This document shows positions 1 through 64,000 of a DNA stretch of 64,000 bases, piece by piece. The notes under the pieces were generated by a model. That model had not been told where the DNA came from and did no database searches. It worked only from the letters and a program-made list of their open reading frames with translations. This DNA is from an uncultured Pseudomonadales bacterium. Lineage in GTDB: Bacteria > Pseudomonadota > Gammaproteobacteria > Pseudomonadales > Azotimanducaceae. Every line of letters starts with the position of its first letter. Within the stretch, counting starts at the first letter, position 1. A program made the translations under genes and the position numbers. The stretch covers positions 1,472,132-1,536,131 of the forward strand of contig OY282519.1 in assembly GCA_958296405.1 (NCBI GenBank), written 5' to 3'.

Positions 1-242
1 TGGAGGCGGGGGCCAAGCCTTTGCTCACCATCGAACTCCAATACCCAGGCGGCGCCCCCGCCATCGAGGAGTTGAAGCGGGTGAGCCGGCCGGGGCTCCG
101 TATCTATAAGCAAAGCAGGGAACTGCCCCGGGTGCGGAGCGGCTTAGGCGTGGCCATCGTCAGCACGGCCAACGGCCTGTTGACCGATCGCGCCGCGCGC
201 CGCGCCGGCGTCGGCGGCGAAGTGCTCTGCACGGTGTTCTAG
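1..242 (+). CDS. rpsH: 30S ribosomal protein S8, C-terminal part
   Basis: This is the 3' part of rpsH, whose start lies before the window; the open frame is already running at the first bases. S8 binds 16S rRNA helix 21 and is also the translational repressor of the spc operon in E. coli. The visible C-terminus has the family features: the stretch SRPGLRIYK followed by [15 protein letters not shown] and a final GGEVLCTVF, typical of the S8 C-terminal domain that contacts rRNA. It sits 9 bp before rplF in the standard spc-operon order. Confidence 0.97.
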
Positions 243-251
243 GACGCAGCG

Positions 252-785
252 ATGTCCCGAATAGCGAAAAGCCCAGTCGAGTTGCCTAGCGGCGTGGATG
301 CCGAGTTGGCGACGGGCGACGTGGTGGTGAAGGGCCCCAAAGGCAGCCTCAAGTTGCTGTTGACGGGTGAGGTGAACATCGAGCGCACGGACGACGGCCT
401 CACCTTCGCCGCCGCCAATGGCGACCGTCGCTGCCGCGCCATGGCCGGCACGGTGCGCGCTTTGGTACACAACATGGTCATCGGCGTGAGCCAAGGCTTC
501 GAGCGACGGCTGCAGTTGGTGGGCGTCGGCTACCGCGCGCAGGCCAAGGGCGGCGCGCTCACCATGCAACTCGGCTTTTCGCACCCCATCGAGTACCAGT
601 TGCCGGAGGGCGTGGAAGCGCAGACGCCGACGCAGACGGAAGTAGTGCTGACTGGCCTCGACAAACAGCGCGTCGGCCAAGCCGCCGCGGAGATCCGCGC
701 CTTCCGCCCGCCGGAGCCCTACAAGGGCAAGGGCGTGCGCTACGCGGACGAGTGGGTGCGGCGCAAGGAAGCGAAGAAGAAGTAG
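252..785 (+). CDS. rplF: 50S ribosomal protein L6
   Basis: L6 is a two-domain 23S rRNA-binding protein near the factor-binding site of the large subunit. The 177-residue length fits the family. Near the N-terminus is the usual [15 protein letters not shown] start and the VVKGPKGSL motif; near the C-terminus is the L6 signature around [15 protein letters not shown], followed by a lysine-rich tail. It lies between rpsH and rplR and is presumably co-transcribed with them. The roughly 75 bp before rplR carry purine runs but no recognisable gene. Confidence 0.98.
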
Positions 786-860
786 CGGCCCAGTGCGCTG
801 CAAGAGAAGCAAGCGCGGCGCAAGAGAGCGGTACAAGGGAAAAGTGGCGCAAGGGAAACA

Positions 861-1214
861 ATGGCTCAACAGAAGAAACGGCTACGTTTGCGGCGCGCCA
901 AGCGCAGCCGCATGAAGATGCGCGAAATCGGCGCCACGCGGCTGACGGTGTTCCGTTCGCCGCGGCACATGTACGCGCAACTGATTTCGGCGGACGGCGG
1001 CAAGGTGCTGGCGCAGGCGTCCACTTTGGATGCGTCGCTGCGTGGCGGCGCCACCGGCAACGCGAAAGCGGCCGCGGCGGTGGGCGCGCTCATCGCCGAA
1101 CGGGCGCAAGCGGCGGGGGTGTCGAAGGTCGGGTTCGATCGCTCCGGATACAAGTTCCACGGGCGGGTGAAGGCATTGGCGGACGCCGCCCGCGCCGGCG
1201 GTTTGGAGTTTTAG
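861..1214 (+). CDS. rplR: 50S ribosomal protein L18
   Basis: L18 binds 5S rRNA and helps dock it onto the large subunit. The 117-residue product has the strongly basic N-terminus expected (about 20 residues rich in Lys and Arg), the [15 protein letters not shown] strand pair, and the C-terminal [21 protein letters not shown] segment typical of bacterial L18. The ATG follows an AAGGGAAAC ribosome-binding region. It is 4 bp from rpsE, which suggests coupled translation. Confidence 0.97.
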
Positions 1215-1218
1215 CGCG

Positions 1219-1722
1219 ATGGCGTATTCCGAGGAAATCAGGGAAGAAGGGCTTGTCGAGAAGCTGGTGGACGTGAACCGCGTCGCCAAGGTGGTGAAAG
1301 GCGGGCGCATCTTCGGCTTCAGGGCGCTCACCGTGGTCGGCAACGGCAATGGCCGGGTGGGTTTCGGCCGCGGCAAGGCGCGGGAAGTGCCGGTCGCCAT
1401 CCAGAAGGCGATGGAGGCGGCGCGCCGCGACATGGTCGAGGTGGAGCTGAACGGCAGCACCATCTGGTATGCGGTGCGGGTGCGCCACGGCGCCTCGATG
1501 GTGTACATGCAGCCGGCCTCCGAGGGCACCGGCATCATCGCCGGCGGCCCCATGCGCGCCGTGCTGGAAGCGGCCGGCGTCCATGACGTTCTGGCGAAGT
1601 GCTACGGCTCCACGAACCGGGTGAATGTGGTGCGCGCCACGTTCAAGGCGCTCGCCAACATGCGCTCGCCAGAGATGGTGGCCAGCCGCCGCGGCAAGAC
1701 GGTGGCGGAGCTCACGGCGTGA
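1219..1722 (+). CDS. rpsE: 30S ribosomal protein S5
   Basis: S5 is a small-subunit protein involved in decoding accuracy and in mRNA helicase action at the entry channel. The 167 residues match the family. The N-terminal double-stranded RNA-binding fold shows [17 protein letters not shown] and [18 protein letters not shown]; the C-terminal domain shows [19 protein letters not shown] and the ending [11 protein letters not shown]. It is tightly packed between rplR and rpmD in the spc operon. Confidence 0.98.
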
Positions 1723-1815
1723 GCGCGCGCTGCCGCCACGAACAGGATGCAGACGATGGGAACGGACAACCTTGAGCCGGGCGAGCGGGAAGCGGACGCC
1801 GGCGCGGAGCGGCTC

Positions 1816-2004
1816 ATGCTCACCGTCAAGCTCGTAAGAAGCGCGCACGGCCGCTTGAAGCGGCATCGGGCGTGCGTCGCCGGCCTTGGCCTGCGGCGCA
1901 TCGGCCATGTGGTGCAGGTGGAGGACACGCCGGCCGTGCGCGGCATGATCGCCAAGGTGGGCTACCTGCTGCAGGTTGAACCCGCCGCGGAGCATGGAGG
2001 CTGA
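1816..2004 (+). CDS. rpmD: 50S ribosomal protein L30
   Basis: L30 is a small protein of the large subunit, usually about 60 residues. From the ATG chosen here the product is 62 residues ([13 protein letters not shown] and so on) with the family pattern [22 protein letters not shown]. The frame stays open upstream to an ATG at 1747, but the extra 23 residues are acidic and unlike L30, so the internal ATG is preferred. It ends 2 bp before rplO. Confidence 0.93.
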
Positions 2005-2006
2005 AC

Positions 2007-2444
2007 ATGGCCTTGGAACTCAACACCTTGCAACCGGCCGCCGGCGCCAAGCGCAACCGCAAGCGGGTCGGGCGCGGCGCAAGCTCTGGCTGGGGCAAAA
2101 CCGCCGGCCGCGGCCAAAAAGGCCAGAAGTCGCGCTCCGGCGGCAACGGCAAGCCGTGGTTCGAAGGTGGGCAATTGCCGTTGCAGATGCGTGTGCCCAA
2201 GTTCGGCTTTCGTTCGCGGGTGGCCTTGGTCACTGGCGAGGTGCGTTTGGGCGAACTCGCCAAAGTGCCTGGCGACGTCATCGACTTGGCGGCGCTGAAG
2301 GCGGCGAATGTGTTGCCGCGCAACATCAAACGCGCCCGCATCATGCTTTCCGGCGGCATCGAGCGCGCCGTCACCGTGCGCGGTTTGGTCGTGACGCGGG
2401 GTGCCCGCGCTGTCATTGAAGCCGCCGGCGGCAAGGTGGAGTGA
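2007..2444 (+). CDS. rplO: 50S ribosomal protein L15
   Basis: L15 is a 23S rRNA-binding assembly protein. The 145-residue product has the long basic, glycine-rich N-terminal extension typical of L15 ([20 protein letters not shown]), then GQKSRSGG, and the C-terminal globular part ending in [13 protein letters not shown]. Its stop codon overlaps the secY start by one base (TGATG), so secY is probably translated by coupling. Confidence 0.98.
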
Positions 2445-3769
2445 TGGTGGCAACCACGCGGCGCGGCCTCGCCGGCGCGCAAGCTGGGCTTTCCGAGCTG
2501 CGCGCCCGGCTGCTGTTCGTGCTGTTCGCGCTGCTGGTGTACCGCGTCGGCACGCACATTCCGGTGCCGGGCATCAATCCGGACGCGCTGCGCAACCTGT
2601 TCGAGCAGAACCAAGGCGGCATCTTGGAGCTCGTCAACATGTTTGGCGGCGGGGCGTTGGAGCGCATGAGCATCTTCGCCCTCGGCGTGATGCCGTACAT
2701 CACCTCCAGCATTGTGATGAACTTGCTCACGATGATGTATCCATCGCTGCAGCAGCTGCGCAAGGAAGGCGAGGCGGGGCGGCGCAAGATCACGCGCTAT
2801 ACGCGCTATGGCACCCTCATCGTCGCGCTCATCCAAGGTGCTGCGCTCACCGGCACGTTGATGGCGCAGGGGCTGGCGTTCAACCCGGGAGCCGCCTTCT
2901 ACTTGGTGGCGCTCGTCACCTTGGTCACCGGCGCGTTGTTTTTGATGTGGCTCGGCGAGCAAATCACCGAGCGGGGCGTTGGCAATGGCATCTCGCTGCT
3001 CATCTTCGCCGGCATCGTGTCCGGCTTCCCGGCGGCGGTGGGGCAATCCTTTGAGGCCGCCCGCCAAGGGGACATCAACATCATCGCGTTGCTGGCCATC
3101 GGCGTGTTCGCCCTCATCATCGTTGGGTTCGTCGTCTTCATCGAGCGTGGCGAGCGGCGCATCACGGTGAACTACGCCAAGCGGCAGCAAGGCCGGCGCG
3201 TCTATCAAGCGCAGTCCAGCGCGTTGCCGCTCAAAGTGAACATGGCTGGCGTCATTCCGGCCATCTTCGCCTCCAGCCTGCTGCTGGCGCCGGCCTCCAT
3301 GGCCACTTGGTTTGGCCAATCGCCGAGCATGTCTTGGCTGCAGGAGGTGGCGCTGGTGCTGTCTCCGGGGCAGCCGCTCTACATCATGCTGTTCGCCGCC
3401 GGCATTGTGTTCTTCAGCTTCTTCTACACCGCCATCGTGTTCGACCCGAAGGACATGGCGGATAATCTCAAGCGCCAAGGCGCTTATGTGCCGGGCATTC
3501 GCCCTGGTGCGCAGACGGCGCGCTACATCGACGACGTGATCACGCGGCTGACGATGTTCGGTGCCCTGTACGTCACGTTGGTGTGCCTGTTGCCGGAGTT
3601 CATGGTCGTGCTCTTCAACGTCACCTTCCAGCTTGGCGGCACGGCGCTCTTGATCGTGGTGGTGGTGGCGATGGACTTCATGACGCAGGTGCAAGCGCAT
3701 CTCATGTCCAGCCAGTACGCCAAGTTGATGGAGAAATCCAACTTGCAGAATTACGGACGCCGCCGATAG
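2444..3769 (+). CDS. secY: Protein translocase subunit SecY
   Basis: SecY is the channel of the Sec translocon in the inner membrane, exporting proteins with SecA and inserting them with the signal recognition particle. The roughly 441-residue product has the expected ten hydrophobic helices. Family motifs include the early [13 protein letters not shown], the plug-region sequence [18 protein letters not shown], the cytoplasmic loop around [16 protein letters not shown], and a C-terminus ending YGRRR. The ATG overlaps the rplO stop; a GTG one codon upstream (2441) is also in frame. No secondary translocase genes are nearby. Confidence 0.98.
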
Positions 3770-3787
3770 CGGCGGGTGGTGGCAGCC

Positions 3788-3904
3788 ATGAAAGTGCGAG
3801 CTTCAGTGAGGAAGATGTGCCGCAACTGCAAGGTTGTGAAGCGCAAGGGCGTGGTGCGGGTGATCTGTTCGGTCGAGCCGCGCCACAAACAGCGGCAGGG
3901 TTAG
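3788..3904 (+). CDS. rpmJ: 50S ribosomal protein L36
   Basis: A 38-codon gene between secY and rpsM encodes [20 protein letters not shown], then [19 protein letters not shown]36 is the smallest bacterial ribosomal protein and usually binds zinc through C-x2-C-xn-C-x4-H. Here C11, C14, C27 and H33 match that pattern, so this is the zinc-binding C+ form. The position directly after secY is the gammaproteobacterial order. Confidence 0.96.
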
Positions 3905-3949
3905 CGGCAGAGGGAATGCGATGAGCTGCAGTTTTGACGGGAGGCGTCC

Positions 3950-4306
3950 ATGGCGCGCATAGCGGGTATCAACGTGCCCGACGGCAAGCATGCGGCCGTC
4001 TCGCTCACCTACATCTTTGGCGTTGGCGCCTCGACGGCCAAGCGGCTGTGCGCCGCGGCCGGCGTGAACCCGGCGCACAAGACAGGCGAGCTCTCCGAGG
4101 CAGACCTCGACGCCCTTCGCGCCGAGGTGGCGAAGCTGGCCGTGGAGGGAGATTTGCGCCGCGGGGTGTCGATGAACGTCAAGCGCTTGATGGACTTGGG
4201 CGCCTATCGCGGCATCCGCCACCGCCGCGGCATGCCGGTGCGCGGGCAGCGCACCCGCACCAACGCGCGCACGCGCAAAGGCCCGCCGCGGGCCGTCAAG
4301 CGCTAA
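3950..4306 (+). CDS. rpsM: 30S ribosomal protein S13
   Basis: S13 sits at the head of the small subunit and contacts the P-site tRNA and the intersubunit bridge to L5. The 118-residue product begins [19 protein letters not shown]. It has the helix-two-turn-helix segment around [16 protein letters not shown] and the basic C-terminal tail with [14 protein letters not shown], all S13 hallmarks. An AGGCG-like site precedes the ATG. It begins the alpha-operon part of the block. Confidence 0.98.
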
Positions 4307-4330
4307 CGGCGCACAATCAAGGGCAAGGAC

Positions 4331-4714
4331 ATGTCAGAAGCAGGCCGAAGAAAGGGCAAGCGCATCGTGGTGGATGGCGTCGCGCATGTGCATGCCTCCT
4401 TTAACAACACCATCATCACCATTGGCGACCGTCAGGGCAACGCCTTGGGTTGGGCGACGGCCGGTGGCTCCGGCTTTCGCGGTTCGCGCAAGAGCACGCC
4501 GTTCGCGGCGCAGATCGCCGCCGAGCGAGTGGCGACGGAGATGGTGGAGAACCACGACATGAAGAGCGTGGATGTGTTCGTCAAAGGTCCGGGGCCGGGC
4601 CGGGAGTCTGCCGTGCGCGCGATGAACGCCGCCGGCTTGAGGATCAACAGCATCGCCGACGTGACGCCGATTCCGCACAACGGATGCCGGCCGCCGAAGC
4701 GGCGCCGAGTTTAA
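4331..4714 (+). CDS. rpsK: 30S ribosomal protein S11
   Basis: S11 lies on the platform of the small subunit. The 127-residue sequence shows the S11 core: [53 protein letters not shown], and the C-terminal signature [18 protein letters not shown]. It is 24 bp after rpsM and 10 bp before rpsD. Confidence 0.99.
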
Positions 4715-4724
4715 GGGGGCAATC

Positions 4725-5345
4725 ATGGCGCGCTACATCGGACCAAAGCTCAAGCTCTGCCGGCGCGAGGGCACAGACCTCATGCTGAAGAGCGGCGTCA
4801 CGCCCATCGATGCCAAATGCAAGATGGACACGCCGCCGGGGCAGCATGGCAGCCGCCGCACACGGTTGTCGGACTATGCCGTGCAGTTGCGAGAGAAGCA
4901 GAAAGTGCGGCGCTTCTACGGCGTCTTGGAGCGGCAGTTCCGCAATTACTACCAAAAGGCGGACCGGCAGCGCGGCGCCACTGGCGAGAACCTGTTGCGC
5001 CTGCTCGAATGTCGCCTCGACAACGTGGTGTATCGCATGGGCTTCGGCTCGACGCGGGCGGAAGCGCGGCAGTTGGTGTCGCACAAGGCGATGGCGGTAA
5101 ACGGGCAGACGGTGAACATCCCTTCATACCATGTGCGCCCGGACGACGTGGTGAGCGTGCGCGATCGGTCGAAAGACCAACTGCGCATCAAGAACGCGTT
5201 GGACGTGACGGCGCAACGGGGCATGGCCGAGTGGGTCGATGTCGATGCGGAGAAGTTCGAAGGCGTCTTCAAGCGCACGCCAGACCGAGCCGAGCTGCCG
5301 CAGGAGATCAACGAGAACCTCATCGTCGAGCTCTACTCCAAGTAG
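4725..5345 (+). CDS. rpsD: 30S ribosomal protein S4
   Basis: S4 initiates 30S assembly on the 5' domain of 16S rRNA and, in E. coli, represses translation of the alpha operon. The 206-residue length is standard. It starts [19 protein letters not shown] and carries the S4 RNA-binding domain with [14 protein letters not shown] followed by the S4 signature [15 protein letters not shown]. It is followed by an untranslated 58 bp before rpoA. Confidence 0.99.
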
Positions 5346-5403
5346 CGGCAAGACGCCTTAGAGCGCAGTCAAGCAGCCCTAACAGATGGAGGATGGATTG
5401 ACC

Positions 5404-6402
5404 ATGGCACAAACGATGACTGAGATGCTGGCCCCGCGGCACATCCGCGTAGAGGAGGTGCGCCCGCGGCGGGCCAAGGTGACGCTGGAGCCCCTCGACC
5501 GCGGCTTCGGCTACACATTGGGCAATGCCCTGCGCCGCATCCTGCTCTCGTCGATGCCGGGCGCCGCCATCACGGAAGTGGAGATTGACGGCGTGCTGCA
5601 CGAGTACGACACCATCGAGGGCGTGCGCGAGGATGTCATCGACATCCTGTTGAACCTGAAGGGCGTGGCAGTGCAACTCCATCACGGCGAGTCTGCGCGC
5701 ATCACCTTGGCGCGCCAAGGCGCTGGGCAGGTCACCGCTGGGGATTTCCAGCGCACCCAAGACGTGGACATCGCCAATCCAGACCACCTCATCTGCACGT
5801 TGAACGACGGCGGCAAGATCCGCATGGAAGCCAAGGTGACGCGCGGCCGCGGCTACCAAGCCGTCGAATATGTGGGCGAGGCCGAGGGGGAAACCCAGTC
5901 GATTGGCATCCTCAAGCTGGACGCGAGCTACAGCCCCATGCGCCGCGTGGCGTACGAGGTGCAGGATGCGCGCGTGGAGCAACGCACAGACTTGGACAAG
6001 CTCATTTTGGACATCGAGTCCAACGGCACCATCGAGCCAGAGGCGGCGGTGCGGCGCGCGGCAACCATCCTGCAGCAGCAGCTCGATGCGTTCGTGGCCT
6101 TGGAGGCTGACCCAGAGCAGGCTGACGACCTCAAGCATCCGGAAGTCGACCCGATTCTGCTGAAGCCGGTGGATGACTTGGAGTTGACCGTGCGGTCAGC
6201 CAATTGCTTGAAGGCGGAGAACATCAACCTCATCGGCGATCTCATCCAGCAAAGCGAGGTGGACCTGCTGAAGACGCCGAACCTCGGCAAGAAATCCTTA
6301 ACGGAGATCAAGAATGTGCTTGCCCAACGCGACCTGTCGCTGGGCATGCGGCTCGACGGCTGGCCGCCGGCGGGCCTGCGCGACGACGAACGCATTGGCT
6401 GA
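5404..6402 (+). CDS. rpoA: DNA-directed RNA polymerase alpha subunit
   Basis: RpoA nucleates RNA polymerase assembly; its C-terminal domain contacts UP elements and activators. The 332-residue product has the N-terminal dimerisation domain ([20 protein letters not shown]) and a C-terminal domain with the two helix-hairpin-helix motifs around [15 protein letters not shown] and [17 protein letters not shown]. The ATG was chosen because GGAGGA at 5388-5393 is 10 nt upstream; another in-frame ATG at 5386 overlaps that site and is unlikely. It is co-linear with rpsD and rplQ as in E. coli. Confidence 0.98.
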
Positions 6403-6432
6403 AGCGCGTACCCGCGGGAAGGACCACCTCCA

Positions 6433-6873
6433 ATGAGACACAAAAAGAGCGGCCGGCGGCTGAATCGTCCGAGTGCCCACCGGCGGGCGATGTTCCGCAA
6501 CATGGCAGCGTCGCTCATCGAGCATGAAATCATCAAGACGACGTTGGCCAAGGCGAAGGAGCTGCGCCGCGTCGCCGAACCGCTCATCACCTTGGCCAAG
6601 CAAGACACGGTGGCCAATCGGCGCCTCGCCTTTGCCCGCACCCGCAACAAGGCGGCGGTGGGCAAGCTCTTCGCCGAGCTCGGCCCCCGCTACAAGGACC
6701 GGCCAGGGGGCTACACGCGCATCCTGAAGGCGGGCTTCCGCGTCGGCGACGCCGCGCCAGTGGCGTACATCGAGTTGGTGGACCGCCCGATGGCCTTGGA
6801 CGACGAAGGGGATGAAAGCGCCCTCCCGGAAGCAACGGAGGACGCAGAGGAAGGCCAGCGCGCGGCCGGCTGA
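6433..6873 (+). CDS. rplQ: 50S ribosomal protein L17
   Basis: L17 lines the peptide exit tunnel region of the large subunit. The N-terminal [20 protein letters not shown] and the following [22 protein letters not shown] are diagnostic. At 146 residues it is slightly longer than the E. coli protein (127) because of an acidic C-terminal tail rich in Glu and Asp. It closes the ribosomal block. A GC-rich hairpin just after the stop (GCCTCC-CAA-GGGGGC) lacks a U-tract, so I do not call it a terminator. Confidence 0.98.
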
Positions 6874-7100
6874 AAACGGCCTCCCAAGGGGGCGGTGCGC
6901 CGCCATCCTGTCAACAGCCGTTGCCACCACGCCGCGGCACCTTCAATCACTACCCATCACGCGCAGTTAAGCGCTTGGGCTCGCAACGTGACGAGGCGCG
7001 CCAAACCACCGTCTCCAAGGCCGTGCGCACATCGGGCTACGTTGATGCCGCCCACCTGCGCGACGAACGCTACGAGGTGATCTGGGGGACGTTGGATTGA
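6874..7100 (+). other. Intergenic stretch with a possible degenerate coding fragment
   Basis: No intact gene is seen in the first part of the gap after rplQ. One forward frame ending at the TGA at 7098-7100 reads convincingly over its last 50 or so codons (AVKRLGSQRDEARQTTVSKA, then a segment ending YEVIWGTLD), with charged amphipathic character, but no clear start or ribosome-binding site. Because the next gene is a Mu-like phage fragment, this may be the tail of another phage gene. I do not recognise the family; it could be chance. Confidence 0.25.
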
Positions 7101-7208
7101 GTGCCGGAGCAGGACGAGACGCGACCCTCGATGCAGTCCGCTGGCCCGCTCACGCGGGCAAACCATCTATGGGGAGAGCGTTGTTACCCCACCTACCTCC
7201 TCCGGCAC
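7101..7208 (+). repeat. Structured element: 13-position closing stem around two hairpins
   Basis: GTGCCGGAGCAGG (7101-7113) pairs with CCTCCTCCGGCAC (7196-7208) with a single C-C mismatch. Inside are a perfect hairpin GCCCGC-TCAC-GCGGGC (7144-7159) and TGGGG/CCCCA arms (7170-7174 and 7187-7191), giving a three-way-junction-like fold. There is no U-run, so it is not an ordinary terminator. It lies just upstream of a phage gene fragment and could be a phage RNA, an untranslated leader, or DNA-level palindromes. I do not match it to a known RNA family. Confidence 0.4.
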
Positions 7209-7232
7209 CATTCATTGTAAGGGAGATCGCCC

Positions 7233-7598
7233 ATGGCCCGCATCCGCGTTGAACTGATCGGCTTCGACGGGCTCGACGTCCGCGTCCGCAACCTCCTGCG
7301 CGCCGGCGAAGACCTCTCGCCCGCCATGCGCGACATCGGAGAAGCGCTCGTCAACTCCACCCGCGACTGCTTCCGCAGCCAAGCAGCCCCGGACGGCTCG
7401 CGCTGGGCGCCGCTGTCGCCAACCAAGCTCGCCCGCAAGCGCCGCAACCGCGACAAGGTGCTCACCGAGCGCGGTTACCTGCGCGGCAGCATCGCCGTCG
7501 GCGACGTCACGCGGGATTCCGTCGAGGTCGGCACCGGCCGCGTCTACGGCGCCACCCACCAGTTCGGCGCCCGGAAGGGCCAGTGTTGGCGACGCTAA
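7233..7598 (+). pseudogene. Mu-like phage virion morphogenesis protein (gpG/tail S family), 3'-truncated
   Basis: The product starts MARIRVELIGFDGLDVRVRN behind a GTAAGGGAGAT ribosome-binding site and follows the phage virion morphogenesis family (Mu gpG, Pfam Phage_tail_S). It shows the helix SPAMRDIGEALVNSTRDCF, the motif APDGSRWAPLSP, LTERGYLRGSI, and VYGATHQFGARKGQ. Family members continue about 30 residues with a segment ending in a PARPFLG-like motif; here the frame ends CWRR-stop right after GARKGQ. The stop lies two bases from the convergent amidase stop, so the gene looks cut by a deletion. No other phage structural gene is intact nearby. Confidence 0.7.
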
Positions 7599-7599
7599 A

Positions 7600-9051
7600 C
7601 TAGTACCCAGGCGGCGGCGTGAACGCGAAGCCTTCGGCTTCGAGCAGTTTGGCGAGGCCGATGGTCTTCAAGTCTCCATATTCGGGGCCGATGATCTGCA
7701 CGCCGATGGGCAGCCCCTCGGCGCTGGGTCCGGTCGGGATGACGGTGGACGGCAGATAGCTGCATATGGCCAAGCCAGCCCAGAACACTTGCTCGAAGTA
7801 GGGGCGCTCGGCGTTGTCCACCATCAAGGTGCGTTCGCCGAACGGGCGATGATCGTGCGGGAACGCCGGCGTCGCCATGATCGGCGCGATGAGCGCGTCG
7901 TAGCGCCCGAAGAACTCGCGCCACTTCCAGCGCAGCAGCGTGCGCGCCTCATTGGCGGCGGAGTAATCCCGGTATGTTGCCACTTGGGCACGGAGCGTCC
8001 TGGCGCGGTCGCTCACATCGTCCAGCGCCAGCCCGCGGGCCTCTTCTTGCAACGCTCGATACACGTTGTCTGGCTGGCGCGACATCATCACCGCCTGCAG
8101 GAGCGTCTGGTAGGTGCCGAACGCGCCGCGTCCGTCGAAGTCTTCGGGGGTGGCGTCGAAGTCCGCCTGGCCACCGGCGGCGACGATGGCGTCCGCCACC
8201 GCAGCGATCCGCCCTTGGGTCTCTTGGGTCACGGGCGCCATGTCGTGGCTGGCCCAGCAGGCGACGCGGTACTGCCCTAAGCGCGAGTGTTGCGGGCCAC
8301 GCAGCCGCAGCGCGTAGCCCTCGCCCATGATCTCGTCTGGCCCCGCCATCGCGTGAACGCCGAGCTCCAAATCTTGTGCGCCGCGCCCCAGCGGCCCGAT
8401 CACCGATAGATCGGATTGGGACAAGACGCCCGGCAGCGCATGGCCGCGCGGCGGCAGCAGGCCCCAAGTGGGCTTGTGGCCGAAGACGCCGCAGAAGTGG
8501 GCAGGATTGCGGATGGAGCCGCCGATGTCCGAGCCAGACTCAAAGCCCGTCAGCCCCGCCGCCAACGCCGCGGCCGAACCGCCGGATGATCCGCCGGGCG
8601 TGCGCTCGACGTTCCAAGGGTTGTTGGTGACGCCGTAGATGTCGTTGTAGCTCTGGAAATCCGCCAAGTTGAGCGGCACGTTGGTTTTGCCGAACAGCAC
8701 CACGCCGGCGGACTTGAGGCGCTGCACGGACAGCGCGTCTTGGCTCGGCACGTTGTCCTTGAGCGGTGAATTGCCCCAAGTGCTTGGCAGCCCAGCCACG
8801 TCGTAGGATTCCTTGATGGTCATGGGCACGCCGTGCAGCGGCCCCCACGTCTCGCCCTTGGCGAGGGCCGCATCGGCTTCCCGCGCCCGTTGCCGCGCCC
8901 GCTCCTCGTCCATCACGATGATCGCGTTGAGTTTGGGATTGAACTGTGCCACGCGCTGCAAATAGCCGTCCAAGAGCTCCTCGCTGCCAACTTCATTGGT
9001 TTGAATCATGGCCGCGAGCTCGGCGGCTGTCTTGAATGTGATGTCATCCAT
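7600..9051 (-). CDS. Amidase (amidase signature family)
   Basis: This 483-residue enzyme belongs to the amidase signature family, which hydrolyses amides with a Ser-cisSer-Lys triad. Lys80 (GVPMTIKES), cis-Ser155 in TPGGSSGGSAAALAAG and the nucleophile Ser179 in DIGGSIRNPAHF are all present, so it should be active. The substrate cannot be told from sequence; it lacks the GatA context (no gatB or gatC nearby), so a catabolic amidase is more likely than a tRNA amidotransferase subunit. It converges on the phage fragment and is divergent from the hydroxyacid oxidase gene. Confidence 0.9.
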   Translation of the reverse strand: MDDITFKTAAELAAMIQTNEVGSEELLDGYLQRVAQFNPKLNAIIVMDEERARQRAREADAALAKGETWGPLHGVPMTIKESYDVAGLPSTWGNSPLKDNVPSQDALSVQRLKSAGVVLFGKTNVPLNLADFQSYNDIYGVTNNPWNVERTPGGSSGGSAAALAAGLTGFESGSDIGGSIRNPAHFCGVFGHKPTWGLLPPRGHALPGVLSQSDLSVIGPLGRGAQDLELGVHAMAGPDEIMGEGYALRLRGPQHSRLGQYRVACWASHDMAPVTQETQGRIAAVADAIVAAGGQADFDATPEDFDGRGAFGTYQTLLQAVMMSRQPDNVYRALQEEARGLALDDVSDRARTLRAQVATYRDYSAANEARTLLRWKWREFFGRYDALIAPIMATPAFPHDHRPFGERTLMVDNAERPYFEQVFWAGLAICSYLPSTVIPTGPSAEGLPIGVQIIGPEYGDLKTIGLAKLLEAEGFAFTPPPGY

Positions 9052-9223
9052 GTGTCGTGCGCTCCAAAGGCGTGCAAGTCGAGGCGTTAGCTTCGCAGTT
9101 TACAATGGCGGCGTCGCGCAAAGACACGCTTGACTGATCGCTTCAGCCGCATGCGGGCCCATCGGCGCCGTGTCGACGAACTGGGCGAAGACGGCGTTTG
9201 TGTTGAACGCGCAAGGAGACGCC

Positions 9224-10354
9224 ATGAGGGACTTCCGCACCATCCACGAGATCGCCAAGGCAGCGCGCCATCAGCTGGACGACAACCTGTGGGACTATGT
9301 GCTCGGTGGCGCCGATGCCGAGGCGGCGCTGCGGCGCAACCGGCTTGCCCTCGATGCGCTGCAATTCAAGCCTCGCGTGCTGAACGATGTGTCGAACGTC
9401 GCCACCGCCACGACGTTCCTCGGCAAGGCGATGCGGCTGCCGGTGGTGTTGGCGCCCCTCGGCTCCACGCAGGACTTGGCGCCGGGTGGCGGCGTCGCGG
9501 CGTGGGCCGCGGCGCAGACGTTCGGCGCGGCGATGCTGCTGAGTTCCGCCTCCCAGCCGGATTTTGAGGCTGTCGCCGCGGCGCCGGCGCCAATCGCGCC
9601 CGGCGCCGCCGAGTTTCCCCCGTGCCGCGTCTATCAACTCTATCTCGTTGGTGACGAGGCGTGGATGGACGACATCATCGAACGCGCCATCGCCGCCGGC
9701 TACGATGGCTTCTGCCTCACGGTGGACACCGCCGTTTACAGCCGCCGCGAGCGCGACATCGCCAAGCGCTATGTGCCGTCCTCTGGGCGGCGCGCCGATG
9801 GCGGCGCGTTCGGCAGCCGCGGCGCCGTGGATTTCCACGCCCAAGCCCGCATGACTTGGAAGACCGTGGAGCACATCAAAGCCAAGTTCGACATTCCGCT
9901 CGTCTTGAAGGGCATTCAACGCGGCGATGATGCGGCGCGCGCCGTGGCCTGTGGCGTGGAGGTGGTCTACGTCAGCAACCACGGTGGCCGCCAGCTCGAC
10001 CATGCCCGCGCCGGCATCGATGCGTTGCCGGAAGTGGTTGCCGCAGTCCAGGGCGAGGCCACCGTGATCGTTGATGGTGGCTTCATGCGCGGGGCGGATG
10101 TCGCCAAGGGGCTCTGCCTCGGCGCAGACCTTGTGGGCATGGGGCGTGTGCCGGCGTTGGCGCTGGCCGCCGGCGGCGACGCCGCGGTGGTGCGCGCGTT
10201 GGAGCTGGTGGAAGAAGAGCTGCGCATCGTGATGGCGCTGCTCGGCGCCGCGCGCCTTGAGGACTTGACGGCCGAACTCGTCGAGCCGGCAACGCCGTTG
10301 CCCGGCGACGGCAAGCCGTTGACAGACCTGCCGCTCATCGCAGAAGGCTACTGA
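9224..10354 (+). CDS. FMN-dependent alpha-hydroxy-acid oxidase/dehydrogenase
   Basis: The product is a roughly 376-residue TIM-barrel flavoenzyme of the lactate oxidase/glycolate oxidase family, oxidising 2-hydroxy acids to 2-oxo acids. Visible are the FMN-site lysine in IPLVLKGIQ, the catalytic His-Arg pair in VSNHGGRQLD, and the C-terminal FMN phosphate loop around IVDGGFMRGADVAKGLCLGAD. AAGGAG at 9213-9218 lies 5 nt from the chosen ATG; an in-frame GTG at 9170 is less likely. No membrane segment is seen, so a soluble oxidase is more likely than a quinone-linked lactate dehydrogenase. Substrate unknown. Confidence 0.87.
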   Translation: MRDFRTIHEIAKAARHQLDDNLWDYVLGGADAEAALRRNRLALDALQFKPRVLNDVSNVATATTFLGKAMRLPVVLAPLGSTQDLAPGGGVAAWAAAQTFGAAMLLSSASQPDFEAVAAAPAPIAPGAAEFPPCRVYQLYLVGDEAWMDDIIERAIAAGYDGFCLTVDTAVYSRRERDIAKRYVPSSGRRADGGAFGSRGAVDFHAQARMTWKTVEHIKAKFDIPLVLKGIQRGDDAARAVACGVEVVYVSNHGGRQLDHARAGIDALPEVVAAVQGEATVIVDGGFMRGADVAKGLCLGADLVGMGRVPALALAAGGDAAVVRALELVEEELRIVMALLGAARLEDLTAELVEPATPLPGDGKPLTDLPLIAEGY

Positions 10355-10381
10355 GCCTTAAGGCAAGGCTCGGCTACGGGG

Positions 10382-10714
10382 CTACGGCCCGCCTTTCTTT
10401 GGCACTGGCATGGGGAACGGCATGACGTTCTGGCCAGCCGAATCCGTGATCTTCGCGGTGCCTTCCTTCTCCACCTCGTCGATGCGGACGATGGCGTGCA
10501 TGGGGATGAAGCTGCGCTGCACACCGGAGAACTCGTTGCGCAGCTTGTCCTCCGCGGGGTCGATCACCATCTTCGCCTTCTCGCCGAAGATGTAATCCTC
10601 AATTTCCACGAAGCCATACAGGTCGCTCTGGTAGATCGAGTGCGCGTACACCTCGTAGATCTGCCCAGCGTTGTGGAAGTGGATGCGGTAGATGTTGCGG
10701 TTGCTGTCTGCCAT
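10382..10714 (-). CDS. DUF1820 family protein
   Basis: A 110-residue protein starting [20 protein letters not shown] matches the DUF1820 family, small soluble proteins of unknown function common in gammaproteobacteria. Typical features are [20 protein letters not shown] and [19 protein letters not shown], with a proline/lysine-rich end. The frame is open further upstream, but the family starts at this Met. The conserved middle suggests a small beta-rich fold. It lies downstream of the HEPN-type gene on the same strand, 124 bp apart, with no sign of a shared function. Confidence 0.85.
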
Positions 10715-10838
10715 GACACCGTTATACGGGCATGGCGCCAGCCTTTCAAGGTCGGGTTGGGGACGCAATGCTTGGATGCCGGGCCGATGCGCGGCCGCGG
10801 CATGGCCGAGTTCCGTCGCCGCCACGCTCCGCCATCCA

Positions 10839-11525
10839 TCAAGGGTCGGCGCGGTCAAGCACCGGATACGGCGGCAGCCCCCAAGGGACGGCTGGATGGT
10901 CCATCATCAAGTCGATGAAATGGGGCACCAAGAAGGCCAGAATCTCGGTGCCTTGGCGCACTTGCTCGCGGTTCACGCTGCCCTTCCAGGTGGCGCCCCC
11001 GTGCATGAGCTGGTTGCGCAGCACATAGAGCCGGCTGAAGAGCACTTCGAGCACACCGGCGGTGTTGCCGTGGCCAAGCGCCTTCTTCGCGTATCGCAGC
11101 TGTCTATCGAACCGCTCCCTCCAATCGGCGCAACCCTCCTCGCCGTGATGGAAGCGCCAGAACGGCTCAAACACGAATCGGTTGTTCAGGAAGTTGCGGA
11201 TGGAGCCGGCGAAGCGCATCCAGATGGCGTCATAGACCACCCGCCCGCGGTCGAGTTCCACGATCGTCTTGAAATACCACTCGAAGAACTCTTGTGCGGA
11301 GAACTGCCTCGTGAGGTGCGCGGGTTGCGAGTAGCAGGCGTTGAAGGCCACCCAGTAGGAAACGAACGCCAAGTCCTCGTCTTGCCGAGCCATCGCCAGC
11401 TCCCCGGCTTGCACCCAACTGATGGCTCGATGCACCCGCAGCGCCACCGGCTGCGGGAACTGGCTGCGCCGGCGGCGTTCCTTGTCTTGCAGAGCCGCGT
11501 GGCGAAGGGCTTCGTTGTCACCCAT
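10839..11525 (-). CDS. HEPN-domain protein, possible RNase
   Basis: The 228-residue, mainly helical product contains [20 protein letters not shown] near its C-terminus. R-N-x3-H is the RX4-6H motif of HEPN domains, which in many toxin and phage-defence proteins is an RNase site. An upstream segment ([11 protein letters not shown]) fits the paired helix of this family. I chose MGDNEALRH as the start since upstream codons are unlike protein; the ATG at 11525 is the first good candidate. It has no adjacent antitoxin-like MNT gene. It could be an Apea-like HEPN protein; the activity is inferred from the motif alone. Confidence 0.65.
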
Positions 11526-11717
11526 CGGAGTGGAATCGGGGCCAGATCGAGTGCTCCCCAGTATCGTAACGCCATCGCCGCGAGCCACGCTAGGCGGAGG
11601 CCAGCACGGCATGGTTCGCGCCACCCCCGGCGCTGTGCTTCAATGGCTCATCGGCGTTGTGGCGGTTGCGCCCACGCCGCCGAAAGGGGCGCGTGGCCCC
11701 ACGTTGGGAGCGAGCAG

Positions 11718-13115
11718 GTGGAAGGATTCAAGCTCTACATCAAAACTCACGGCTGCCAGATGAACGTGTACGACTCGTCGCGCATGGCAGACCTCCTGCG
11801 TGAGCGTTGCGGCGCTGCCTTGGTGGAGGCGCCGGAAGAGGCGGACGTGCTGCTGCTCAACACCTGCTCCATCCGCGACAAGGCGCAGGAGAAAGTGTTT
11901 CACCAGCTCGGCCGCTGGAAGCCCATCAAGGCGCACCGTGAGGGCGTGCTCATCGGCGTGGGCGGTTGCGTCGCCAGCCAAGAAGGCGCGGCCATCGTCG
12001 CCCGGGCGCCGCAAGTCGATGTGGTGTTTGGGCCGCAGACGCTGCATCGTCTGCCGGAGCTGTTGCGCCAAGCGCGCCAAAACAGCGGCCCAGCCATCGA
12101 CGTGAGCTTCCCGGAAATTGAAAAGTTCGATGCCCTGCCGCCGCCCGGCGTGACTGGCCCGGCCGCGTTCGTGTCCATCATGGAAGGCTGCAGCCGCTAC
12201 TGCACCTTCTGCGTGGTGCCCTACACGCGCGGCGAGGAAGCGAGCCGGCCCGTGGCGGATGTGATGCGGGAAGTCATCGGCTTGGCCGAGCAGGGCGTGC
12301 GGGAGATCAACTTCCTGGGCCAGAATGTGAACGCCTACCGCGGCGCGATTGATGAAGGCCACGCAGACCTCGCCGAACTCATCCACTACGCCGCCGAAAT
12401 CGACGGCATCGACCGCATTCGCTTCACCACCTCCCACCCCGCCGCCTTCACCGATGCGCTCATCGACGCTTACCGCGAGGTGCCGCAACTGGCGAGCCAT
12501 CTGCATCTGCCCGTGCAATCCGGCTCAGACCGGGTGCTTGCGGCCATGAAGCGCGGCCATACGGCGTTGGAATACAAGGACAAAATCCGCCGCCTGCGCG
12601 CCGCGCGGCCCGACATTGCTCTCTCTTCAGACTTCATCGTCGGCTTTCCGGGCGAAACGGAGCAGGATTTCGAGGACACCTTGGCGCTGGTGCGGGAGAT
12701 GGACTACGACATCTCCTTCAGCTTCATCTACAGCCCGCGCCCCGGCACCCCCGCCGCCACCCAGCCAGACCCCACGCCGTTGGCGGTGAAGCGCCATCGG
12801 CTGGCCATCCTGCAGGATCAACTGCGCCGCCAAACGGCAGCCCATGCGGAGGCGATGGTGGGGCGCGTGGAACGGGTGCTGGTCACGGGGCCTTCCAAGC
12901 GCGACCCCGGCGAACTGCAGGGGCGCACGGAGAACAATCGCGTCGTGAACTTTCGCGCCAGCGGCGATGCACCGCGCGACGCCTTCGCCGATGTGCGCAT
13001 CGTGGAAGCGCTGCCGAACTCGCTGCGCGGTGCGCTCGTGGATGCCGCCGCGCGCCGGCGGCGCGTTGACAGCGAAGCGATGCCCGATATGCTAGGGCAC
13101 CCGGCAGGAGCTTGA
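11718..13115 (+). CDS. miaB: tRNA-2-methylthio-N6-dimethylallyladenosine synthase
   Basis: MiaB is a radical-SAM methylthiotransferase that adds the 2-methylthio group to i6A37 of tRNAs, using two [4Fe-4S] clusters. The N-terminal UPF0004 domain has its cluster cysteines in KTHGCQMN (C13), [11 protein letters not shown] and VGGCVAS. The radical-SAM motif CSRYCTFC is at C158, C162 and C165, and a C-terminal TRAM-like domain follows. The GTG start is supported by GGGAG 7 nt upstream; 465 residues is the usual size. It leads the conserved miaB-phoH-ybeY-corC-lnt cluster. Confidence 0.96.
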
Positions 13116-13122
13116 TCCGCAC

Positions 13123-14298
13123 TTGGGCGCCAACTTACCGATGCGCGAGGGTTCTGCCTCGCGCCCGCCGCTCGACGGCTCGTTTCGGCAACGGACACAG
13201 CCTCCGGAAATGTCCACTGCGTCTTCGCCACGCGTCGCGGACGAGCGGGGCGATGCGCCGGCCGGCGACGCGCCCGCAGCCGAGCCGCCGGCATCTGGCG
13301 ACGAAGCCCCTCGCTCCGCCAGCGTCACCTTGGAACCGGAAGACGCGCACCGCCTCGCCGCGCTCTGCGGGCCGTTCGATCAGAATCTTTTGCATCTGGA
13401 GCGGCGCCTCGGCGTGACCATTCGCAATCGCGGCAGCCGGTTCCGCATCACCGGGCCGCCGGCGAGCGTGCAGGCCGGCCGCGCCTTGCTCGCCCAGCTC
13501 TATCTCGAAACGGCGGAGGCGGACGCCGTGGACTTGAGCACGGTGCATCTGCATCTGCAGGAAGCCGGCGTGGAAGCGCTGCTTGCCGGCGTGGGCGCCG
13601 ATGCGAATGCCCCGGCGAACGTGATTCGCACGCGCCGCAAAACCATCAAGCCACGCGGTGCCACGCAACTGCGCTACGTTGAGGCGATTCGCTCCCACGA
13701 CGTGAACTTCGGCGTCGGGCCGGCCGGCACCGGCAAGACCTACCTCGCCGTCGCCTGCGCCGTGGAAGCGCTGGAACGCCAAGCCGTGGGCCGCATCCTG
13801 CTCGTGCGCCCGGCGGTGGAGGCGGGCGAGAAGCTCGGCTTTTTGCCGGGAGACTTGGCGCAGAAGATCGACCCGTACTTGCGCCCGCTGTACGACGCGC
13901 TCTATGAGATGCTCGGTGTGGACCGGGTGAACAAACGCATCGAACGCAACGTCATTGAGGTGGCGCCGCTCGCATTCATGCGCGGACGCACCTTGAACGG
14001 CGCGTTCATCATCTTGGACGAAAGCCAGAACACCACCGTGGAACAGATGAAGATGTTCTTGACGCGCATCGGCTTTGGTTCCACCGCCGTCATCACCGGC
14101 GACATCACGCAAATCGATCTGCCACGCGGCCAGCGCTCCGGCTTGGTGCATGTGCTCACGGTGTTGAACGGCGTGGCGGGCTTGAGCTTCACCCGCTTCG
14201 GCGCCAAGGATGTGGTGCGCCATCCCATCGTGCAGCGCATCGTCGAGGCATATGCGCGGGAAGACGACGCCGCCGGCGAAGCGGGAGGCCGGGCATGA
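13123..14298 (+). CDS. ybeZ: PhoH-like protein (YbeZ), ATPase
   Basis: A PhoH-family P-loop ATPase, linked in E. coli to RNA metabolism through its partner YbeY. Walker A is GPAGTGKTY, Walker B is AFIILDESQN, and the sensor region TGDITQIDLPRG is clear. The first 60 or so residues are low-complexity Ala/Pro-rich. The start is uncertain: TTG at 13123 has AGGAG upstream, but ATG codons at 13141 and 13210 are in frame and the last gives a length nearer the family's. Its end overlaps ybeY by 4 bases. Confidence 0.93.
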   Translation: MGANLPMREGSASRPPLDGSFRQRTQPPEMSTASSPRVADERGDAPAGDAPAAEPPASGDEAPRSASVTLEPEDAHRLAALCGPFDQNLLHLERRLGVTIRNRGSRFRITGPPASVQAGRALLAQLYLETAEADAVDLSTVHLHLQEAGVEALLAGVGADANAPANVIRTRRKTIKPRGATQLRYVEAIRSHDVNFGVGPAGTGKTYLAVACAVEALERQAVGRILLVRPAVEAGEKLGFLPGDLAQKIDPYLRPLYDALYEMLGVDRVNKRIERNVIEVAPLAFMRGRTLNGAFIILDESQNTTVEQMKMFLTRIGFGSTAVITGDITQIDLPRGQRSGLVHVLTVLNGVAGLSFTRFGAKDVVRHPIVQRIVEAYAREDDAAGEAGGRA

Positions 14299-14807
14299 GC
14301 GACGCCGTGGCCGCGATGGCGCGTGCCGATGGCCTCGGCGCCCCGGCCGCTGGCGGCGCCGAGCTGATGTGGGCCGCCGCCGACGAGCGGGTGGAGGTGC
14401 AGATTGCGGCGCAGCCGGCCCCGTTGGCCACGGCGCTCGATGCGTGGGCGCGGGCCGCCTTGGGCGATGAGCGCCGCGCAGTCTGCATCCGCATTGTGGA
14501 GCCGGCGGAGAGCCGGGCGCTGAACACGCGTTTTCGCGGCACGCCCCGCGCCACCAATGTGCTGGCGTTCCCCGCCGACGCGCCAAGCGTCTTAGGCGAC
14601 CTCGCCATCTGCGCCGAAGTGGTGGAGCGCGAAGCCGAGGAGCACGGCCAGGAGTTGGCGGCGCGCTTCGCGCACATGGTCGTGCATGGCGTGCTGCACT
14701 TGCGGGGCATGGATCATCAGGACGCTGCCGAAGCAGCACAGATGGAGGCAGCAGAGGCCCGCGTCCTCGCCGCCTTGGGCTTTGGAGACCCTTACACGCT
14801 CCCATGA
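14295..14807 (+). CDS. ybeY: Endoribonuclease YbeY
   Basis: YbeY is a zinc-dependent single-strand endoribonuclease needed for 16S rRNA 3'-end maturation and 70S quality control. The catalytic zinc motif H-x3-H-x5-H is intact as HGVLHLRGMDH (H131, H135, H141). At 170 residues it is longer than the E. coli protein (155) through an Ala/Gly-rich N-terminus; a later start is possible. It overlaps ybeZ upstream and corC downstream by 4 bases each, implying coupled translation. Confidence 0.94.
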   Translation: MSDAVAAMARADGLGAPAAGGAELMWAAADERVEVQIAAQPAPLATALDAWARAALGDERRAVCIRIVEPAESRALNTRFRGTPRATNVLAFPADAPSVLGDLAICAEVVEREAEEHGQELAARFAHMVVHGVLHLRGMDHQDAAEAAQMEAAEARVLAALGFGDPYTLP

Positions 14808-15643
14808 CGGAACCAAAAACGGAACAACAACGCAGTTGGCGAGATTGGGTGGCCGATCTCTTCTCGGGTGATCCGATGGACCGCACCGAGGTGCTGGACA
14901 TGCTGCAGGACGCCGCGGAGCGTGGCATCGTCAATGGCGGTGCCTTCGAGATCATCGACCGGACGCTGCGCTTCTCGGACATGCGAGCCCGGGACATCAT
15001 GATTCCGCGCTCGCAAGCAGTGTTCATCCGCGCGGACGAACCCCCGCAGGCGTTCTTGGCGCAAGTCGTCCAGTCCAAGCACTCGCGCTTCCCGGTGATC
15101 GGCGACGACTTGGACGACATCAAGGGCATCCTCCATGCGAAGGATCTGTTGCCGCTGTTGCTCGAAGGCGGCTTGGATGGCTTCGACATCAAGGACTGCA
15201 TTCGCCCGGTCACGGTAGTGCCAGAGAGCAAGCGGCTGCATTTCATGCTGCAGGAGTTTCAGCAAACGCGGAACCACATGGCGGCGGTGATCGACGAGTA
15301 TGGCCATGTCTCCGGGGTTATCACCATTGAGGACGTGTTGGAGCAGATCGTCGGCGAAATCGAGGACGAGTACGATGTGGACGACGACAGCTTCATCAAG
15401 CAGCACGGCGCCGGCAGCTACACGGTGAAGGCGGTGACGCCGCTGCGGGAGTTCAACGAGTACTTCAAGGCGGATTTCGACGAAGCGGCCTGCGACACCA
15501 TCGGCGGCGCCGTGCTGAAAGAGCTAGGCCGCCTGCCGGAACGCGAGGAAAAAGTGTCCATCGGCAAGTTCGACTTTCGCGTGTTGCACGCGGACCGGCG
15601 CCGCATCCAGCTCTTGGAGCTCAACTGCCGCGAACCCGCTTGA
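14804..15643 (+). CDS. corC: CBS-domain transporter accessory protein CorC (YbeX)
   Basis: This 279-residue cytosolic protein has two CBS domains (start around MRARDIMIPRSQAVFI and the second around DCIRPVTVVPESKRL) followed by the CorC/HlyC transporter-associated domain. In E. coli CorC is linked to magnesium/cobalt efflux and, as YbeX, to ribosome metabolism. No membrane segment is visible, so it is the short soluble form. It lies between ybeY and lnt as in most gammaproteobacteria. Confidence 0.92.
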   Translation: MTEPKTEQQRSWRDWVADLFSGDPMDRTEVLDMLQDAAERGIVNGGAFEIIDRTLRFSDMRARDIMIPRSQAVFIRADEPPQAFLAQVVQSKHSRFPVIGDDLDDIKGILHAKDLLPLLLEGGLDGFDIKDCIRPVTVVPESKRLHFMLQEFQQTRNHMAAVIDEYGHVSGVITIEDVLEQIVGEIEDEYDVDDDSFIKQHGAGSYTVKAVTPLREFNEYFKADFDEAACDTIGGAVLKELGRLPEREEKVSIGKFDFRVLHADRRRIQLLELNCREPA

Positions 15644-15720
15644 GCTGATGCGCGCGCCGCGGGTGATCAGCCGGATGCGCGTGGCGATGCTGTGTCGCGC
15701 CGTGCCCGCCGCGAGGTTCC

Positions 15721-17226
15721 GTGGACGGACGGCACCGCGCTGAGCGCTCCCTGAAACCCCTCGTCGCCGCCCTTGCCGCGCTCGGCGCCGGCGCTGCCTA
15801 TCCGCTGGGCTTCGCCCCCTTCGACTTCTGGCCAGCGACGGTGGCCGCCATGGCTGCGCTCTGTTGGTTGCTGTGCCGGCCAGCGGCGCGGCCGTTTGCC
15901 CACGGTTGGCTCTTTGGCGTTGGCAAGTATGGCGTCGGCATCCATTGGATCTACGTCAGCATCCATGTCCACGGCAATGCCGCACCGTGGCTCGCGGCAA
16001 CGTTGGTGGCGGTGTTCGTCGCCGCCATGGCGCTCTTCCACGGCGCCGCGGCGTGGGGCTTCGCGCGCTTGCGTGGCGGTGGCGGGGCCTGGGCGGCCCT
16101 CGCCTTCGCGGCCGTATGGACGCTGACGGAATGGTTGCTGACGTGGTTCCTCACCGGCTTCCCTTGGCTGTTCGCCGGCTACGCCATGCTGGACACGCCG
16201 TTGGAGGCGTTGGCCCCCGTCGGCGGCGTGTTGCTAGTGAGCTTCGCCGCGGCCCTCACCGGCGCCGGCTTGGCCCTTTGGCGCACTTGGCAGGCGCCGG
16301 CGCTCGCAGCCCTGCCTTGGCTAGGCAGTTTCGCCCTCGCGGAAGTGGCATGGACGACGCCAGGCACCGCCGCCAGCGCCGCGCTGGTGCAGGGCGCGGT
16401 GGCGCAGGAGACGAAGTGGCGCCCGGCTTCGGAGAAGCCGATTCAGGCTCGCTACGCTGCACTCTCCAGCCCGGTGTGGGATGCCGACGTGGTGCTCTGG
16501 CCCGAAGCGGCCATCACCACGCCGCTGCATCGCGCCACACCGTTCCTCGATGCCATGGCCGAACGCGCATCCGGCGCCCTCGTGCTGGGGCTTCCCATCG
16601 CCGAGCGTTCCCCAGCCGGATGGACTTGGCACAACGGCGCGGTGGCCGTGGGCGACGGCGGCGGGCGCTACGTCAAGCGGCGCTTGGTTCCGTTCGGCGA
16701 ATATGTGCCCTTCGCATCTGCCCTGCGCGGCCTCATCGACTTCTTTGACCTGCCGATGTCCCGCATGGAACCCGGCCATCCGCGCCAGCCGTTGCTGCGC
16801 ATCGGCGAACTGCGCCTCGCCATGTCCATCTGCTACGAAATCGCCTTCCCAGAACTGGTGCGCGGCGCGGCGGCCCGCGCCGACGTGCTGGCCACCATCA
16901 GCAACGACACTTGGTTCGGCGCCTCCATCGGCCCCCTGCAACACTTGCAGATGGCGCGCATGCGCGCCTTGGAGAACGGCCGCTTCCTGCTGCGGGCCAC
17001 CAACGACGGCGTCACCGCCATCATCGACGCGCAAGGCCAAGTGACGGCGACGCTGCCCCGTTTCGAGCGCGACGTCTTGCGCGGCGAGTTCCAGGCGATG
17101 CACGGCACGACGCCGTTCGGGCGCTGGGGCGGGGTGCCGTCGGTGGCGGCGTTGATGGTCGTCGTGGCGGGGCTTGCCGCGGCGCGGGCGGTAGGCGGCT
17201 GGCGTCGGGGCCGTACGAGGCGTTAG
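15721..17226 (+). CDS. lnt: Apolipoprotein N-acyltransferase
   Basis: Lnt transfers the third acyl chain to the N-terminal cysteine of lipoproteins in the inner membrane. The N-terminal half is a set of hydrophobic helices; the C-terminal half is a nitrilase-fold domain with the E-K-C triad seen as WPEAAITTP (Glu), VKRRLVPFGEYVPFA (Lys) and SICYEIAFPELVR (Cys). The length of 501 residues is normal. The start is a GTG. It ends the conserved cluster, and the accessory island begins 257 bp downstream. Confidence 0.95.
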   Translation: MDGRHRAERSLKPLVAALAALGAGAAYPLGFAPFDFWPATVAAMAALCWLLCRPAARPFAHGWLFGVGKYGVGIHWIYVSIHVHGNAAPWLAATLVAVFVAAMALFHGAAAWGFARLRGGGGAWAALAFAAVWTLTEWLLTWFLTGFPWLFAGYAMLDTPLEALAPVGGVLLVSFAAALTGAGLALWRTWQAPALAALPWLGSFALAEVAWTTPGTAASAALVQGAVAQETKWRPASEKPIQARYAALSSPVWDADVVLWPEAAITTPLHRATPFLDAMAERASGALVLGLPIAERSPAGWTWHNGAVAVGDGGGRYVKRRLVPFGEYVPFASALRGLIDFFDLPMSRMEPGHPRQPLLRIGELRLAMSICYEIAFPELVRGAAARADVLATISNDTWFGASIGPLQHLQMARMRALENGRFLLRATNDGVTAIIDAQGQVTATLPRFERDVLRGEFQAMHGTTPFGRWGGVPSVAALMVVVAGLAAARAVGGWRRGRTRR

Positions 17227-17261
17227 CGCAAGGACTAGGGCGAGCGTAGTTTGGTGTCCTA

Positions 17262-17285
17262 TCGCCCATCAGGTCGCCCATCAGG
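17262..17285 (+). repeat. Perfect tandem 12-mer at the left edge of the island
   Basis: TCGCCCATCAGG occurs twice without a spacer in the gap between lnt and the methyltransferase gene. The surrounding 257 bp contain no gene. Short duplications at an insertion boundary can be target-site scars, but I found no second copy at the right side of the island, so this may be simple slippage. Confidence 0.5.
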
Positions 17286-17451
17286 GCCGCGTTGCGGCTG
17301 GATGTGCTACGCTCCGCGGCCCCGGTGTGCGTGAAAGCTAGGCGGATCGGATGTGAACGCAATCAATGCCGATTGCAGGCCGCGTCCGAACACGAAGCGA
17401 CGGGAGAACGGACATGACGCGACGGAAGAAACGCCGGAGCTCAACCCGTGT

Positions 17452-17471
17452 TACTGTATGTACAAACAGTT
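17452..17471 (+). promoter_or_regulatory. LexA-box-like operator before the methyltransferase operon
   Basis: TACTGTATGTACAAACAGTT matches the gammaproteobacterial LexA consensus CTGT-N8-ACAG, with an AT-rich centre and flanking TA/TT. It ends 12 bases before the GTG start of the methyltransferase gene, where a bound repressor would block transcription. I see no strong sigma-70 hexamers around it. If real, the operon would be induced by the SOS response. LexA itself is not in the window, so the assignment rests on sequence match alone. Confidence 0.55.
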
Positions 17472-17483
17472 TAGGCTCCCAGT

Positions 17484-20400
17484 GTGAACGTAGGGCCCAC
17501 TACCCGGCCGCTTGACGAAGACTGGAAGGGCGTTCTAGGGCTGAACGCCCGTCGTCCGCCGGAGCTCTACTCGGACGCCGCGGCCGTAGGCAATGTGCCT
17601 CATGCTTGGCCTATACGAACGGCCCTGCGCGATTTTGGTGCCGATTCCGTGTTTTGCATCCAAGACGTGCCCACTGCCGTGTTCTTCGCAGCTGATGAGG
17701 CGGAACCGGCGGACATCGCCCCCCTGCACTCGAACCTGTGGAATCAGGGCCTCGCCACCGTCCTCGCTATCGTCTGCGGCGACACCATCCGCATCTACTC
17801 CCTCGCCGCCATGCCACCGGACCGGCAGCGGAACAGATTGGACGACCATTGCCTCGTTGAAGTACTGCACAAGGTCGAAGACGCCATCAGGGTGCGCAGC
17901 CTAATCCACGGCATGGAATCTGGCCGCTATTGGCTGGAACACGACGACAGGTTCAACCCCGAACTGCGTGTGGATGGCGCGTTGCTCGGCAATCTGAAGG
18001 GATCCGACAGCCGGCTGCAACAGTTGGAATTGCCGCCAGGGGCGTCTCAAGCCATTTTGATGCAGACGATGTTCATCGCCTACTTGGAAGACCGGAATGT
18101 CATCGGCGCCAACTACATCAAGGATGCTACAGGTCGCAAGTTCTCCACCTTCGGCGACATCTTAAGAATGCAAGAAGTGACAGCCTTCTACGCCTTGTTC
18201 CGCAGCCTCAACCGGACCTTCAATGGCGACTTGTTCGTAAAGCCCTGTTCGTTTGGCAGCGCTGGGCCGAGACTCCTACGCAAACACTTGTCGACATTGG
18301 CGGACTTCCGTGCGGGCATGTACGAGATGGGGCCGCACGCGGATCAAGGACGCCTTTGGGCATATGACTTCAAGTTCATCCCGGTGGAGTTGATCAGCGC
18401 CGTATACGATCAGTTCCTCAGTACCGAGGATCAGGCATCAAAGGGCCAGTTCCACACGCCAATGCACCTCGCCACCAGCGTGGTTTCGCAGTTGTGGGAC
18501 GATAATCCACAGTTCCTCACCCAACGCGCCAAGACGCACGGCACGATCCTCGACCCCGCTTGCGGGTCGGGCATCTTCCTCGCTTGCCTTTTCAAGCGGC
18601 TCTGCGAACAGTGGCGGCAAAGCAAGGGCACGAATAAGATACGGTGGCCCCGCCTGCGTAACATCCTGCACCAGCTAACCGGCTTCGACATAGACGAGAG
18701 CGCCGTCCGCGTAGCCATCTTCTCGCTCTACATCGCCCTCTTGGAAGAAGTGGACCCACCGGACATTCGCAAATTGATGGCGCGCAGCAGGTTGCTGCCG
18801 CCCCTTTGGGGAGTCACGCTGCACAATGCCAACTTCTTCAACGTGGAAACCAGCTCTCAATACGACGTGGTGATCGGCAATCCACCGTGGCGAAGCGGAG
18901 ACCGACATGCCACGTCGTGGTGCGCTGAACACCGCCTGCCGGTGCCAGACAAACAAGCCGCATGGGGTTTCGTGTGGAAGGCGGTGCGGCATCTCAAGAA
19001 AGATGGCAAGATTGCGTTCTTGCTGCCGGCGAAGCCGTTCCTGCACAACCACGCCCAGAACGCCGTCTCGGCAAGAGGCCGGCTCCTGCGGCAGTTCCGC
19101 GCGGAGCGCATCGTCAACTACGCGGACCTGCGTTTCCAGCTCTTCGGGAGCGCTGTTCAACCTGCCGCGCTGTTCATTGGCGGCAAGAATCACGGTGACG
19201 AACCCTATTGGTTTCACTACTGGGTGCCGAAAACGGACCCTAGCTTCGGCGCGGCCGGTGTCCTGACCACCAACGAGTTGGATAAGAAGCGGCTCGACAC
19301 AATCGAGCTCGTGAAAGACCCCCTCCTGTTCAAGAAACGTCTGTGGATGACCGGACCGGAAGACAAACTCTTCAGGTACCTTGACAGGTACACGCCACTC
19401 CGCGACACCGTGAAGCTGTATCGTGATGTGAGAGGGCAAGAAGCTGCACCGGATGCCTGGGTCATAGGCCAAGGGCTGAAGCCTGCAAACCCCGACCGTG
19501 TGGATGACCCCACCTATGACACGGTGGCTGACAATATTGCTGGTGACATACTAGCGATGCCGTTCATGCCATCCGGTGCATTCCGCATATTCTCGCCTAA
19601 CACGCATGCGCTAGTTCCGTTCACGCACGCAAAGCTCCATCGTAGCGGGTTCGTGCGCGGCTTCAAGGGACCCCGAGTACTTGTCCCGCAGGGCGCAGGT
19701 CCTGAACGGTTGCGCGCTGCCTACACCGAAACGGCGTTCACGTTTCGGCATGCGATTCAGGCAATCGTCGTACCAAAGTCGGATGCATTTCGTGCCAAGT
19801 TGCTCGCCGCGCTGCTCAACAGCAAGCTAATGTTCTGGTTTGCGTTCCACGCATCGTCCTCCATTGGCAGCGAACGGCCCGCCGTTCACGAGAGTGAGTT
19901 ACTCAATTTGCCTTTCCCGGATCCAAGGGACACGCCGGAGCCGGACCGAGCGCACTTGGCAGCGTCCGAGGCGGTAGCCTTGATGGACGAAGCGACTCGA
20001 CGACTTGACGCTACGATGCAGCCGTCCGATCTCTTGGGCGGGGAGGCGGAAATATCCGTACGCGGGAGCATCCAGGAACTATTTAGGCGCCTGGACGTTC
20101 TCGTGTACGACTATTTCTGCCTCTCCGACGAAGAGATTATGGTTGTAGAGGACACTATCGAGTTCGTTGTGCCGGCGGTGCAACCGCGAAGCACAGTTCG
20201 GAACCTGAAGATCTGGGAAAAAACCAACCACACTCGGCGGCGGGTTTACGCCGATGTGTTGATCAAAGCCTTGGCCGACTGGATGGAACCCGAACGGCGC
20301 GTTGCCGTCGCCCTCGTTGCCTGCAACGAGGACTGCGCGGTGGTTCGGCTGCGGCTTTGCTCGGAGGAGGACTGGGTGGAGTACGCTGAGCCGCTTGGAG

Positions 20401-20594
20401 ATGTTGGCGCGGCCTTAACGCGCGTTGCGAAGGCCGCCACCGAGGTGCTTCCCGGCAACCTACAGCAGGTACCCAATCTACGGGTCTATGACGGTGATGA
20501 TCTGTACTTGGTGAAGCCGAACAAGCTGCGGTTCTGGACGCGCTCGGCGGCGCTGGCGGATGCCGAGGAGATCGTGGTTGACCTCTGGCAATGA
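17484..20594 (+). CDS. Large N6-adenine-type DNA methyltransferase (type IIG/Eco57I-like)
   Basis: The 1036-residue product carries methyltransferase motif I DPACGSG (357-363) and catalytic motif IV NPPW (466-469), the order of gamma-class N6-adenine methyltransferases. The lead-in EDQASKGQFHTPMHLATSVV is typical of R-M enzymes of this class, and a large C-terminal region likely recognises DNA. The N-terminal 150 residues resemble a decayed HsdR-like domain; I see no D...ExK, so nicking or cutting may come from the next gene. The start is a GTG with a poor ribosome-binding site, just after a LexA-like box. Base composition is visibly less GC-rich than the flanks. It is not PglX-like in neighbours (no brx genes). 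Confidence 0.82.
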   Translation: MNVGPTTRPLDEDWKGVLGLNARRPPELYSDAAAVGNVPHAWPIRTALRDFGADSVFCIQDVPTAVFFAADEAEPADIAPLHSNLWNQGLATVLAIVCGDTIRIYSLAAMPPDRQRNRLDDHCLVEVLHKVEDAIRVRSLIHGMESGRYWLEHDDRFNPELRVDGALLGNLKGSDSRLQQLELPPGASQAILMQTMFIAYLEDRNVIGANYIKDATGRKFSTFGDILRMQEVTAFYALFRSLNRTFNGDLFVKPCSFGSAGPRLLRKHLSTLADFRAGMYEMGPHADQGRLWAYDFKFIPVELISAVYDQFLSTEDQASKGQFHTPMHLATSVVSQLWDDNPQFLTQRAKTHGTILDPACGSGIFLACLFKRLCEQWRQSKGTNKIRWPRLRNILHQLTGFDIDESAVRVAIFSLYIALLEEVDPPDIRKLMARSRLLPPLWGVTLHNANFFNVETSSQYDVVIGNPPWRSGDRHATSWCAEHRLPVPDKQAAWGFVWKAVRHLKKDGKIAFLLPAKPFLHNHAQNAVSARGRLLRQFRAERIVNYADLRFQLFGSAVQPAALFIGGKNHGDEPYWFHYWVPKTDPSFGAAGVLTTNELDKKRLDTIELVKDPLLFKKRLWMTGPEDKLFRYLDRYTPLRDTVKLYRDVRGQEAAPDAWVIGQGLKPANPDRVDDPTYDTVADNIAGDILAMPFMPSGAFRIFSPNTHALVPFTHAKLHRSGFVRGFKGPRVLVPQGAGPERLRAAYTETAFTFRHAIQAIVVPKSDAFRAKLLAALLNSKLMFWFAFHASSSIGSERPAVHESELLNLPFPDPRDTPEPDRAHLAASEAVALMDEATRRLDATMQPSDLLGGEAEISVRGSIQELFRRLDVLVYDYFCLSDEEIMVVEDTIEFVVPAVQPRSTVRNLKIWEKTNHTRRRVYADVLIKALADWMEPERRVAVALVACNEDCAVVRLRLCSEEDWVEYAEPLGDVGAALTRVAKAATEVLPGNLQQVPNLRVYDGDDLYLVKPNKLRFWTRSAALADAEEIVVDLWQ

Positions 20595-21254
20595 TTGCCG
20601 GCGGATAGGAAGATGGTGAACGGTAACGGACGCCGATGGATGGCCGAGTTCCGTCGCCGAGATAGCCTCTTCTTGCGCTGTGTCATTAGGATCTGGCGGA
20701 CGGCAGTCGCGAGGTTGCCGAGCAACCCGGAACCGGAAGAGGACGCGATCACGAAAGCGCTGGTGGACGCATTGGTTGTCGATGAGGTGGCGAGGCGTCG
20801 GTTTTACTGCGACTACAAATTCGTGCCTATCGGGTGGGGGCCTAAAGGCGAGGTGACGGAAGATCAGTACATCGACATGGCCATGATTGTTGGCAACGAC
20901 AGACGTACCTACCTCGCGTACGAGTGCAAGAAGCTGAACGTGCCGCACAAAGACGGTGCGCGACGGTCGCAAGCGGGAGATTATGTCAAGGACGGGATGA
21001 TGCGCTTCGTCACGGAGAAGTACGCGAAAGACCTGCCAATCGGCTGCATGTTGGGCTACGTCATGGATGGTGACATGAAATTCGCTCGTGCAAGCATCAA
21101 CACCGCGATGGTGTCGCGCAGGCCAGCCTTGGGCCTTCAAGGGCAACCAACGGACGTTTCACCCATCGGAGTCGCACGCCGCTTTGTTACGAAGCACGTG
21201 CGCAACACCCGGCGGATGGAGATGCGTCACGCTCTGTTGCCATTTGTAGTGTAG
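20595..21254 (+). CDS. Putative PD-(D/E)XK nuclease, partner of the methyltransferase
   Basis: This 219-residue protein follows the methyltransferase stop with no gap. It has an early acidic helix (NPEPEEDAITKALVDAL), then YIDMAMIV with D94 and YLAYECKKLN with E110 and K112. That D-x15-E-x-K arrangement is the PD-(D/E)XK nuclease signature, with E50 or E49 as the fourth acidic residue. I know of no named family for it. The start is uncertain: TTG at 20595 directly follows the upstream stop, and an ATG at 20613 is also in frame. Together with the methyltransferase it would form a two-gene restriction-modification or defence unit; this is inference from motifs and adjacency. Confidence 0.6.
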   Translation: MPADRKMVNGNGRRWMAEFRRRDSLFLRCVIRIWRTAVARLPSNPEPEEDAITKALVDALVVDEVARRRFYCDYKFVPIGWGPKGEVTEDQYIDMAMIVGNDRRTYLAYECKKLNVPHKDGARRSQAGDYVKDGMMRFVTEKYAKDLPIGCMLGYVMDGDMKFARASINTAMVSRRPALGLQGQPTDVSPIGVARRFVTKHVRNTRRMEMRHALLPFVV

Positions 21255-21287
21255 ACGCGAATGTCTGATGACTAGATGGTTGGGCAA

Positions 21288-21392
21288 TCAAGTATGTAAT
21301 TCTCCATCAATCGGTTCCCCATCAATCGGAACCAGCATGGCTACGGCCAGTTCGATCATCGCTTCGTCGGCAATCTCCGGGATCAGCGTCAT
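21288..21392 (-). CDS. Short reverse-strand frame with a PIDGE repeat, possible gene remnant
   Basis: A 34-codon reading frame encodes MTLIPEIADEAMIELAVAML and then VPIDGEPIDGELHT. It has a helix-like, protein-like composition and an exact five-residue tandem repeat made by two 15-bp units (CCATCAATCGG at 21304-21314 and 21319-21329). The frame extends about 18 codons further upstream without a start. It may be the C-terminus of a lost gene. The rest of the gap between the nuclease-like gene and the next small gene shows nothing else. Confidence 0.25.
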   Translation of the reverse strand: MTLIPEIADEAMIELAVAMLVPIDGEPIDGELHT

Positions 21393-21506
21393 CGCTTGGT
21401 ACCGTCTCAGTTTGAAATTATGACGTAAAACCGCTCTTTCAAGGGAGGCTCAGCCGCTCGATCTCCTTATGTTGTTGTGGTTCCGCAGCAAGCGAGGGGA
21501 GACGCA

Positions 21507-21671
21507 ATGGAACCAATCACGGGAGCGGTCGCGGCGCTGGCCGTCGGCGTGACGGCTGGATGGATTGCCAGAGGGCTGTTCCGCAGTCGGCCGTTTCGGA
21601 CGGAAGGGTGGACACCTGCTTTTCCGCCGAGGGGGGTGAAATACGACTATTCCTTAAACACAACCCCTTAA
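21507..21671 (+). CDS. Small single-pass membrane protein, unknown function
   Basis: A 54-residue product beginning MEPITGAVAALAVGVTAGWI has a good ribosome-binding site (GAGGGGAG at 21494-21501, 5 nt from the ATG). The first 20 or so residues form one hydrophobic helix with a glycine-rich face, followed by a basic stretch (RGLFRSRPFR) and a Pro/aromatic tail, so the C-terminus is probably cytoplasmic. I do not recognise a family. It lies between the nuclease-like gene and the ribbon-helix-helix gene in the island. Confidence 0.5.
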   Translation: MEPITGAVAALAVGVTAGWIARGLFRSRPFRTEGWTPAFPPRGVKYDYSLNTTP

Positions 21672-21675
21672 AGCG

Positions 21676-21681
21676 TATAAT
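21676..21681 (+). promoter_or_regulatory. Consensus -10 hexamer (TATAAT) before the RHH gene
   Basis: A perfect TATAAT sits 27 bp before the first possible start of the ribbon-helix-helix gene. The best -35 at 17 bp spacing is only CTTAAA (21653-21658), so the promoter is weak or activator-dependent. The palindromes downstream would lie in the early transcribed region, a usual place for autoregulation. Confidence 0.45.
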
Positions 21682-21707
21682 ACCACGAGGTTGGCGGTTC
21701 ATTGACT

Positions 21708-21977
21708 ATGCCACTCAGTACGCAACTGAGTGAGCCATGTGGCATACTCTGCGCAGAGTCGCTGCCGGACACCGAAATGCTTAGGCGCACTGCCTTTCCA
21801 GCCCGATTTGGCTTCGCCCTGTCGGATGAACTGAAAGCGGCAATCGAACGGGAATCGGAAGCGGACGGCATCTCCGCAGGCGATTTAGTCCGCGAAGCCG
21901 TCGAAGCCGACCTGCCCAGGCGCAGGGAACGCAGACGCAAGCGCGGACAACGCGGCGGAAGGGGGAACGGCGCATGA
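21708..21977 (+). CDS. Ribbon-helix-helix (CopG/MetJ-like) small DNA-binding protein
   Basis: The core RFGFALSDELKAAIERESE, then ADGISAGDLVREAVEADL, has the spacing of ribbon-helix-helix proteins: a short strand, a helix, a turn at DGIS and a second helix. A strongly basic tail (RRRERRRKRGQR) follows. Such proteins are often antitoxins or plasmid copy-control repressors. The start is uncertain: the first ATG gives 89 residues, but an ATG at 21777 gives 66 residues starting MLRRTAFPARF, closer to family size, and would leave the palindromes in the leader. No toxin gene of a known family follows. Confidence 0.6.
   Translation: MPLSTQLSEPCGILCAESLPDTEMLRRTAFPARFGFALSDELKAAIERESEADGISAGDLVREAVEADLPRRRERRRKRGQRGGRGNGA
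21713..21759 (+). promoter_or_regulatory. Pair of palindromes sharing ACTC/GAGT half-sites, candidate operator
   Basis: ACTCAGT-ACGCA-ACTGAGT (21713-21731) and the perfect 14-bp palindrome ACTCTGCGCAGAGT (21746-21759) have related half-sites. Their centres are about 30 bp apart, close to three helical turns, so dimers could bind on one face. A shorter GCCA/TGGC repeat lies between. They sit between a TATAAT and the likely translation start of the ribbon-helix-helix gene, as expected for an autorepressor site. Confidence 0.5.
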
Positions 21978-22114
21978 CAGAGAGCGCCCGCGAGGTTCAC
22001 ATGTCAACGGAACAACTCGGAGCGAGTGAGGCTCATTGGCACAATTATTTGCGCCACATCGGGTACATCGATTACATCAAAGCGCACGGTGTCGACGACG
22101 AATGTGGTTGGTAA
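21974..22114 (+). CDS. Small protein of unknown function, possibly the broken 5' end of the next frame
   Basis: A 46-residue frame starts with ATGA overlapping the ribbon-helix-helix stop and reads MTESAREVHMSTEQLGASEA, then HWHNYLRHIGYIDYIKAHGV and DDECGW. It has a plausible helix and many His/Tyr. It ends at a TAA, but the same frame continues open to 22543 after that stop. Either it is a separate small gene, or a nonsense change has split a gene of about 190 codons. No family recognised. Confidence 0.45.
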   Translation: MTESAREVHMSTEQLGASEAHWHNYLRHIGYIDYIKAHGVDDECGW

Positions 22115-22138
22115 GGGAGGAGGCCACCCATCTGGCAG

Positions 22139-22543
22139 GTGGTATGTGAAATCGGCGATCATCCCGCTTGGCAATTGGAATGTGAGCATGGAATCAGAGG
22201 CTGCCGGTACGGGGGTGATTACGACTACACCCATTCGACGGAGACGTTTGATAGTCCGAGAAAAGGGACGTTAGGCCCCCGATGGTCATACCACATTCGC
22301 GTTGCGCTTGAGCGATTACCTGATTGCTCGATCTGTCGGGACAACGCCGAGAGGTGGCACTCCAAGAAGCACCGCAAGTTGGAAGCCGATAATTGGAAGG
22401 CCAGCAGAGCCGTGAAATGGGCGGCCCGAAAAGAAAAGCTGACAGGTTGGCTTCGGCGATCATGGAAGAAAGCGCTAGCGGGGGTGTTGTTGTCGCTTGT
22501 GATTTCGCTTGTGTTCACTGAGCTAGTGGCCGTGTGGCTTTGA
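22139..22543 (+). CDS. Cys-rich protein with a C-terminal membrane helix, unknown function
   Basis: The 134-codon frame (GTG start) has Cys/His clusters (VCEIGDH, ECEHGIRGC and DCSICRD, a possible zinc site), a basic Lys/Arg/Trp-rich middle, and a C-terminal hydrophobic helix ALAGVLLSLVISLVFTELVA. It is in the same frame as the preceding 46-codon gene, separated by one TAA. A very strong GGGAGGAGG (22115-22123) lies right after that stop, but 15 nt from this GTG, so the true start may be a non-standard codon nearer it. C-terminal anchoring would place the Cys-rich part in the cytoplasm. Confidence 0.4.
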   Translation: MVCEIGDHPAWQLECEHGIRGCRYGGDYDYTHSTETFDSPRKGTLGPRWSYHIRVALERLPDCSICRDNAERWHSKKHRKLEADNWKASRAVKWAARKEKLTGWLRRSWKKALAGVLLSLVISLVFTELVAVWL

Positions 22544-22618
22544 TGTCCATGTACGGCAAACCCATCACGCAAGGGACTGGCTCGCCGCCATCCCCGGATT
22601 GAAGGTGGTCGGCTCCGA

Positions 22619-22975
22619 ATGGTTGGCCCATGTCCGCTTTGCGGCGGCGAGGATCGCTTTCGCGTCTCCCAGCACGGCGTGTTCTGCCGCCAGTGCCTGC
22701 CGGACGGGGAAAACCGCGAGCGGTGCAAGGAAACTTCTGCATGTTGCCTTCAGTCTCACCAGCCGCATGCACCGCCGAACCAGAACACGGCGCTTATGCT
22801 TCAACGCTCACGCGGGCCGCGCAAGGGGCGCAAATTGGCGTTCCGGGTGCTGGCGGAAGGCGAGGCGGCGCTGTCCGTGGCGCGGGCGTTCAAGGAGCGA
22901 CATGAGAGGGTCGCGTCGGGCCTAGGATGGCGCGTCCGAAGCGGTACAGGTAGCTCATCGATTGATGTCCATTAA
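22619..22975 (+). pseudogene. Fragment with a primase-type zinc finger joined to a recombinase-like tail
   Basis: The first 30 residues, MVGPCPLCGGEDRFRVSQHG followed by VFCRQCLPDG, match the CHC2/Zn-ribbon start of phage P4-type primases (CPxCGGxDRFR ... FxCRQC). The rest of a primase is absent. The later part, GRKLAFRVLAEGEAALSVAR, resembles the C-terminal helix-turn-helix entry of serine recombinases. A composite of two mobile-element remnants in one frame is the simplest reading; no ribosome-binding site is convincing. It marks decay of an integrated element inside the island. Confidence 0.45.
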
Positions 22976-23229
22976 CGCATTGATTTCATTGCGTTTTCTG
23001 GGCTTCCATCAAGGGCAATGTACCACTCGCTCTTCCTCACTTCCGTGATGCTTGCGGCCTTGTCGATTGGGCATCCTGCCAGCGCCCGCAGGCCGGCGGG
23101 CGCTGGCATCACAGGTCAATGCGGCTCGCAGTTCGCTCCGAACCCACATGGAGGCGAGCGATTTGACCGGGAGAGGCAGGACGTTGGCCGTTGTCGATGC
23201 TCGACCGAGACTAGCTGCTGCTTTTGTTC
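22976..23229 (+). other. Non-coding stretch before the XRE-nuclease gene
   Basis: No gene with a ribosome-binding site or family features is seen here. It holds the 32-base hairpin described separately and otherwise mixed-composition sequence. In particular there is no HigB-type toxin frame upstream of the HTH-bearing gene, where one would be expected for a higBA module. Confidence 0.5.
23077..23108 (+). repeat. Perfect 13-bp inverted repeat with a 6-nt loop
   Basis: TGCCAGCGCCCGC and its exact complement flank the loop AGGCCG. The stem is very GC-rich and has no following U-run, so an intrinsic terminator is unlikely. It resembles REP-type or transposon-end hairpins. It lies about 120 bp upstream of the promoter of the XRE-nuclease gene and just after the primase/recombinase fragment. 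Confidence 0.6.
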
Positions 23230-23258
23230 TTGACTTGTGTTGCGGTACACAATACAGT
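23230..23258 (+). promoter_or_regulatory. Sigma-70-type promoter with a palindromic operator filling its spacer
   Basis: TTGACT (23230-23235) and TACAGT (23253-23258) are separated by exactly 17 bp. The spacer holds TTGTGT-N6-ACAACA-like arms: TTGTGT (23235-23240) and ACACAA (23247-23252) are exact complements. A dimeric helix-turn-helix protein bound here would block RNA polymerase. The gene downstream starts with such a domain, so autorepression is likely. Predicted transcription starts near 23265, giving a leader of about 26 nt to the GTG at 23291. Confidence 0.65.
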
Positions 23259-23290
23259 GCCTGCAATCGAACGAACTTGGAGACGCGCAC

Positions 23291-26200
23291 GTGCAGCAGA
23301 AACAGACCACGGTCGGCCAACACATACGGGATAAGGTGATCCCGTCGGGCATGTCCGTCAAGGAGGCAGCGGCACGGCTGGGTGTCGGCCGCCCCGCATT
23401 GTCGAACCTCCTGAACGGCAAGGCATCGCTTTCCCCGACGATGGCGCTGCGCCTTGAAAGGGCGTTCGGGGCCGATGGCGATGCGCTTCTGGAAGTTCAA
23501 GCCGCGCACGACAAGGCTCGTCGCCGTGAGGCGGAGAAGGGGGTGGCGGTTCGCGGCTATGTGCCCAGATTCCTGACGATCAAGGCGCGTGACCTCGAGC
23601 ACTGGGCGGACTCCATTAGCGCCCGCGAGCGTCTTCCGGTTCTGCTCCGCAGATTGGTTCACGCGACGGGGCGCGATTTGACACGCGTGGACTTCCCTGG
23701 ATTCGACAACAGCCAACGTCCGGGATGGGATGGCTGGGTGGAGGCGGGCACGGAGACGAGGTGGATTCCAGAAGGGATGTCTGGGTGGGAGTTCGGCACC
23801 TCAAAACGCCCGCGCCAAAAGGCGGAGACCGACTACGGCAGGCGGCTTGCCCTGCCGCTCGAAGAACGGAGACTGTGTACGTTCATATTCGTAACCCCTC
23901 GGAACTGGTCCGGTAAGGACGAGTGGGCGAAGGAAAAGGAAGCCGCGGGCGACGGCTGGAAGGCGGTGCGGGCCTACGACGCCAGTGATATCGAGCAATG
24001 GTTGGATGAGTCCATAGCCGCCCCCGTTTGGCTGGCAGAGATGCTTCCGACGCCGATTGCAGGCGTCAAGACGCTTGAGACGATCTGGAGGGAGTGGGCT
24101 GCCGCGAGCGAGCCTCTGCTGACCAAGAGCATCTTCGAATCCAACATTGCAGTCTGCGTCAAGCCGTTCAAAGAGTGGCTCGAAAGGCCTCCGCAGCTTC
24201 CCTTTGTGGTGGCAGCGGACTCCCAAGACGAAGCGTTGGCGTTCCTCGCTTGCTTGTTTGAGCACGAAGAGATCCCAGCGGCCAAGCGCGACCTAGCAGC
24301 GGTGTTCACGTCCCGAGAGACGTTGACCATGCTGGCCGGGTCATCGTCTCCATTCATCCCGATTGCCGGGAGTGACGTGACCCAAGAGGGTCTTGCCGCT
24401 CTCTACCGACATATGCATTGCATTGCCACATGCCCGCGAAACGCCCATCATCCATCTCGTGATGCCAAGGCGGAGTACTTTGCGCTTGATCTGCTTGGCT
24501 CCAAGGCATTCGAGGACGCGCTTGCGGACATGGGCTTGGAACGGCACGAAGCCGACCGGTTGGCGAGAGAGTCCGGACGATCGCCCACAATCTTGAGGCG
24601 ACGACTATCTCGCATCCCGCACATTGGGACTCCGCGATGGGCTAAGGACACAGCGCTCGCGAGAAGGCTGATTCCGATGTGCCTAGTGGGGGCGTGGCAT
24701 GCCCATAAGAGTGCGGACCAAGAGGTGCTCAGGACACTCGCGGACTGCGAGAAGTACAAGGAAGTCGCACAACATGTCAAGGGTTTGCGGCAACTCGAGG
24801 ACTGTCCAGTTTGGTCGGTCGGCCAGCACAGAGGCGTGACGTCCAAGGTCGACGTGTTGTTCGCTGTCGCGCCATTGATGACTGAACAGGACATCAAAGA
24901 CTTCCTGACGCTCGCTGAGTATGTTCTCTCCGAGTCCGATCCCCGGTTGGAGCTCCCCGAAACCGAGCGCTGGGCCGCTGCCATCCATGGCAAGGTTCGA
25001 GACCACTCTGAAGCGTTACGCAACGGCATTTGCGAAACACTTGTTCTACTGTCTTTGCATGGCGACGGGCTGTTCCGAGAGCACCTTGGCATAGACGTCA
25101 CGGCGCTGGTTTCGAACCTCGTCACTCGTCTTTTGACGCCCCTCGACGAGAAGTTGCCTTCCCAAGAACGCGATCTTCCTGCCTACGCGGAAGCGGCACC
25201 AAGCCGGTTCTTGGAGATATTGGAGCAGGACCTGCGAAAGGACGAGCCCGCTGTCCTCAGCTTGCTCAAACCAGTCGCTGGCCAACCCTTCGTGCGCTGC
25301 CCGCGCGCCGGCCTCTTGTGGGCGCTGGAATGCTTGGCTTGGAACCCAGATGACCTAGCCCAAGTGTGCGTCCTGCTCGCGAGGCTGTCAGGAACGGACA
25401 TCACAGACAACTGGGCCAACAAACCCACTGAGAGCCTCGCCGGCATCTTGAGGTCTTGGATGCCGCAAACGGCCGCCTCCGTAGACGATCGCATTGACGT
25501 GCTGAAGATGCTCGTGAGGCGCTTTCCGGCCATCAGTTGGCGACTGTGCTTGGACGAGATCAGGGCGGGGCCTCGCTTGGGAGCGGGCAACTATCGACCG
25601 CAGTGGCGCAGCGACGCAGCAGGTGTCGGCGGAGTGGCGTCGGAACGTGATTTCGAGGTGTTCATGCGGTGCGTCGCGTCGGTGTTGCTGGGCTGGCCCG
25701 ATCACAATCAGGCGACCCTTGGCGATTTGGTCGAGCATGTAGACCAGATCGAAAAGCTGCTCGGACACGCGCAATCCTCTGTTTGGGAACTGATAGATGA
25801 TTGGGGACGGGGCGAAAACGACGATGAGGCTAAGGCCGAACTTCGCGAACGAATCCGCCTTTTCGCTCTCACCAGGAGGGGGCGTCGCAATCTTCCAAGC
25901 ACGAACGACAAAGCTCGACTCGCATACGAGAGCCTTCAGCCTCGCGCGCCGGCAGTTCGTCACGCTTGGCTCTTTGCCAACAGTTGGGTTGAAGATTCCT
26001 GGGCCGAAATCGAAGACGAAGAACTCGATTTGAGGGCGAGAGACGCCAAGGTCGACGACCTTCGCCAAGCAGCAATGAGGGAGATATGGGAAGCTGACGG
26101 CCTTGCCGGCGCACTGACTATGGTGAAGAACGGAAGCGACGGTTTCACCGTGGGGCGCTATGTGGCGCTCTGCGCAACTGATTCGGCGGGCGTTCTAAGG

Positions 26201-27367
26201 GAGTGCCTCTCTAGCGAAGTCAACGTCGCCGAATTCGATGCGTTCATGCGGGCGTTCATCAGTGCGCACGCCGATTTCTCCGGTTCTGAGCTGTTGCTAG
26301 ATGTCTCGCAGCAGGTTGGCTATGAGCAGTCGGTGCGTCTGTGGCGCTGTGCACCGTTCCAAGCGAAGACTTGGCGGATGATGGATCATCTGCCTGCGGA
26401 CGTGCGAGACGGCTATTGGCGCACGGTCTCGCCCGATCGTTGGAGACTCGCAGAAGCGGAGTGTACGGAGATCGTTGATCGGCTCCTCACCGCCAAGCGC
26501 CCGTACGCAGCGTTCAATGCGATGATGTATCAGTGGGAGCACGTCGAGACTGGCTGCCTCAAACGGCTCTTGATGGATCTCGTATCTGGCAACGGTGTAC
26601 CGGAAGATGCGGTCCCGATCGAGTCTTGGCATGTGTCGAACGCACTGGAAGCGCTACAGGCGCGTCCCGGTAAGACGTTACAGGAGATGGCCAGACTGGA
26701 GTTCGCCTTCATCGAGGCGCTGGGCGACCATAGCGAACACGGAATCCCAAATCTCGAACGTCTGATCGCGAAATCGCCTAGCTTTTTTGTTGAGATGCTC
26801 TCTCACTGTTTTGAACGCGGGGATGGCGGCCAAGATCCGGCAGAGTGGCGGATCGTAGATCCGGAGCGCCGGCAAGTGATGGCGAGGCGTGCATACAGTC
26901 TCCTACGTCAAGCTGCTCGAATTCCGGGAACGGATGCCAACGGGGCGATACAGGTGAACCATCTGTTGCATTGGCTCAAACAGACGCGAGAGCTCTGTGC
27001 AAAAGTCGGTCGGGCCGGGATAGGAGACCATATGATCGGTCAGCTTCTCTCGAAGGCACCTCCAGACGGCGATGGTGTATGGCCATGCCATGCAGTCTGC
27101 GAAGCCTTGGAGACGGTGGCTTCCACGGACATCCAACAAGGTTTCGCCGTTGGCAAGTTCAATTCCCGTGGCCCTTACTTCCGTAGGATCGACGAAGGGG
27201 GCGATCAGGAGCGGGAGCTCTCTGCACGGTATCGACGCTGGGCACAACAGCGGATTGACTATCCTATTGCCAGCAGGGCTATCAATAGGATCGCGGATGC
27301 CTACGACGACGATGCAATGTTTGAGGATGGGCAAGACACGTTGCGCAAGCGCTTGGACAATTTGTGA
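23291..27367 (+). CDS. XRE/HigA-type HTH fused to a nuclease-like domain and a very long helical region
   Basis: The 1358-residue product starts at a GTG with GGAG 8 nt upstream; an in-frame GTG at 23237 lies inside the promoter and is rejected. Residues about 8-65 are a HigA/XRE helix-turn-helix (SVKEAAARLGVGRPALSNLL). Residues about 95-250 look like a PD-(D/E)XK-type nuclease: PGWDGWVEAG (D147), WEFGTSK (E167), lysines 172 and 177, then FIFVTPRNWSGK and VRAYDASDIEQWL. The usual E-x-K is E-x-G here, so a shifted lysine or loss of activity is possible. The remaining 1100 residues are largely helical and show no Walker A motif. The family is unnamed to me; context and architecture suggest a self-repressed defence or addiction protein. 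Confidence 0.65.
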   Translation: MQQKQTTVGQHIRDKVIPSGMSVKEAAARLGVGRPALSNLLNGKASLSPTMALRLERAFGADGDALLEVQAAHDKARRREAEKGVAVRGYVPRFLTIKARDLEHWADSISARERLPVLLRRLVHATGRDLTRVDFPGFDNSQRPGWDGWVEAGTETRWIPEGMSGWEFGTSKRPRQKAETDYGRRLALPLEERRLCTFIFVTPRNWSGKDEWAKEKEAAGDGWKAVRAYDASDIEQWLDESIAAPVWLAEMLPTPIAGVKTLETIWREWAAASEPLLTKSIFESNIAVCVKPFKEWLERPPQLPFVVAADSQDEALAFLACLFEHEEIPAAKRDLAAVFTSRETLTMLAGSSSPFIPIAGSDVTQEGLAALYRHMHCIATCPRNAHHPSRDAKAEYFALDLLGSKAFEDALADMGLERHEADRLARESGRSPTILRRRLSRIPHIGTPRWAKDTALARRLIPMCLVGAWHAHKSADQEVLRTLADCEKYKEVAQHVKGLRQLEDCPVWSVGQHRGVTSKVDVLFAVAPLMTEQDIKDFLTLAEYVLSESDPRLELPETERWAAAIHGKVRDHSEALRNGICETLVLLSLHGDGLFREHLGIDVTALVSNLVTRLLTPLDEKLPSQERDLPAYAEAAPSRFLEILEQDLRKDEPAVLSLLKPVAGQPFVRCPRAGLLWALECLAWNPDDLAQVCVLLARLSGTDITDNWANKPTESLAGILRSWMPQTAASVDDRIDVLKMLVRRFPAISWRLCLDEIRAGPRLGAGNYRPQWRSDAAGVGGVASERDFEVFMRCVASVLLGWPDHNQATLGDLVEHVDQIEKLLGHAQSSVWELIDDWGRGENDDEAKAELRERIRLFALTRRGRRNLPSTNDKARLAYESLQPRAPAVRHAWLFANSWVEDSWAEIEDEELDLRARDAKVDDLRQAAMREIWEADGLAGALTMVKNGSDGFTVGRYVALCATDSAGVLRECLSSEVNVAEFDAFMRAFISAHADFSGSELLLDVSQQVGYEQSVRLWRCAPFQAKTWRMMDHLPADVRDGYWRTVSPDRWRLAEAECTEIVDRLLTAKRPYAAFNAMMYQWEHVETGCLKRLLMDLVSGNGVPEDAVPIESWHVSNALEALQARPGKTLQEMARLEFAFIEALGDHSEHGIPNLERLIAKSPSFFVEMLSHCFERGDGGQDPAEWRIVDPERRQVMARRAYSLLRQAARIPGTDANGAIQVNHLLHWLKQTRELCAKVGRAGIGDHMIGQLLSKAPPDGDGVWPCHAVCEALETVASTDIQQGFAVGKFNSRGPYFRRIDEGGDQERELSARYRRWAQQRIDYPIASRAINRIADAYDDDAMFEDGQDTLRKRLDNL

Positions 27368-27447
27368 AGGTGCTTCTTGACACCTGCGTGACAGCGGAAG
27401 TCCGCCACAGTAACGCGGAACTTAAAGCCACGGTCATAGGCTACAGA
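27364..27447 (+). pseudogene. 5' remnant of a VapC-like PIN-domain toxin gene
   Basis: GTGA overlaps the stop of the giant gene, and the frame reads VKVLLDTCVTAEVRHSNAEL, the N-terminal strand and first catalytic Asp (LLDTC) of VapC-type PIN toxins. After about 28 codons the similarity stops and the frame runs on as Arg/Cys-rich nonsense to 27594. The remaining catalytic acids of a roughly 130-residue PIN domain are missing, so no active RNase is expected. The overlap suggests the intact toxin was once translated by coupling to the giant gene. Confidence 0.55.
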
Positions 27448-27851
27448 ATGTGCCCCCGACGGGCTTGCCCTTTGGGGCTACGCCTCCAATCGCGCTCGAA
27501 GGGCCCCAAGACTGACCGAAGGATGCGATGGGTTGGCCTGCATCCTGATGTTGGCGATTGCTCCGGTGACGGCTGCCGGAGAGAACTCGCATGAGAACGT
27601 AAGGGTTCCTGACGAGGACGAGCGGTGTCGTCGGTCCGCAATGCCGCCGAGCAGGGCGGCGCGGCCGCGCAGTTTCAACCTAGGGGCCATGTGCGGCGTC
27701 GGCGAGGGCGTCCCCGAGGACGAAGGGTGCTTTTCCTGAGCGCAGTCCTGTTAAACTGCGGGGGAACTCGACAATCGCCGTGCGGCCGAGGATGCTCGAT
27801 GGTGATAGGCTGTGGACTCGGCGGCGGAGCACACGACAGGGAGCACACCCC
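27448..27851 (+). other. Gene-poor gap at the right end of the island
   Basis: I see no supported gene here. Features are an imperfect GGGGC/GCCCC repeat near 27475-27510 and a short CGCAGT-N8-ACTGCG inverted repeat near 27740-27760. Several forward and reverse frames are open, but all are Arg/Ala/Gly-rich and lack ribosome-binding sites. The composition returns to that of the chromosome, so this may be the right boundary of the island. Confidence 0.4.
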
Positions 27852-28265
27852 ATGACCAGACGAACGCCATTTGCCAATCGGATCGGGTCGCTTTGCGCGG
27901 TGTTCGCCGTGCTGGCGCTGTCGTTGGCCACGTCCGAGGCCCAGGCCCAAGACGCCACGATCAGGCCGGTGGGTTTCAACACCACCGTCACTCGTACGCG
28001 GGTGGCGGCGAATGAACACATGGGTGGATGCGCCGCGCGCCTCGCTCGTGCCGTGCAAGAAGCGACTGGGCTGAACTGCGCCGACAATTGGGTCACCTTC
28101 AGTTGCACCGGCACGCACACCAGCAGGGCGAACGCGATGCGTCTGTTCGACTCTGCCCAACTGGCTTTTGTGACGGGCCGGCGCGTGGCCGTGTGGGTGG
28201 ATGACGTGCGCAAGCACAGCGGCGTTTGTTTCGCTTCGCGCTTGGACGTGCTCCCCCCCACTTAA
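27852..28265 (+). CDS. Small exported protein of unknown function
   Basis: The 137-residue product starts at ATG with GGGAG 8 nt upstream. It has a clear signal peptide (hydrophobic SLCAVFAVLALSLA, cleavage expected after EAQA) and so should be periplasmic. The mature part of about 105 residues has four cysteines (GGCAARL, GLNCADN, SCTGTH, GVCFAS), which could form two disulphides. I recognise no family. It is the first gene after the island and stands alone between it and the sulfotransferase-like gene. Confidence 0.65.
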   Translation: MTRRTPFANRIGSLCAVFAVLALSLATSEAQAQDATIRPVGFNTTVTRTRVAANEHMGGCAARLARAVQEATGLNCADNWVTFSCTGTHTSRANAMRLFDSAQLAFVTGRRVAVWVDDVRKHSGVCFASRLDVLPPT

Positions 28266-28411
28266 CCTCGGCGGCATAGGCGCGGGAGCCCCGCGGATCG
28301 AAGGGCGTTTTTGGTAGCGCTCCCTGCGTCAATCTAGCAATCTAGCCGGTGCCTGCGACGTCGGTGGAGCAGGGGTATGGCAATCGCTGACGCCATCATC
28401 GCAAGCGCCCT

Positions 28412-29452
28412 ATGAAAAAGCTCATCGTTCACATCGGCTGTGGCAAGGGCGGCAGTTCGGCGATACAGCGGGGCCTGCGCCTGAACGTCGCGGCGTTGGC
28501 CGAGCAGGGCATCGTGGTCCCTAGTTCGGGCCTTGACCCCCGCTCGGTCGTCACTGGCCGACACACCGAGTTCTTCGAATCCCTCGTCGAGCGCCGTGGC
28601 GCGACCGACATCCCGTCGCTTGGCGATCTCTTGGACACAGCCGCAGGGGACGGTGCGTCCACCCTCGTCTTGTCCGCGGAAAACCTCTCAAATCCGACGG
28701 GCTTCGAGAAGACGTTTGCCAAACTGAAGGGGCGTTTCGATGTGTTAATCGTGCTGTATGTGCGCCGTCAAGACGAGTATTTGGCATCGTCGTGGCAGCA
28801 GTGGAACGTGAAAGAAGGCCACTCGCTACTGTCTTGGGTTGCCAAGGGCGTCGGCATCCGTGGGGATTGGCTGCGGGTGGCCGAACCGTGGGCAGCCACC
28901 TTCGGCGACGATCACATCATCGCCCGCGTCTTTGACCGCGAGCGCTTGGTTGGCGGCGACGTGTTTCTTGATTTCGCCGATGTGCTGGACGCTGAGGCGG
29001 TGCGCCTCGAGGCGCCAGGGCAAGAGAATCTTGGCCTCTCCGCCATCGTCAGCCGCTTGGTCGAAGGCCGTGGCTTCTTGTTCGACGGCCCGTGCGATCA
29101 AGCGTTCTATGAGAGCTTGCGCGAACTGGCGCCGGATCATTTCCAAGGCAGCAATGACCTGCCGCTTTTCAGCCCGCACGAGGCGAAGGCGATCTTGAGC
29201 CGTTATCGGCAGTCGAACGAGGCGTTTCGACGCCGTTACCTGCCTCACCTCAAGGGCCCGTTGTTCGCTCCGGTTCGAGGACAGGGTGAAGGGGCTGCGA
29301 CGTCGCCCAACGTCGAGGCGCTTGAGCACGGGTTCCTGCAGCGGCAGATATTCAGTTTGCACCAACAGGTTGTGGAACTGCGGCGTTTGGCGACGGAGCC
29401 GCGGCCCGAATCGCGTCTGCGCCGCTGGGCCACGTTTGGGCGGCGCGGTTAG
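28412..29452 (+). CDS. Sulfotransferase-like protein
   Basis: The 346-residue product starts MKKLIVHIGCGKGGSSAIQR, matching the 5'-phosphosulfate-binding loop of bacterial sulfotransferase-like proteins (HxGxxKxGSxxIQ). A later segment, VLYVRRQDEYLASSWQQW, fits the 3'-phosphate-binding RxxxxxxS region. Such enzymes sulfate cell-surface glycans with PAPS. No signal peptide or membrane helix is seen. It is directly followed (next base) by an RmlD-type reductase, which supports a role in making a surface polysaccharide. Acceptor unknown; the assignment rests on the P-loop-like start and is moderate. Confidence 0.6.
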   Translation: MKKLIVHIGCGKGGSSAIQRGLRLNVAALAEQGIVVPSSGLDPRSVVTGRHTEFFESLVERRGATDIPSLGDLLDTAAGDGASTLVLSAENLSNPTGFEKTFAKLKGRFDVLIVLYVRRQDEYLASSWQQWNVKEGHSLLSWVAKGVGIRGDWLRVAEPWAATFGDDHIIARVFDRERLVGGDVFLDFADVLDAEAVRLEAPGQENLGLSAIVSRLVEGRGFLFDGPCDQAFYESLRELAPDHFQGSNDLPLFSPHEAKAILSRYRQSNEAFRRRYLPHLKGPLFAPVRGQGEGAATSPNVEALEHGFLQRQIFSLHQQVVELRRLATEPRPESRLRRWATFGRRG

Positions 29453-30388
29453 ATGCGCCGCCGGCGGGTGCTGCTGCTGGGAGCGGGCGGCCGGCTCGGC
29501 AGCGATGTGGTGTGCGCCCATGCTGCCTCCGGCGCGTCGTTTGACTTGGTGCCGTTGAGCCGGCAGCGCTTGGATCTGGCACGGCCGGACGCCGTGGCCA
29601 AGGCCCTGGCCCATGCTGACTTCGACGTGTTGCTCAATTGCGCTGCGTACCACGATACGGACGCCGCGGAAGACAACGCCGCGCTGGCGTTCGCCGTAAA
29701 CGGGCAAGCGGTGCAGCGTCTTGCAGAGGTGTGTGCGGGCAAGGGCGCGCGGTTCATGCACGTCAGCACAGACTATGTGTTTGGCGGCGATGCGGCGCGG
29801 CGGCCGCTGGCGGAAGGCGACCCCACGGCGCCAGTCAATGTCTACGGTGCCTCCAAGGCATTTGGCGAGACGCTGGCTCGGCTTGCGCTGGAAGACTTGG
29901 TGATTCTGCGCGTCGCCTCCCTCTTTGGGGCGTCGGCGGCCCACGCTGAGCGCGGCAACTTCGTCGAGACGATCATCCGCGTCGCGCGGGAGCGGGGCGA
30001 GCTCAAGGTCGTCGACGATCAGATCATGTCGCCAACCTTCACCGCGGACGCCGCGGCCATCGTCGTAAGGATGCTCGCGGCACACTGCCCACCCGGCACC
30101 TACCATGTGGTCAACTCAGGCGCCGCGAGCTGGTTCGATTTCGCCAGCTCGATTGTCGAGCGCTTGGGAGTGGACGCGACGGTGACGCCATGCCGCAGCG
30201 ACGAAGCGGGTCGGCGGGCGTTGCGGCCGGCCTTCAGCGCACTGGACAATGCCAAGGCGAGCGCCGCGTTTGGGCCCATCCCGTCGTGGCAAGATGCGCT
30301 GGGGCGCTGCTTGCAAGCGCGTGGCTTAGCCGAGAGCGCCGCGCCAAAGCGTGTGCCTCGCGCATCGGCGGCCAACGCATCCAGTTGA
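29453..30388 (+). CDS. RmlD-type dTDP-4-dehydrorhamnose reductase
   Basis: This 311-residue SDR has the N-terminal NAD(P)-binding GAGGRLG (10-16) and the catalytic pair in YGASK (131-135), with the RmlD-like HVSTDYVFGG before it. RmlD reduces dTDP-4-dehydro-L-rhamnose in the last step of dTDP-L-rhamnose synthesis. rmlA, rmlB and rmlC are not in this window, so a related sugar reductase cannot be excluded. The ATG follows the stop of the sulfotransferase-like gene directly, suggesting a two-gene unit for cell-surface glycan decoration. Confidence 0.8.
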   Translation: MRRRRVLLLGAGGRLGSDVVCAHAASGASFDLVPLSRQRLDLARPDAVAKALAHADFDVLLNCAAYHDTDAAEDNAALAFAVNGQAVQRLAEVCAGKGARFMHVSTDYVFGGDAARRPLAEGDPTAPVNVYGASKAFGETLARLALEDLVILRVASLFGASAAHAERGNFVETIIRVARERGELKVVDDQIMSPTFTADAAAIVVRMLAAHCPPGTYHVVNSGAASWFDFASSIVERLGVDATVTPCRSDEAGRRALRPAFSALDNAKASAAFGPIPSWQDALGRCLQARGLAESAAPKRVPRASAANASS

Positions 30389-30467
30389 TGAACGTTGCGC
30401 GCGGCTGAGGCCGAGCATCGGCTAACATTGCCCGCTTCCCGCAGCCCCTAGCCCTCTTGCCCTTCCC

Positions 30468-32900
30468 ATGACCGACGCCGCAGACCGCTACGACCCGCAG
30501 GCCGTGGAGCGCAAGTGGCAGCAGGCCTGGCAGGAGCGCGGCACCAATCTCTTCACGGACGCGGCCCTCGCCGCCGCGAAGCACCCCTACTACAACTTGA
30601 TGATGTTCCCGTACCCCTCGGCGGAGGGGTTGCACATCGGCAATCTCTACGCCTACACCGGCGCAGACGTGAACGGGCGCTACTGGCGCCTCCAAGGCAA
30701 GGATGTGTTCGAGCCCATCGGCTTCGACGCCTTCGGCATCCACTCGGAAAACTACGCCCTGAAGGTGGGCCGCAATCCGCACGACCTCATCCCAGAGAAC
30801 ATCGCCAACTTCACGCGCATGCTGAAGCGCTTCGGCGGCATGTATGACTGGAACCATGTCGTCAACACCACGCATCCGTCGTATTACCGCTGGACGCAAT
30901 GGGTGTTCCTCAAGCTTTTCCACGGTGGGTTGGTGGAACGCCGGGAAGCGCCGGTGAATTGGTGCCCGTCTTGCCGCACGGTGCTCGCCAACGAACAGGT
31001 GCTGCAAGGGCTTTGCGAACGTTGCGAGACGGCAGTTGAGCAACGCCGCTTGCCGCAGTGGTTCTTCAAGATCACGCGCTACGCAGCGCAGTTGCTGGAC
31101 AACTTGGACGGCATCGATTGGTCTGAGGTCACCAAGAAGGCGCAGGCCAACTGGATCGGCCGGAGCGTCGGCGCGGAAGTGGGCTTCATGGCGGGGGGCG
31201 TGTCCATTCCGGTCTTCACCACCCGCCCAGACACCCTGTTCGGCGCCACCTACCTCGTGCTGGCGCCGGAACATCCGGACGTTGCGCGCCTCACCACCGC
31301 GGCGCAGCGCAGGGCGGTGGACGCCTATGTGGACGCGGTGCGCGCCCGCGCCTTGGTTGAGCGGCAAAGGGACGATAAAGAGAAAACCGGCGTCTTCACC
31401 GGCAGCCACGCCATCAACCCGGTGAACGGCGAGGAGATGCCCATTTGGGTGGCGGACTATGTGCTCATGGACTATGGCACCGGCGCCATCATGGCCGTGC
31501 CGGGGCACGACCAGCGGGATTTCGAGTTCGCGAGCGCCTTTGGGCTGCCCATCGTGCGCGTCATCGCGGCGCCCGGCGAGACGGCGCAAACGCCGCTGGC
31601 GCAAGCCTTTGTCGGCGATGGGGTGCTGGTCAATTCAGGTCGCTTCGATGGGTTGTCCGTGGCGGCCGGCAAGGAAGCCGTGGTGGATTGGCTGGCGGAC
31701 GAGCAGGGCGTCGCCCGACGGCAAGTGAACTACCGTCTGCACGATTGGTGCGTTTCCCGCCAACGCTACTGGGGGCCGCCCATCCCCATCGTCCACTGCG
31801 ACGCCTGCGGCCCGGTGCCGGTGCCAGAAGCAGACCTGCCCGTGGAATTGCCGTACTTGGAGGACTTTCGCCCGGACGATTCCGGCATCAGCCCGTTGCA
31901 GCGTGCCAAGGAGTGGTACGAAACAACCTGCCCCCGCTGTGGCGCCGCCGCCCACCGGGAAACGGACGTGACGGACAACTTCCTGTGCAGCGGCTGGTAC
32001 TTCCTGCGCTATCCGAGCGCCGGCGAAGCAGACCAAGCGCTGGACGCCGCGCTCACGCGCAAGTGGCTGCCGGTAGACAGCTACATCGGCGGCAACGAGC
32101 ACGCGGTGCTGCATCTGATGTACGCGCGCTTCCTCACCATGGCGCTGCACGACCAAGGCGTGCTGGGCTTCGATGAGCCGTTCGCCCGCTTTCGCGCCCA
32201 CGGGCTGCTCATCTCCGAGGGGCGCAAGATGTCCAAGAGCCGCGGCAACGTGGTGTCGCCCGATGCGGTCATCGAGCAGTTCGGCGCCGACACGATGCGC
32301 CTCTACTTGCTGTTCCTTGGCCCCTACGAGCAAGGTGGAGACTGGCAGGACAAGGGCATCCAAGGGCCGCGCAGCTTCCTCAACCGCCTTTGGCAGACCG
32401 TTTTGGACGCCGAGGAGGGGCTGGCGGCGTCGGATGTGGAACGGGCGCTGCACAAGACCATCAAACAGGTGACGGAGCAGACCGAAGCGCAGCAGTTCAA
32501 CACCGCCATCGCCGCGATGATGGAATATCTGAACGTCGTTCGCGCCGCTGGCCGCACGACGCGCCGCGCTGAAGTGGCGCCGCTCGTCATCTTGCTGGCG
32601 CCGTATGTGCCGCACATCGCCGAGGAACTGCACGCCCGTTTGGGGCACGGCACGCCCCTCTTCGAGGACGCGACTTGGCCGCGTTTCGACGCCACGAAAC
32701 TCGTGGACGAGACGGTGGAGATCGCGGTGCAGGTGAATGGACGCCTGCGCGGGCGCGTGACCGTCGCGGCCGGTGCCGGCGAAGCGGAGGCATCGGCCCT
32801 CGCGCAGGCACACGAGAACGTTGCGCGCCACTTGGCCGGCAAGACCGTGCGCAAGACCATTTTCGTGCCGGACAAGCTCTTGAGTTTTGTGGTGGGTTAG
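30468..32900 (+). CDS. leuS: Leucyl-tRNA synthetase
   Basis: A class I synthetase of 810 residues, somewhat shorter than E. coli LeuRS (860). The HIGH motif is PYPSAEGLHIGN near residue 56 and the KMSKS motif is GRKMSKSRGN near residue 587. The CP1 editing domain shows TRPDTLFGATYLVLAPEHP and GTGAIMAVPGHDQRDFEFA, and zinc-type cysteines are in NWCPSC. The C-terminal domain includes VQVNGRLRG. In gammaproteobacteria leuS is normally followed directly by lptE and holA; here an opposite-strand gene intervenes. Confidence 0.98.
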   Translation: MTDAADRYDPQAVERKWQQAWQERGTNLFTDAALAAAKHPYYNLMMFPYPSAEGLHIGNLYAYTGADVNGRYWRLQGKDVFEPIGFDAFGIHSENYALKVGRNPHDLIPENIANFTRMLKRFGGMYDWNHVVNTTHPSYYRWTQWVFLKLFHGGLVERREAPVNWCPSCRTVLANEQVLQGLCERCETAVEQRRLPQWFFKITRYAAQLLDNLDGIDWSEVTKKAQANWIGRSVGAEVGFMAGGVSIPVFTTRPDTLFGATYLVLAPEHPDVARLTTAAQRRAVDAYVDAVRARALVERQRDDKEKTGVFTGSHAINPVNGEEMPIWVADYVLMDYGTGAIMAVPGHDQRDFEFASAFGLPIVRVIAAPGETAQTPLAQAFVGDGVLVNSGRFDGLSVAAGKEAVVDWLADEQGVARRQVNYRLHDWCVSRQRYWGPPIPIVHCDACGPVPVPEADLPVELPYLEDFRPDDSGISPLQRAKEWYETTCPRCGAAAHRETDVTDNFLCSGWYFLRYPSAGEADQALDAALTRKWLPVDSYIGGNEHAVLHLMYARFLTMALHDQGVLGFDEPFARFRAHGLLISEGRKMSKSRGNVVSPDAVIEQFGADTMRLYLLFLGPYEQGGDWQDKGIQGPRSFLNRLWQTVLDAEEGLAASDVERALHKTIKQVTEQTEAQQFNTAIAAMMEYLNVVRAAGRTTRRAEVAPLVILLAPYVPHIAEELHARLGHGTPLFEDATWPRFDATKLVDETVEIAVQVNGRLRGRVTVAAGAGEAEASALAQAHENVARHLAGKTVRKTIFVPDKLLSFVVG

Positions 32901-32954
32901 CGCCTCTGATGACGAGCCGTCAATGCCGCGGCGATTGATCTGTTCGCTGGTGCC

Positions 32955-34631
32955 CTATTGGCGAATGCAATGCACCCTACCGACGAACGGATCTTCACTG
33001 CCGAACTTCGCCATGCCTTGGCCTTCAATTCGATAGACGCATTGCATCTCGCCACCGTTCTCCATCTTTGTGACAAATCGATCAAGATCGATGAAGCGTC
33101 GATAGTGGCCGTCAAAGCGTTTCGGCGTTTCCGCATCCCTGCTGGTTCGGAACTCGAAGTAGCAGCGCGCGCCAACAGGAAGATGCTTGGTGAGCACGTC
33201 TAGGATGTAGGTTTCTTCGTCCTCTGATATCGCGTGAAAGAAAAAACGCGCATAGATGACCAATGGCTGATCCGTCATTGAATCAATCATCTGTCTGAGC
33301 GTGTTCGGCGTCGCCGCGTCAGCCTCTGCGAACGTGAGGTTGCGTCGCCGTTTTTTGATGAAAGAAGACTTCTTGACAGTCATGGACTGGACGGCGTCTA
33401 GCCCCAGCACATGATGCCCAAGGCCTGCAAAGAAGTGCGAATCTCTGCCGTTGCCGCAACCGACGTCGATGATTCCGCAGGTCTGGCCGTCTAGCTCGTT
33501 GGCCACGGATGCGGCGAATGGTGTCGGGATGATCGTGCGTTGCTGACGATAGAAGTTCTTCCAATACTGTCTAGCCCCCTCATGGGTTGCAACGTCTGTC
33601 AATGGTTGTTGGCGGAGTTCCCGCATTTTGGCCGTTACTTCCGGCGTGAGCCGCCACTGGAAGCTGGGATCCGGCGTGCGCCAGCCAGCGCCGTAGATGA
33701 GCTCCAGCAATCCTTCAGCATCGTTGGGAACAAAGACGCTGTGGCCCTCAAGTTCGCCTCGGCGCAAGGGAGAAATGCGATCACGCGAGAACCTTCCGCC
33801 GGCGTTGTACATGTAGAGGTGGTGGTCATCCTCCATCCATGCCATGAACACGTCCACGCTCTTCCCCGCCCGAAACCAATGAAACTGTGCCCCGCTCTTG
33901 ACGGACACATGTTCTCCCTGCGCCCGGAGGGTAGACACTAACTGGCGAAACTCGGCGACGGCGGCTTCGAGCCCAGTCGCTTTGGCGAGGAAGCAAACAT
34001 CGACATCGTCGTCGTGCGGAATGAAGCCGCCTTCGCGCACATGGCCCAAGAGCGTGCCATAGCAAATGAAGAGGTGCTCGGATGTGATGGCGAAGAATAT
34101 CTCGTCGCATTCTTCAAGTGCGGTGAGCGCCTTTTCGCCGCGGCCGCCATGGGACAACGGAAGATCGATATGTCCAGACTTTGCAGAAACTAGATATCCA
34201 TTGTCGAGCATCTCCATTAACTCTTCGCCGGTGCCGCCCGGATTGTCAATGCGCGGCGTACACTGGTCCCACACGCTCAATACTTGGCCGTTGACGCTGG
34301 CTTGCACCTCTCCACCGTGGGGAAGGAGCTTGAACAGCTGCGGAGAAAACGGGAGCCAGAAGCCGGATGCTTGGCCGTTGACGCTGGCTTGCGCCTTTCC
34401 GCCGCGGGGAAGGAGCTTGAATAGCTTTGAAGAAAACGGTAGCCAGAAGCTGGTTAGATGACGATTGAGCGCCCTTTCGATGTCTGCGCGGGGAATGTCG
34501 GCGCGAACCGTGGCAAGAACGGTGGCGTTGACACGGATCTCCACGGTTGCGGGAGCGCCGTCGCGCTCATCGACGCACCAACCGCCAACACCTTTGGGCA
34601 AAACACGTTCTAGATATCCTTTGATAGTCAT
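32955..34631 (-). CDS. LicD-like nucleotidyltransferase fused to a class I SAM methyltransferase
   Basis: The 558-residue product has three parts. Residues 61-118 contain two 29-residue tandem repeats (FWLPFSxxLFKLLPxGG and ASVNGQ). Residues about 165-300 carry a LicD/nucleotidyltransferase-type core, FICYGTLLGHVREGGFIPHD then DDVDVCF, with the D-x-D pair that binds metal. Residues about 375-540 are a methyltransferase with motif I IIDVGCGNGRDSHFFA. LicD proteins transfer phosphocholine or similar groups to glycans, so a combined transfer and methylation of a surface sugar is possible. It interrupts the leuS-lptE pair, has a less GC-rich composition than its neighbours, and was probably acquired. 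Confidence 0.7.
   Translation of the reverse strand: MTIKGYLERVLPKGVGGWCVDERDGAPATVEIRVNATVLATVRADIPRADIERALNRHLTSFWLPFSSKLFKLLPRGGKAQASVNGQASGFWLPFSPQLFKLLPHGGEVQASVNGQVLSVWDQCTPRIDNPGGTGEELMEMLDNGYLVSAKSGHIDLPLSHGGRGEKALTALEECDEIFFAITSEHLFICYGTLLGHVREGGFIPHDDDVDVCFLAKATGLEAAVAEFRQLVSTLRAQGEHVSVKSGAQFHWFRAGKSVDVFMAWMEDDHHLYMYNAGGRFSRDRISPLRRGELEGHSVFVPNDAEGLLELIYGAGWRTPDPSFQWRLTPEVTAKMRELRQQPLTDVATHEGARQYWKNFYRQQRTIIPTPFAASVANELDGQTCGIIDVGCGNGRDSHFFAGLGHHVLGLDAVQSMTVKKSSFIKKRRRNLTFAEADAATPNTLRQMIDSMTDQPLVIYARFFFHAISEDEETYILDVLTKHLPVGARCYFEFRTSRDAETPKRFDGHYRRFIDLDRFVTKMENGGEMQCVYRIEGQGMAKFGSEDPFVGRVHCIRQ
34278..34451 (-). repeat. Two tandem 87-bp coding repeats in the LicD-like gene
   Basis: Copies at 34365-34451 and 34278-34364 encode 29-residue units beginning SFWLPFSSKLFKLLP and GFWLPFSPQLFKLLP and ending ASVNGQA/V. 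The units are alike at both DNA and protein level, so this is a recent in-frame duplication. It lies in the N-terminal region before the LicD-like domain. Confidence 0.75.
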
Positions 34632-34914
34632 GGCGGGGCGAATGGGGCGGGCGATGGGCGCAAGTTAGCCGAGCGTCGGTGCCAACACAAGGCGGGGTGA
34701 GAGGGCAGCGGTGGCGGTGGCGCGGCGCCTAGGGCGTGGAGGGACGGTTCGAGCGCCTAGGTGTCGTCGAGCGCTGCGCAAAACTTCCGTATTGGCTTAT
34801 TCTGATGATGCGCGGATGATGCAATGGGCACAGACGAAAGACATGGGTGAGGCGATGTTGGCAAGCGAGGGCACGGTCGCTGCCCGTTCTCGGCGGTTCC
34901 GCGCCGGGCTGGGC

Positions 34915-35406
34915 ATGGCCCGCTTGGCGGGGCGTCTGGCCATGGCGCTCTTGGCGCTAGCCCCGCTCATGGCCTGTGGCTTCCAACTGCGTGCTTGGCA
35001 ACTCGACGGCGTGTTCCATGTGGAAGGCGAGGACGCGCCGGCCTTGGTGCGGGCGGTGCAGCGCGGTTTGCGCGAGTCTGGCGCAGCGAGCGCCGGTGAC
35101 GCCGATGATGCAGACATCGTGGTGCGCCTCGCCGACGAGCGCGAAGCGCGTCGGGGCGTATCCCTCACCCCAGGGGGGCGCGTGGCGGAATACGAGGTGT
35201 CGCTGCAAGTCTCCTTCGTGGCTGAGGCTGCAAATGGCGAAGCCATCATTCCCCGCCGCGTCGTGCGCGCCGAACGGGTGTACAGTCTCGATGTGAACAA
35301 CCTCGTCGGCAGCCGGGAAGAAGAGGCGCTTATCCGCGAGGAACTGCGCCGGGAGTTGGCCGAGCGCATCGTTCGCAACTTGGCTGCGGTGGCCAATGCC
35401 CGTTAA
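34915..35406 (+). CDS. lptE: LPS-assembly lipoprotein LptE
   Basis: LptE is the outer-membrane lipoprotein that plugs and matures the LptD pore for lipopolysaccharide delivery. From this ATG the 163-residue product has a basic n-region, a hydrophobic core (LAMALLALAPL) and a lipobox LMAC, and the mature protein begins CGFQLRAWQLDG as in the family. Upstream in-frame starts reach back to 34711, but would bury the signal peptide. Its end overlaps holA by 11 bases, the normal lptE-holA order. Confidence 0.9.
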   Translation: MARLAGRLAMALLALAPLMACGFQLRAWQLDGVFHVEGEDAPALVRAVQRGLRESGAASAGDADDADIVVRLADEREARRGVSLTPGGRVAEYEVSLQVSFVAEAANGEAIIPRRVVRAERVYSLDVNNLVGSREEEALIREELRRELAERIVRNLAAVANAR

Positions 35407-36430
35407 TCCGCGAGACTTGCCGCGCCGTTTGGCGGCGGGGGTCGCGCCGGTGTATCTGATCTCCGGCGACGAGGCGCTCCTCGTTGCCGAGGCGTGCGAT
35501 GTCGTGCTCGCCGCGGCGCGCGGCCAAGGCTTCACGGAACGCGAAATCATCGATGGCGGCACCGGCATGGATTGGAACGCCGTGTTCGCCGCAGCGGGCA
35601 ACCTGTCCCTGTTTGGAGACCGTCGCGTGCTCGATGTGCGCTTGCCCAAGAACCGCTTGGACAAGAAGGCGTCGCAGGCCCTGCGAGACTACTTGGCCAA
35701 GCCGCCGGCAGACACTCTGCTCCTCATCCGCACCGAGCGGCTGGAGCCGAGGCAGCGCTCCGAGGCTTGGTTCAAGGCCATCGAGGCTGCCGGGGCCGCG
35801 GTCCTCATCTGGCCGCTCACGCCACGCGAGTTTCCCGGTTGGCTCACGGAGCGCTGCCGCGCCGGTGGCGTGACATTGACGCAAGATGCCTTGGTGGAGT
35901 TCGTCGAGCGGGTGGAAGGCAATCTGCTTGCCGCGGTGCAGGAGATCGAGAAACTGAAGCTCGCCGGCGTGGCCATGCCGGTGGGGGCGCAAGCGCTGCG
36001 CGATGCGGTGGGTGATGCCTCGCGGTACGACGCCTTCGAACTCTTGGACGCCGTGTGCGACGGAGCGGCGGCGCGGGTGCGCAAGATGCTCCATGTGCTG
36101 GGCCAAGAAGGGCGGGTGGCGGTGCTGATGGTGTTGGGCGCCCTGAACGGGCAGTTGCGCAATGCTGCGCGCATCGCCGCGGGCACCCGCCCGCGCCTTG
36201 CGCAACGCCGGCTGCAGCGGCTTGAACGCCTCGCCAAGCGGGTGGGCCCGGTCGGCCTGGAACGCGCCCTCGCTGAATCCGCCATGCTCGACATGCAGGC
36301 CAAGGGCATGTTGCGCGGCGATGCATGGGCTTCGTTGGAACGCCTGCTCGTGCGGCTTGCTGGTGGCAAGAGCGGATTGGGCACGCTAGGGGCGGAGGCG
36401 CCGCGGCTGCGCTTGGGCGGTGTTGCTTGA
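35396..36430 (+). CDS. holA: DNA polymerase III subunit delta
   Basis: HolA opens the sliding clamp as part of the clamp-loader complex. The 344-residue product has the N-terminal AAA+-like fold (YLISGDEALLVAEACD), the motif VFAAAGNLSLFGDRRVLDVRLP and C-terminal collar-domain helices. Like other delta subunits it has no true Walker A. The start overlaps lptE. nadD, often the next gene in E. coli, is absent; a histidine phosphatase gene follows on the other strand. Confidence 0.95.
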   Translation: MPVNPRDLPRRLAAGVAPVYLISGDEALLVAEACDVVLAAARGQGFTEREIIDGGTGMDWNAVFAAAGNLSLFGDRRVLDVRLPKNRLDKKASQALRDYLAKPPADTLLLIRTERLEPRQRSEAWFKAIEAAGAAVLIWPLTPREFPGWLTERCRAGGVTLTQDALVEFVERVEGNLLAAVQEIEKLKLAGVAMPVGAQALRDAVGDASRYDAFELLDAVCDGAAARVRKMLHVLGQEGRVAVLMVLGALNGQLRNAARIAAGTRPRLAQRRLQRLERLAKRVGPVGLERALAESAMLDMQAKGMLRGDAWASLERLLVRLAGGKSGLGTLGAEAPRLRLGGVA

Positions 36431-36526
36431 TGTTCGCGGCGACGCCCGCCTAGTCCCCGCTAGCCGCTTCCCCTCTGCGAGCGCCTCAAAGTGGGCGGGC
36501 CCAGTCGCCGCGGGGCGCTTGCAACC

Positions 36527-37081
36527 TCAGTTAACGTGCGTCCCTGCTTCGCGCCCCAACTCCACAAGGCTCAGCGCTCCGCCTTCCACCTGCACTTGGG
36601 TGATTGAGCCGTTGTCTGGCCGGAATGAGATGAGGGCGGGTGCGCCGGTGGCGGCGCCGACGATCACGTTGATGGCGATGAAATGGCAGAACACCACGCA
36701 ATCCTGCGTCTGGGTGCCCACCCAACTGACCATCGCGTCGCGCCAATCTGCCAGCCCCGGTTCGCGTTCGAGTGCGGGCCAAGTTCGCTGCATCACACCA
36801 GCGAGCCAACGGGCCCGATCGGCAAGGTCTTCGGTGGGGGAAGGGATCTCCGCCACGCGCCGCTCGATGACGGGCGTGATGCCCCAGCGTTCGGCGAGCG
36901 GCGCCGCAGTCTCCCGCGCCCGCGCTAACGGGCTCGAGTAGATGGGCAGCGGCCCAAGGGATGCCAACGCAGCGGCCGTTGCTTCGGCTTGCTCACGCCC
37001 CGTGTCGTCGAGCCCCGGGTCTGCATGGGCGCCGAAGCCGGCAGTCGCCTTGCCGTGGCGCACGAGATGGATGATCGGCAT
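36527..37081 (-). CDS. Histidine phosphatase family protein
   Basis: This 184-residue protein belongs to the phosphoglycerate mutase-like branch-1 histidine phosphatases. The catalytic motif is LVRHGKA (RHG at about residues 8-10), and the second conserved His is in CVVFCHFIAIN; PIYSSPLARARETA is the usual middle motif. Members remove phosphate from sugars, nucleotides or phosphohistidine; the substrate cannot be read from sequence. Its stop faces the holA end. Confidence 0.85.
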   Translation of the reverse strand: MPIIHLVRHGKATAGFGAHADPGLDDTGREQAEATAAALASLGPLPIYSSPLARARETAAPLAERWGITPVIERRVAEIPSPTEDLADRARWLAGVMQRTWPALEREPGLADWRDAMVSWVGTQTQDCVVFCHFIAINVIVGAATGAPALISFRPDNGSITQVQVEGGALSLVELGREAGTHVN

Positions 37082-37126
37082 GACGTTGCGTTCCCTTCGG
37101 CTTGATTGAGCTTCGAGTCTATCGCG

Positions 37127-39154
37127 TCATGTGTCACGGCCTTGGCCACGGCGTGCGTAGTCACGAAACTGCTGCAACTCGTCTTGGAACCGCGCCTCGG
37201 TAGGCAGCAAATCGATGGCATTTCCAAACGCCGCCTCCACCTCGTTGGCCGGCGAGCGCAGCGAGATGCGCACTCGCGCTAAATCTCGCCAAGCCCAAGC
37301 GCGGCGAGTGGCGGAGGCGTTCATTTGCGACACGCGCTCCAATAGCTGGCGCGCTTCCACCAATAGGCGTCGATTCAGGCGTAGATTCACTGCTCGCGAA
37401 CGATGTTGGCGTTCATACATGGCATCCTGCGCCAGCCTCATTTTGGTTTGTGCGAACTCGTGCGAGGCGCGCGCATCCATCCGCACTGCATCCCCGGCCT
37501 GTTCAAAATAGCGGTGCGCGAGACGCGGTTGACCAAGACGTCGGGCCAGAATCGCGGCGTCCACCGCGTCGCGGGCGGAAGTGCTGCGGGAGGTTTCGTA
37601 GAGGACTCTCCGCGCATCCTCAGCCCGGTCATGATCCAGCAGTATTTCGACCCATGTGTTGGATACGTTCGCAATGGCTGTGTCGGGCGCCGCGTTTCGA
37701 AAACGCTCGAAAACGCGCTCTGCAGCGTCAAGGTCGTCGCGCTCGGCAGAGCGGCGCATCAGCTCCGCTGTCAGAGCGGCTGAGTTCTCGTTGGCGTCCC
37801 ACGCTTCCCGTATGCGCCGAAACGCATCTTCTTCGCTGCCGACCGTGCGCAGATAGGCGGCATCCTGCAGCGCGGAGACAGCGGCGTATTCCGGATGCGC
37901 CGGCAGCGTTGCTCTGAACCAGCCGGCGTCGAAGTCGAAACGCGGTTGGGGGGAGCCGTTCTCTGCCATTGCCCGATACATGTTGGGCACGCCGGTGCGC
38001 CATCCTTCCGCGAGGCCGAGGGACTTGAGGAACTCGCCGACCCGTGGATTGCGGGCACCGACCGGCGGAATCGAGGCATCTGGCGCGAGGTGGCGCTGCT
38101 CTAGGCCGGGTACTGGGCCCGGATAGCTAATCACCTCCACGCGGTCTGGATACAGGCAGATCTTCGTCGGCTCCATGATCTCTGGGCGATAGCTGCGGTG
38201 GTACACGGCGTTGACGACCGCTTCGCGCAATGCCGGCAACGGATAGCTAACCCAGCCACGCACTTGGCTTTGTTCCCGTTGCTTTTGCACATGCGAGTGG
38301 GCCAGCCCTTCAAGATGGCGCAGGCAGTTGCACAGCTGCGCTGGCAGCGGGCCCCGAAATACGCGCTCGTTCTGCACTTCGCCGGCGCGGTCGCCGGCAA
38401 ACTGCGCAACCACGATGCGGGCGCCGGCAAACCAACGCTGCGGATCGTCCGAGAAGAAAAGCAGCCCGACGTTGCGGGGCGTCTCGTGACTGTTGGCGGG
38501 CACCGTAATGCTCATGTGTCGGTAGACCGTCGCGGCATCCGGCTGCTCGCGCAGGGCGCTGCGGACATCGTGCAAGTACTCCCGCACTGTCGCTTCGCGC
38601 AGGTCGTCCAGTTGGGCCGCCTGGGCCGCTTGGTTGTCCCACGGCAATGCGCCCTTCTCCAACAATGCCGTCAGATGGCCGTTGGCTTCCGCGTCCACTG
38701 TTTCGGTGCCGACCCGTATCCAGAACCGCCACGGCGCCTTATGCTTGGACTTGCCGCGTGTCCGGCTTTCTCTTGCCTGATGCGGGCCGTCTTGGCTTGC
38801 CGCGGCGCGAACCACCAGAACGTTGTGTCCTTCAATTATTTCCGGCGAAAAAACAGGGGTGTAGCTAGGCCGGATGTCTCCTTTGCAGCGACCGCGCAGC
38901 CACCTCTGCGCCTTATCGACGTCTTGCTCGCTCAAGCCGGTGACGCGCTTCTTGCCAGCCCCATCGGATTCGGCCACACCGATGACGACATAGCCTCCGC
39001 CGAGGCTCTGAAAGTCGTTGGCGAACGCGCACACCGTCTTGACCACTTGATGCCCAGTGGTCTCCGCGTCCCAACTCGCCTTGAACTCGAGGCGAGCGGA
39101 TTCGGTTCTGCCGTTCAGCAAGTCCGCTACGTTGATCGGCAGAATCGAAGTCAC
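37127..39154 (-). CDS. Schlafen-type AlbA_2 protein with GHKL ATPase-like region and TPR tail
   Basis: The 675-residue product begins with an AlbA_2/Schlafen nucleic-acid-binding domain ([12 protein letters not shown] and [14 protein letters not shown]). A region like HATPase_c_4 follows ([14 protein letters not shown] and the [11 protein letters not shown] box with its N/G residues), the arrangement of AlbA_2-GHKL proteins. Residues about 430-670 are degenerate helical repeats resembling TPRs (Ala/Arg-rich pairs of helices). Such proteins are common in defence islands and stress-regulated loci; their role is unsettled. It stands alone between a phosphatase gene and the CobS-like gene. Confidence 0.75.
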
Positions 39155-39279
39155 GCTCGGATTGTCCGACTCGCGCCGGAGGCGGTCAAGGAAACGTGCG
39201 GCCCCCCACCCCAGCCGCTGCGCGTGGCGGGCGGAATAGTGGCAGAATACGGCTTGCCTTCCGAGGAGCAGTTCCCCCG

Positions 39280-40278
39280 ATGAACGTCCACGAATCCGGC
39301 TTGTCGCCGGACATGATGCCTGACGCCGCGGTGAGCGTGCGCGAGGCGTTCGGGATGGATCAGGACCTCACCGTCCCCGCGTTCAGCGCCCGCACAGACT
39401 ATGTGCCGGACATCGACGCGGACTATCAGTTCGACCATGACACCACCCTCGCCATCCTCGCCGGGTTCTCCCACAACCGCCGCGTGATGATTCAGGGGTA
39501 TCACGGCACCGGCAAATCCACCCATGTCGAGCAGGTGGCGGCGCGCCTCAACTGGCCGTGCATCCGCGTCAACCTCGACAGCCACATCAGCCGCATCGAC
39601 TTGGTGGGCAAGGACGCCATCGTCGTGGAGGACGGTCAGCAGATCACCACTTTCAAGGAAGGCATCCTGCCTTGGGCGCTGCAGCACCCCACCGCGCTGT
39701 GCTTTGACGAGTACGATGCCGGGCGCCCAGACGTGATGTTCGTCATTCAGCGCGTGCTGGAGGTGGAAGGCAAGCTCACGCTGTTGGACCAGAACCGGGT
39801 GGTGCGGCCGCATCCGGCGTTTCGCTTGTTCTCCACCACCAACACCATCGGCCTCGGCGACACCACTGGCCTCTATCACGGCACCCAGCAGATCAACCAA
39901 GGGCAGATGGACCGCTGGAACATCGTCACCACGTTGAACTATTTGGAACACGAGCAGGAAGTGGGCATCGTGTACGGCAAGGCCAAGGCGTGGCAAGAGG
40001 CCCTGGAGGGGCGGCGCGTCATCTCGAACATGGTGTCTGTGGCAGACCTCACCCGCAAAGGCTTCGTCAATGGCGACATCTCGGTGGTGATGTCGCCGCG
40101 CACCGTGCTCACTTGGGCGGAGAACGCCGACATCTTCAATGACTTGGGCTTTGGCTTCCGGGTTTCGTTCTTGAACAAGTGCGACGAGTTGGAACGCCCC
40201 ATCGTCGCCGAGTATTACCAACGCTGCATGGGTGAGGATTTGGGCGACGCGACGCGCGGCATCACGCTGCGCGCCTGA
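39280..40278 (+). CDS. cobS: AAA+ ATPase of the CobS family
   Basis: CobS forms the AAA+ ring of aerobic cobaltochelatase with CobT. The 332-residue product has Walker [10 protein letters not shown] (73-81), Walker [11 protein letters not shown] and sensor-like [19 protein letters not shown] at 39262-39267 precedes the ATG. No CobN (the large chelatase subunit) and no cobalamin genes are visible nearby, so a different MoxR-like chaperone role with the following VWA protein is as likely as cobalt insertion; the symbol is by family only. Confidence 0.85.
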
Positions 40279-40288
40279 GGCCAAAGCC

Positions 40289-42094
40289 TTGCGCGAGGAG
40301 GAAAACCCGCTCGAGCCCTTCAAGCGCGCCACCACCGCGACGGTGCGCGCGATCGCTGAAAATGACGAGCTCGACGTGACGTTCGGCCGCGGCAACCCCT
40401 CGCTGCGCGGCAATGTCGTACACATGCCGTTGCCAAACATTGGCTGCACGGAAGGCGAACTGAACGCCGTGCGCGGGGTTGGCGATGAGTTCGCCCTGAA
40501 GTTGCGCTACCACGACGCAGCCCTGCATCGCCGCAACACGCCGGGCGGCGGCCCAGCGCAGGAACTCTTCGAGTGGGTGGAGAACGCGCGCGTCGCCTCC
40601 ATCGGCACGCTGCGCATGGAAGGCGTGGCGCAGAACCTCGACGCTTCCCTTGAATCGCTGTGCCGGCAAGCGGCGTTCGACACCATCACCGCGGAAACCG
40701 AGGCGCCTTTGAGCGTTGCCGTCGGGCTCCTTGTCCGCCAGCGGCTCACGGGCCGGCCGCTGCCGCCGTCCGCAGAGAACGTCGTGCGCTTTTGGCGCGA
40801 CTATGTGGAGGAGCGCGCCGGCAGCCACCTCGACGAACTCGCCGAGTGCATTGAAGACCAAGGGCGGTTCGCTCGCCAGTGCCGCTCCATCTTGGCGGAT
40901 TTGGGCTTTCCCGTGGAGCTCGACGAGACGCAGCTGGACGATAACGCAGACCCGGAGTCCACCGAGCAGAGCGCGGAGCCAGATTCTGAACTGTCGCCCG
41001 AGGATGTCGTGTTGGATGACGACTCCTTTGGCGAGGAAGACGGCGAAGGTGAAGCCGCGGTGGTGGAGATGGACGCGGACATGGACCTCGACGAACTGTC
41101 CGCGCAGTCTGAAGATGAGGAAGCGCCCCGCGTGACGCCGGATGAGGCCGGCCGCATCCGCGTGGACGTGAACTATCGCCCGTTCACCACGGAGTTCGAC
41201 GAGACGGTGCGCGCCGAAGATCTCTGCGATGCCGAGGAACTGACGCGGCTGCGTTCCCTGCTCGACCAACAGCTCGTGTCGCTGCAGTACGCCACGTCAA
41301 AACTGGCCAATCGCCTGCAGCGCCGCCTGCTCGCCAAGCAGAACCGCGCTTGGGAGTTCGACTTGGAAGAGGGCATCTTGGACACCTCGCGGCTCACCCA
41401 AGTGATTGTGGACCCGATGAATCCCTTGGCCTACAAGCAAGAGAAGGAAACGAACTTCCGCGACACGGTGGTGACGATGCTCATCGACAGCTCGGGCTCC
41501 ATGCGCGGGCGCTCCATCACCATCGCCGCGGTGTGTGCGGACATCTTGGGCCGCACCTTGGAGCGCTGTTCAGTGCGGGTGGAAATCCTCGGCTTCACCA
41601 CCCGCGCGTGGCGCGGCGGACAATCTAGGGAAGAGTGGATCAACGGCGGCCGCGCGCCAAACCCCGGCCGCTTGAATGACCTGCGGCACATCATCTACAA
41701 GGCTGCGGACGACACTTGGCGGCGCTCGCGGCGCCATCTAGGCTTGATGATGCGCGAGGAGCTCCTGAAGGAGAACATTGATGGCGAAGCTCTCATCTGG
41801 GCACACAACCGGCTCGTTGAGCGTTCGGAACAGCGCCGTGTGCTGATGGTGATTTCTGACGGCTTGCCGGTGGATAACTCAACGCTGTTGGTGAACCCAA
41901 ACAACTATTTGGAACAACACTTGAAGTACGCCATCGACCAAATCGAGAACCACTCTGCGGTGGAACTGGTCGCCATTGGCATCGGCCACGACGTGACGCA
42001 CCACTATCGCCGCGCCGTCACCATCACCGACGCCGAGCAACTCGCCGGCGCCATGACGGAGCAGTTGGCAGCGCTCTTCGACGTGGAGAAGTAG
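40289..42094 (+). CDS. cobT: VWA-domain partner of the CobS family (CobT-like)
   Basis: The product (about 601 residues from the TTG; an upstream GTG at 40232 overlapping cobS is also in frame) has a C-terminal von Willebrand A domain with the MIDAS motif [10 protein letters not shown]. The middle is very acidic (stretches of Asp/Glu between about residues 215 and 285), as in CobT. The TTG is preferred because GAGG lies 8 nt upstream and the conserved [12 protein letters not shown] begins just after. With CobS it forms an AAA+/VWA machine; in the absence of CobN its client is unknown. Confidence 0.8.
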
Positions 42095-42184
42095 CTTCGG
42101 TTGAGCGGCGCTGGGTGGCTTTGAGAGGAGGGCTGGACGTGGGCGACGCGGCCCGACGCCCGCGGGGTTCGCTTGCGACGCGCC

Positions 42185-43735
42185 TTAAGGCATGTACGGC
42201 GTGGGCCCCGGCCCAAGCTGCGTCTTGAGCACCGGCTGCGCCATGCGCACGAACTCGCACACTTTGGGGCGCGTCTCGCGCGGGTCGATGATGTCTTCGA
42301 TGTTGAACGCTTCGGCGGTGCGGAACGGCGACGCCAGCGCTTCAAGCCGCGCCTCGATCTCTTCGCGCTTGGCTTCCGGGTCTTCGGATTCGGCGATGAT
42401 GCGGCGGTATGCCGCGGAGACGCCGCCGGCAATGTGCATGGAACCCCAATGCCCAGAGGGCCAAGCCACGCGCTTGAACATGCCGCCGGGCCGGTCATGG
42501 CACTGGCCGGCAACGCCATAGAGCTGCCGGATGATGATGGTCATCCAGGGCATGCGGGTGCGCAGTGTGGCGCAGAGCATCTTGGCGCCGGCGCGCACGA
42601 TGCCTAGGCGTTGCTGCTCCGGCCCCACCATGAAGCCGGGCTCGTCCGCTAAGTACACCATCGGCAGGTGGAACGTGTCGCAAAGCTGCAGGAAGCGGAT
42701 GACTTTCGTTCCCGCCGCCACGTCCATCGAGCCACCCAAACGCTTCGGGTTGTTGATCATCACGCCCACCGGGTAGCCATCCAACCGGCCCAAGCCGAGG
42801 ATGCGCGAGCGCCCATAGTGCGGCGTGATCTCAAAGAATGAATCCGCATCCAGCACCGCGCGCAGAATCTTGCGCGGGTCGTAAGCGCGGCGCTTGTCTC
42901 TGGGGATGATGGAGAGGAGCGCTTCGTCGCGCCGTTCTGGATCGTCCCGCACCTCGGCGCGTGGCGGCAGTTCCCATACATTGGCGGGGAGATAGCTCAA
43001 GAACTGCTTGATCATCTCGAACGCTTCGGCTTCGGACTCAGCCAAGTTGTCGATGACGCCGCTGTCGAACACTTGGCTGCGTTCGTCGCCCAAATCTTCC
43101 TTGCTGACGTCGATGCCGAGCGCGGCCTTCACCACGGGCGGGCCGCCAGGAAACACTTGGCTGATGCCTTTCACCATCACATTGAAGTGGGCGAGGCAGG
43201 AATCCACCGCCGGCAAGCCAGCCACAGAGCCTAGCACCGCCGCGGCCACCGGCACTTCGCACAACAGCCCTTCGATGCCGGGCGTGACGGGATTGGTGGG
43301 AATGTAGGTGCGCCCGATTTGCTCGAATGTCTTGACGCTGCCGCCGGCGGCGTCGAGCAGGCGGATGAAGGGCAGGCGCCAATCCCGCGCCATGTTTTGG
43401 GCATGGCCACCCTTGTTGCCGATGGATGCATCGGAGGCGCCGCCACGCACGCTGAAGTCCCCAGCGGTGACGACGGCGGGGCGGCCATTGAGGTGGGCGA
43501 GGCCGATCACCATGTTCGACGGCTTGACGTCCACCAACTCGTTGCCATCGTAGGTGGCGCTGCCGGCGAGGCCGCCGATTTCCTGAAACGCCCCCGCGTC
43601 TGCCAACGCCTCGATGCGCTCGCGCACGGTGAGCTTGCCGCGCCGCCGCTGTTCCTTGACGCCGGCTTCGCCACCCATTTGCGCTGCGAACTCGCGGCGC
43701 CGCTTCAGCTCGTCGATTTCCGGCTGCCAAACCAT
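42185..43735 (-). CDS. Acyl-CoA carboxylase, carboxyltransferase (beta) subunit
   Basis: The 516-residue product is a biotin-dependent carboxyltransferase, of the propionyl/acetyl/methylcrotonyl-CoA carboxylase beta type. It has the two crotonase-like halves with RGGASDASIGNKGGH in the first and GSMDVAAGTKVIRFLQLCD then GFMVGPEQQ in the second. The carboxybiotin-binding oxyanion glycines are seen. No biotin carboxylase or BCCP subunit is adjacent, so its partner and the exact substrate are open; it lies 16 bp downstream of an epimerase gene on the same strand. Confidence 0.85.
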   Translation of the reverse strand: MVWQPEIDELKRRREFAAQMGGEAGVKEQRRRGKLTVRERIEALADAGAFQEIGGLAGSATYDGNELVDVKPSNMVIGLAHLNGRPAVVTAGDFSVRGGASDASIGNKGGHAQNMARDWRLPFIRLLDAAGGSVKTFEQIGRTYIPTNPVTPGIEGLLCEVPVAAAVLGSVAGLPAVDSCLAHFNVMVKGISQVFPGGPPVVKAALGIDVSKEDLGDERSQVFDSGVIDNLAESEAEAFEMIKQFLSYLPANVWELPPRAEVRDDPERRDEALLSIIPRDKRRAYDPRKILRAVLDADSFFEITPHYGRSRILGLGRLDGYPVGVMINNPKRLGGSMDVAAGTKVIRFLQLCDTFHLPMVYLADEPGFMVGPEQQRLGIVRAGAKMLCATLRTRMPWMTIIIRQLYGVAGQCHDRPGGMFKRVAWPSGHWGSMHIAGGVSAAYRRIIAESEDPEAKREEIEARLEALASPFRTAEAFNIEDIIDPRETRPKVCEFVRMAQPVLKTQLGPGPTPYMP

Positions 43736-43751
43736 GCGCTTGCTGCCCCCT

Positions 43752-44819
43752 CTATGCGGCGGCCGCGGTGCGCGGCGGGCGAACCTTGCCGATGGCGATG
43801 AGCGATTCCACGCAATCCATGAGCGATTCCTCGAACGGCCGGAACTGCACGCCGGTCACGGCACGGATGCGGTCGTTGCGCAGGGCACATCCCGCCCAGA
43901 TGCTCCGCAACTCGGCCTCGCGGGCTTGGACGCGCTCAGGGAAGGAATCCGTCACCGCGGGTGGCTCGAAGCCCAACTCCGGCAACAGGCGCGGGATCAT
44001 CGCGCAGATGTCTTCCACCTTGCGGGTTTCGGTGGACCAAGCGATGTAACGCTCGCCATTGCGCACTTGCGCGCTTTCCAGCAATCGCACATGGCTCTCG
44101 GCGTCGTCGCGCACATCCACGGGCATCCAGGGCCGATACGCCGGGGTTTGGTAGTACTTGCCCAACAGCATCATGCGGATGTTGCTCTGCCATGGCCCCA
44201 TGTACTTTTGGTGGGCGGATTGAATCGGCCCGACGTTATCCGCCGGGCAACAGGTGATGGCATCCCACTGCCCGCTGCGCTCGGCGGCATCCGCAAAGGC
44301 GCGCTGCGCGATGAGCTTGCCCCGCGCATAGCCGAAGCCGCGCGCCGGCGTGAACTTCGGGTGGGTCTCCATCGGATAGCGATCTTCATACAGCACCGGC
44401 CGGCGGATGAGTTCCTTGATGTCGCCATCGGAGATCACCGCGGCCACGCTGGACGTCACCACCACCCGGCTCACCGTGCCGGCGGCGTTGACGCTGGCGA
44501 TGATGTGGTCGCAGATGCGCTGCACCGCGTCCGCATCGTTGTAATCGTTGACGTGGGAAACGTGGCAGACGCCGTGGCAACCGACGAAGATGTCGTCGAA
44601 GCAGCCGGGGTCGTTGAGGTCTGCGGCGTGCAGGGTGAGCCGCCCGGAAACATGGCCGGGCAGCGCCCGCAGGAAGCCGCAGCGCGCCGGATCGTCCGTG
44701 TTGCGGACGCACGCGCGCACGCGATAGCCCTTGTCCAGCAAACGCCGCACCACCCAGCCGCCGATGAATCCGGCGGCGCCGGTGACGGCGACGGTGCCGC
44801 CCTTGGGAACTGGGGCCAT
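43752..44819 (-). CDS. NAD(P)-dependent epimerase/dehydratase (extended SDR)
   Basis: The 355-residue product is an extended SDR with Rossmann motif VTGAAGFIGGWVVRRLL near the start and the catalytic Tyr-Lys in YARGK. The pattern resembles dihydroflavonol-4-reductase-like or 3-beta-HSD-like reductases acting on hydroxy/oxo acyl or cyclic substrates. It is likely co-transcribed with the carboxyltransferase gene 16 bp downstream, suggesting an acyl-CoA or polyketide-like pathway, but the substrate is not shown. Confidence 0.85.
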   Translation of the reverse strand: MAPVPKGGTVAVTGAAGFIGGWVVRRLLDKGYRVRACVRNTDDPARCGFLRALPGHVSGRLTLHAADLNDPGCFDDIFVGCHGVCHVSHVNDYNDADAVQRICDHIIASVNAAGTVSRVVVTSSVAAVISDGDIKELIRRPVLYEDRYPMETHPKFTPARGFGYARGKLIAQRAFADAAERSGQWDAITCCPADNVGPIQSAHQKYMGPWQSNIRMMLLGKYYQTPAYRPWMPVDVRDDAESHVRLLESAQVRNGERYIAWSTETRKVEDICAMIPRLLPELGFEPPAVTDSFPERVQAREAELRSIWAGCALRNDRIRAVTGVQFRPFEESLMDCVESLIAIGKVRPPRTAAAA

Positions 44820-44954
44820 GCGTGCTCTCCTTGATCGGCGTCTGACACTGGCGAAGAGGCGAAGGCTAGCAAACCAAGCGCCGCCCCTTCAACTTGCTGG
44901 TGTGGTTTGGCAGTGTGTCAGCCCGAATCGCTGGCACGCCCTTTGTGCGTTTTC

Positions 44955-44974
44955 GGGGGCTTCGGTGCGCCCCC
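44955..44974. repeat. GC-rich hairpin (GGGGGC, 8-nt loop, GCCCCC)
   Basis: A perfect 6-bp stem encloses TTCGGTGC, partly a TTCG-type loop. It lies in the 247-bp gap between the epimerase gene and the AT-richer orphan gene. No U-run follows it in either direction, so it is not called a terminator. Nothing else is seen in this gap. Confidence 0.4.
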
Positions 44975-45066
44975 ACTAGGCCGGCGATCCGATCCAACTC
45001 GCCCACCTCCGCATCCGGCCCGGCTTTCGGATTGCGCCACTTGGAACGGTTGGATCTATGCAACAC

Positions 45067-45921
45067 TCATTCGATTGTCAACCTGATGCGCTGAGACATT
45101 TCTGGCACGAGCAGTTTATAGAGCAATCGTTTCGTTCTCTCGTGGAGGTCGTTTCCCATATGATGCGCCCCCAAGCTCCGACCGCTGTTGACTTCCTGCA
45201 GTTTCGATGCGCACTTGGCTAACTCAAAAATGGATTCATGCCCCCCGAACCCTTGAATCACTGTGGTCTGGATCTTTATTGCCGGGTGAGACTCACCCTG
45301 TTGAATCTGTGCAATCACGCCGCTAATCTGAAATCTCTCGAGTATCCTTTGGCCGGATGGATCAACAATCCATCCCTGTCCGGAATGCCACTCTTTAGCT
45401 TCCTTCGCTTGTTCCGGCATCCAACTTTCATTGATGACCTTGTTTGGCGAGAAGATGCCACTTGCATCATCGCCATTCCATACAAAAAGATTTTCATAGG
45501 TCAGTTCTAGCGTAAGTATTTGCCCCATTGGGTGCCTGCGTCCTAGCGTTTCGCCAACGTGCTTCAATAGTTCTGTAGCCTTTTGCCAAATACCTGACCA
45601 CTTTGTGTAATGGTTCGTGCCTGTGGTCACCACGTTGTTCCCAATTTCCATCCACCACGCGGTTTCCCCTGATTGGGTGTAATCCGCGTACTGCATCGGC
45701 GCGAGCGGTTTGGGTTCATTGGAACTAGCTGCTTTAGTGGCGCCGCCGCCAACGGTGATTTGTATTTGTTGCGAAACCTGTTCCGCGGGAAGCACGGATT
45801 TCCATCGTTTGGCGTACTCCCGTTGAATGTTTGGACGATCCGTTTCCACCATGTGGCCTCTGCCAGTTGCGCGAATGACGACCGAACGGATCGAATGGTC
45901 GCCATGCAATGGCTCAAACAT
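45067..45921 (-). CDS. TIGR04255-like family protein, unknown function
   Basis: The product (284 residues from this ATG) has the ending HERTKRLLYKLLVPEMSQRI, like the C-terminus of TIGR04255 proteins, sporadic proteins seen in mobile regions. The middle is beta-rich (WMEIGNNVVTTGTNHYTKW, LTLELTYENLFVW). An in-frame start at 46008 adds 29 residues that do not look conserved. The gene is clearly less GC-rich than its neighbours, with many AT-ending codons, indicating transfer. No partner gene is next to it. Confidence 0.5.
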   Translation of the reverse strand: MFEPLHGDHSIRSVVIRATGRGHMVETDRPNIQREYAKRWKSVLPAEQVSQQIQITVGGGATKAASSNEPKPLAPMQYADYTQSGETAWWMEIGNNVVTTGTNHYTKWSGIWQKATELLKHVGETLGRRHPMGQILTLELTYENLFVWNGDDASGIFSPNKVINESWMPEQAKEAKEWHSGQGWIVDPSGQRILERFQISGVIAQIQQGESHPAIKIQTTVIQGFGGHESIFELAKCASKLQEVNSGRSLGAHHMGNDLHERTKRLLYKLLVPEMSQRIRLTIE

Positions 45922-46102
45922 GGGATGTCCGTCTGCTGGGCGTTGATGAAAAGACGAAAACGCCGCGGGGCGCCCGGTGGCGTCGAATGGCTCGCAACAC
46001 AAGCCCAAATGCCATGTTGGGCCACATATTCAGAAACTCGGCCGCCGCACAATTAAGCGCAACCTTACGGGCCGCAAGAACGATTGTCAACTGGGCGGGC
46101 CC

Positions 46103-47380
46103 TTACGGCTTGTATTGCGGCAGCCGGCGCTTCACCAGCACGTTGCGCAGTCGCACATAGTCTGGCAGGCCGTTGCGGTAGGCGGGATAGTCCTCGCCGG
46201 CGATGAGTGGCTCTAGCTGCCGGCGCGCCTTGGCGGTGATGCCGTAGCCAGTGCTGGAAATGAATGTCCGCGGCAGCTTGCGCTCCACGTTCGCCATCCG
46301 CGTCAACGGCACGGCGCCGATGCGCCAGCGATACGGTTCGTCTTGCTCGCGCACGATCACCGGCGCCACGGCGTTTTTGCCGGCCAAGGCGAAGCGCACC
46401 GCTGCCTCCCCCACAGCATAGGCTTGCCGCACGTCCGTGGCGGATGCGATGTGCCGCGCGGAGCGCTGCAAGTAATCCGCCACGGCCCAATGATGCTTGT
46501 GGCCGAGCGCGTCGCGCACCATGGCTGCGAGCCGCGGCGCGACGCCGCCTAGCTGCGCGTGGCCAAACGCGTCGCGCAACCCAGATTCGGCGAGGAACGT
46601 GCCGTCGGCATGGCGGACGCCCTCCGAGGCCACCACGACGCAGTGGCCGACGCGGCGCACCGTGGCGGCCACGCGGCGCAGGAAGTCCGCTTGGTCGAAC
46701 GGCACCTCCGGAAACAGGATGAGGTGCGGCGCATCGCTTGGGCGTTCCCCCGCCAGCCCGCCGGCCGCGGCGATCCAACCGGCATGGCGGCCCATCACCT
46801 CAAGAATGAACACCTTGGTGGAGGTCTCGCACATGGAGGCCACGTCGAGGGCGGCTTCGCGCACGGCCACGGCGACATACTTCGCCACCGAGCCGAAGCC
46901 GGGGCAGGCGTCGGTGCAAGGGAGATCGTTGTCCACGGTTTTCGGGATGCCGATGCAGACGAGGGGGTAGCCGCGCCGCTGGGCCAGCGCAGACACCTTG
47001 TTGGCCGTGTCTTGCGAATCCCCGCCGCCGTTGTAGAAGAAGTAGCCGATGTCGTGGGCGCGGAACACATCGATGAGGCGCGTGTAAGGGCGCGCGTCGT
47101 CCTCGCTGGGCGCGAGCTTGTAGCGGCAGGAGCCGAACGCTCCACCTGGCGTGTGGCGCAGCGCCCCGATGGCGGCGTCGGCCTCCACGCTGGTGTCGAA
47201 CAGTTCCTCGCGCAACGCGCCGAGAATGCCGTTCCTGCCGGCGAACACCTTGCCGAGTTGGTCGGCATGGCGCCGAGCTGTCTCAATGACGCCGCATGCG
47301 GTGGCGTTGATCACGGCGGTGACGCCGCCGGATTGGGCGTAGAAAACGTTTCTCGGCGCCGCTTGGGCTTGGCTTGGCAT
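46103..47380 (-). CDS. Pyrophosphate-dependent 6-phosphofructokinase
   Basis: A 425-residue phosphofructokinase. The loop IGIPKTVDNDLP has Lys where ATP-type enzymes have Gly, and the phosphate-site motif is GGGDSQDTANK; both are features of PPi-dependent enzymes, which work reversibly in glycolysis and gluconeogenesis. The fructose-6-phosphate region (EVMGRHAGWIA) is intact. No ATP-type pfkA is visible in the window. It is divergent from a membrane protein gene. Confidence 0.85.
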   Translation of the reverse strand: MPSQAQAAPRNVFYAQSGGVTAVINATACGVIETARRHADQLGKVFAGRNGILGALREELFDTSVEADAAIGALRHTPGGAFGSCRYKLAPSEDDARPYTRLIDVFRAHDIGYFFYNGGGDSQDTANKVSALAQRRGYPLVCIGIPKTVDNDLPCTDACPGFGSVAKYVAVAVREAALDVASMCETSTKVFILEVMGRHAGWIAAAGGLAGERPSDAPHLILFPEVPFDQADFLRRVAATVRRVGHCVVVASEGVRHADGTFLAESGLRDAFGHAQLGGVAPRLAAMVRDALGHKHHWAVADYLQRSARHIASATDVRQAYAVGEAAVRFALAGKNAVAPVIVREQDEPYRWRIGAVPLTRMANVERKLPRTFISSTGYGITAKARRQLEPLIAGEDYPAYRNGLPDYVRLRNVLVKRRLPQYKP

Positions 47381-47439
47381 GGGCGTTGGTCGTCGCGGGG
47401 TCGGCGGGGATTGTGGGGCATTTGTGCGACAATTTCCGC

Positions 47440-47952
47440 ATGGCCGCGGTGCTGAACCTGTTCTGGAATCTCTGCCTGCTGCGCGTCGGCCCGGCTGCGA
47501 TGCCCGCCTACACTTGGTTCGTGGTGGCCGTGGTGACCGCGGACATCGCCCTCACCACCTTCGTTGGCGTGATGGTGGGGGATGGCGCCGCGTCACAGGC
47601 GCTGTCGCTTGCTGTTGTCTCGCTCGCCACGGTGGCGGCCATCACTTGGGGTGGCTTGCGCCTCGCTGGCGAAGCCAAGCGGTTTCCGGCGACGCTCGCG
47701 GCCCTCTCCGGCAGCGACGTGTTGCTGAGCCTCGTGCCGGCGGCGATAGCGCCGTTTGAAGCGCTGCAGCCGCTCTTCATCATCGCCATCTTCCAGCTTT
47801 GGCTGATCGTGGTGTGGGGTTCCATCTACCGCCAAGCGTTCGACACGAGCCTTGCCTTCGGCATCGTCATCGCCTTCGGCACAGCCCTCGTCGCCACCTT
47901 TGTGGTGGGCCTCGCGTTGGGCGCCGCGCAACCAGCGCCGGCCGGCAGTTGA
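47440..47952 (+). CDS. Integral membrane protein, YIP1-like
   Basis: A 170-residue product with about five hydrophobic segments, the first FWNLCLLRVGPAAMPAYTWF and later SLAVVSLATVAAITWGGLRL, LFIIAIFQLWLIVVW and AFGTALVATFVVGLALG. The layout resembles small YIP1-type inner-membrane proteins of unknown function. An upstream in-frame start at 47374 lies inside the phosphofructokinase gene. Its stop overlaps the mpl start (TTGA), so it may be co-translated with mpl, an uncommon neighbour. Confidence 0.7.
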   Translation: MAAVLNLFWNLCLLRVGPAAMPAYTWFVVAVVTADIALTTFVGVMVGDGAASQALSLAVVSLATVAAITWGGLRLAGEAKRFPATLAALSGSDVLLSLVPAAIAPFEALQPLFIIAIFQLWLIVVWGSIYRQAFDTSLAFGIVIAFGTALVATFVVGLALGAAQPAPAGS

Positions 47953-49349
47953 CCCAACACCTCTACTTCCTCGGCATCGGGGGCACGCTGATGGGCGGCC
48001 TCGCGTTGATCGCCAAGGCGAAGGGCTACCGCGTCACCGGTTCAGATGGCCACATCTACCCGCCGATGAGCAACCAGCTGGCGGCGGCCGGCATTGACGC
48101 TTACGAGGGCTTCGATCCGGCGCAGCTACGCCCGCGGCCGGATCTCGTCGTCATCGGCAATGCGCAGTTGCCGCGCGGCCATCCGGCCATCGAGCACATC
48201 TTGAACGAGAACTTGCCGTATGTGTCCGGCGCCGAGTGGCTCGGCGGCGCGGTGCTGCGGGAGCGTTGGGTGGTGGCGGTGGCCGGCACCCACGGCAAGA
48301 CCACCACGGCGAGCATGGTGGCGGCCATCTTGGAACATGCCGGCTTGGCGCCCGGCTTCGTGATCGGTGGCGTGCCGCGGGACTTCGGCGAGTCTGCGCG
48401 GCTTGGCGCGGCGCCGTTTTTTGTGGTGGAGGCGGATGAGTACGACACCTCGTACTTCGACCGGCGCTCCAAGTTCGTCCACTACCGCCCGCGCACATTG
48501 GTCATCAACAACTTGGAGTATGACCACGCGGACATTTTTGACAATCTGCGCGCCATCCAGACGCAGTTCCACCACCTCATCCGGACGGTGCCGAGTTCGG
48601 GCCTCATCGTGGCGCCGACGCGGGATGCGGCCGTGGATAAGGTGTTGCGGCTGGGCTGCTGGACGCCGGTGGCGCGCTTCGGCGCGGGGCAGCCGGCGCG
48701 GGATGGGTTCGCGCGGGACACCGGGGAATGTTGGCGCGCCGCGGACGTGGAGGCCGATGGCAGCGCCTTCAACGTGTTGCTGGACGATTCACGCTGCGGG
48801 CGCGTGGCATGGTCGCTGTCTGGCGCCCACAATGTGGCCAATGCGCTGGCCGCCGTCGCCGCGGCGCGCCACGTCGGCGTGCCGGCCGCCGCCGCGGTGG
48901 AGGCGCTGTCGGCGTTTCAGGGCGTGAAGCGGCGCATGGAACTCATCGCGCAGCGCGACACGGTGACGGTGTATGACGACTTCGCCCACCATCCAACAGC
49001 CATCCGCCACACGTTGGAAGGATTGCGCAGTCGCGTAGGCAACGAGCAGATCATCGCCGTGGTGGAGCCGCGCACGCACACCATGTCTCTCGGCGCCCTG
49101 CGGGCTGACTTGGCGACATGCTGCGCGGCGGCGAACGAGGCCATTTGGTTCCGCGGGCCAAATCTACAGTGGGACCTGATGGAAGTGGTGCGCCGCAGCG
49201 TGGTGCCGGCCACCGTGGTGGACAACGTGGACCGCATCGTCAGCCGCTTCACGCGCCCGCGGCGACGCCCGTGCCATGTCGTCATCATGTCCAACGGCCG
49301 CTTTGGCGGCATCCGCGAGAAGTTCATCGCCAAGCTCGGCGCGGCGTAG
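47949..49349 (+). CDS. mpl: UDP-MurNAc:L-Ala-gamma-D-Glu-meso-DAP ligase
   Basis: Mpl reattaches recycled murein tripeptide to UDP-MurNAc. From the TTG start (overlapping the upstream stop) the 466-residue protein begins with the Mur-ligase N-domain loop FLGIGGTLMGGLA. The ATP-binding motif is AGTHGKTTTASM, followed by FFVVEADEYDTSYFD, NLEYDHADIFD and LSGAHNVANALA, and the C-terminal YDDFAHHPTAI. The first residues are needed for the loop, so the TTG is accepted despite being unusual. DAP peptidoglycan is implied. Confidence 0.95.
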   Translation: MTQHLYFLGIGGTLMGGLALIAKAKGYRVTGSDGHIYPPMSNQLAAAGIDAYEGFDPAQLRPRPDLVVIGNAQLPRGHPAIEHILNENLPYVSGAEWLGGAVLRERWVVAVAGTHGKTTTASMVAAILEHAGLAPGFVIGGVPRDFGESARLGAAPFFVVEADEYDTSYFDRRSKFVHYRPRTLVINNLEYDHADIFDNLRAIQTQFHHLIRTVPSSGLIVAPTRDAAVDKVLRLGCWTPVARFGAGQPARDGFARDTGECWRAADVEADGSAFNVLLDDSRCGRVAWSLSGAHNVANALAAVAAARHVGVPAAAAVEALSAFQGVKRRMELIAQRDTVTVYDDFAHHPTAIRHTLEGLRSRVGNEQIIAVVEPRTHTMSLGALRADLATCCAAANEAIWFRGPNLQWDLMEVVRRSVVPATVVDNVDRIVSRFTRPRRRPCHVVIMSNGRFGGIREKFIAKLGAA

Positions 49350-49490
49350 CGGCGTCTGCCGGCGTTGGCACCGCCCCAAGCCGTGGAGCCACGGCCGCCA
49401 GCCCGCCCCGTGGGCTACCCGACGCCAGCCGCGATGGCCCGCCGCGCGACGGCGCCGTCGCGGAACTTAAGCCGGCTGCCCCGCCAAAGC

Positions 49491-50411
49491 TCAGCCGACG
49501 GCCGCCGCCGCGCCGCCGGCTTTCGCTGCCGCGTCGTTCGCCTGCTTTGTCTCGATGAGTTGGGGCATGTAGCCGTCCAACTCGTCCAAGGTCCAAACGC
49601 CGTTGTTCGGCTTCTCGAAGCTCTTGATGATGGCTGGCTGTTGCATGATGCCCACCAGCCCGCTCGCGCAGTGGATGATCTGGCTCGAAATGCCCGCCGC
49701 CTCTTCGGTGCAGAGCCACGCCACCACCGGCGCGATGTGTTGCGGGCCGCCGGAGGCCATGTCCGCATCGGAGGTGTCCTCGCCCCGCGCTTCGCGCAAT
49801 GGAATGGTCATCCGCGTCAGCGCGCCGGGGGAGATGGTGTTCACGGTGCAGCCGTACTTGGCGAGCTCGATGGCGAGCACCCGCGAGAAGCCGGCGATGC
49901 CAGCCTTGGCGGCACCGTAGTTGGCTTGGCCGAAGTTGCCAAATAGGCCCGAGACGCTGGAGAAGTTGATGATGCGGGTGCCGCGCCGCCCGCTCTCGCG
50001 GATGTACTTGGCGAACGGCCGCGAGCAGCAATAGTGGCCTTTGAGATGGACCGCGATCACCGCGTCCCAATCTGATTCTTCCATGTTGAAGATGGATTTG
50101 TCGCGCAGGATGCCGGCGTTGTTGACGAGGATGTCCATGCCACCGAAGTTGTCGATGGCGGTCTGCAAGAGCGAAGCCCCGCCATCCACCGTCGCCACGG
50201 ATTCCGTGTTGGCGGCGGCCTTGCCGCCAGCGGCGCGGATTTCCTGGGCCACCTCCTCGGCGATGGTGCTGCCGCCGGTGCCGTCCGTTGCGCCGCCGAG
50301 GTCATTCACCACCACGCTCGCGCCCTCTGCGGCCAGCGTGAGCGCGATCTCGCGCCCGATGCCGCGGCCGGCGCCGGTGACCACGGCGGTTTTGTCGTCC
50401 AAACGTCCCAT
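49491..50411 (-). CDS. SDR-family 3-hydroxyacyl-CoA dehydrogenase-like enzyme
   Basis: This 306-residue SDR has TGAGRGIG at the cofactor site, NNAG, and the catalytic Ser/Tyr/Lys as INFSSVSG and YGAAKAGI. The VVNDLGG after beta-2 and the C-terminal extension with a proline/Ala-rich tail resemble the dehydrogenase part of multifunctional enzyme type 2, which oxidises (3R)-hydroxyacyl-CoAs in beta-oxidation. It has no fused hydratase domain. Preference for NAD over NADP fits the acidic residue after beta-2. Gap to the next gene is 212 bp. Confidence 0.83.
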   Translation of the reverse strand: MGRLDDKTAVVTGAGRGIGREIALTLAAEGASVVVNDLGGATDGTGGSTIAEEVAQEIRAAGGKAAANTESVATVDGGASLLQTAIDNFGGMDILVNNAGILRDKSIFNMEESDWDAVIAVHLKGHYCCSRPFAKYIRESGRRGTRIINFSSVSGLFGNFGQANYGAAKAGIAGFSRVLAIELAKYGCTVNTISPGALTRMTIPLREARGEDTSDADMASGGPQHIAPVVAWLCTEEAAGISSQIIHCASGLVGIMQQPAIIKSFEKPNNGVWTLDELDGYMPQLIETKQANDAAAKAGGAAAAVG

Positions 50412-50623
50412 TTGGCATGTCTCCTCTTGTGAAGCAATGAGCCCGAAGTTGAGGGCGAGCGAAGCGCTGCGGGCGTTGGCGGCGCTTGGGAATCGGCCTT
50501 GTCAAACCAGCTAAGGCGCGTCGGCCCAAGCCGCCAAGCGGTTCGCGCATGGCACCGCGCCGCCGCACTGTGCGGACCCGCGGGCCGCTTTGCCCCGTGA
50601 ATGGCGTGGCATACTAAAGCCGA

Positions 50624-51289
50624 ATGTACGGCGATGCCACCATTGAGTTGGTTCGCGCGGTCGCCGCGAGCGGCGTGGATCGCATGGCCGTCTTGATGCG
50701 GCACTCTGCGCGCGAGTTCAACCCCAACGTTCACGACTTGGTGAATCCCCTCACGGACGAGGGGCGGGGCTTGGCGCGCCGCTTCGGCGAATGCCTGCCG
50801 AAGGAATACACCTTGCGCGGCTATGCCTCGCCGCCGGAACGCTGCTTGGAGACGGCGCAGCTCGCGCTGCTCGGCCACGCCTCGAAGGGCGGCGCCACGA
50901 CGCGCGTGCGGCCCGTCGAGGGCTTGGGCGTCTTCTACGTGCTGGATCAGATGAAGATGTTTCGCGCCTTGGGCGACGCCGCCGGCTTGGGCGGCTTTGT
51001 GGATCGTTGGGTGGCGGGGGAACTGCCCGTGGACACGGTGATCCCGGCGGACATCGCCGCGCGGCTGGTGTTCGACATTTGCGCTTCCAAGGTGGATGGC
51101 GATGCCGCCGCGAAGCAAATCGACCTCTGCGTCTCTCACGACCTCACCGTGCATTTGGTGCGCGATCAGCTCCTTGGCCAGCCGCCGGCACATGGCGACG
51201 TGGAGTTCTTGGATGCGCTGGCCGTGTATCGGCGCGATGGCCGGCTCTGCATCCAGAGCAGCTTGGCGCCGGCGCGGGAAGTGGCTTGA
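50624..51289 (+). CDS. Histidine phosphatase-like protein
   Basis: A 221-residue product with VLMRHSAREF (RHS in place of the usual RHG) near residues 23-30 and a late conserved CVSHDLTVHLVRDQ, typical of the acid-phosphatase branch of the superfamily. The middle YASPPERCLETAQL fits too. The catalytic His is present, so it may be active although the motif is not standard. No function can be assigned from context: it lies between two reverse-strand genes. Confidence 0.7.
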   Translation: MYGDATIELVRAVAASGVDRMAVLMRHSAREFNPNVHDLVNPLTDEGRGLARRFGECLPKEYTLRGYASPPERCLETAQLALLGHASKGGATTRVRPVEGLGVFYVLDQMKMFRALGDAAGLGGFVDRWVAGELPVDTVIPADIAARLVFDICASKVDGDAAAKQIDLCVSHDLTVHLVRDQLLGQPPAHGDVEFLDALAVYRRDGRLCIQSSLAPAREVA

Positions 51290-51318
51290 GCGCCGCGCCC
51301 GCCGCCGCGCCGCTTAGC

Positions 51319-52530
51319 TCAAGGCGCGTCGGCGAGGCAGCGCCGCATCCGCTCCGTTAGGTGGCTTGGGCTGACGCGGGCGAGTTGCACGTCATCGCAG
51401 CCGAGATAGCGCGCGTACTCCCACACGGCGGCGTTGAAGGCCGCATCGAAGGCGTCCGGCAGGCCGTCGTCGAGGTGCAGGCGCTTGATCTCGAACAAAC
51501 CCGCCTCCCGGTGCGCCTTGCAGTCCATCAGCCCGACGAAGCCGTCCCGAAACAGCACCGGCAGGCAGTAGTACCCCCACTGGCGCTTCGGTTCGGGCAC
51601 ATAGCACTCGATGCGGAAATCCAAGTTGAAGAGGGCCAGCGCCCGATCGCGCTGAATGACGCTGTTGTCGAAGGGCGACAGGATGCGTGCGGCCACCGCC
51701 GGCTTCGGCGGCCGCAATGCTAGCGTGGCCGGCGCAGCGTGGTAGAGGCTGCCGTCGGGTCCCTGCTCCGTCGCCAGCGCACCGGCTTGCAGCCGCTCGC
51801 CGAGCACGTCCTTCACCGTCGCGCGCAAGGGAGCGCTGTGGTGGCGGCCGTAGGTGAAGGCGCGGGCGGCGGCCACTCCGTGGGCGGCGAGGGTGGTGTC
51901 GATCAAGTGCTCGGCCTGCTCGCGCAGGGAGGGGCAGGCGGTGGCGACGTGCGATGGCAGCACCCGCTCGGCGAGGTCATAGCGTTTTTGGAAGCCATCG
52001 CGCCCAACGCACATGAGGTCGCCCTGCATGAAGAGCTGCTCCAGCGCCCGTTTGGCCGGCTTCCAATCCCACCAACTCGCGCCGCGGCGGTGGCTCTCTT
52101 CGAAGTCGCGCGCCATCAGCGGCCCCTCGGTGCGTACGCGGTCCAGCACCCGGCGCATCAGCGGCTTGTCGCGGCAGCGCGGCGAACCATGTTCGGTGTT
52201 CTCGCCGCGCGCGTACGCGCGCATCGCCGGCAGGGCGAAGCGATAGTCCCGCATGGGCAGGAAGGCGGCGGCGTGGTGCCAGTACTCAAACGCCTCGCCG
52301 CGCGCGACGAGTTGGCTGGGAAAGTCGTCCCGATAGCTGCCAGCACGGCTCCAAAACGTGTGGTGGTGGGCCCTGGCCACCACGGAAATCGTGTCGATCT
52401 GCACATAGCCGAGCCGCTCGAGGGCCTGCAGAGCGCCATCGCGCCCCGTGCCGATGCGCCGCTTGCCCAATAGCCCTTGATGCGCCAAGGCGATGCGGGC
52501 GAGGGCCGCGCGGGGGATTTGCGCCGTCAT
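51319..52530 (-). CDS. ycaQ: Winged-helix DNA glycosylase, YcaQ/AlkX-type
   Basis: The 403-residue product belongs to the HTH_42 family, whose E. coli member YcaQ (AlkX) unhooks interstrand DNA crosslinks and excises alkylated bases. The catalytic motif Q-hydrophobic-D is visible as YVQID near residue 44, and the family sequence [11 protein letters not shown] and [13 protein letters not shown] follow. The C-terminal winged-helix part includes [18 protein letters not shown]. It ends facing the phosphatase-like gene and diverges from the HIT gene. Confidence 0.85.
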
Positions 52531-52638
52531 GGGTGGGAGCGCCGGAGGGGCGGTGCCGCTGCTGCGGGCAGGGCGCTGTGGGCGTGGCGGACGGGTTCAA
52601 TCATGTATGCTCTCGCTCAGTCGTTCAGGCGTGCCGGC

Positions 52639-52980
52639 ATGACAGACTGCCTATTTTGCAAGATCGCCGCGCACGACATCCCCGCGGATGTCGTCTTCGA
52701 GGACGACGTCGTCATCGCCTTCAACGACATCGCGCCGCAGGCGCCCGTACACATCCTCATCATTCCCAAGGCGCACATCGCCAGCGCCAACGAACTCGAC
52801 GACGGCCACGCCCACATCGTCGGGCGCTTGGCGTTGCGGGCGCAGGCCTTGGCGGAGGAACGCGGCATTGCCGAACCGGGCTATCGGCTCATCGTGAACT
52901 GCAACCCGCAAGGCGGCCAAACGGTGTATCACTTGCACATGCATCTGCTCGGTGGGCGGCAGCTAGGGGGTCTTGGATGA
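52639..52980 (+). CDS. hinT: HIT-family hydrolase (HinT-like)
   Basis: A 113-residue protein starting [20 protein letters not shown] has the HIT histidine triad [13 protein letters not shown] (H-x-H-x-H). HinT hydrolyses purine nucleoside phosphoramidates such as AMP-lysine. The two N-terminal cysteines (CLFC) fit the zinc-binding branch. A longer in-frame start exists but lies in proline/arginine-rich sequence. Its stop overlaps coq7 (ATGA), an arrangement that allows coupled translation. Confidence 0.92.
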
Positions 52981-53597
52981 GTTGGATGGATGAGATGATC
53001 GGCGTCTTCGACCGAGGGCTGCGCGCTGTCACCGGCGTGACGCCGGCGGAACGCGAAGCGCCACCGGCAGAGGAAGGCGAGCTCACGGATGCCGAGCGTC
53101 GCCACGCCGCCGCGCTGATGCGCGTGAACCATGTGGGTGAGGTGTGCGCCCAAGCGCTCTATGAAGGGCAGGCGCTCACCGCCGGCAAACCGGAGGTGCG
53201 CGAGGCGTTGCGCGAAGCCGCCGCCGAGGAGGCGGATCACTTGGCTTGGTGCCGCGAGCGCATCGACGAACTGGGCGGCCGGCCGAGCCTCTTGGCGCCG
53301 CTCTTCTATGGCGCCTCGATGGCGGTGGGGGTCGCCGCCGGCGCATTGGGAGACCGGGTGAGCCTCGGCTTCGTCGCGGCGACGGAAGATCAAGTGACGG
53401 AGCATCTAGACCGCCACTTGCAGTCGCTGCCGGAGGCGGACGCGCGCAGCCGCGCCATCTTGGAGGCCATGCGCGAAGACGAGAGCCGCCACGGTGTCAA
53501 TGCCTTGAAGGGCGGCGGGGTGGAGTTCCCGCCCTTGGCGCGGCAAGCCATGACGCTGATCTCCCGAGCGATGACGGAAACCACCTATCGGATCTAG
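52977..53597 (+). CDS. coq7: 3-demethoxyubiquinol 3-hydroxylase
   Basis: Coq7 hydroxylates the demethoxyubiquinone ring in ubiquinone synthesis, with a diiron centre. The 206-residue product has the ferritin-like carboxylate ligands: [32 protein letters not shown] and EDESRHGVN, the two E-x2-H motifs of the family. It is the Coq7 rather than the flavin UbiF type. It starts within the HIT stop codon, and no other ubi genes are near. Confidence 0.94.
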
Positions 53598-53675
53598 CTG
53601 GGCGCGTGCCGCTTGGCCGCGGCGCGCGCCGGGCCACCCCCATGAAAGCGCTTGCATCCAAGGGCTTGGGCGGCG

Positions 53676-54413
53676 CTAGCTATCGCTCAACGGCGGATGG
53701 TAGATCACCTGCACCGTCGTGCCCTCTGGGTCTTGGCAGTAGAAGCTGCGGGCGCCGTCCCGATGCGTCTTGGGTTGCGTCAGGATGGGTACTTGCGCTG
53801 CCACCAAGAAGGCGTGCCAACCATCCACATCCTCTGGGCGGTGCGCGATGAAGCCGATGTGGTCGAGGCGCTGGCCAGCCTTGGCCGGGCCGCTGGCGGC
53901 ACGGTGCAGCGCCAAGTTGTCGCAGCCGGACGTCAAGTAGCAGTTGTCCGCATCTGGGCGCCACTCCACGGCCATGCCCATGAGTTCCGTGTAGAACCGT
54001 TCGGTGGCCTCGAAGCGGGCGGCGAACAGGGCGACGTGGCGCAGCCCCGCCAACGGGGGCGGGCGGTGCCCGGCGTTGGGGGCGTCTTCTTCCCCAACCG
54101 GTGCCGCGGGAGTCGTCGGCGCACCCTCCACCAAGGTGAGGTCGGTCTTGGCAACGCGGTGGCGAATGGCCTTCACCGGCGCGTAATCTGGGTCGTCCAG
54201 AAACGCGCGGGCGGCAGCCGCGCTCGGAAACTCAAGCACCACGAGGCGAGCTGGCTGCCAAGCGCCCTCCAACGTCTCATGGGTGCCGCCGCGCACGAGG
54301 TACCTGCCGCCGTGCCGGGCGATGAGCGGTGGGGTGCGGCGCACATATTCGGCGTAGGCATCGGCGTCCTGCACATGCACATCAACGATGAGGTAGGCGC
54401 TCACGCGGCGCAC
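53676..54413 (-). CDS. DUF1330-like domain fused to a glyoxalase/VOC domain
   Basis: Residues about 1-100 match DUF1330-type proteins ([38 protein letters not shown]). Residues about 120-245 are a VOC fold ([48 protein letters not shown]) with the usual metal-site His and Glu. A linker rich in Pro/Ala joins them. The gene overlaps trpC by 13 bases and is the last of the trpG-trpD-trpC run. Substrate unknown; the fusion may act on an aromatic or dicarbonyl compound. Confidence 0.75.
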
Positions 54414-55201
54414 TCCCTTGTTTGCGGCGTGCCGAACAGCGCCGTGAGCGCCGCGCCCGGGTCTGCCTCGCGCATGAACGCCTCGCCGACGAGGAAGGCG
54501 TTGACGCCGGCTTCACGCAAGCGGTGCGCGTCCGCAGGCGAGCGGATGCCGCTTTCGGTCACCACCTGCGCCCCGTCTGGAATGGCGGCTAAGAGTTTGA
54601 GGGTGGTGTCCAGCGATGTCTCGAAGGTGCTCAGGTTGCGGTTGTTGATGCCAATCAGCGTGGGTGCCGCCGGCAGCGCGGCTTCCAGTTCGCGCCGGTC
54701 ATGCACTTCCACCAAGGCGTCCATGCCGAGTTCCGCCGCGAGCGCGCCGAACGCGGCGATCTGCTCGGTTTCCAGCGCGGCGGCGATCAGCAGCACACAA
54801 TCCGCGCCGAGTGCGCGCGCCTCGAAGAGCTGGTACTCGTGGACGACGAAATCTTTGCGCAAGGTCGGTAGCGACGTGGCCCGTCGCGCTTGGCAGAGAT
54901 GGTCGTCGCCGCCCAAGAAGTAGCGCTCGTCGGTGAGCACCGATAGGCACGCGGCGCCGGCGGCTTCATAGGCGCGGGCGATCGCGGCCGGCTCGAAGCG
55001 CTCGCGGATGACGCCTTTGCTGGGGGAAGCCTTCTTCACCTCCGCGATCACCGCCGGCGTCCGGCGCTCTAGGGCCGCGGCGAAGCCTCGGCAGGCATCC
55101 GCCGATTCCGCGGCGGCGCGCACCGTGGCCAAGGGCCGTCGCTGCTGTCGCTCAGCCACCTCGGCCGCCTTGTGCGCCAAAATCTCGCTCAGGATGTTCA
55201 T
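54401..55201 (-). CDS. trpC: Indole-3-glycerol phosphate synthase
   Basis: TrpC closes the indole ring from CdRP in tryptophan synthesis. The 266-residue TIM barrel has the N-terminal [20 protein letters not shown], the catalytic Lys in [25 protein letters not shown] with the second Lys, and [14 protein letters not shown]. It is a monofunctional enzyme (no TrpF fused). Spacing to trpD is 10 bp. Confidence 0.97.
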
Positions 55202-55211
55202 GCTGGCGCCA

Positions 55212-56264
55212 TCAGGCTTGCGCCATGAGGTTCGAGAGCCGAACCAGCTCCGCGAGCCGTTCCCGGGCTTGCCCGGTGGCGATGACGTCTTGCGCCATCG
55301 CCACGCCGTCGGCCAAGTTCAGCACGATGCCGGCGGCATAGATGGCCGCGCCGGCGTTCAGCGCCACCAATTCGGCCGCGGCCCCCGCCTCGCTGGCAAG
55401 GGATTGTCGAATGAGCGCGGCGCTCGCCGCGGGCGACGCGGCCCGCAGGGCGTCCACCGGGTGGCGGGACAGGCCAAAGTCCTCCGGTGCCACGTCGTAC
55501 TCGCGCACGGCGCCGGCATCGAGTTCCACGATGTGGGAAGGCGCGGCGATGGACAACTCATCCAAGCCGTCGGCATGCACCACTAAGGCGCGCTCTGCCC
55601 CCAGCAGCCCTGCCACCTCCGCCACCGTGCGCTGCCATTCTGGCGAGAAAACGCCGATGAGCTGGCGTTTGGCGCCGGCTGGGTTCGTCAAGGGGCCGAG
55701 CAGGTTGAAGACAGTGCGCACGCCGAGCTCGCGGCGCACGGGTGCTGCGTGGCGCATGGCGCTGTGATGCGTTGGCGCGAACATGAAGCCGATGCCGGCC
55801 TGCTCGATGCAACGGGCAATTTGCGCCGGCGTGAGATTCAAGCTGACGCCCAGCGCTTCCAGCGCGTCGGCGCTGCCACTTTGGCTGGTGACGCCGCGGT
55901 TGCCGTGCTTGGCGACGTGCGCCCCGGCGCCGGCGGCCACGAACGCCGCCGCGGTGGACACGTTGAAGAGCTTCGCCGCGCCGCTGCCGCCGGTGCCGCA
56001 GGTGTCCACCAAGTTGGGCGCGTCCACCGCCACCTTTGTGGACAGGGCGCGCATCGCTTCCGCGGCGCCGGCGATCTCCTCGGCGGATTCGCCGTGCATC
56101 CGCAGCCCCATCAACACGGCGCCGATTTGCGCGGGGGTGGCATCGCCGGCCATGATCGCGTCGAACACCGCTCGCGTCTCGGCGCGGCTCAAGCCGCTTC
56201 CTGCGATCAGGCGTTCCAAGGCCGCGTTGATGGGAGATGGCATCGGGTTGCTGGCGGCGTTCAC
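55212..56264 (-). CDS. trpD: Anthranilate phosphoribosyltransferase
   Basis: TrpD couples anthranilate to PRPP. The 350-residue length is normal. It shows the PRPP-binding loop [40 protein letters not shown] and [13 protein letters not shown]. Its start overlaps the trpG stop by 4 bases. trpE is not upstream here, so the glutaminase partner subunit is elsewhere. Confidence 0.97.
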
Positions 56265-56851
56265 GCCGTCGCCGTGGCCGTCAAGAAGTTGCGCAGCAGT
56301 TGGCGCCCCGTGTTCGTCATGATGGATTCTGGATGGAACTGCACGCCCTCGACCGGGTGCTCGCGATGCTTCACGCCCATCACTTCATCCTCGGCGCCGT
56401 CCGGCAGGCGCGTCCACGCAGTGACGGCCAAGCAATCGGGCAGGGTGTCCCGCGCCAGCACCAGCGAGTGGTAGCGCGTCGCCTCGAAGCCGTCTGGCAG
56501 CCCTTGGAAGACGCCGGCGCCGCCGTGATGGATTGGGGAGAGCTTGCCGTGCATCACCTCCCGCGCGCGCACGACGTCGCCGCCGTACGCTTGGCCGACG
56601 CTCTGATGCCCCAAGCAGATGCCGAGGATTGGCAGCACCGACCCGAAACGGCGCACCACCTCAAGGGAAATGCCGGCCTCGTTCGGCGTGCAGGGGCCGG
56701 GCGAGATGACGATGCGCTCCGGCGCCATGCGTTCAATGTCCGCGAGGGTGATTTCGTCGTTGCGGCGCACTGTCACGTCTGCACCCAACTCGCCCAAGTA
56801 CTGGGCGACGTTGTAGGTGAAGGAATCGTAGTTGTCGATCAGGAGCACCAT
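56261..56851 (-). CDS. trpG: Anthranilate synthase glutamine amidotransferase component
   Basis: TrpG supplies ammonia to TrpE (or to PabB, since the two share glutaminases in many bacteria). The 196-residue class I amidotransferase begins [20 protein letters not shown] and has the catalytic Cys in [14 protein letters not shown] and the His-Glu in VQFHPESI. It is the first gene of the trpGDC run; I see no attenuator-like leader or TrpR-type operator in the short upstream region. Confidence 0.96.
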
Positions 56852-57083
56852 GGCGCGGCCCACGCCCGCCCCAAGGGGCAATGGCGGAAAGCGTACTGAA
56901 ACGCGGGGCAGTCCGCTACGGCTGCCGCGCTGGCCGCGGCCTTTGCGTCCGCCGTGGTAGGCTCGCCAACGTTGGCTTAGGTATGCTCGTTTCGGCAGCG
57001 GGTGCCGACTTCCGCTTCGACGGCAGCGCTCGCAGCGTCGAGATGGGTTGCATCGGCAAGTAGCTGCCCCGGAATGAATCGGC

Positions 57084-57881
57084 ATGGAACTCGCGCTGCG
57101 CCTCGCCGGCATCTTGGCAGTCGGCTACGCCGCCATCTGCCTCGCGCTCTTTCTGCTGCAAGGGCGGATGATCTTCTTTCCCCGACCCTTGCAGGCGACG
57201 CCCTCGGCGCCGGGGGTGGCGCCGGTGGCAGTGGAGCGCCCGGATGCCATCCTGCGGGGCTGGGTGACGAATCCAGACGCGGCTGGGCCCCTCGTCATCT
57301 ACTTCGGCGGCAACGCCGAAGAACTCTCGGAAACCGTGGCGACCTTCGCTGGTCTCGATGCGGTCACGGCCCTCGTCAACTACCGCGGCTATGGCGCGAG
57401 CTCCGGCCTGCCGAGCGCGGCGCACTTGGTGGCCGACGCGGCGGCGGTGGTTGAAGACTTGCGCGAACGCTTTGGCGCCGGGCGCAAGACGGTGCTGATT
57501 GGACGCAGCCTGGGCAGCGGCATCGCTGCGCTGGCGGCGCAGGCCACGGGCGTGGATGGCCTCATCCTGGTCAGTCCCTACCGCAGCATCGAACGCATCG
57601 CGCAAAGCCGGTTCCCGTACATTCCGGTGCGCTGGCTGTTGCGCCACAACATCGACGCCGCCGCGGCCGTGCCGGACCTGCCGCCCCGCACCCTCGTTGT
57701 CTACGCCGTGGCAGACCGGGTGGTGCCCACCGCCGAATCCCGCGCCTTGGTCGCCCTGCTGCCGCCAACGACGCAGGTGGTGGAGTTCAACGGCGCACAC
57801 GGCGTGCCGCTGACCACGCCGCCGATCTGGCCGGCGATCAGCGCCTTCGTGGGCGCGTTCGGGGCGCCGGCCGCGCTCTAG
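57084..57881 (+). CDS. Alpha/beta-hydrolase, membrane-anchored (YfhR-like)
   Basis: The 265-residue product begins with a hydrophobic anchor ([19 protein letters not shown]) and continues as an alpha/beta-hydrolase of the YfhR/ABHD17 type. The nucleophile elbow is [11 protein letters not shown], with [10 protein letters not shown] before it and the late acid and His in AVADRVVP and NGAHGVPL. The anchor would keep it at the inner membrane facing the cytoplasm or periplasm. Substrate unknown. Its stop is just over the end of the convergent amidohydrolase. Confidence 0.8.
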
Positions 57882-59572
57882 CCGCGGATGAACTCGCGGA
57901 TCACCTCGCCGGGCCGATTGCCGGTGTACTCGCCGTCCTTTATCACCACTTGGCCGGCCACCAGCGTTGCGTCGTAGCCCTTGCTCTTCACCACCAGACG
58001 CCCGCCGTTGTGCGGGAAGTCGTTGACGTACTCGGGGTGGCAGGAGCGCAGCGCGTCGTAGTCGATGACGTTGAGGTCTGCGTGCCAGCCCTCGCGGATT
58101 TCGCCGCGTTCCTTGAGCCCGAGCACCTGCGCAGACTTGCCGGTGATGCGATGCACTGCTTCGGGCAGGGTGTACACGCCGCGGTCGCGGGTGAGTTCGC
58201 CGAGCAGGAACGTGGGCGAATCCGCATCGGTGAACTGGCCGACATGTGCGCCGGCGTCGCCGAGCATCGGCACCACATGCGGCATGCGCATATAGGCCCA
58301 CTGGTTCTCAAGCGAGCCGCCGAAGGCCCACAAGTTCCAGAGTTCCTTGCCGTCCGAGGCGATGAGGCGGTCCACATACACCTCCACCGGGTCCTTGCCG
58401 GCAGCGTCGGCGAGTTGCTGCAAGTTGTTCTTGTTCTCCAAATCGAAGTCTGGGAACTCGCCGGTGCCCATCGGGTGCAGGATGTTCGCCGTCTGCTTGA
58501 AGCCGCCGGCCTCCTTCGCCTCGTCGATGAGCCGCTTGCGCGTGGCCGGATCCTTGAGCGCGGCGGCGCGCTCCGCAATGTTGGGCAGTTGCATCAGTTC
58601 CTTCCAGCCGGGCGTGCTCAGGAACGCCTGCTGCGCCAGGCCGAAGAAGGAGCCGCTTGGCCGCGTGTGGCAGATGGATGTGATGCGCCGCCCTGCCTCG
58701 TTATTGCGGGCGAGGAAGTCTTGCCAGTTGGACACGCCGCCATCGCCGTTGCCGCCGGCGCCGCCGGAAAACAGCACTTGGCAGCCGAGTTCCGCGCCGC
58801 GCTCGAACATGTCGCGTTCGATCTGGCGGCGGGTGCGCATGTCCGGCGCCACTTGGTAGAGGCCGCCGCGGCCGCCGGCATCCACTACGGCCTGTTGGAT
58901 GGCCTCGGTCTCGCGGGGATTGGCCCAGGTGCCTGGGGTGAGCCGGCCGTCCGGCACGCGATGGCCGAGGAAGCGGGATGTCGAGAAGCCGACAGCGCCG
59001 CCGCCGATGGATTCCTTCACCAACTCGACGATGTGTGCGAGCTCTTTGGCGTCCGCCTGCACGCCTTCGTCGCAGCTCTTGTCGCCCATCGCCTCGAAGC
59101 GGATGGCGGAGTGGCCCACCAGCCCCACCACGTTCAGCGCCGGCCGCAGCGCCTGCACGCTGTCCAAATACTCGCCGAAGCTGGTCCAGTTCCACGGCAG
59201 GCCATCCATGATGGCGTCTGCGGCGATGTTCTCCACCGCCTCCATGAGCTTGGCCAGATAGCGCCGATTGCTCTCGGCGCAGGGCGCGAAGGTGACGCCG
59301 CAGTTGCCGATCAGCGCGGTGGTGACGCCGTGGTAGGAACTGGGGCGCATTTCCGGCTCCCAGCCTATCTGCGCGTCGAGGTGAGTGTGCAGGTCGATGA
59401 AGCCGGGCGTGACCAGCTTGCCGCCGGCGTCGATGGTTTGCCCGGCGGCTTCGCCGGCGAGATCGCCGACGCGGCTGATGCGCCCGTCGTCGATGGCGAC
59501 ATCGGCGCGTTTCGTGGCGGCGCCGCTGCCGTCCACGACGGTGCCGCCGGAGATGATGGTTTGGTGGCCCAT
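57878..59572 (-). CDS. Amidohydrolase, N-acyl-D-amino-acid deacylase type
   Basis: A 564-residue amidohydrolase-3 enzyme from an ATG with AAGGAG upstream. The metal motif is PGFIDLHTHLDAQIGWEP (H-x-H), and the Cys/Asp-rich NCGVTFAPC is typical of D-aminoacylases. The C-terminal part has VMPMLGDAGAH-like metal-site sequence. Such enzymes release D-amino acids or similar from N-acyl derivatives. It is divergent from the aldolase-TRAP operon, and may act on a related substrate, which is only inference. Confidence 0.82.
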   Translation of the reverse strand: MGHQTIISGGTVVDGSGAATKRADVAIDDGRISRVGDLAGEAAGQTIDAGGKLVTPGFIDLHTHLDAQIGWEPEMRPSSYHGVTTALIGNCGVTFAPCAESNRRYLAKLMEAVENIAADAIMDGLPWNWTSFGEYLDSVQALRPALNVVGLVGHSAIRFEAMGDKSCDEGVQADAKELAHIVELVKESIGGGAVGFSTSRFLGHRVPDGRLTPGTWANPRETEAIQQAVVDAGGRGGLYQVAPDMRTRRQIERDMFERGAELGCQVLFSGGAGGNGDGGVSNWQDFLARNNEAGRRITSICHTRPSGSFFGLAQQAFLSTPGWKELMQLPNIAERAAALKDPATRKRLIDEAKEAGGFKQTANILHPMGTGEFPDFDLENKNNLQQLADAAGKDPVEVYVDRLIASDGKELWNLWAFGGSLENQWAYMRMPHVVPMLGDAGAHVGQFTDADSPTFLLGELTRDRGVYTLPEAVHRITGKSAQVLGLKERGEIREGWHADLNVIDYDALRSCHPEYVNDFPHNGGRLVVKSKGYDATLVAGQVVIKDGEYTGNRPGEVIREFIRG

Positions 59573-59832
59573 GGCTTGCTCCTTGATGCGTTTTGAGCGG
59601 CCCGGAGCCAGTTTTCGGCCCCGAGGTCGCAAGGCAGGTGCGGAGCATAGCGCATCGCCCGGCGGCGGGCGATTTGAGCGGGCGCTGCGGCAGAGGGCTC
59701 GCGCAAGCGGCGCCCAAGCCGTTCGCGCCGGCGCGGGAGCGATAACATACGCAGCGAGCGGCTTGGCGGGCGTGGCCGGGGTTGGACGCTCGCCAACGCC
59801 ACGCCACGGAACGCGCAAGGGGAGGGAGAGCC

Positions 59833-60558
59833 ATGGGGTCAGCGCTTGAGCAAGCGCGCGCCGCGCGCCAGCGCGACTTGGTGCTCGGCTATCGCATCTT
59901 CGCGGCGCTAGGTTGGGGCGACATGGGCGACGGCCACATCAGCGCTAGGGACCCGGAGCGCGAGGACTGTTTCTGGGTGCTGGCGGACGACACGCCCTTC
60001 CCCCACGCCAGCGTGGAGGACTTGGTGTTGGTCGGCCCTGATGGTGCGCCGCTAGCGGGGTCGCGCGGCGCCAACCCGCCGGCATACTTCATCCACTGGC
60101 CCATCCTCGCCGCGCGGCGGGACATCGTGAGCGCCGCGCACACGCACACGCCGCATGGCACGCCGTTTTCCGCCCAGGCGCGTGGCATCGAGCCGATCAC
60201 GCAGGAATCTTGCATCTTCTTTGAGGACTGCGCCGTGTTTGACGACGATGAAGTGCAGGTGCAGAGCGTCGCCTGCGGCGGGCGCATCGCCCAAGCCCTT
60301 GGCCGGCGCCGCGGCATCGTGCTGCGTAACCACGGGCTGCTCACGGTGGGCGCCACGGTGCGCGAGGCGGTGGCGTGGTTCGTGACCATGGAGCGCGTCG
60401 CGCAAGCGCATCTTGAGGTCAATGCGCCGCGCCCCATTGACGCGCCGGCCGCGCGTTTCGCCAAGGCGGATCTGGCGACGCCGCGCCACGCGCAGCGCGT
60501 GTTCAGCTTCCTCGCCCAGCACCACTTGGGGGCGCTGCACTCCCAACCGGGCACTTGA
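59833..60558 (+). CDS. Class II aldolase/adducin-family protein
   Basis: The 241-residue product starts at an ATG with GGAGGGAG 4 nt upstream. The zinc-binding His residues are seen in SAAHTHTPHG and RNHGLLTVG, the class II aldolase/epimerase pattern; DMGDGHISARD is the N-terminal substrate-site motif. Members cleave or epimerise phosphorylated sugars or 4-hydroxy-2-oxo acids. Its stop overlaps the start of a TRAP binding-protein gene (TTGA), so the transported substrate is probably the compound this enzyme handles. Confidence 0.85.
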   Translation: MGSALEQARAARQRDLVLGYRIFAALGWGDMGDGHISARDPEREDCFWVLADDTPFPHASVEDLVLVGPDGAPLAGSRGANPPAYFIHWPILAARRDIVSAAHTHTPHGTPFSAQARGIEPITQESCIFFEDCAVFDDDEVQVQSVACGGRIAQALGRRRGIVLRNHGLLTVGATVREAVAWFVTMERVAQAHLEVNAPRPIDAPAARFAKADLATPRHAQRVFSFLAQHHLGALHSQPGT

Positions 60559-61661
60559 GCGGGTCTTGGGACAGCGTCGCCGCGGCGAACGCTCGGCTTG
60601 GTCGAAGGGCCCGCGCCCTCGTGCTGGGCGTTGTGGCCATGTTGTTGGCTGCGCCCCACGCCCCCGCTGCCGAGGTTGTCGGCCCGAAGCTCCGTTGGGA
60701 TGTTTCCCTGTGGGGCAAGCCCCGCGCCGGCACGGCCATCGCGGAGCTGTTGGCGGCAGCGGCGCAAGCCAAGACCGGTGGCAGCTGGCGCGTCGTGCTG
60801 CACTACGGAGAGGCCATCTCCAAGGCGCGGGAGAACCTCGATGGCATCGCCATCGGCGCGTTCGAGGCGGCGCTCATCTGCAACTTCTACCATCCGCGCA
60901 AGAACCCGGCGCTGATGGTGCTGACGATGCCGTTCCTGCCGATGCGCAACGCCGCGGACAGCTTGCGTGTGCGCGAAGCGGTGCTCGCCCATGCCGCGGT
61001 GCGCGAGGAGCTCAAGCGCTGGAACGCCATGCCGTATGCGTCCGCGATGATGCCGCAGTACGAGATCCTGGGCCGCGGTGCGCCGCCGACGCGGCTTGAG
61101 GATTGGCGCGGGCTGTCGGTGCGCGCCGGCGGCGGCCTCGGCCAAGCCATGCGGCGCGTGGGCGCCACGCCCACTAGCTCGGCGGCGACGGAGGTTTACA
61201 CGGGCGTGCAGCAAGGCACCATGGATGCGGCGGCGTTTCCGTTCACTTATTCCCACATCTCCTACCGCATCCATGAGGTGTCGGATTGGTTCACCGGCAA
61301 CCTGTCGCCCGGCACGTCCGAGTGCCCGCTGGTGTTCAACATCGATGCCTACGAGGCCCTGCCGCCGCAGTACAAAGTCCTCTTGCAGGACATCCGGGCC
61401 GGCTTGCTCCAAGGCCAGATGCAGGCCTATGTGGACGTGGACAAGGAGAACTTGCCGATGCTGAAGCGCACGCTCGTCGAGGTGCGCTACTCGGATGAGG
61501 AGTTGGCGCGCTTTCGTGCGTTGGCCGGGCGCCCCGTCATCGATGCATGGATTGAGGACAACCAGCACCGCTTCGATGCCCGCGGCTTGGTCGAGACGAT
61601 CTATGCCGCGGTGGGCAAGACATATCCGCCGGCCGCGGCCGGCGCAGCGGCCGGCCAGTGA
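60555..61661 (+). CDS. TRAP transporter solute-binding protein (DctP-type)
   Basis: This 368-residue protein begins at a TTG and has a Sec signal peptide (core ALVLGVVAMLLAAP, likely cut after PAAA-like HAPAAEV). The mature part follows TRAP DctP proteins: ISKARENLDGIAIGAFEAAL, LTMPFLPMRNAADS, the substrate-binding Arg in GLSVRAGGG and the VYTGVQQGTMDA motif. It is the periplasmic binding subunit; the ligand, likely an organic acid bound by that Arg, is not known. Overlaps dctQ by 4 bases. Confidence 0.87.
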   Translation: MSGSWDSVAAANARLGRRARALVLGVVAMLLAAPHAPAAEVVGPKLRWDVSLWGKPRAGTAIAELLAAAAQAKTGGSWRVVLHYGEAISKARENLDGIAIGAFEAALICNFYHPRKNPALMVLTMPFLPMRNAADSLRVREAVLAHAAVREELKRWNAMPYASAMMPQYEILGRGAPPTRLEDWRGLSVRAGGGLGQAMRRVGATPTSSAATEVYTGVQQGTMDAAAFPFTYSHISYRIHEVSDWFTGNLSPGTSECPLVFNIDAYEALPPQYKVLLQDIRAGLLQGQMQAYVDVDKENLPMLKRTLVEVRYSDEELARFRALAGRPVIDAWIEDNQHRFDARGLVETIYAAVGKTYPPAAAGAAAGQ

Positions 61662-62284
61662 ACCCGCGCGACGACATCCGCGACGCACTGGGCCGGGGCA
61701 TCCAGCGGGCGGACTTGGCGTTGGCGGCGGTGGAGAACGGCCTCAACCTGTGCGCCGGCATCTTGATCTTCGCGCTGATGCTGTTGGGCGTGGTGCAGAT
61801 CGTCCTGCGTGCGGTCTTCCAAGCGCCGCTCTTTGGCTACATCGACATCGTGGAAACGTCCATGGTGGGCTTCGCCGTGCTCTCCATCGCCTTCGTGCAG
61901 CGCATGGGCGGGCATGTGCGTATGGAACTCCTTGTGGGGCGCTTGGCGGGGCGCTGGCGCTGGTGCGTGGAGGCGTTCGGCACCGCCTTGGCGGCGTTCA
62001 TCGTCGGGGTGCTGATTCCATACTCCTATCAGCACTTCCAACGCGCCTTCGCGTTCGGTGACAGCACCATCGACATCGAACTCGCCACCTGGCCGGCGAA
62101 GTTGGTGGTGCCGGCGGCGCTGGCCGTGCTGCTGGCGCGGCTCATCGTGCAGCTCGCGGCCTATCTGCGCCTGGCGGTGAACCCGGCGCTCACGCCGGTG
62201 GCAGCGCCGTCGGCGCGGGATGCAGCGGTGCAGGCGGCGGAGGAAATCCAACTCGCCGAACAACACACGCCCCCGCCAGCGTGA
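61658..62284 (+). CDS. TRAP transporter small membrane subunit (DctQ-type)
   Basis: A 208-residue protein with four membrane helices, starting with a GTG. Characteristic features are NGLNLCAGILIFALMLLGVV in helix 1, the conserved FVQRMGGHVRMELLVGRL segment with its Gly-His pair, and a hydrophobic C-terminal half. The last 30 residues are Ala/Pro/Glu-rich. It couples the binding protein to the large DctM channel. Both ends overlap their neighbours. Confidence 0.87.
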   Translation: MNPRDDIRDALGRGIQRADLALAAVENGLNLCAGILIFALMLLGVVQIVLRAVFQAPLFGYIDIVETSMVGFAVLSIAFVQRMGGHVRMELLVGRLAGRWRWCVEAFGTALAAFIVGVLIPYSYQHFQRAFAFGDSTIDIELATWPAKLVVPAALAVLLARLIVQLAAYLRLAVNPALTPVAAPSARDAAVQAAEEIQLAEQHTPPPA

Positions 62285-63642
62285 TGTTCGGCGTCGACGA
62301 CACCTGGATCGGCATCGGCGGCATCCTGCTGCTGGTTGCGCTGGTGGTGGCGGGGGTGCGCGTCTATGTGGCGGCAGCGCTCACCGGCTTCTTGGGGCTG
62401 CTGGTCATCAAGGGGTGGGATGTGGCGGGCGCCATCGCCGGCACCATCCCACATTCCAAGACGGTGACGTACCCGCTCTCGGTGCTGCCGCTCTTCATCC
62501 TCATCGGCTTCCTCGCCTTTCATGCCGGGCTGACGGCGCGGCTCTTCGAGGCGGCGCGGCGTTGGGTGGGCTGGGCGCCCGGCGGCTTGGCGGTGGCGAC
62601 GGTGTTCGCCAGCGCGGGGTTCGCGGCAGTCTCCGGCGCTTCCACGGCCACGGCCGCGGTGTTCTCCCGCGTCGCCATTCCCGACATGTTGAGGAACGGC
62701 TATGGCAAGCGGCTCACGGCCGGCGTCATCGCCGCCGGCGGCACGCTGGCCTCCCTCATTCCGCCGTCGGCCATTCTGGTGATCTACGCCATCATCGTTG
62801 AGGAATCCGTCGGCAAGCTGTTGTTGGCAGGCCTCGTTCCCGGTTTGGTGTCCGTGTTGATCTACACGGCGCTCATCGTCGGCCTGTGCGCGTGGAAGCC
62901 GGAGTTGGGGCGGCGCATCGGCGGCTTCACTTGGCGGGAGCGCTTTGCGAGCCTGCCGGGGGCGGTGCCCATCGTGCTGGTGGTGGTCATCATCTTCGGC
63001 GCCCTCTATTCGGGCTTGGCGACGCCCACGGAGGCCGGCGCGTTGGGGGCGATGGTCGTCTTCGCCATGTACGTCTGGCAGGCGTACCGCCGCCGTTCGA
63101 TGCGCATGATGGCCGGGCGGCTGCGCGACGCGCTGATGGAAACGGCGCGCCTCACGGTGATGATCTTCACGCTGGTGTGGGGCGTTTTCTTGTTTGTGCG
63201 CTTCTTGGGCTTCGCCGGCTTGCCGGCCACGTTCGCGGATTGGGTGGTCACGTTGGATTTGCCCCCCATCGCCATCATGGTTTGCATCCTGCTGGCCTAC
63301 GCCGTGCTCGGCATGTTCATGGATGCCATCGGCATGCTGGTGTTGACCTTGCCGGTGGTCTATCCGGCTGTGGTCGCGTTGGGTTATGACCCGATCTGGT
63401 TCGGCGTCATCGTGGTGAAGATGGCGGAAATCTGCCTCATCACGCCGCCCATTGGCCTCAACTGCTTCGTCGTCGCCGGCGTGTCGCGGGAACTCAGCGA
63501 TGAGGCCGGCGGCTCGCTCGCCATTCCGCTGCAAGACGTGTTTCGCGGCATCGGCCCGTTCTTCGTCGCCGACGTGTTGACCGTGGCGGTGCTGCTCGCG
63601 TTTCCGGCCATCGTGATGTGGCTGCCGCGCACGATGGGGTAA
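62284..63642 (+). CDS. TRAP transporter large membrane subunit (DctM-type)
   Basis: The roughly 452-residue product has about 12 hydrophobic segments and the DctM core motifs: YPLSVLPLFILIGFLAFHAG, AGFAAVSGASTATAAVFSRV, AAGGTLASLIPPSAILVIY and LGMFMDAIGMLVLTLPVVYP. It uses the Na+ or H+ gradient to import the ligand from DctP. Its ATG overlaps dctQ by one base. It completes a four-gene operon with the class II aldolase. Confidence 0.9.
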   Translation: MFGVDDTWIGIGGILLLVALVVAGVRVYVAAALTGFLGLLVIKGWDVAGAIAGTIPHSKTVTYPLSVLPLFILIGFLAFHAGLTARLFEAARRWVGWAPGGLAVATVFASAGFAAVSGASTATAAVFSRVAIPDMLRNGYGKRLTAGVIAAGGTLASLIPPSAILVIYAIIVEESVGKLLLAGLVPGLVSVLIYTALIVGLCAWKPELGRRIGGFTWRERFASLPGAVPIVLVVVIIFGALYSGLATPTEAGALGAMVVFAMYVWQAYRRRSMRMMAGRLRDALMETARLTVMIFTLVWGVFLFVRFLGFAGLPATFADWVVTLDLPPIAIMVCILLAYAVLGMFMDAIGMLVLTLPVVYPAVVALGYDPIWFGVIVVKMAEICLITPPIGLNCFVVAGVSRELSDEAGGSLAIPLQDVFRGIGPFFVADVLTVAVLLAFPAIVMWLPRTMG

Positions 63643-63715
63643 TTCCCCAAAGTGTGGGGGTGGCCGAACTGGTTTGAGGGGGGCTGGCAGTGGGCGGCGC
63701 AGCGTTTCGCTCAGG

Positions 63716-64000
63716 TCACGCCGTGTCCACCGTGTTCTCGAACGTGAACCCGCCTTGCGTCATCACCAGGCGATGGCGCTCCCCGACGGCGTTCGCGTCG
63801 CAATCGACGTAGCCGGCGTCGCCCTCCCACATTGCCACCCGCGTGCCGTCGGCGCGTTGGCCGATGTGCGTCTCATAAACCCGCGCCGGGATGGCGCTGA
63901 AGTGCGCGAGGGCCGCTTCCACCGTGTCGTGCGCGGCGAGTTGATGCAGCGTCACCCAGGTGGGGGGCACGAGGTCGATGTCGCCGGCGGCGTGGCGCTC
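63716..64000 (-). CDS. Partial gene, probably NUDIX hydrolase C-terminus
   Basis: The frame is open to the right window edge, so only the last 95 or so residues are seen. The segment DIDLVPPTWVTLHQLAAHDT resembles the helix after the NUDIX box in CoA-type NUDIX proteins (LxPPTxxTLxxL), followed by VEAALAHF and a beta-rich tail GDAGYVDCDANAVGERHRLV. The NUDIX box itself is outside the window, so the call is provisional. It faces the end of the TRAP operon. Confidence 0.45.
   Translation of the reverse strand, partial: ERHAAGDIDLVPPTWVTLHQLAAHDTVEAALAHFSAIPARVYETHIGQRADGTRVAMWEGDAGYVDCDANAVGERHRLVMTQGGFTFENTVDTA

Follow-up and report, generated by a model that had tools for sequence, protein, structure and literature searches.

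Avs proteins are built in the order nuclease, STAND domain, sensor. The PD-λ-4 system is credited to Vassallo et al. 2022 and placed under P-loop NTPases in an excerpt of PMC10952713. Vassallo et al. (PMC9519451) state that plaquing in MG1655 fell with each of their 21 systems; a search of that text for the name PD-λ-4 found nothing. Inactive STAND domains with lost Walker motifs are described for BREX BrxB and PglW in passages of PMC12839542. CR.NsoJS138I, a C protein-REase fusion, is according to passages of PMC3850674 a Type II REase of PvuII specificity whose C part activated a reporter, and the fusion was shown to be active as both regulator and nuclease. HigA antitoxins are small and have HigB as their partner, and excerpts of PMC6987408 report for PaHigA a palindrome in its own promoter, TTAAC-GTTAA.

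Here we compare with these systems a giant protein encoded in the window, which is the whole 64-kb stretch of DNA analysed. Like CR.NsoJS138I, it has a regulatory HTH fused to a nuclease, here a candidate one; unlike CR.NsoJS138I, it carries a HigA-type HTH, a P-loop-less STAND-like domain and a solenoid, and repression is expected. Its predicted STAND-like fold without Walker A resembles the STAND domains with lost Walker motifs of the defence proteins BrxB and PglW; it differs from them in architecture, and the present family is not described in those passages.

Gene, Promoter, and Domain Architecture

The coordinates of the gene and its surroundings are collected in Table 1. The initial annotation had described a TTGACT-17-TACAGT promoter with a TTGTGT/ACACAA palindrome in its spacer, and both the coordinates and the exact arms were confirmed. 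The −35 element occupies 23230-23235 and the −10 element 23253-23258, with a 17-nt spacer as read from the sequence, and the arms (23235-23240 and 23247-23252) form an exact inverted repeat with 6 bp between them. A 6-bp inverted repeat is by itself unremarkable; the promoter palindrome is more than chance because it is conserved in homologues. Eight nucleotides separate the end of GGAG from the GTG start codon. The reading frame is already open from 23237, which gives a longer ORF, but homology begins only at residue ~8-9.

Table 1. Positions of the features discussed, numbered from the first letter of the window.
Feature	Position	Strand	Remarks
Variable island holding the giant gene	17234..27718		no blastn match in G405, a close relative
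Neighbour, type IIG-like restriction-modification protein	17484..20594	+	PADLOC REase_MTase_IIG, E 4.4e-74
Sigma-70-like promoter TTGACT-17-TACAGT	23230..23258	+	read from sequence
26-bp palindromic operator TGACTTGTGTTGCGGTACACAATACA	23231..23256		overlaps −35 and most of −10
GGAG, likely ribosome-binding site	23279..23282	+	read from sequence
Whole gene, 1358 aa	23291..27367	+	GTG start; stop 27365-27367
HigA-type XRE helix-turn-helix, residues 1-94	23291..23572	+	HTH_3, TIGR02607 profiles
Candidate PD-(D/E)XK nuclease, residues 111-229	23621..23977	+	predicted αβββαβ core; D147, E167, K177, D181 invariant
AAA+/STAND-like α/β domain without Walker A, residues ~255-445	24053..24625	+	predicted models
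Predicted β-hairpin, residues 507-516	24809..24838	+	AlphaFold2 C-terminal model, model residues 68-77
Helical solenoid, putative sensor, residues ~517-1358	24839..27364	+	AlphaFold2

Profile search of the giant protein gave 38.3 bits against HTH_3 and 50.6 bits against the HigA model TIGR02607 (cut-off 47.7), in agreement with the earlier statement that the gene begins with a HigA/XRE HTH. The order in the models is HigA HTH, αβββαβ nuclease-like core, AAA+/STAND-like fold without Walker A, and helical solenoid; the middle fold and the helical part behind it are both present in predicted models, and the AlphaFold2 mean pLDDT for residues 440-1358 was 83.3. The helical region of roughly 1100 residues that had been proposed therefore needs shortening: residues ~255-445 are modelled as an α/β NTPase-like domain, whereas helices are predicted from there to the end. 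The β-hairpin may form the wing of a winged-helix domain.

The PD-(D/E)XK-like block of the initial annotation is a candidate nuclease. The four residues named in Table 1 are invariant in 34/34 homologue rows, and the predicted secondary-structure order, together with the positions of D147 and E167, fits an αβββαβ core that has its acidic residues on strands 2 and 3. The Lys of E-x-K, however, is not there, residue 169 being G in 31 of the 34 rows, S in two and T in one; its role may fall to K177, which is invariant and lies on the following helix. No nuclease was matched in this part by sequence profiles in PDB or Pfam, and structural comparison hardly covered residues 97-250 by themselves; the nuclease fold is therefore proposed from topology and conservation. 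Walker A was absent from residues 250-430 in all 34 homologues, as the claim of a long part without a P-loop had it, and was seen outside these residues in one of them (L057). Judged from its sequence, the giant protein is not a STAND NTPase as defined by the P-loop.

Relation to Described Systems

The Foldseek top match for residues 1-480 was Avs3 (8dgc; E 7.1e-5), with a TM-score on the query of only 0.26. The likeness to Avs3 consists of this match and the nuclease-STAND-sensor order, whereas the window protein lacks Walker A, carries a fused HTH, and is 1358 residues long, the matched chain having 2028. Distant homology to PD-λ-4 A extends over 937 columns (hhalign against three PD-λ-4 A proteins, 99.4%, E 3.8e-21, 15% identity), in which the P-loop of PD-λ-4 A aligns with VVAADSQDEALAF of the window protein. 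The three aligned proteins have a nuclease-like N-terminus, common to the window protein, and a Walker A middle; they keep Walker A and have no fused HTH, while the window protein is the reverse. The PADLOC PD-Lambda-4_A model was unmatched by the window protein up to E 1 and was matched by 11 of 25 homologues at E ≤0.1 (best 5.5e-5). As modelled by PADLOC, the giant protein is not a PD-λ-4 A member. The initial annotation had spoken of a system that it could not name; the matches narrow this to the Avs/PD-λ-4 neighbourhood, although neither the PADLOC PD-Lambda-4_A model nor Walker A is found in the protein. It plausibly works like PD-λ-4 A and STAND NTPases.

PD-λ-4 A also occurs beside family members. 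At L056, where the family gene is identical in DNA to E. coli genomes, PD-λ-4 A stands divergent beside an HTH-less member (3676-7524 and 7992-11735), and the two genes match 151 and 204 of 5426 E. coli genomes, respectively. In R. leguminosarum (L040) and R. gallicum (L045), the plasmid member is followed closely by a PD-λ-4 A-like gene downstream; at the other loci scanned, a PD-λ-4 A neighbour was not found.

The window HTH had no Control_protein match up to E 1 and passes the HigA model instead. Its likeness to HigA comprises the score above the HigA cut-off, HigA fold matches of the model and a palindrome in its own promoter. It differs in being one domain of a 1358-aa protein, and the PaHigA palindrome differs in sequence from the window operator.

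Promoter Operator and Proposed Self-Regulation

The window operator matches the clade consensus at 22/26 positions. A PWM trained on eight homologue sites, leaving out the window and L007, L011, L042, L043, and L075, gave it 31.1 bits and rank 1 in 64 kb, compared to 12.2 for the next best place and 17.3 for the top score among 20 block-shuffled windows. In a leave-one-out PWM test, run without L042, 13/13 sites came first in their own loci (23.5-44.6 vs. 0.4-19.0 for the best others). These tests leave out the window or each site, with the sites themselves located using the by-eye consensus. That consensus, TGTATTGTGTAGCGCTACACAATACA (operator A), is matched at ≥19/26 in 13 of 14 HigA-type members and at ≤15/26 in 22/22 other members, counts that are not independent, since the consensus had been derived by eye from these very promoters, the window's among them. 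L042 has the HTH, yet reaches only 13/26 at the operator. In the 3.83-Mb own genome, the pattern TTGTGT-N6-ACACAATACA with ≤2 mismatches has a single location, which is matched from both strands. Since sites rank first both with the homologue PWM and when left out, autoregulation of the giant protein via its promoter palindrome is well supported. For a protein that joins an HTH to a nuclease-like part and has a conserved operator of its own, a repressor and an effector in one chain, as initially proposed, is the best reading.

Among 20 stand-alone HigA loci, a clear related palindrome was seen in L028 (27.8 bits) and a weaker one in L031 (19.0), which makes a link of operator A with higBA operators no more than suggestive. 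Where the HTH is of a second XRE type, C-protein-like, the members have another palindrome, GTCATATATTTCATATGAC, near the start codon; it is present at ≥17/19 in 5 of 11 such members and at ≤12/19 in 25/25 non-members. The other six second-type members lack it at ≥17/19, one of them reaching 15/19.

Family Distribution and HTH Heads

Residues 97-1351 match phrog_18693, a phage protein family of unknown function (E 1.6e-119, 401 bits, profile 4-1251 of 1258), and by this profile the body of the giant protein is that uncharacterised family. A 34-row tree was made from the core without HTH columns, with SH-aLRT support only and a midpoint root. The 11 HigA-type rows formed one group (support 100), as did the 11 second-type XRE rows (support 100), among which L052 has a degenerate HTH. 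One Arthrobacter row carries an HTH_17/MerR-like HTH, and two rows (L054 and L053) have long branches. Control_protein (PADLOC) was matched by 9 of the 25 rows of alignment A1. Homologues without the HTH, which the initial annotation had named beforehand as evidence against its proposal, do occur family-wide (11/34 rows) but not in the protein's own clade, where 11/11 rows carry one. Because of these HTH-less rows and the other HTH types elsewhere in the tree, repression would be an added module, with the HTH lying outside the family core. As the HTHs are of differing families, the simplest account is that of three captures or swaps; given the two long branches and a root placed only at the midpoint, HTH losses may also have occurred.

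In an even draw from the phylum, 13/398 genomes matched, own included, with some matches being short pieces. In a set of 58 genomes made up of relatives and the own genome, the large part was found in the own genome and in G404 (L020), of the same genus, where the copy is split between two frames; the remaining listed matches fall in the HTH range, with one, in G441, given as residues 11-176. The own genome holds no second copy of the large part, its two further matches being HTH only. On plasmids, 77 records matched, 17 of them over ≥80% of the query and many of the remaining being HTH-only; 34 of the 77 were typed conjugative, HTH-only matches counted in. The HTH-less member matched in E. 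coli was found with ≥80% of the gene in one place in 125 genomes, and all of its matches were chromosomal (231/231 places). The 25 matches listed were all annotated as hypothetical protein, and 17 of them were in pieces with IS elements between.

Other arrangements of the body were also seen. Six viral-contig members (L058-L062, L071) share the same C-terminal ~890 residues, but their N-terminus ('NPFSTGGGG...') differs and may be a nuclease of another type; if so, this would mean effector swapping on one sensor body. A shorter member (L063:7902-10721) aligns from residue ~455 and starts with 'SGAGHNIARDLYI', and its frame has no nuclease or NTPase part.

Genomic Setting

G405, the closest relative, whose lnt protein is 97% identical, holds 4.7 kb of other sequence at the island site, and the G+C of the island (17401-27500) is 59% vs. 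65% for the window. Compared in this way, the site is one that holds variable cargo. At the same site, G405 encodes a 1091-aa protein (L113:3085-6360) that reads as leucine-rich repeats with a HEVGH motif. Upstream of the giant gene stands the type IIG-like neighbour; in the stretch 17484-21254, the gene immediately after it encodes a 219-aa protein for which no family match was convincing. A small CopG-like RHH protein lies at 21702-21977 (20.2 bits, slightly below the Pfam cut-off of 20.5). The ORF at 22619-22975 has CPLC...FCRQC cysteine pairs of the kind found in primase-like zinc fingers, and is a possible mobile-element remnant.

At nine HigA-type loci, 6 of 20 large neighbours had a PADLOC hit at ≤1e-5, namely DpdF (L042), BovA (L043), two methyltransferases (L074), an OLD/NsnB-like ATPase (L073), and a weak PDC-M03A match (L116). 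Seventeen plasmid loci were fetched, 14 of them with annotation, and by reading of the annotations a defence-type gene was named in the fetched flank of 7 of these 14: a restriction endonuclease (one locus), AbiEi/AbiEii (three), type I RM (one), SIR2 with an abortive-infection protein (one), and a Shedu-domain protein (one). The defence-island setting that was to be checked finds defence-type neighbours at several copies and a mobile site in its favour, whereas 14/20 scanned neighbours had no PADLOC hit at ≤1e-5. Enrichment of family copies near defence genes is an impression.

Discussion

We regard the giant protein as probably a single-gene, self-limited (scarce, self-repressed) immune nuclease of the Avs/PD-λ-4 neighbourhood. 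Its N-terminal HigA-type HTH would bind the conserved 26-bp palindrome over its own −35 and −10 elements and repress transcription. The C-terminal solenoid would recognise an invader molecule, as the Avs-like architecture suggests, and the P-loop-less STAND-like domain, given the absent Walker A, may act as a structural hub and not as an ATPase. Recognition would then let the PD-(D/E)XK domain, proposed from its invariant residues and predicted fold, cut the DNA of the invader or of the cell. Repression and the nuclease are both inferences with good support. The HTH most simply would keep the protein scarce, and a role as activation switch is not needed.

Such a switch is nevertheless conceivable, with operator or partner binding holding the nuclease off until invader recognition frees both. 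The single chain and its conserved operator fit this, and HigA antitoxins are described, in excerpted sources, as masking their own toxin and repressing their own promoter; HTH-less members exist, however, and therefore the core can be controlled without the HTH, which leaves the switch somewhat doubtful. An addiction or exclusion protein of a plasmid or island, acting on incoming DNA or stabilising its own replicon and not directed against phage, would agree with the plasmid matches, the conjugative records among them, and the ParA/ParB genes beside one HTH-less member. The family is also chromosomal, both in the window and for the E. coli member, and defence-type genes are among the neighbours at several copies, and we consider this role unlikely. 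It seems more improbable still that the protein is a transcription regulator only, with its nuclease-like and NTPase-like parts as degenerate ligand-sensing modules and the HTH as output. The missing Walker A, the shifted Lys, and the annotation of several plasmid members as 'helix-turn-helix transcriptional regulator' would suit it, but the 11 HTH-less rows still have D147, E167, and K177, and the operator pattern searched has no second place in the own genome at ≤2 mismatches.

Taking the immune-nuclease reading further, we tentatively suggest, as a speculation that may well not hold, that a P-loop-less Avs-like nuclease lineage repeatedly captured DNA-binding heads (HigA-type, C-protein-like XRE, and HTH_17/MerR-like), the HigA-type with the matching promoter palindrome and the second partly so. 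The outcome would be immune systems of a single gene each. Operator occupancy and nuclease state would be coupled, and the activated protein would leave its promoter, so that invader recognition would raise its own expression.

The locus bears on the question of how bacteria restrain immune nucleases that could kill them. One effector body bears HTHs of differing types in distinct regions of the tree, and two of these types each have a promoter palindrome of their own (for the second, in about half its members), which amounts to a natural swap experiment. A family of 'unknown function' is now placed beside Avs and PD-λ-4 and, being matched in E. coli, can be tested in laboratory strains of that species.
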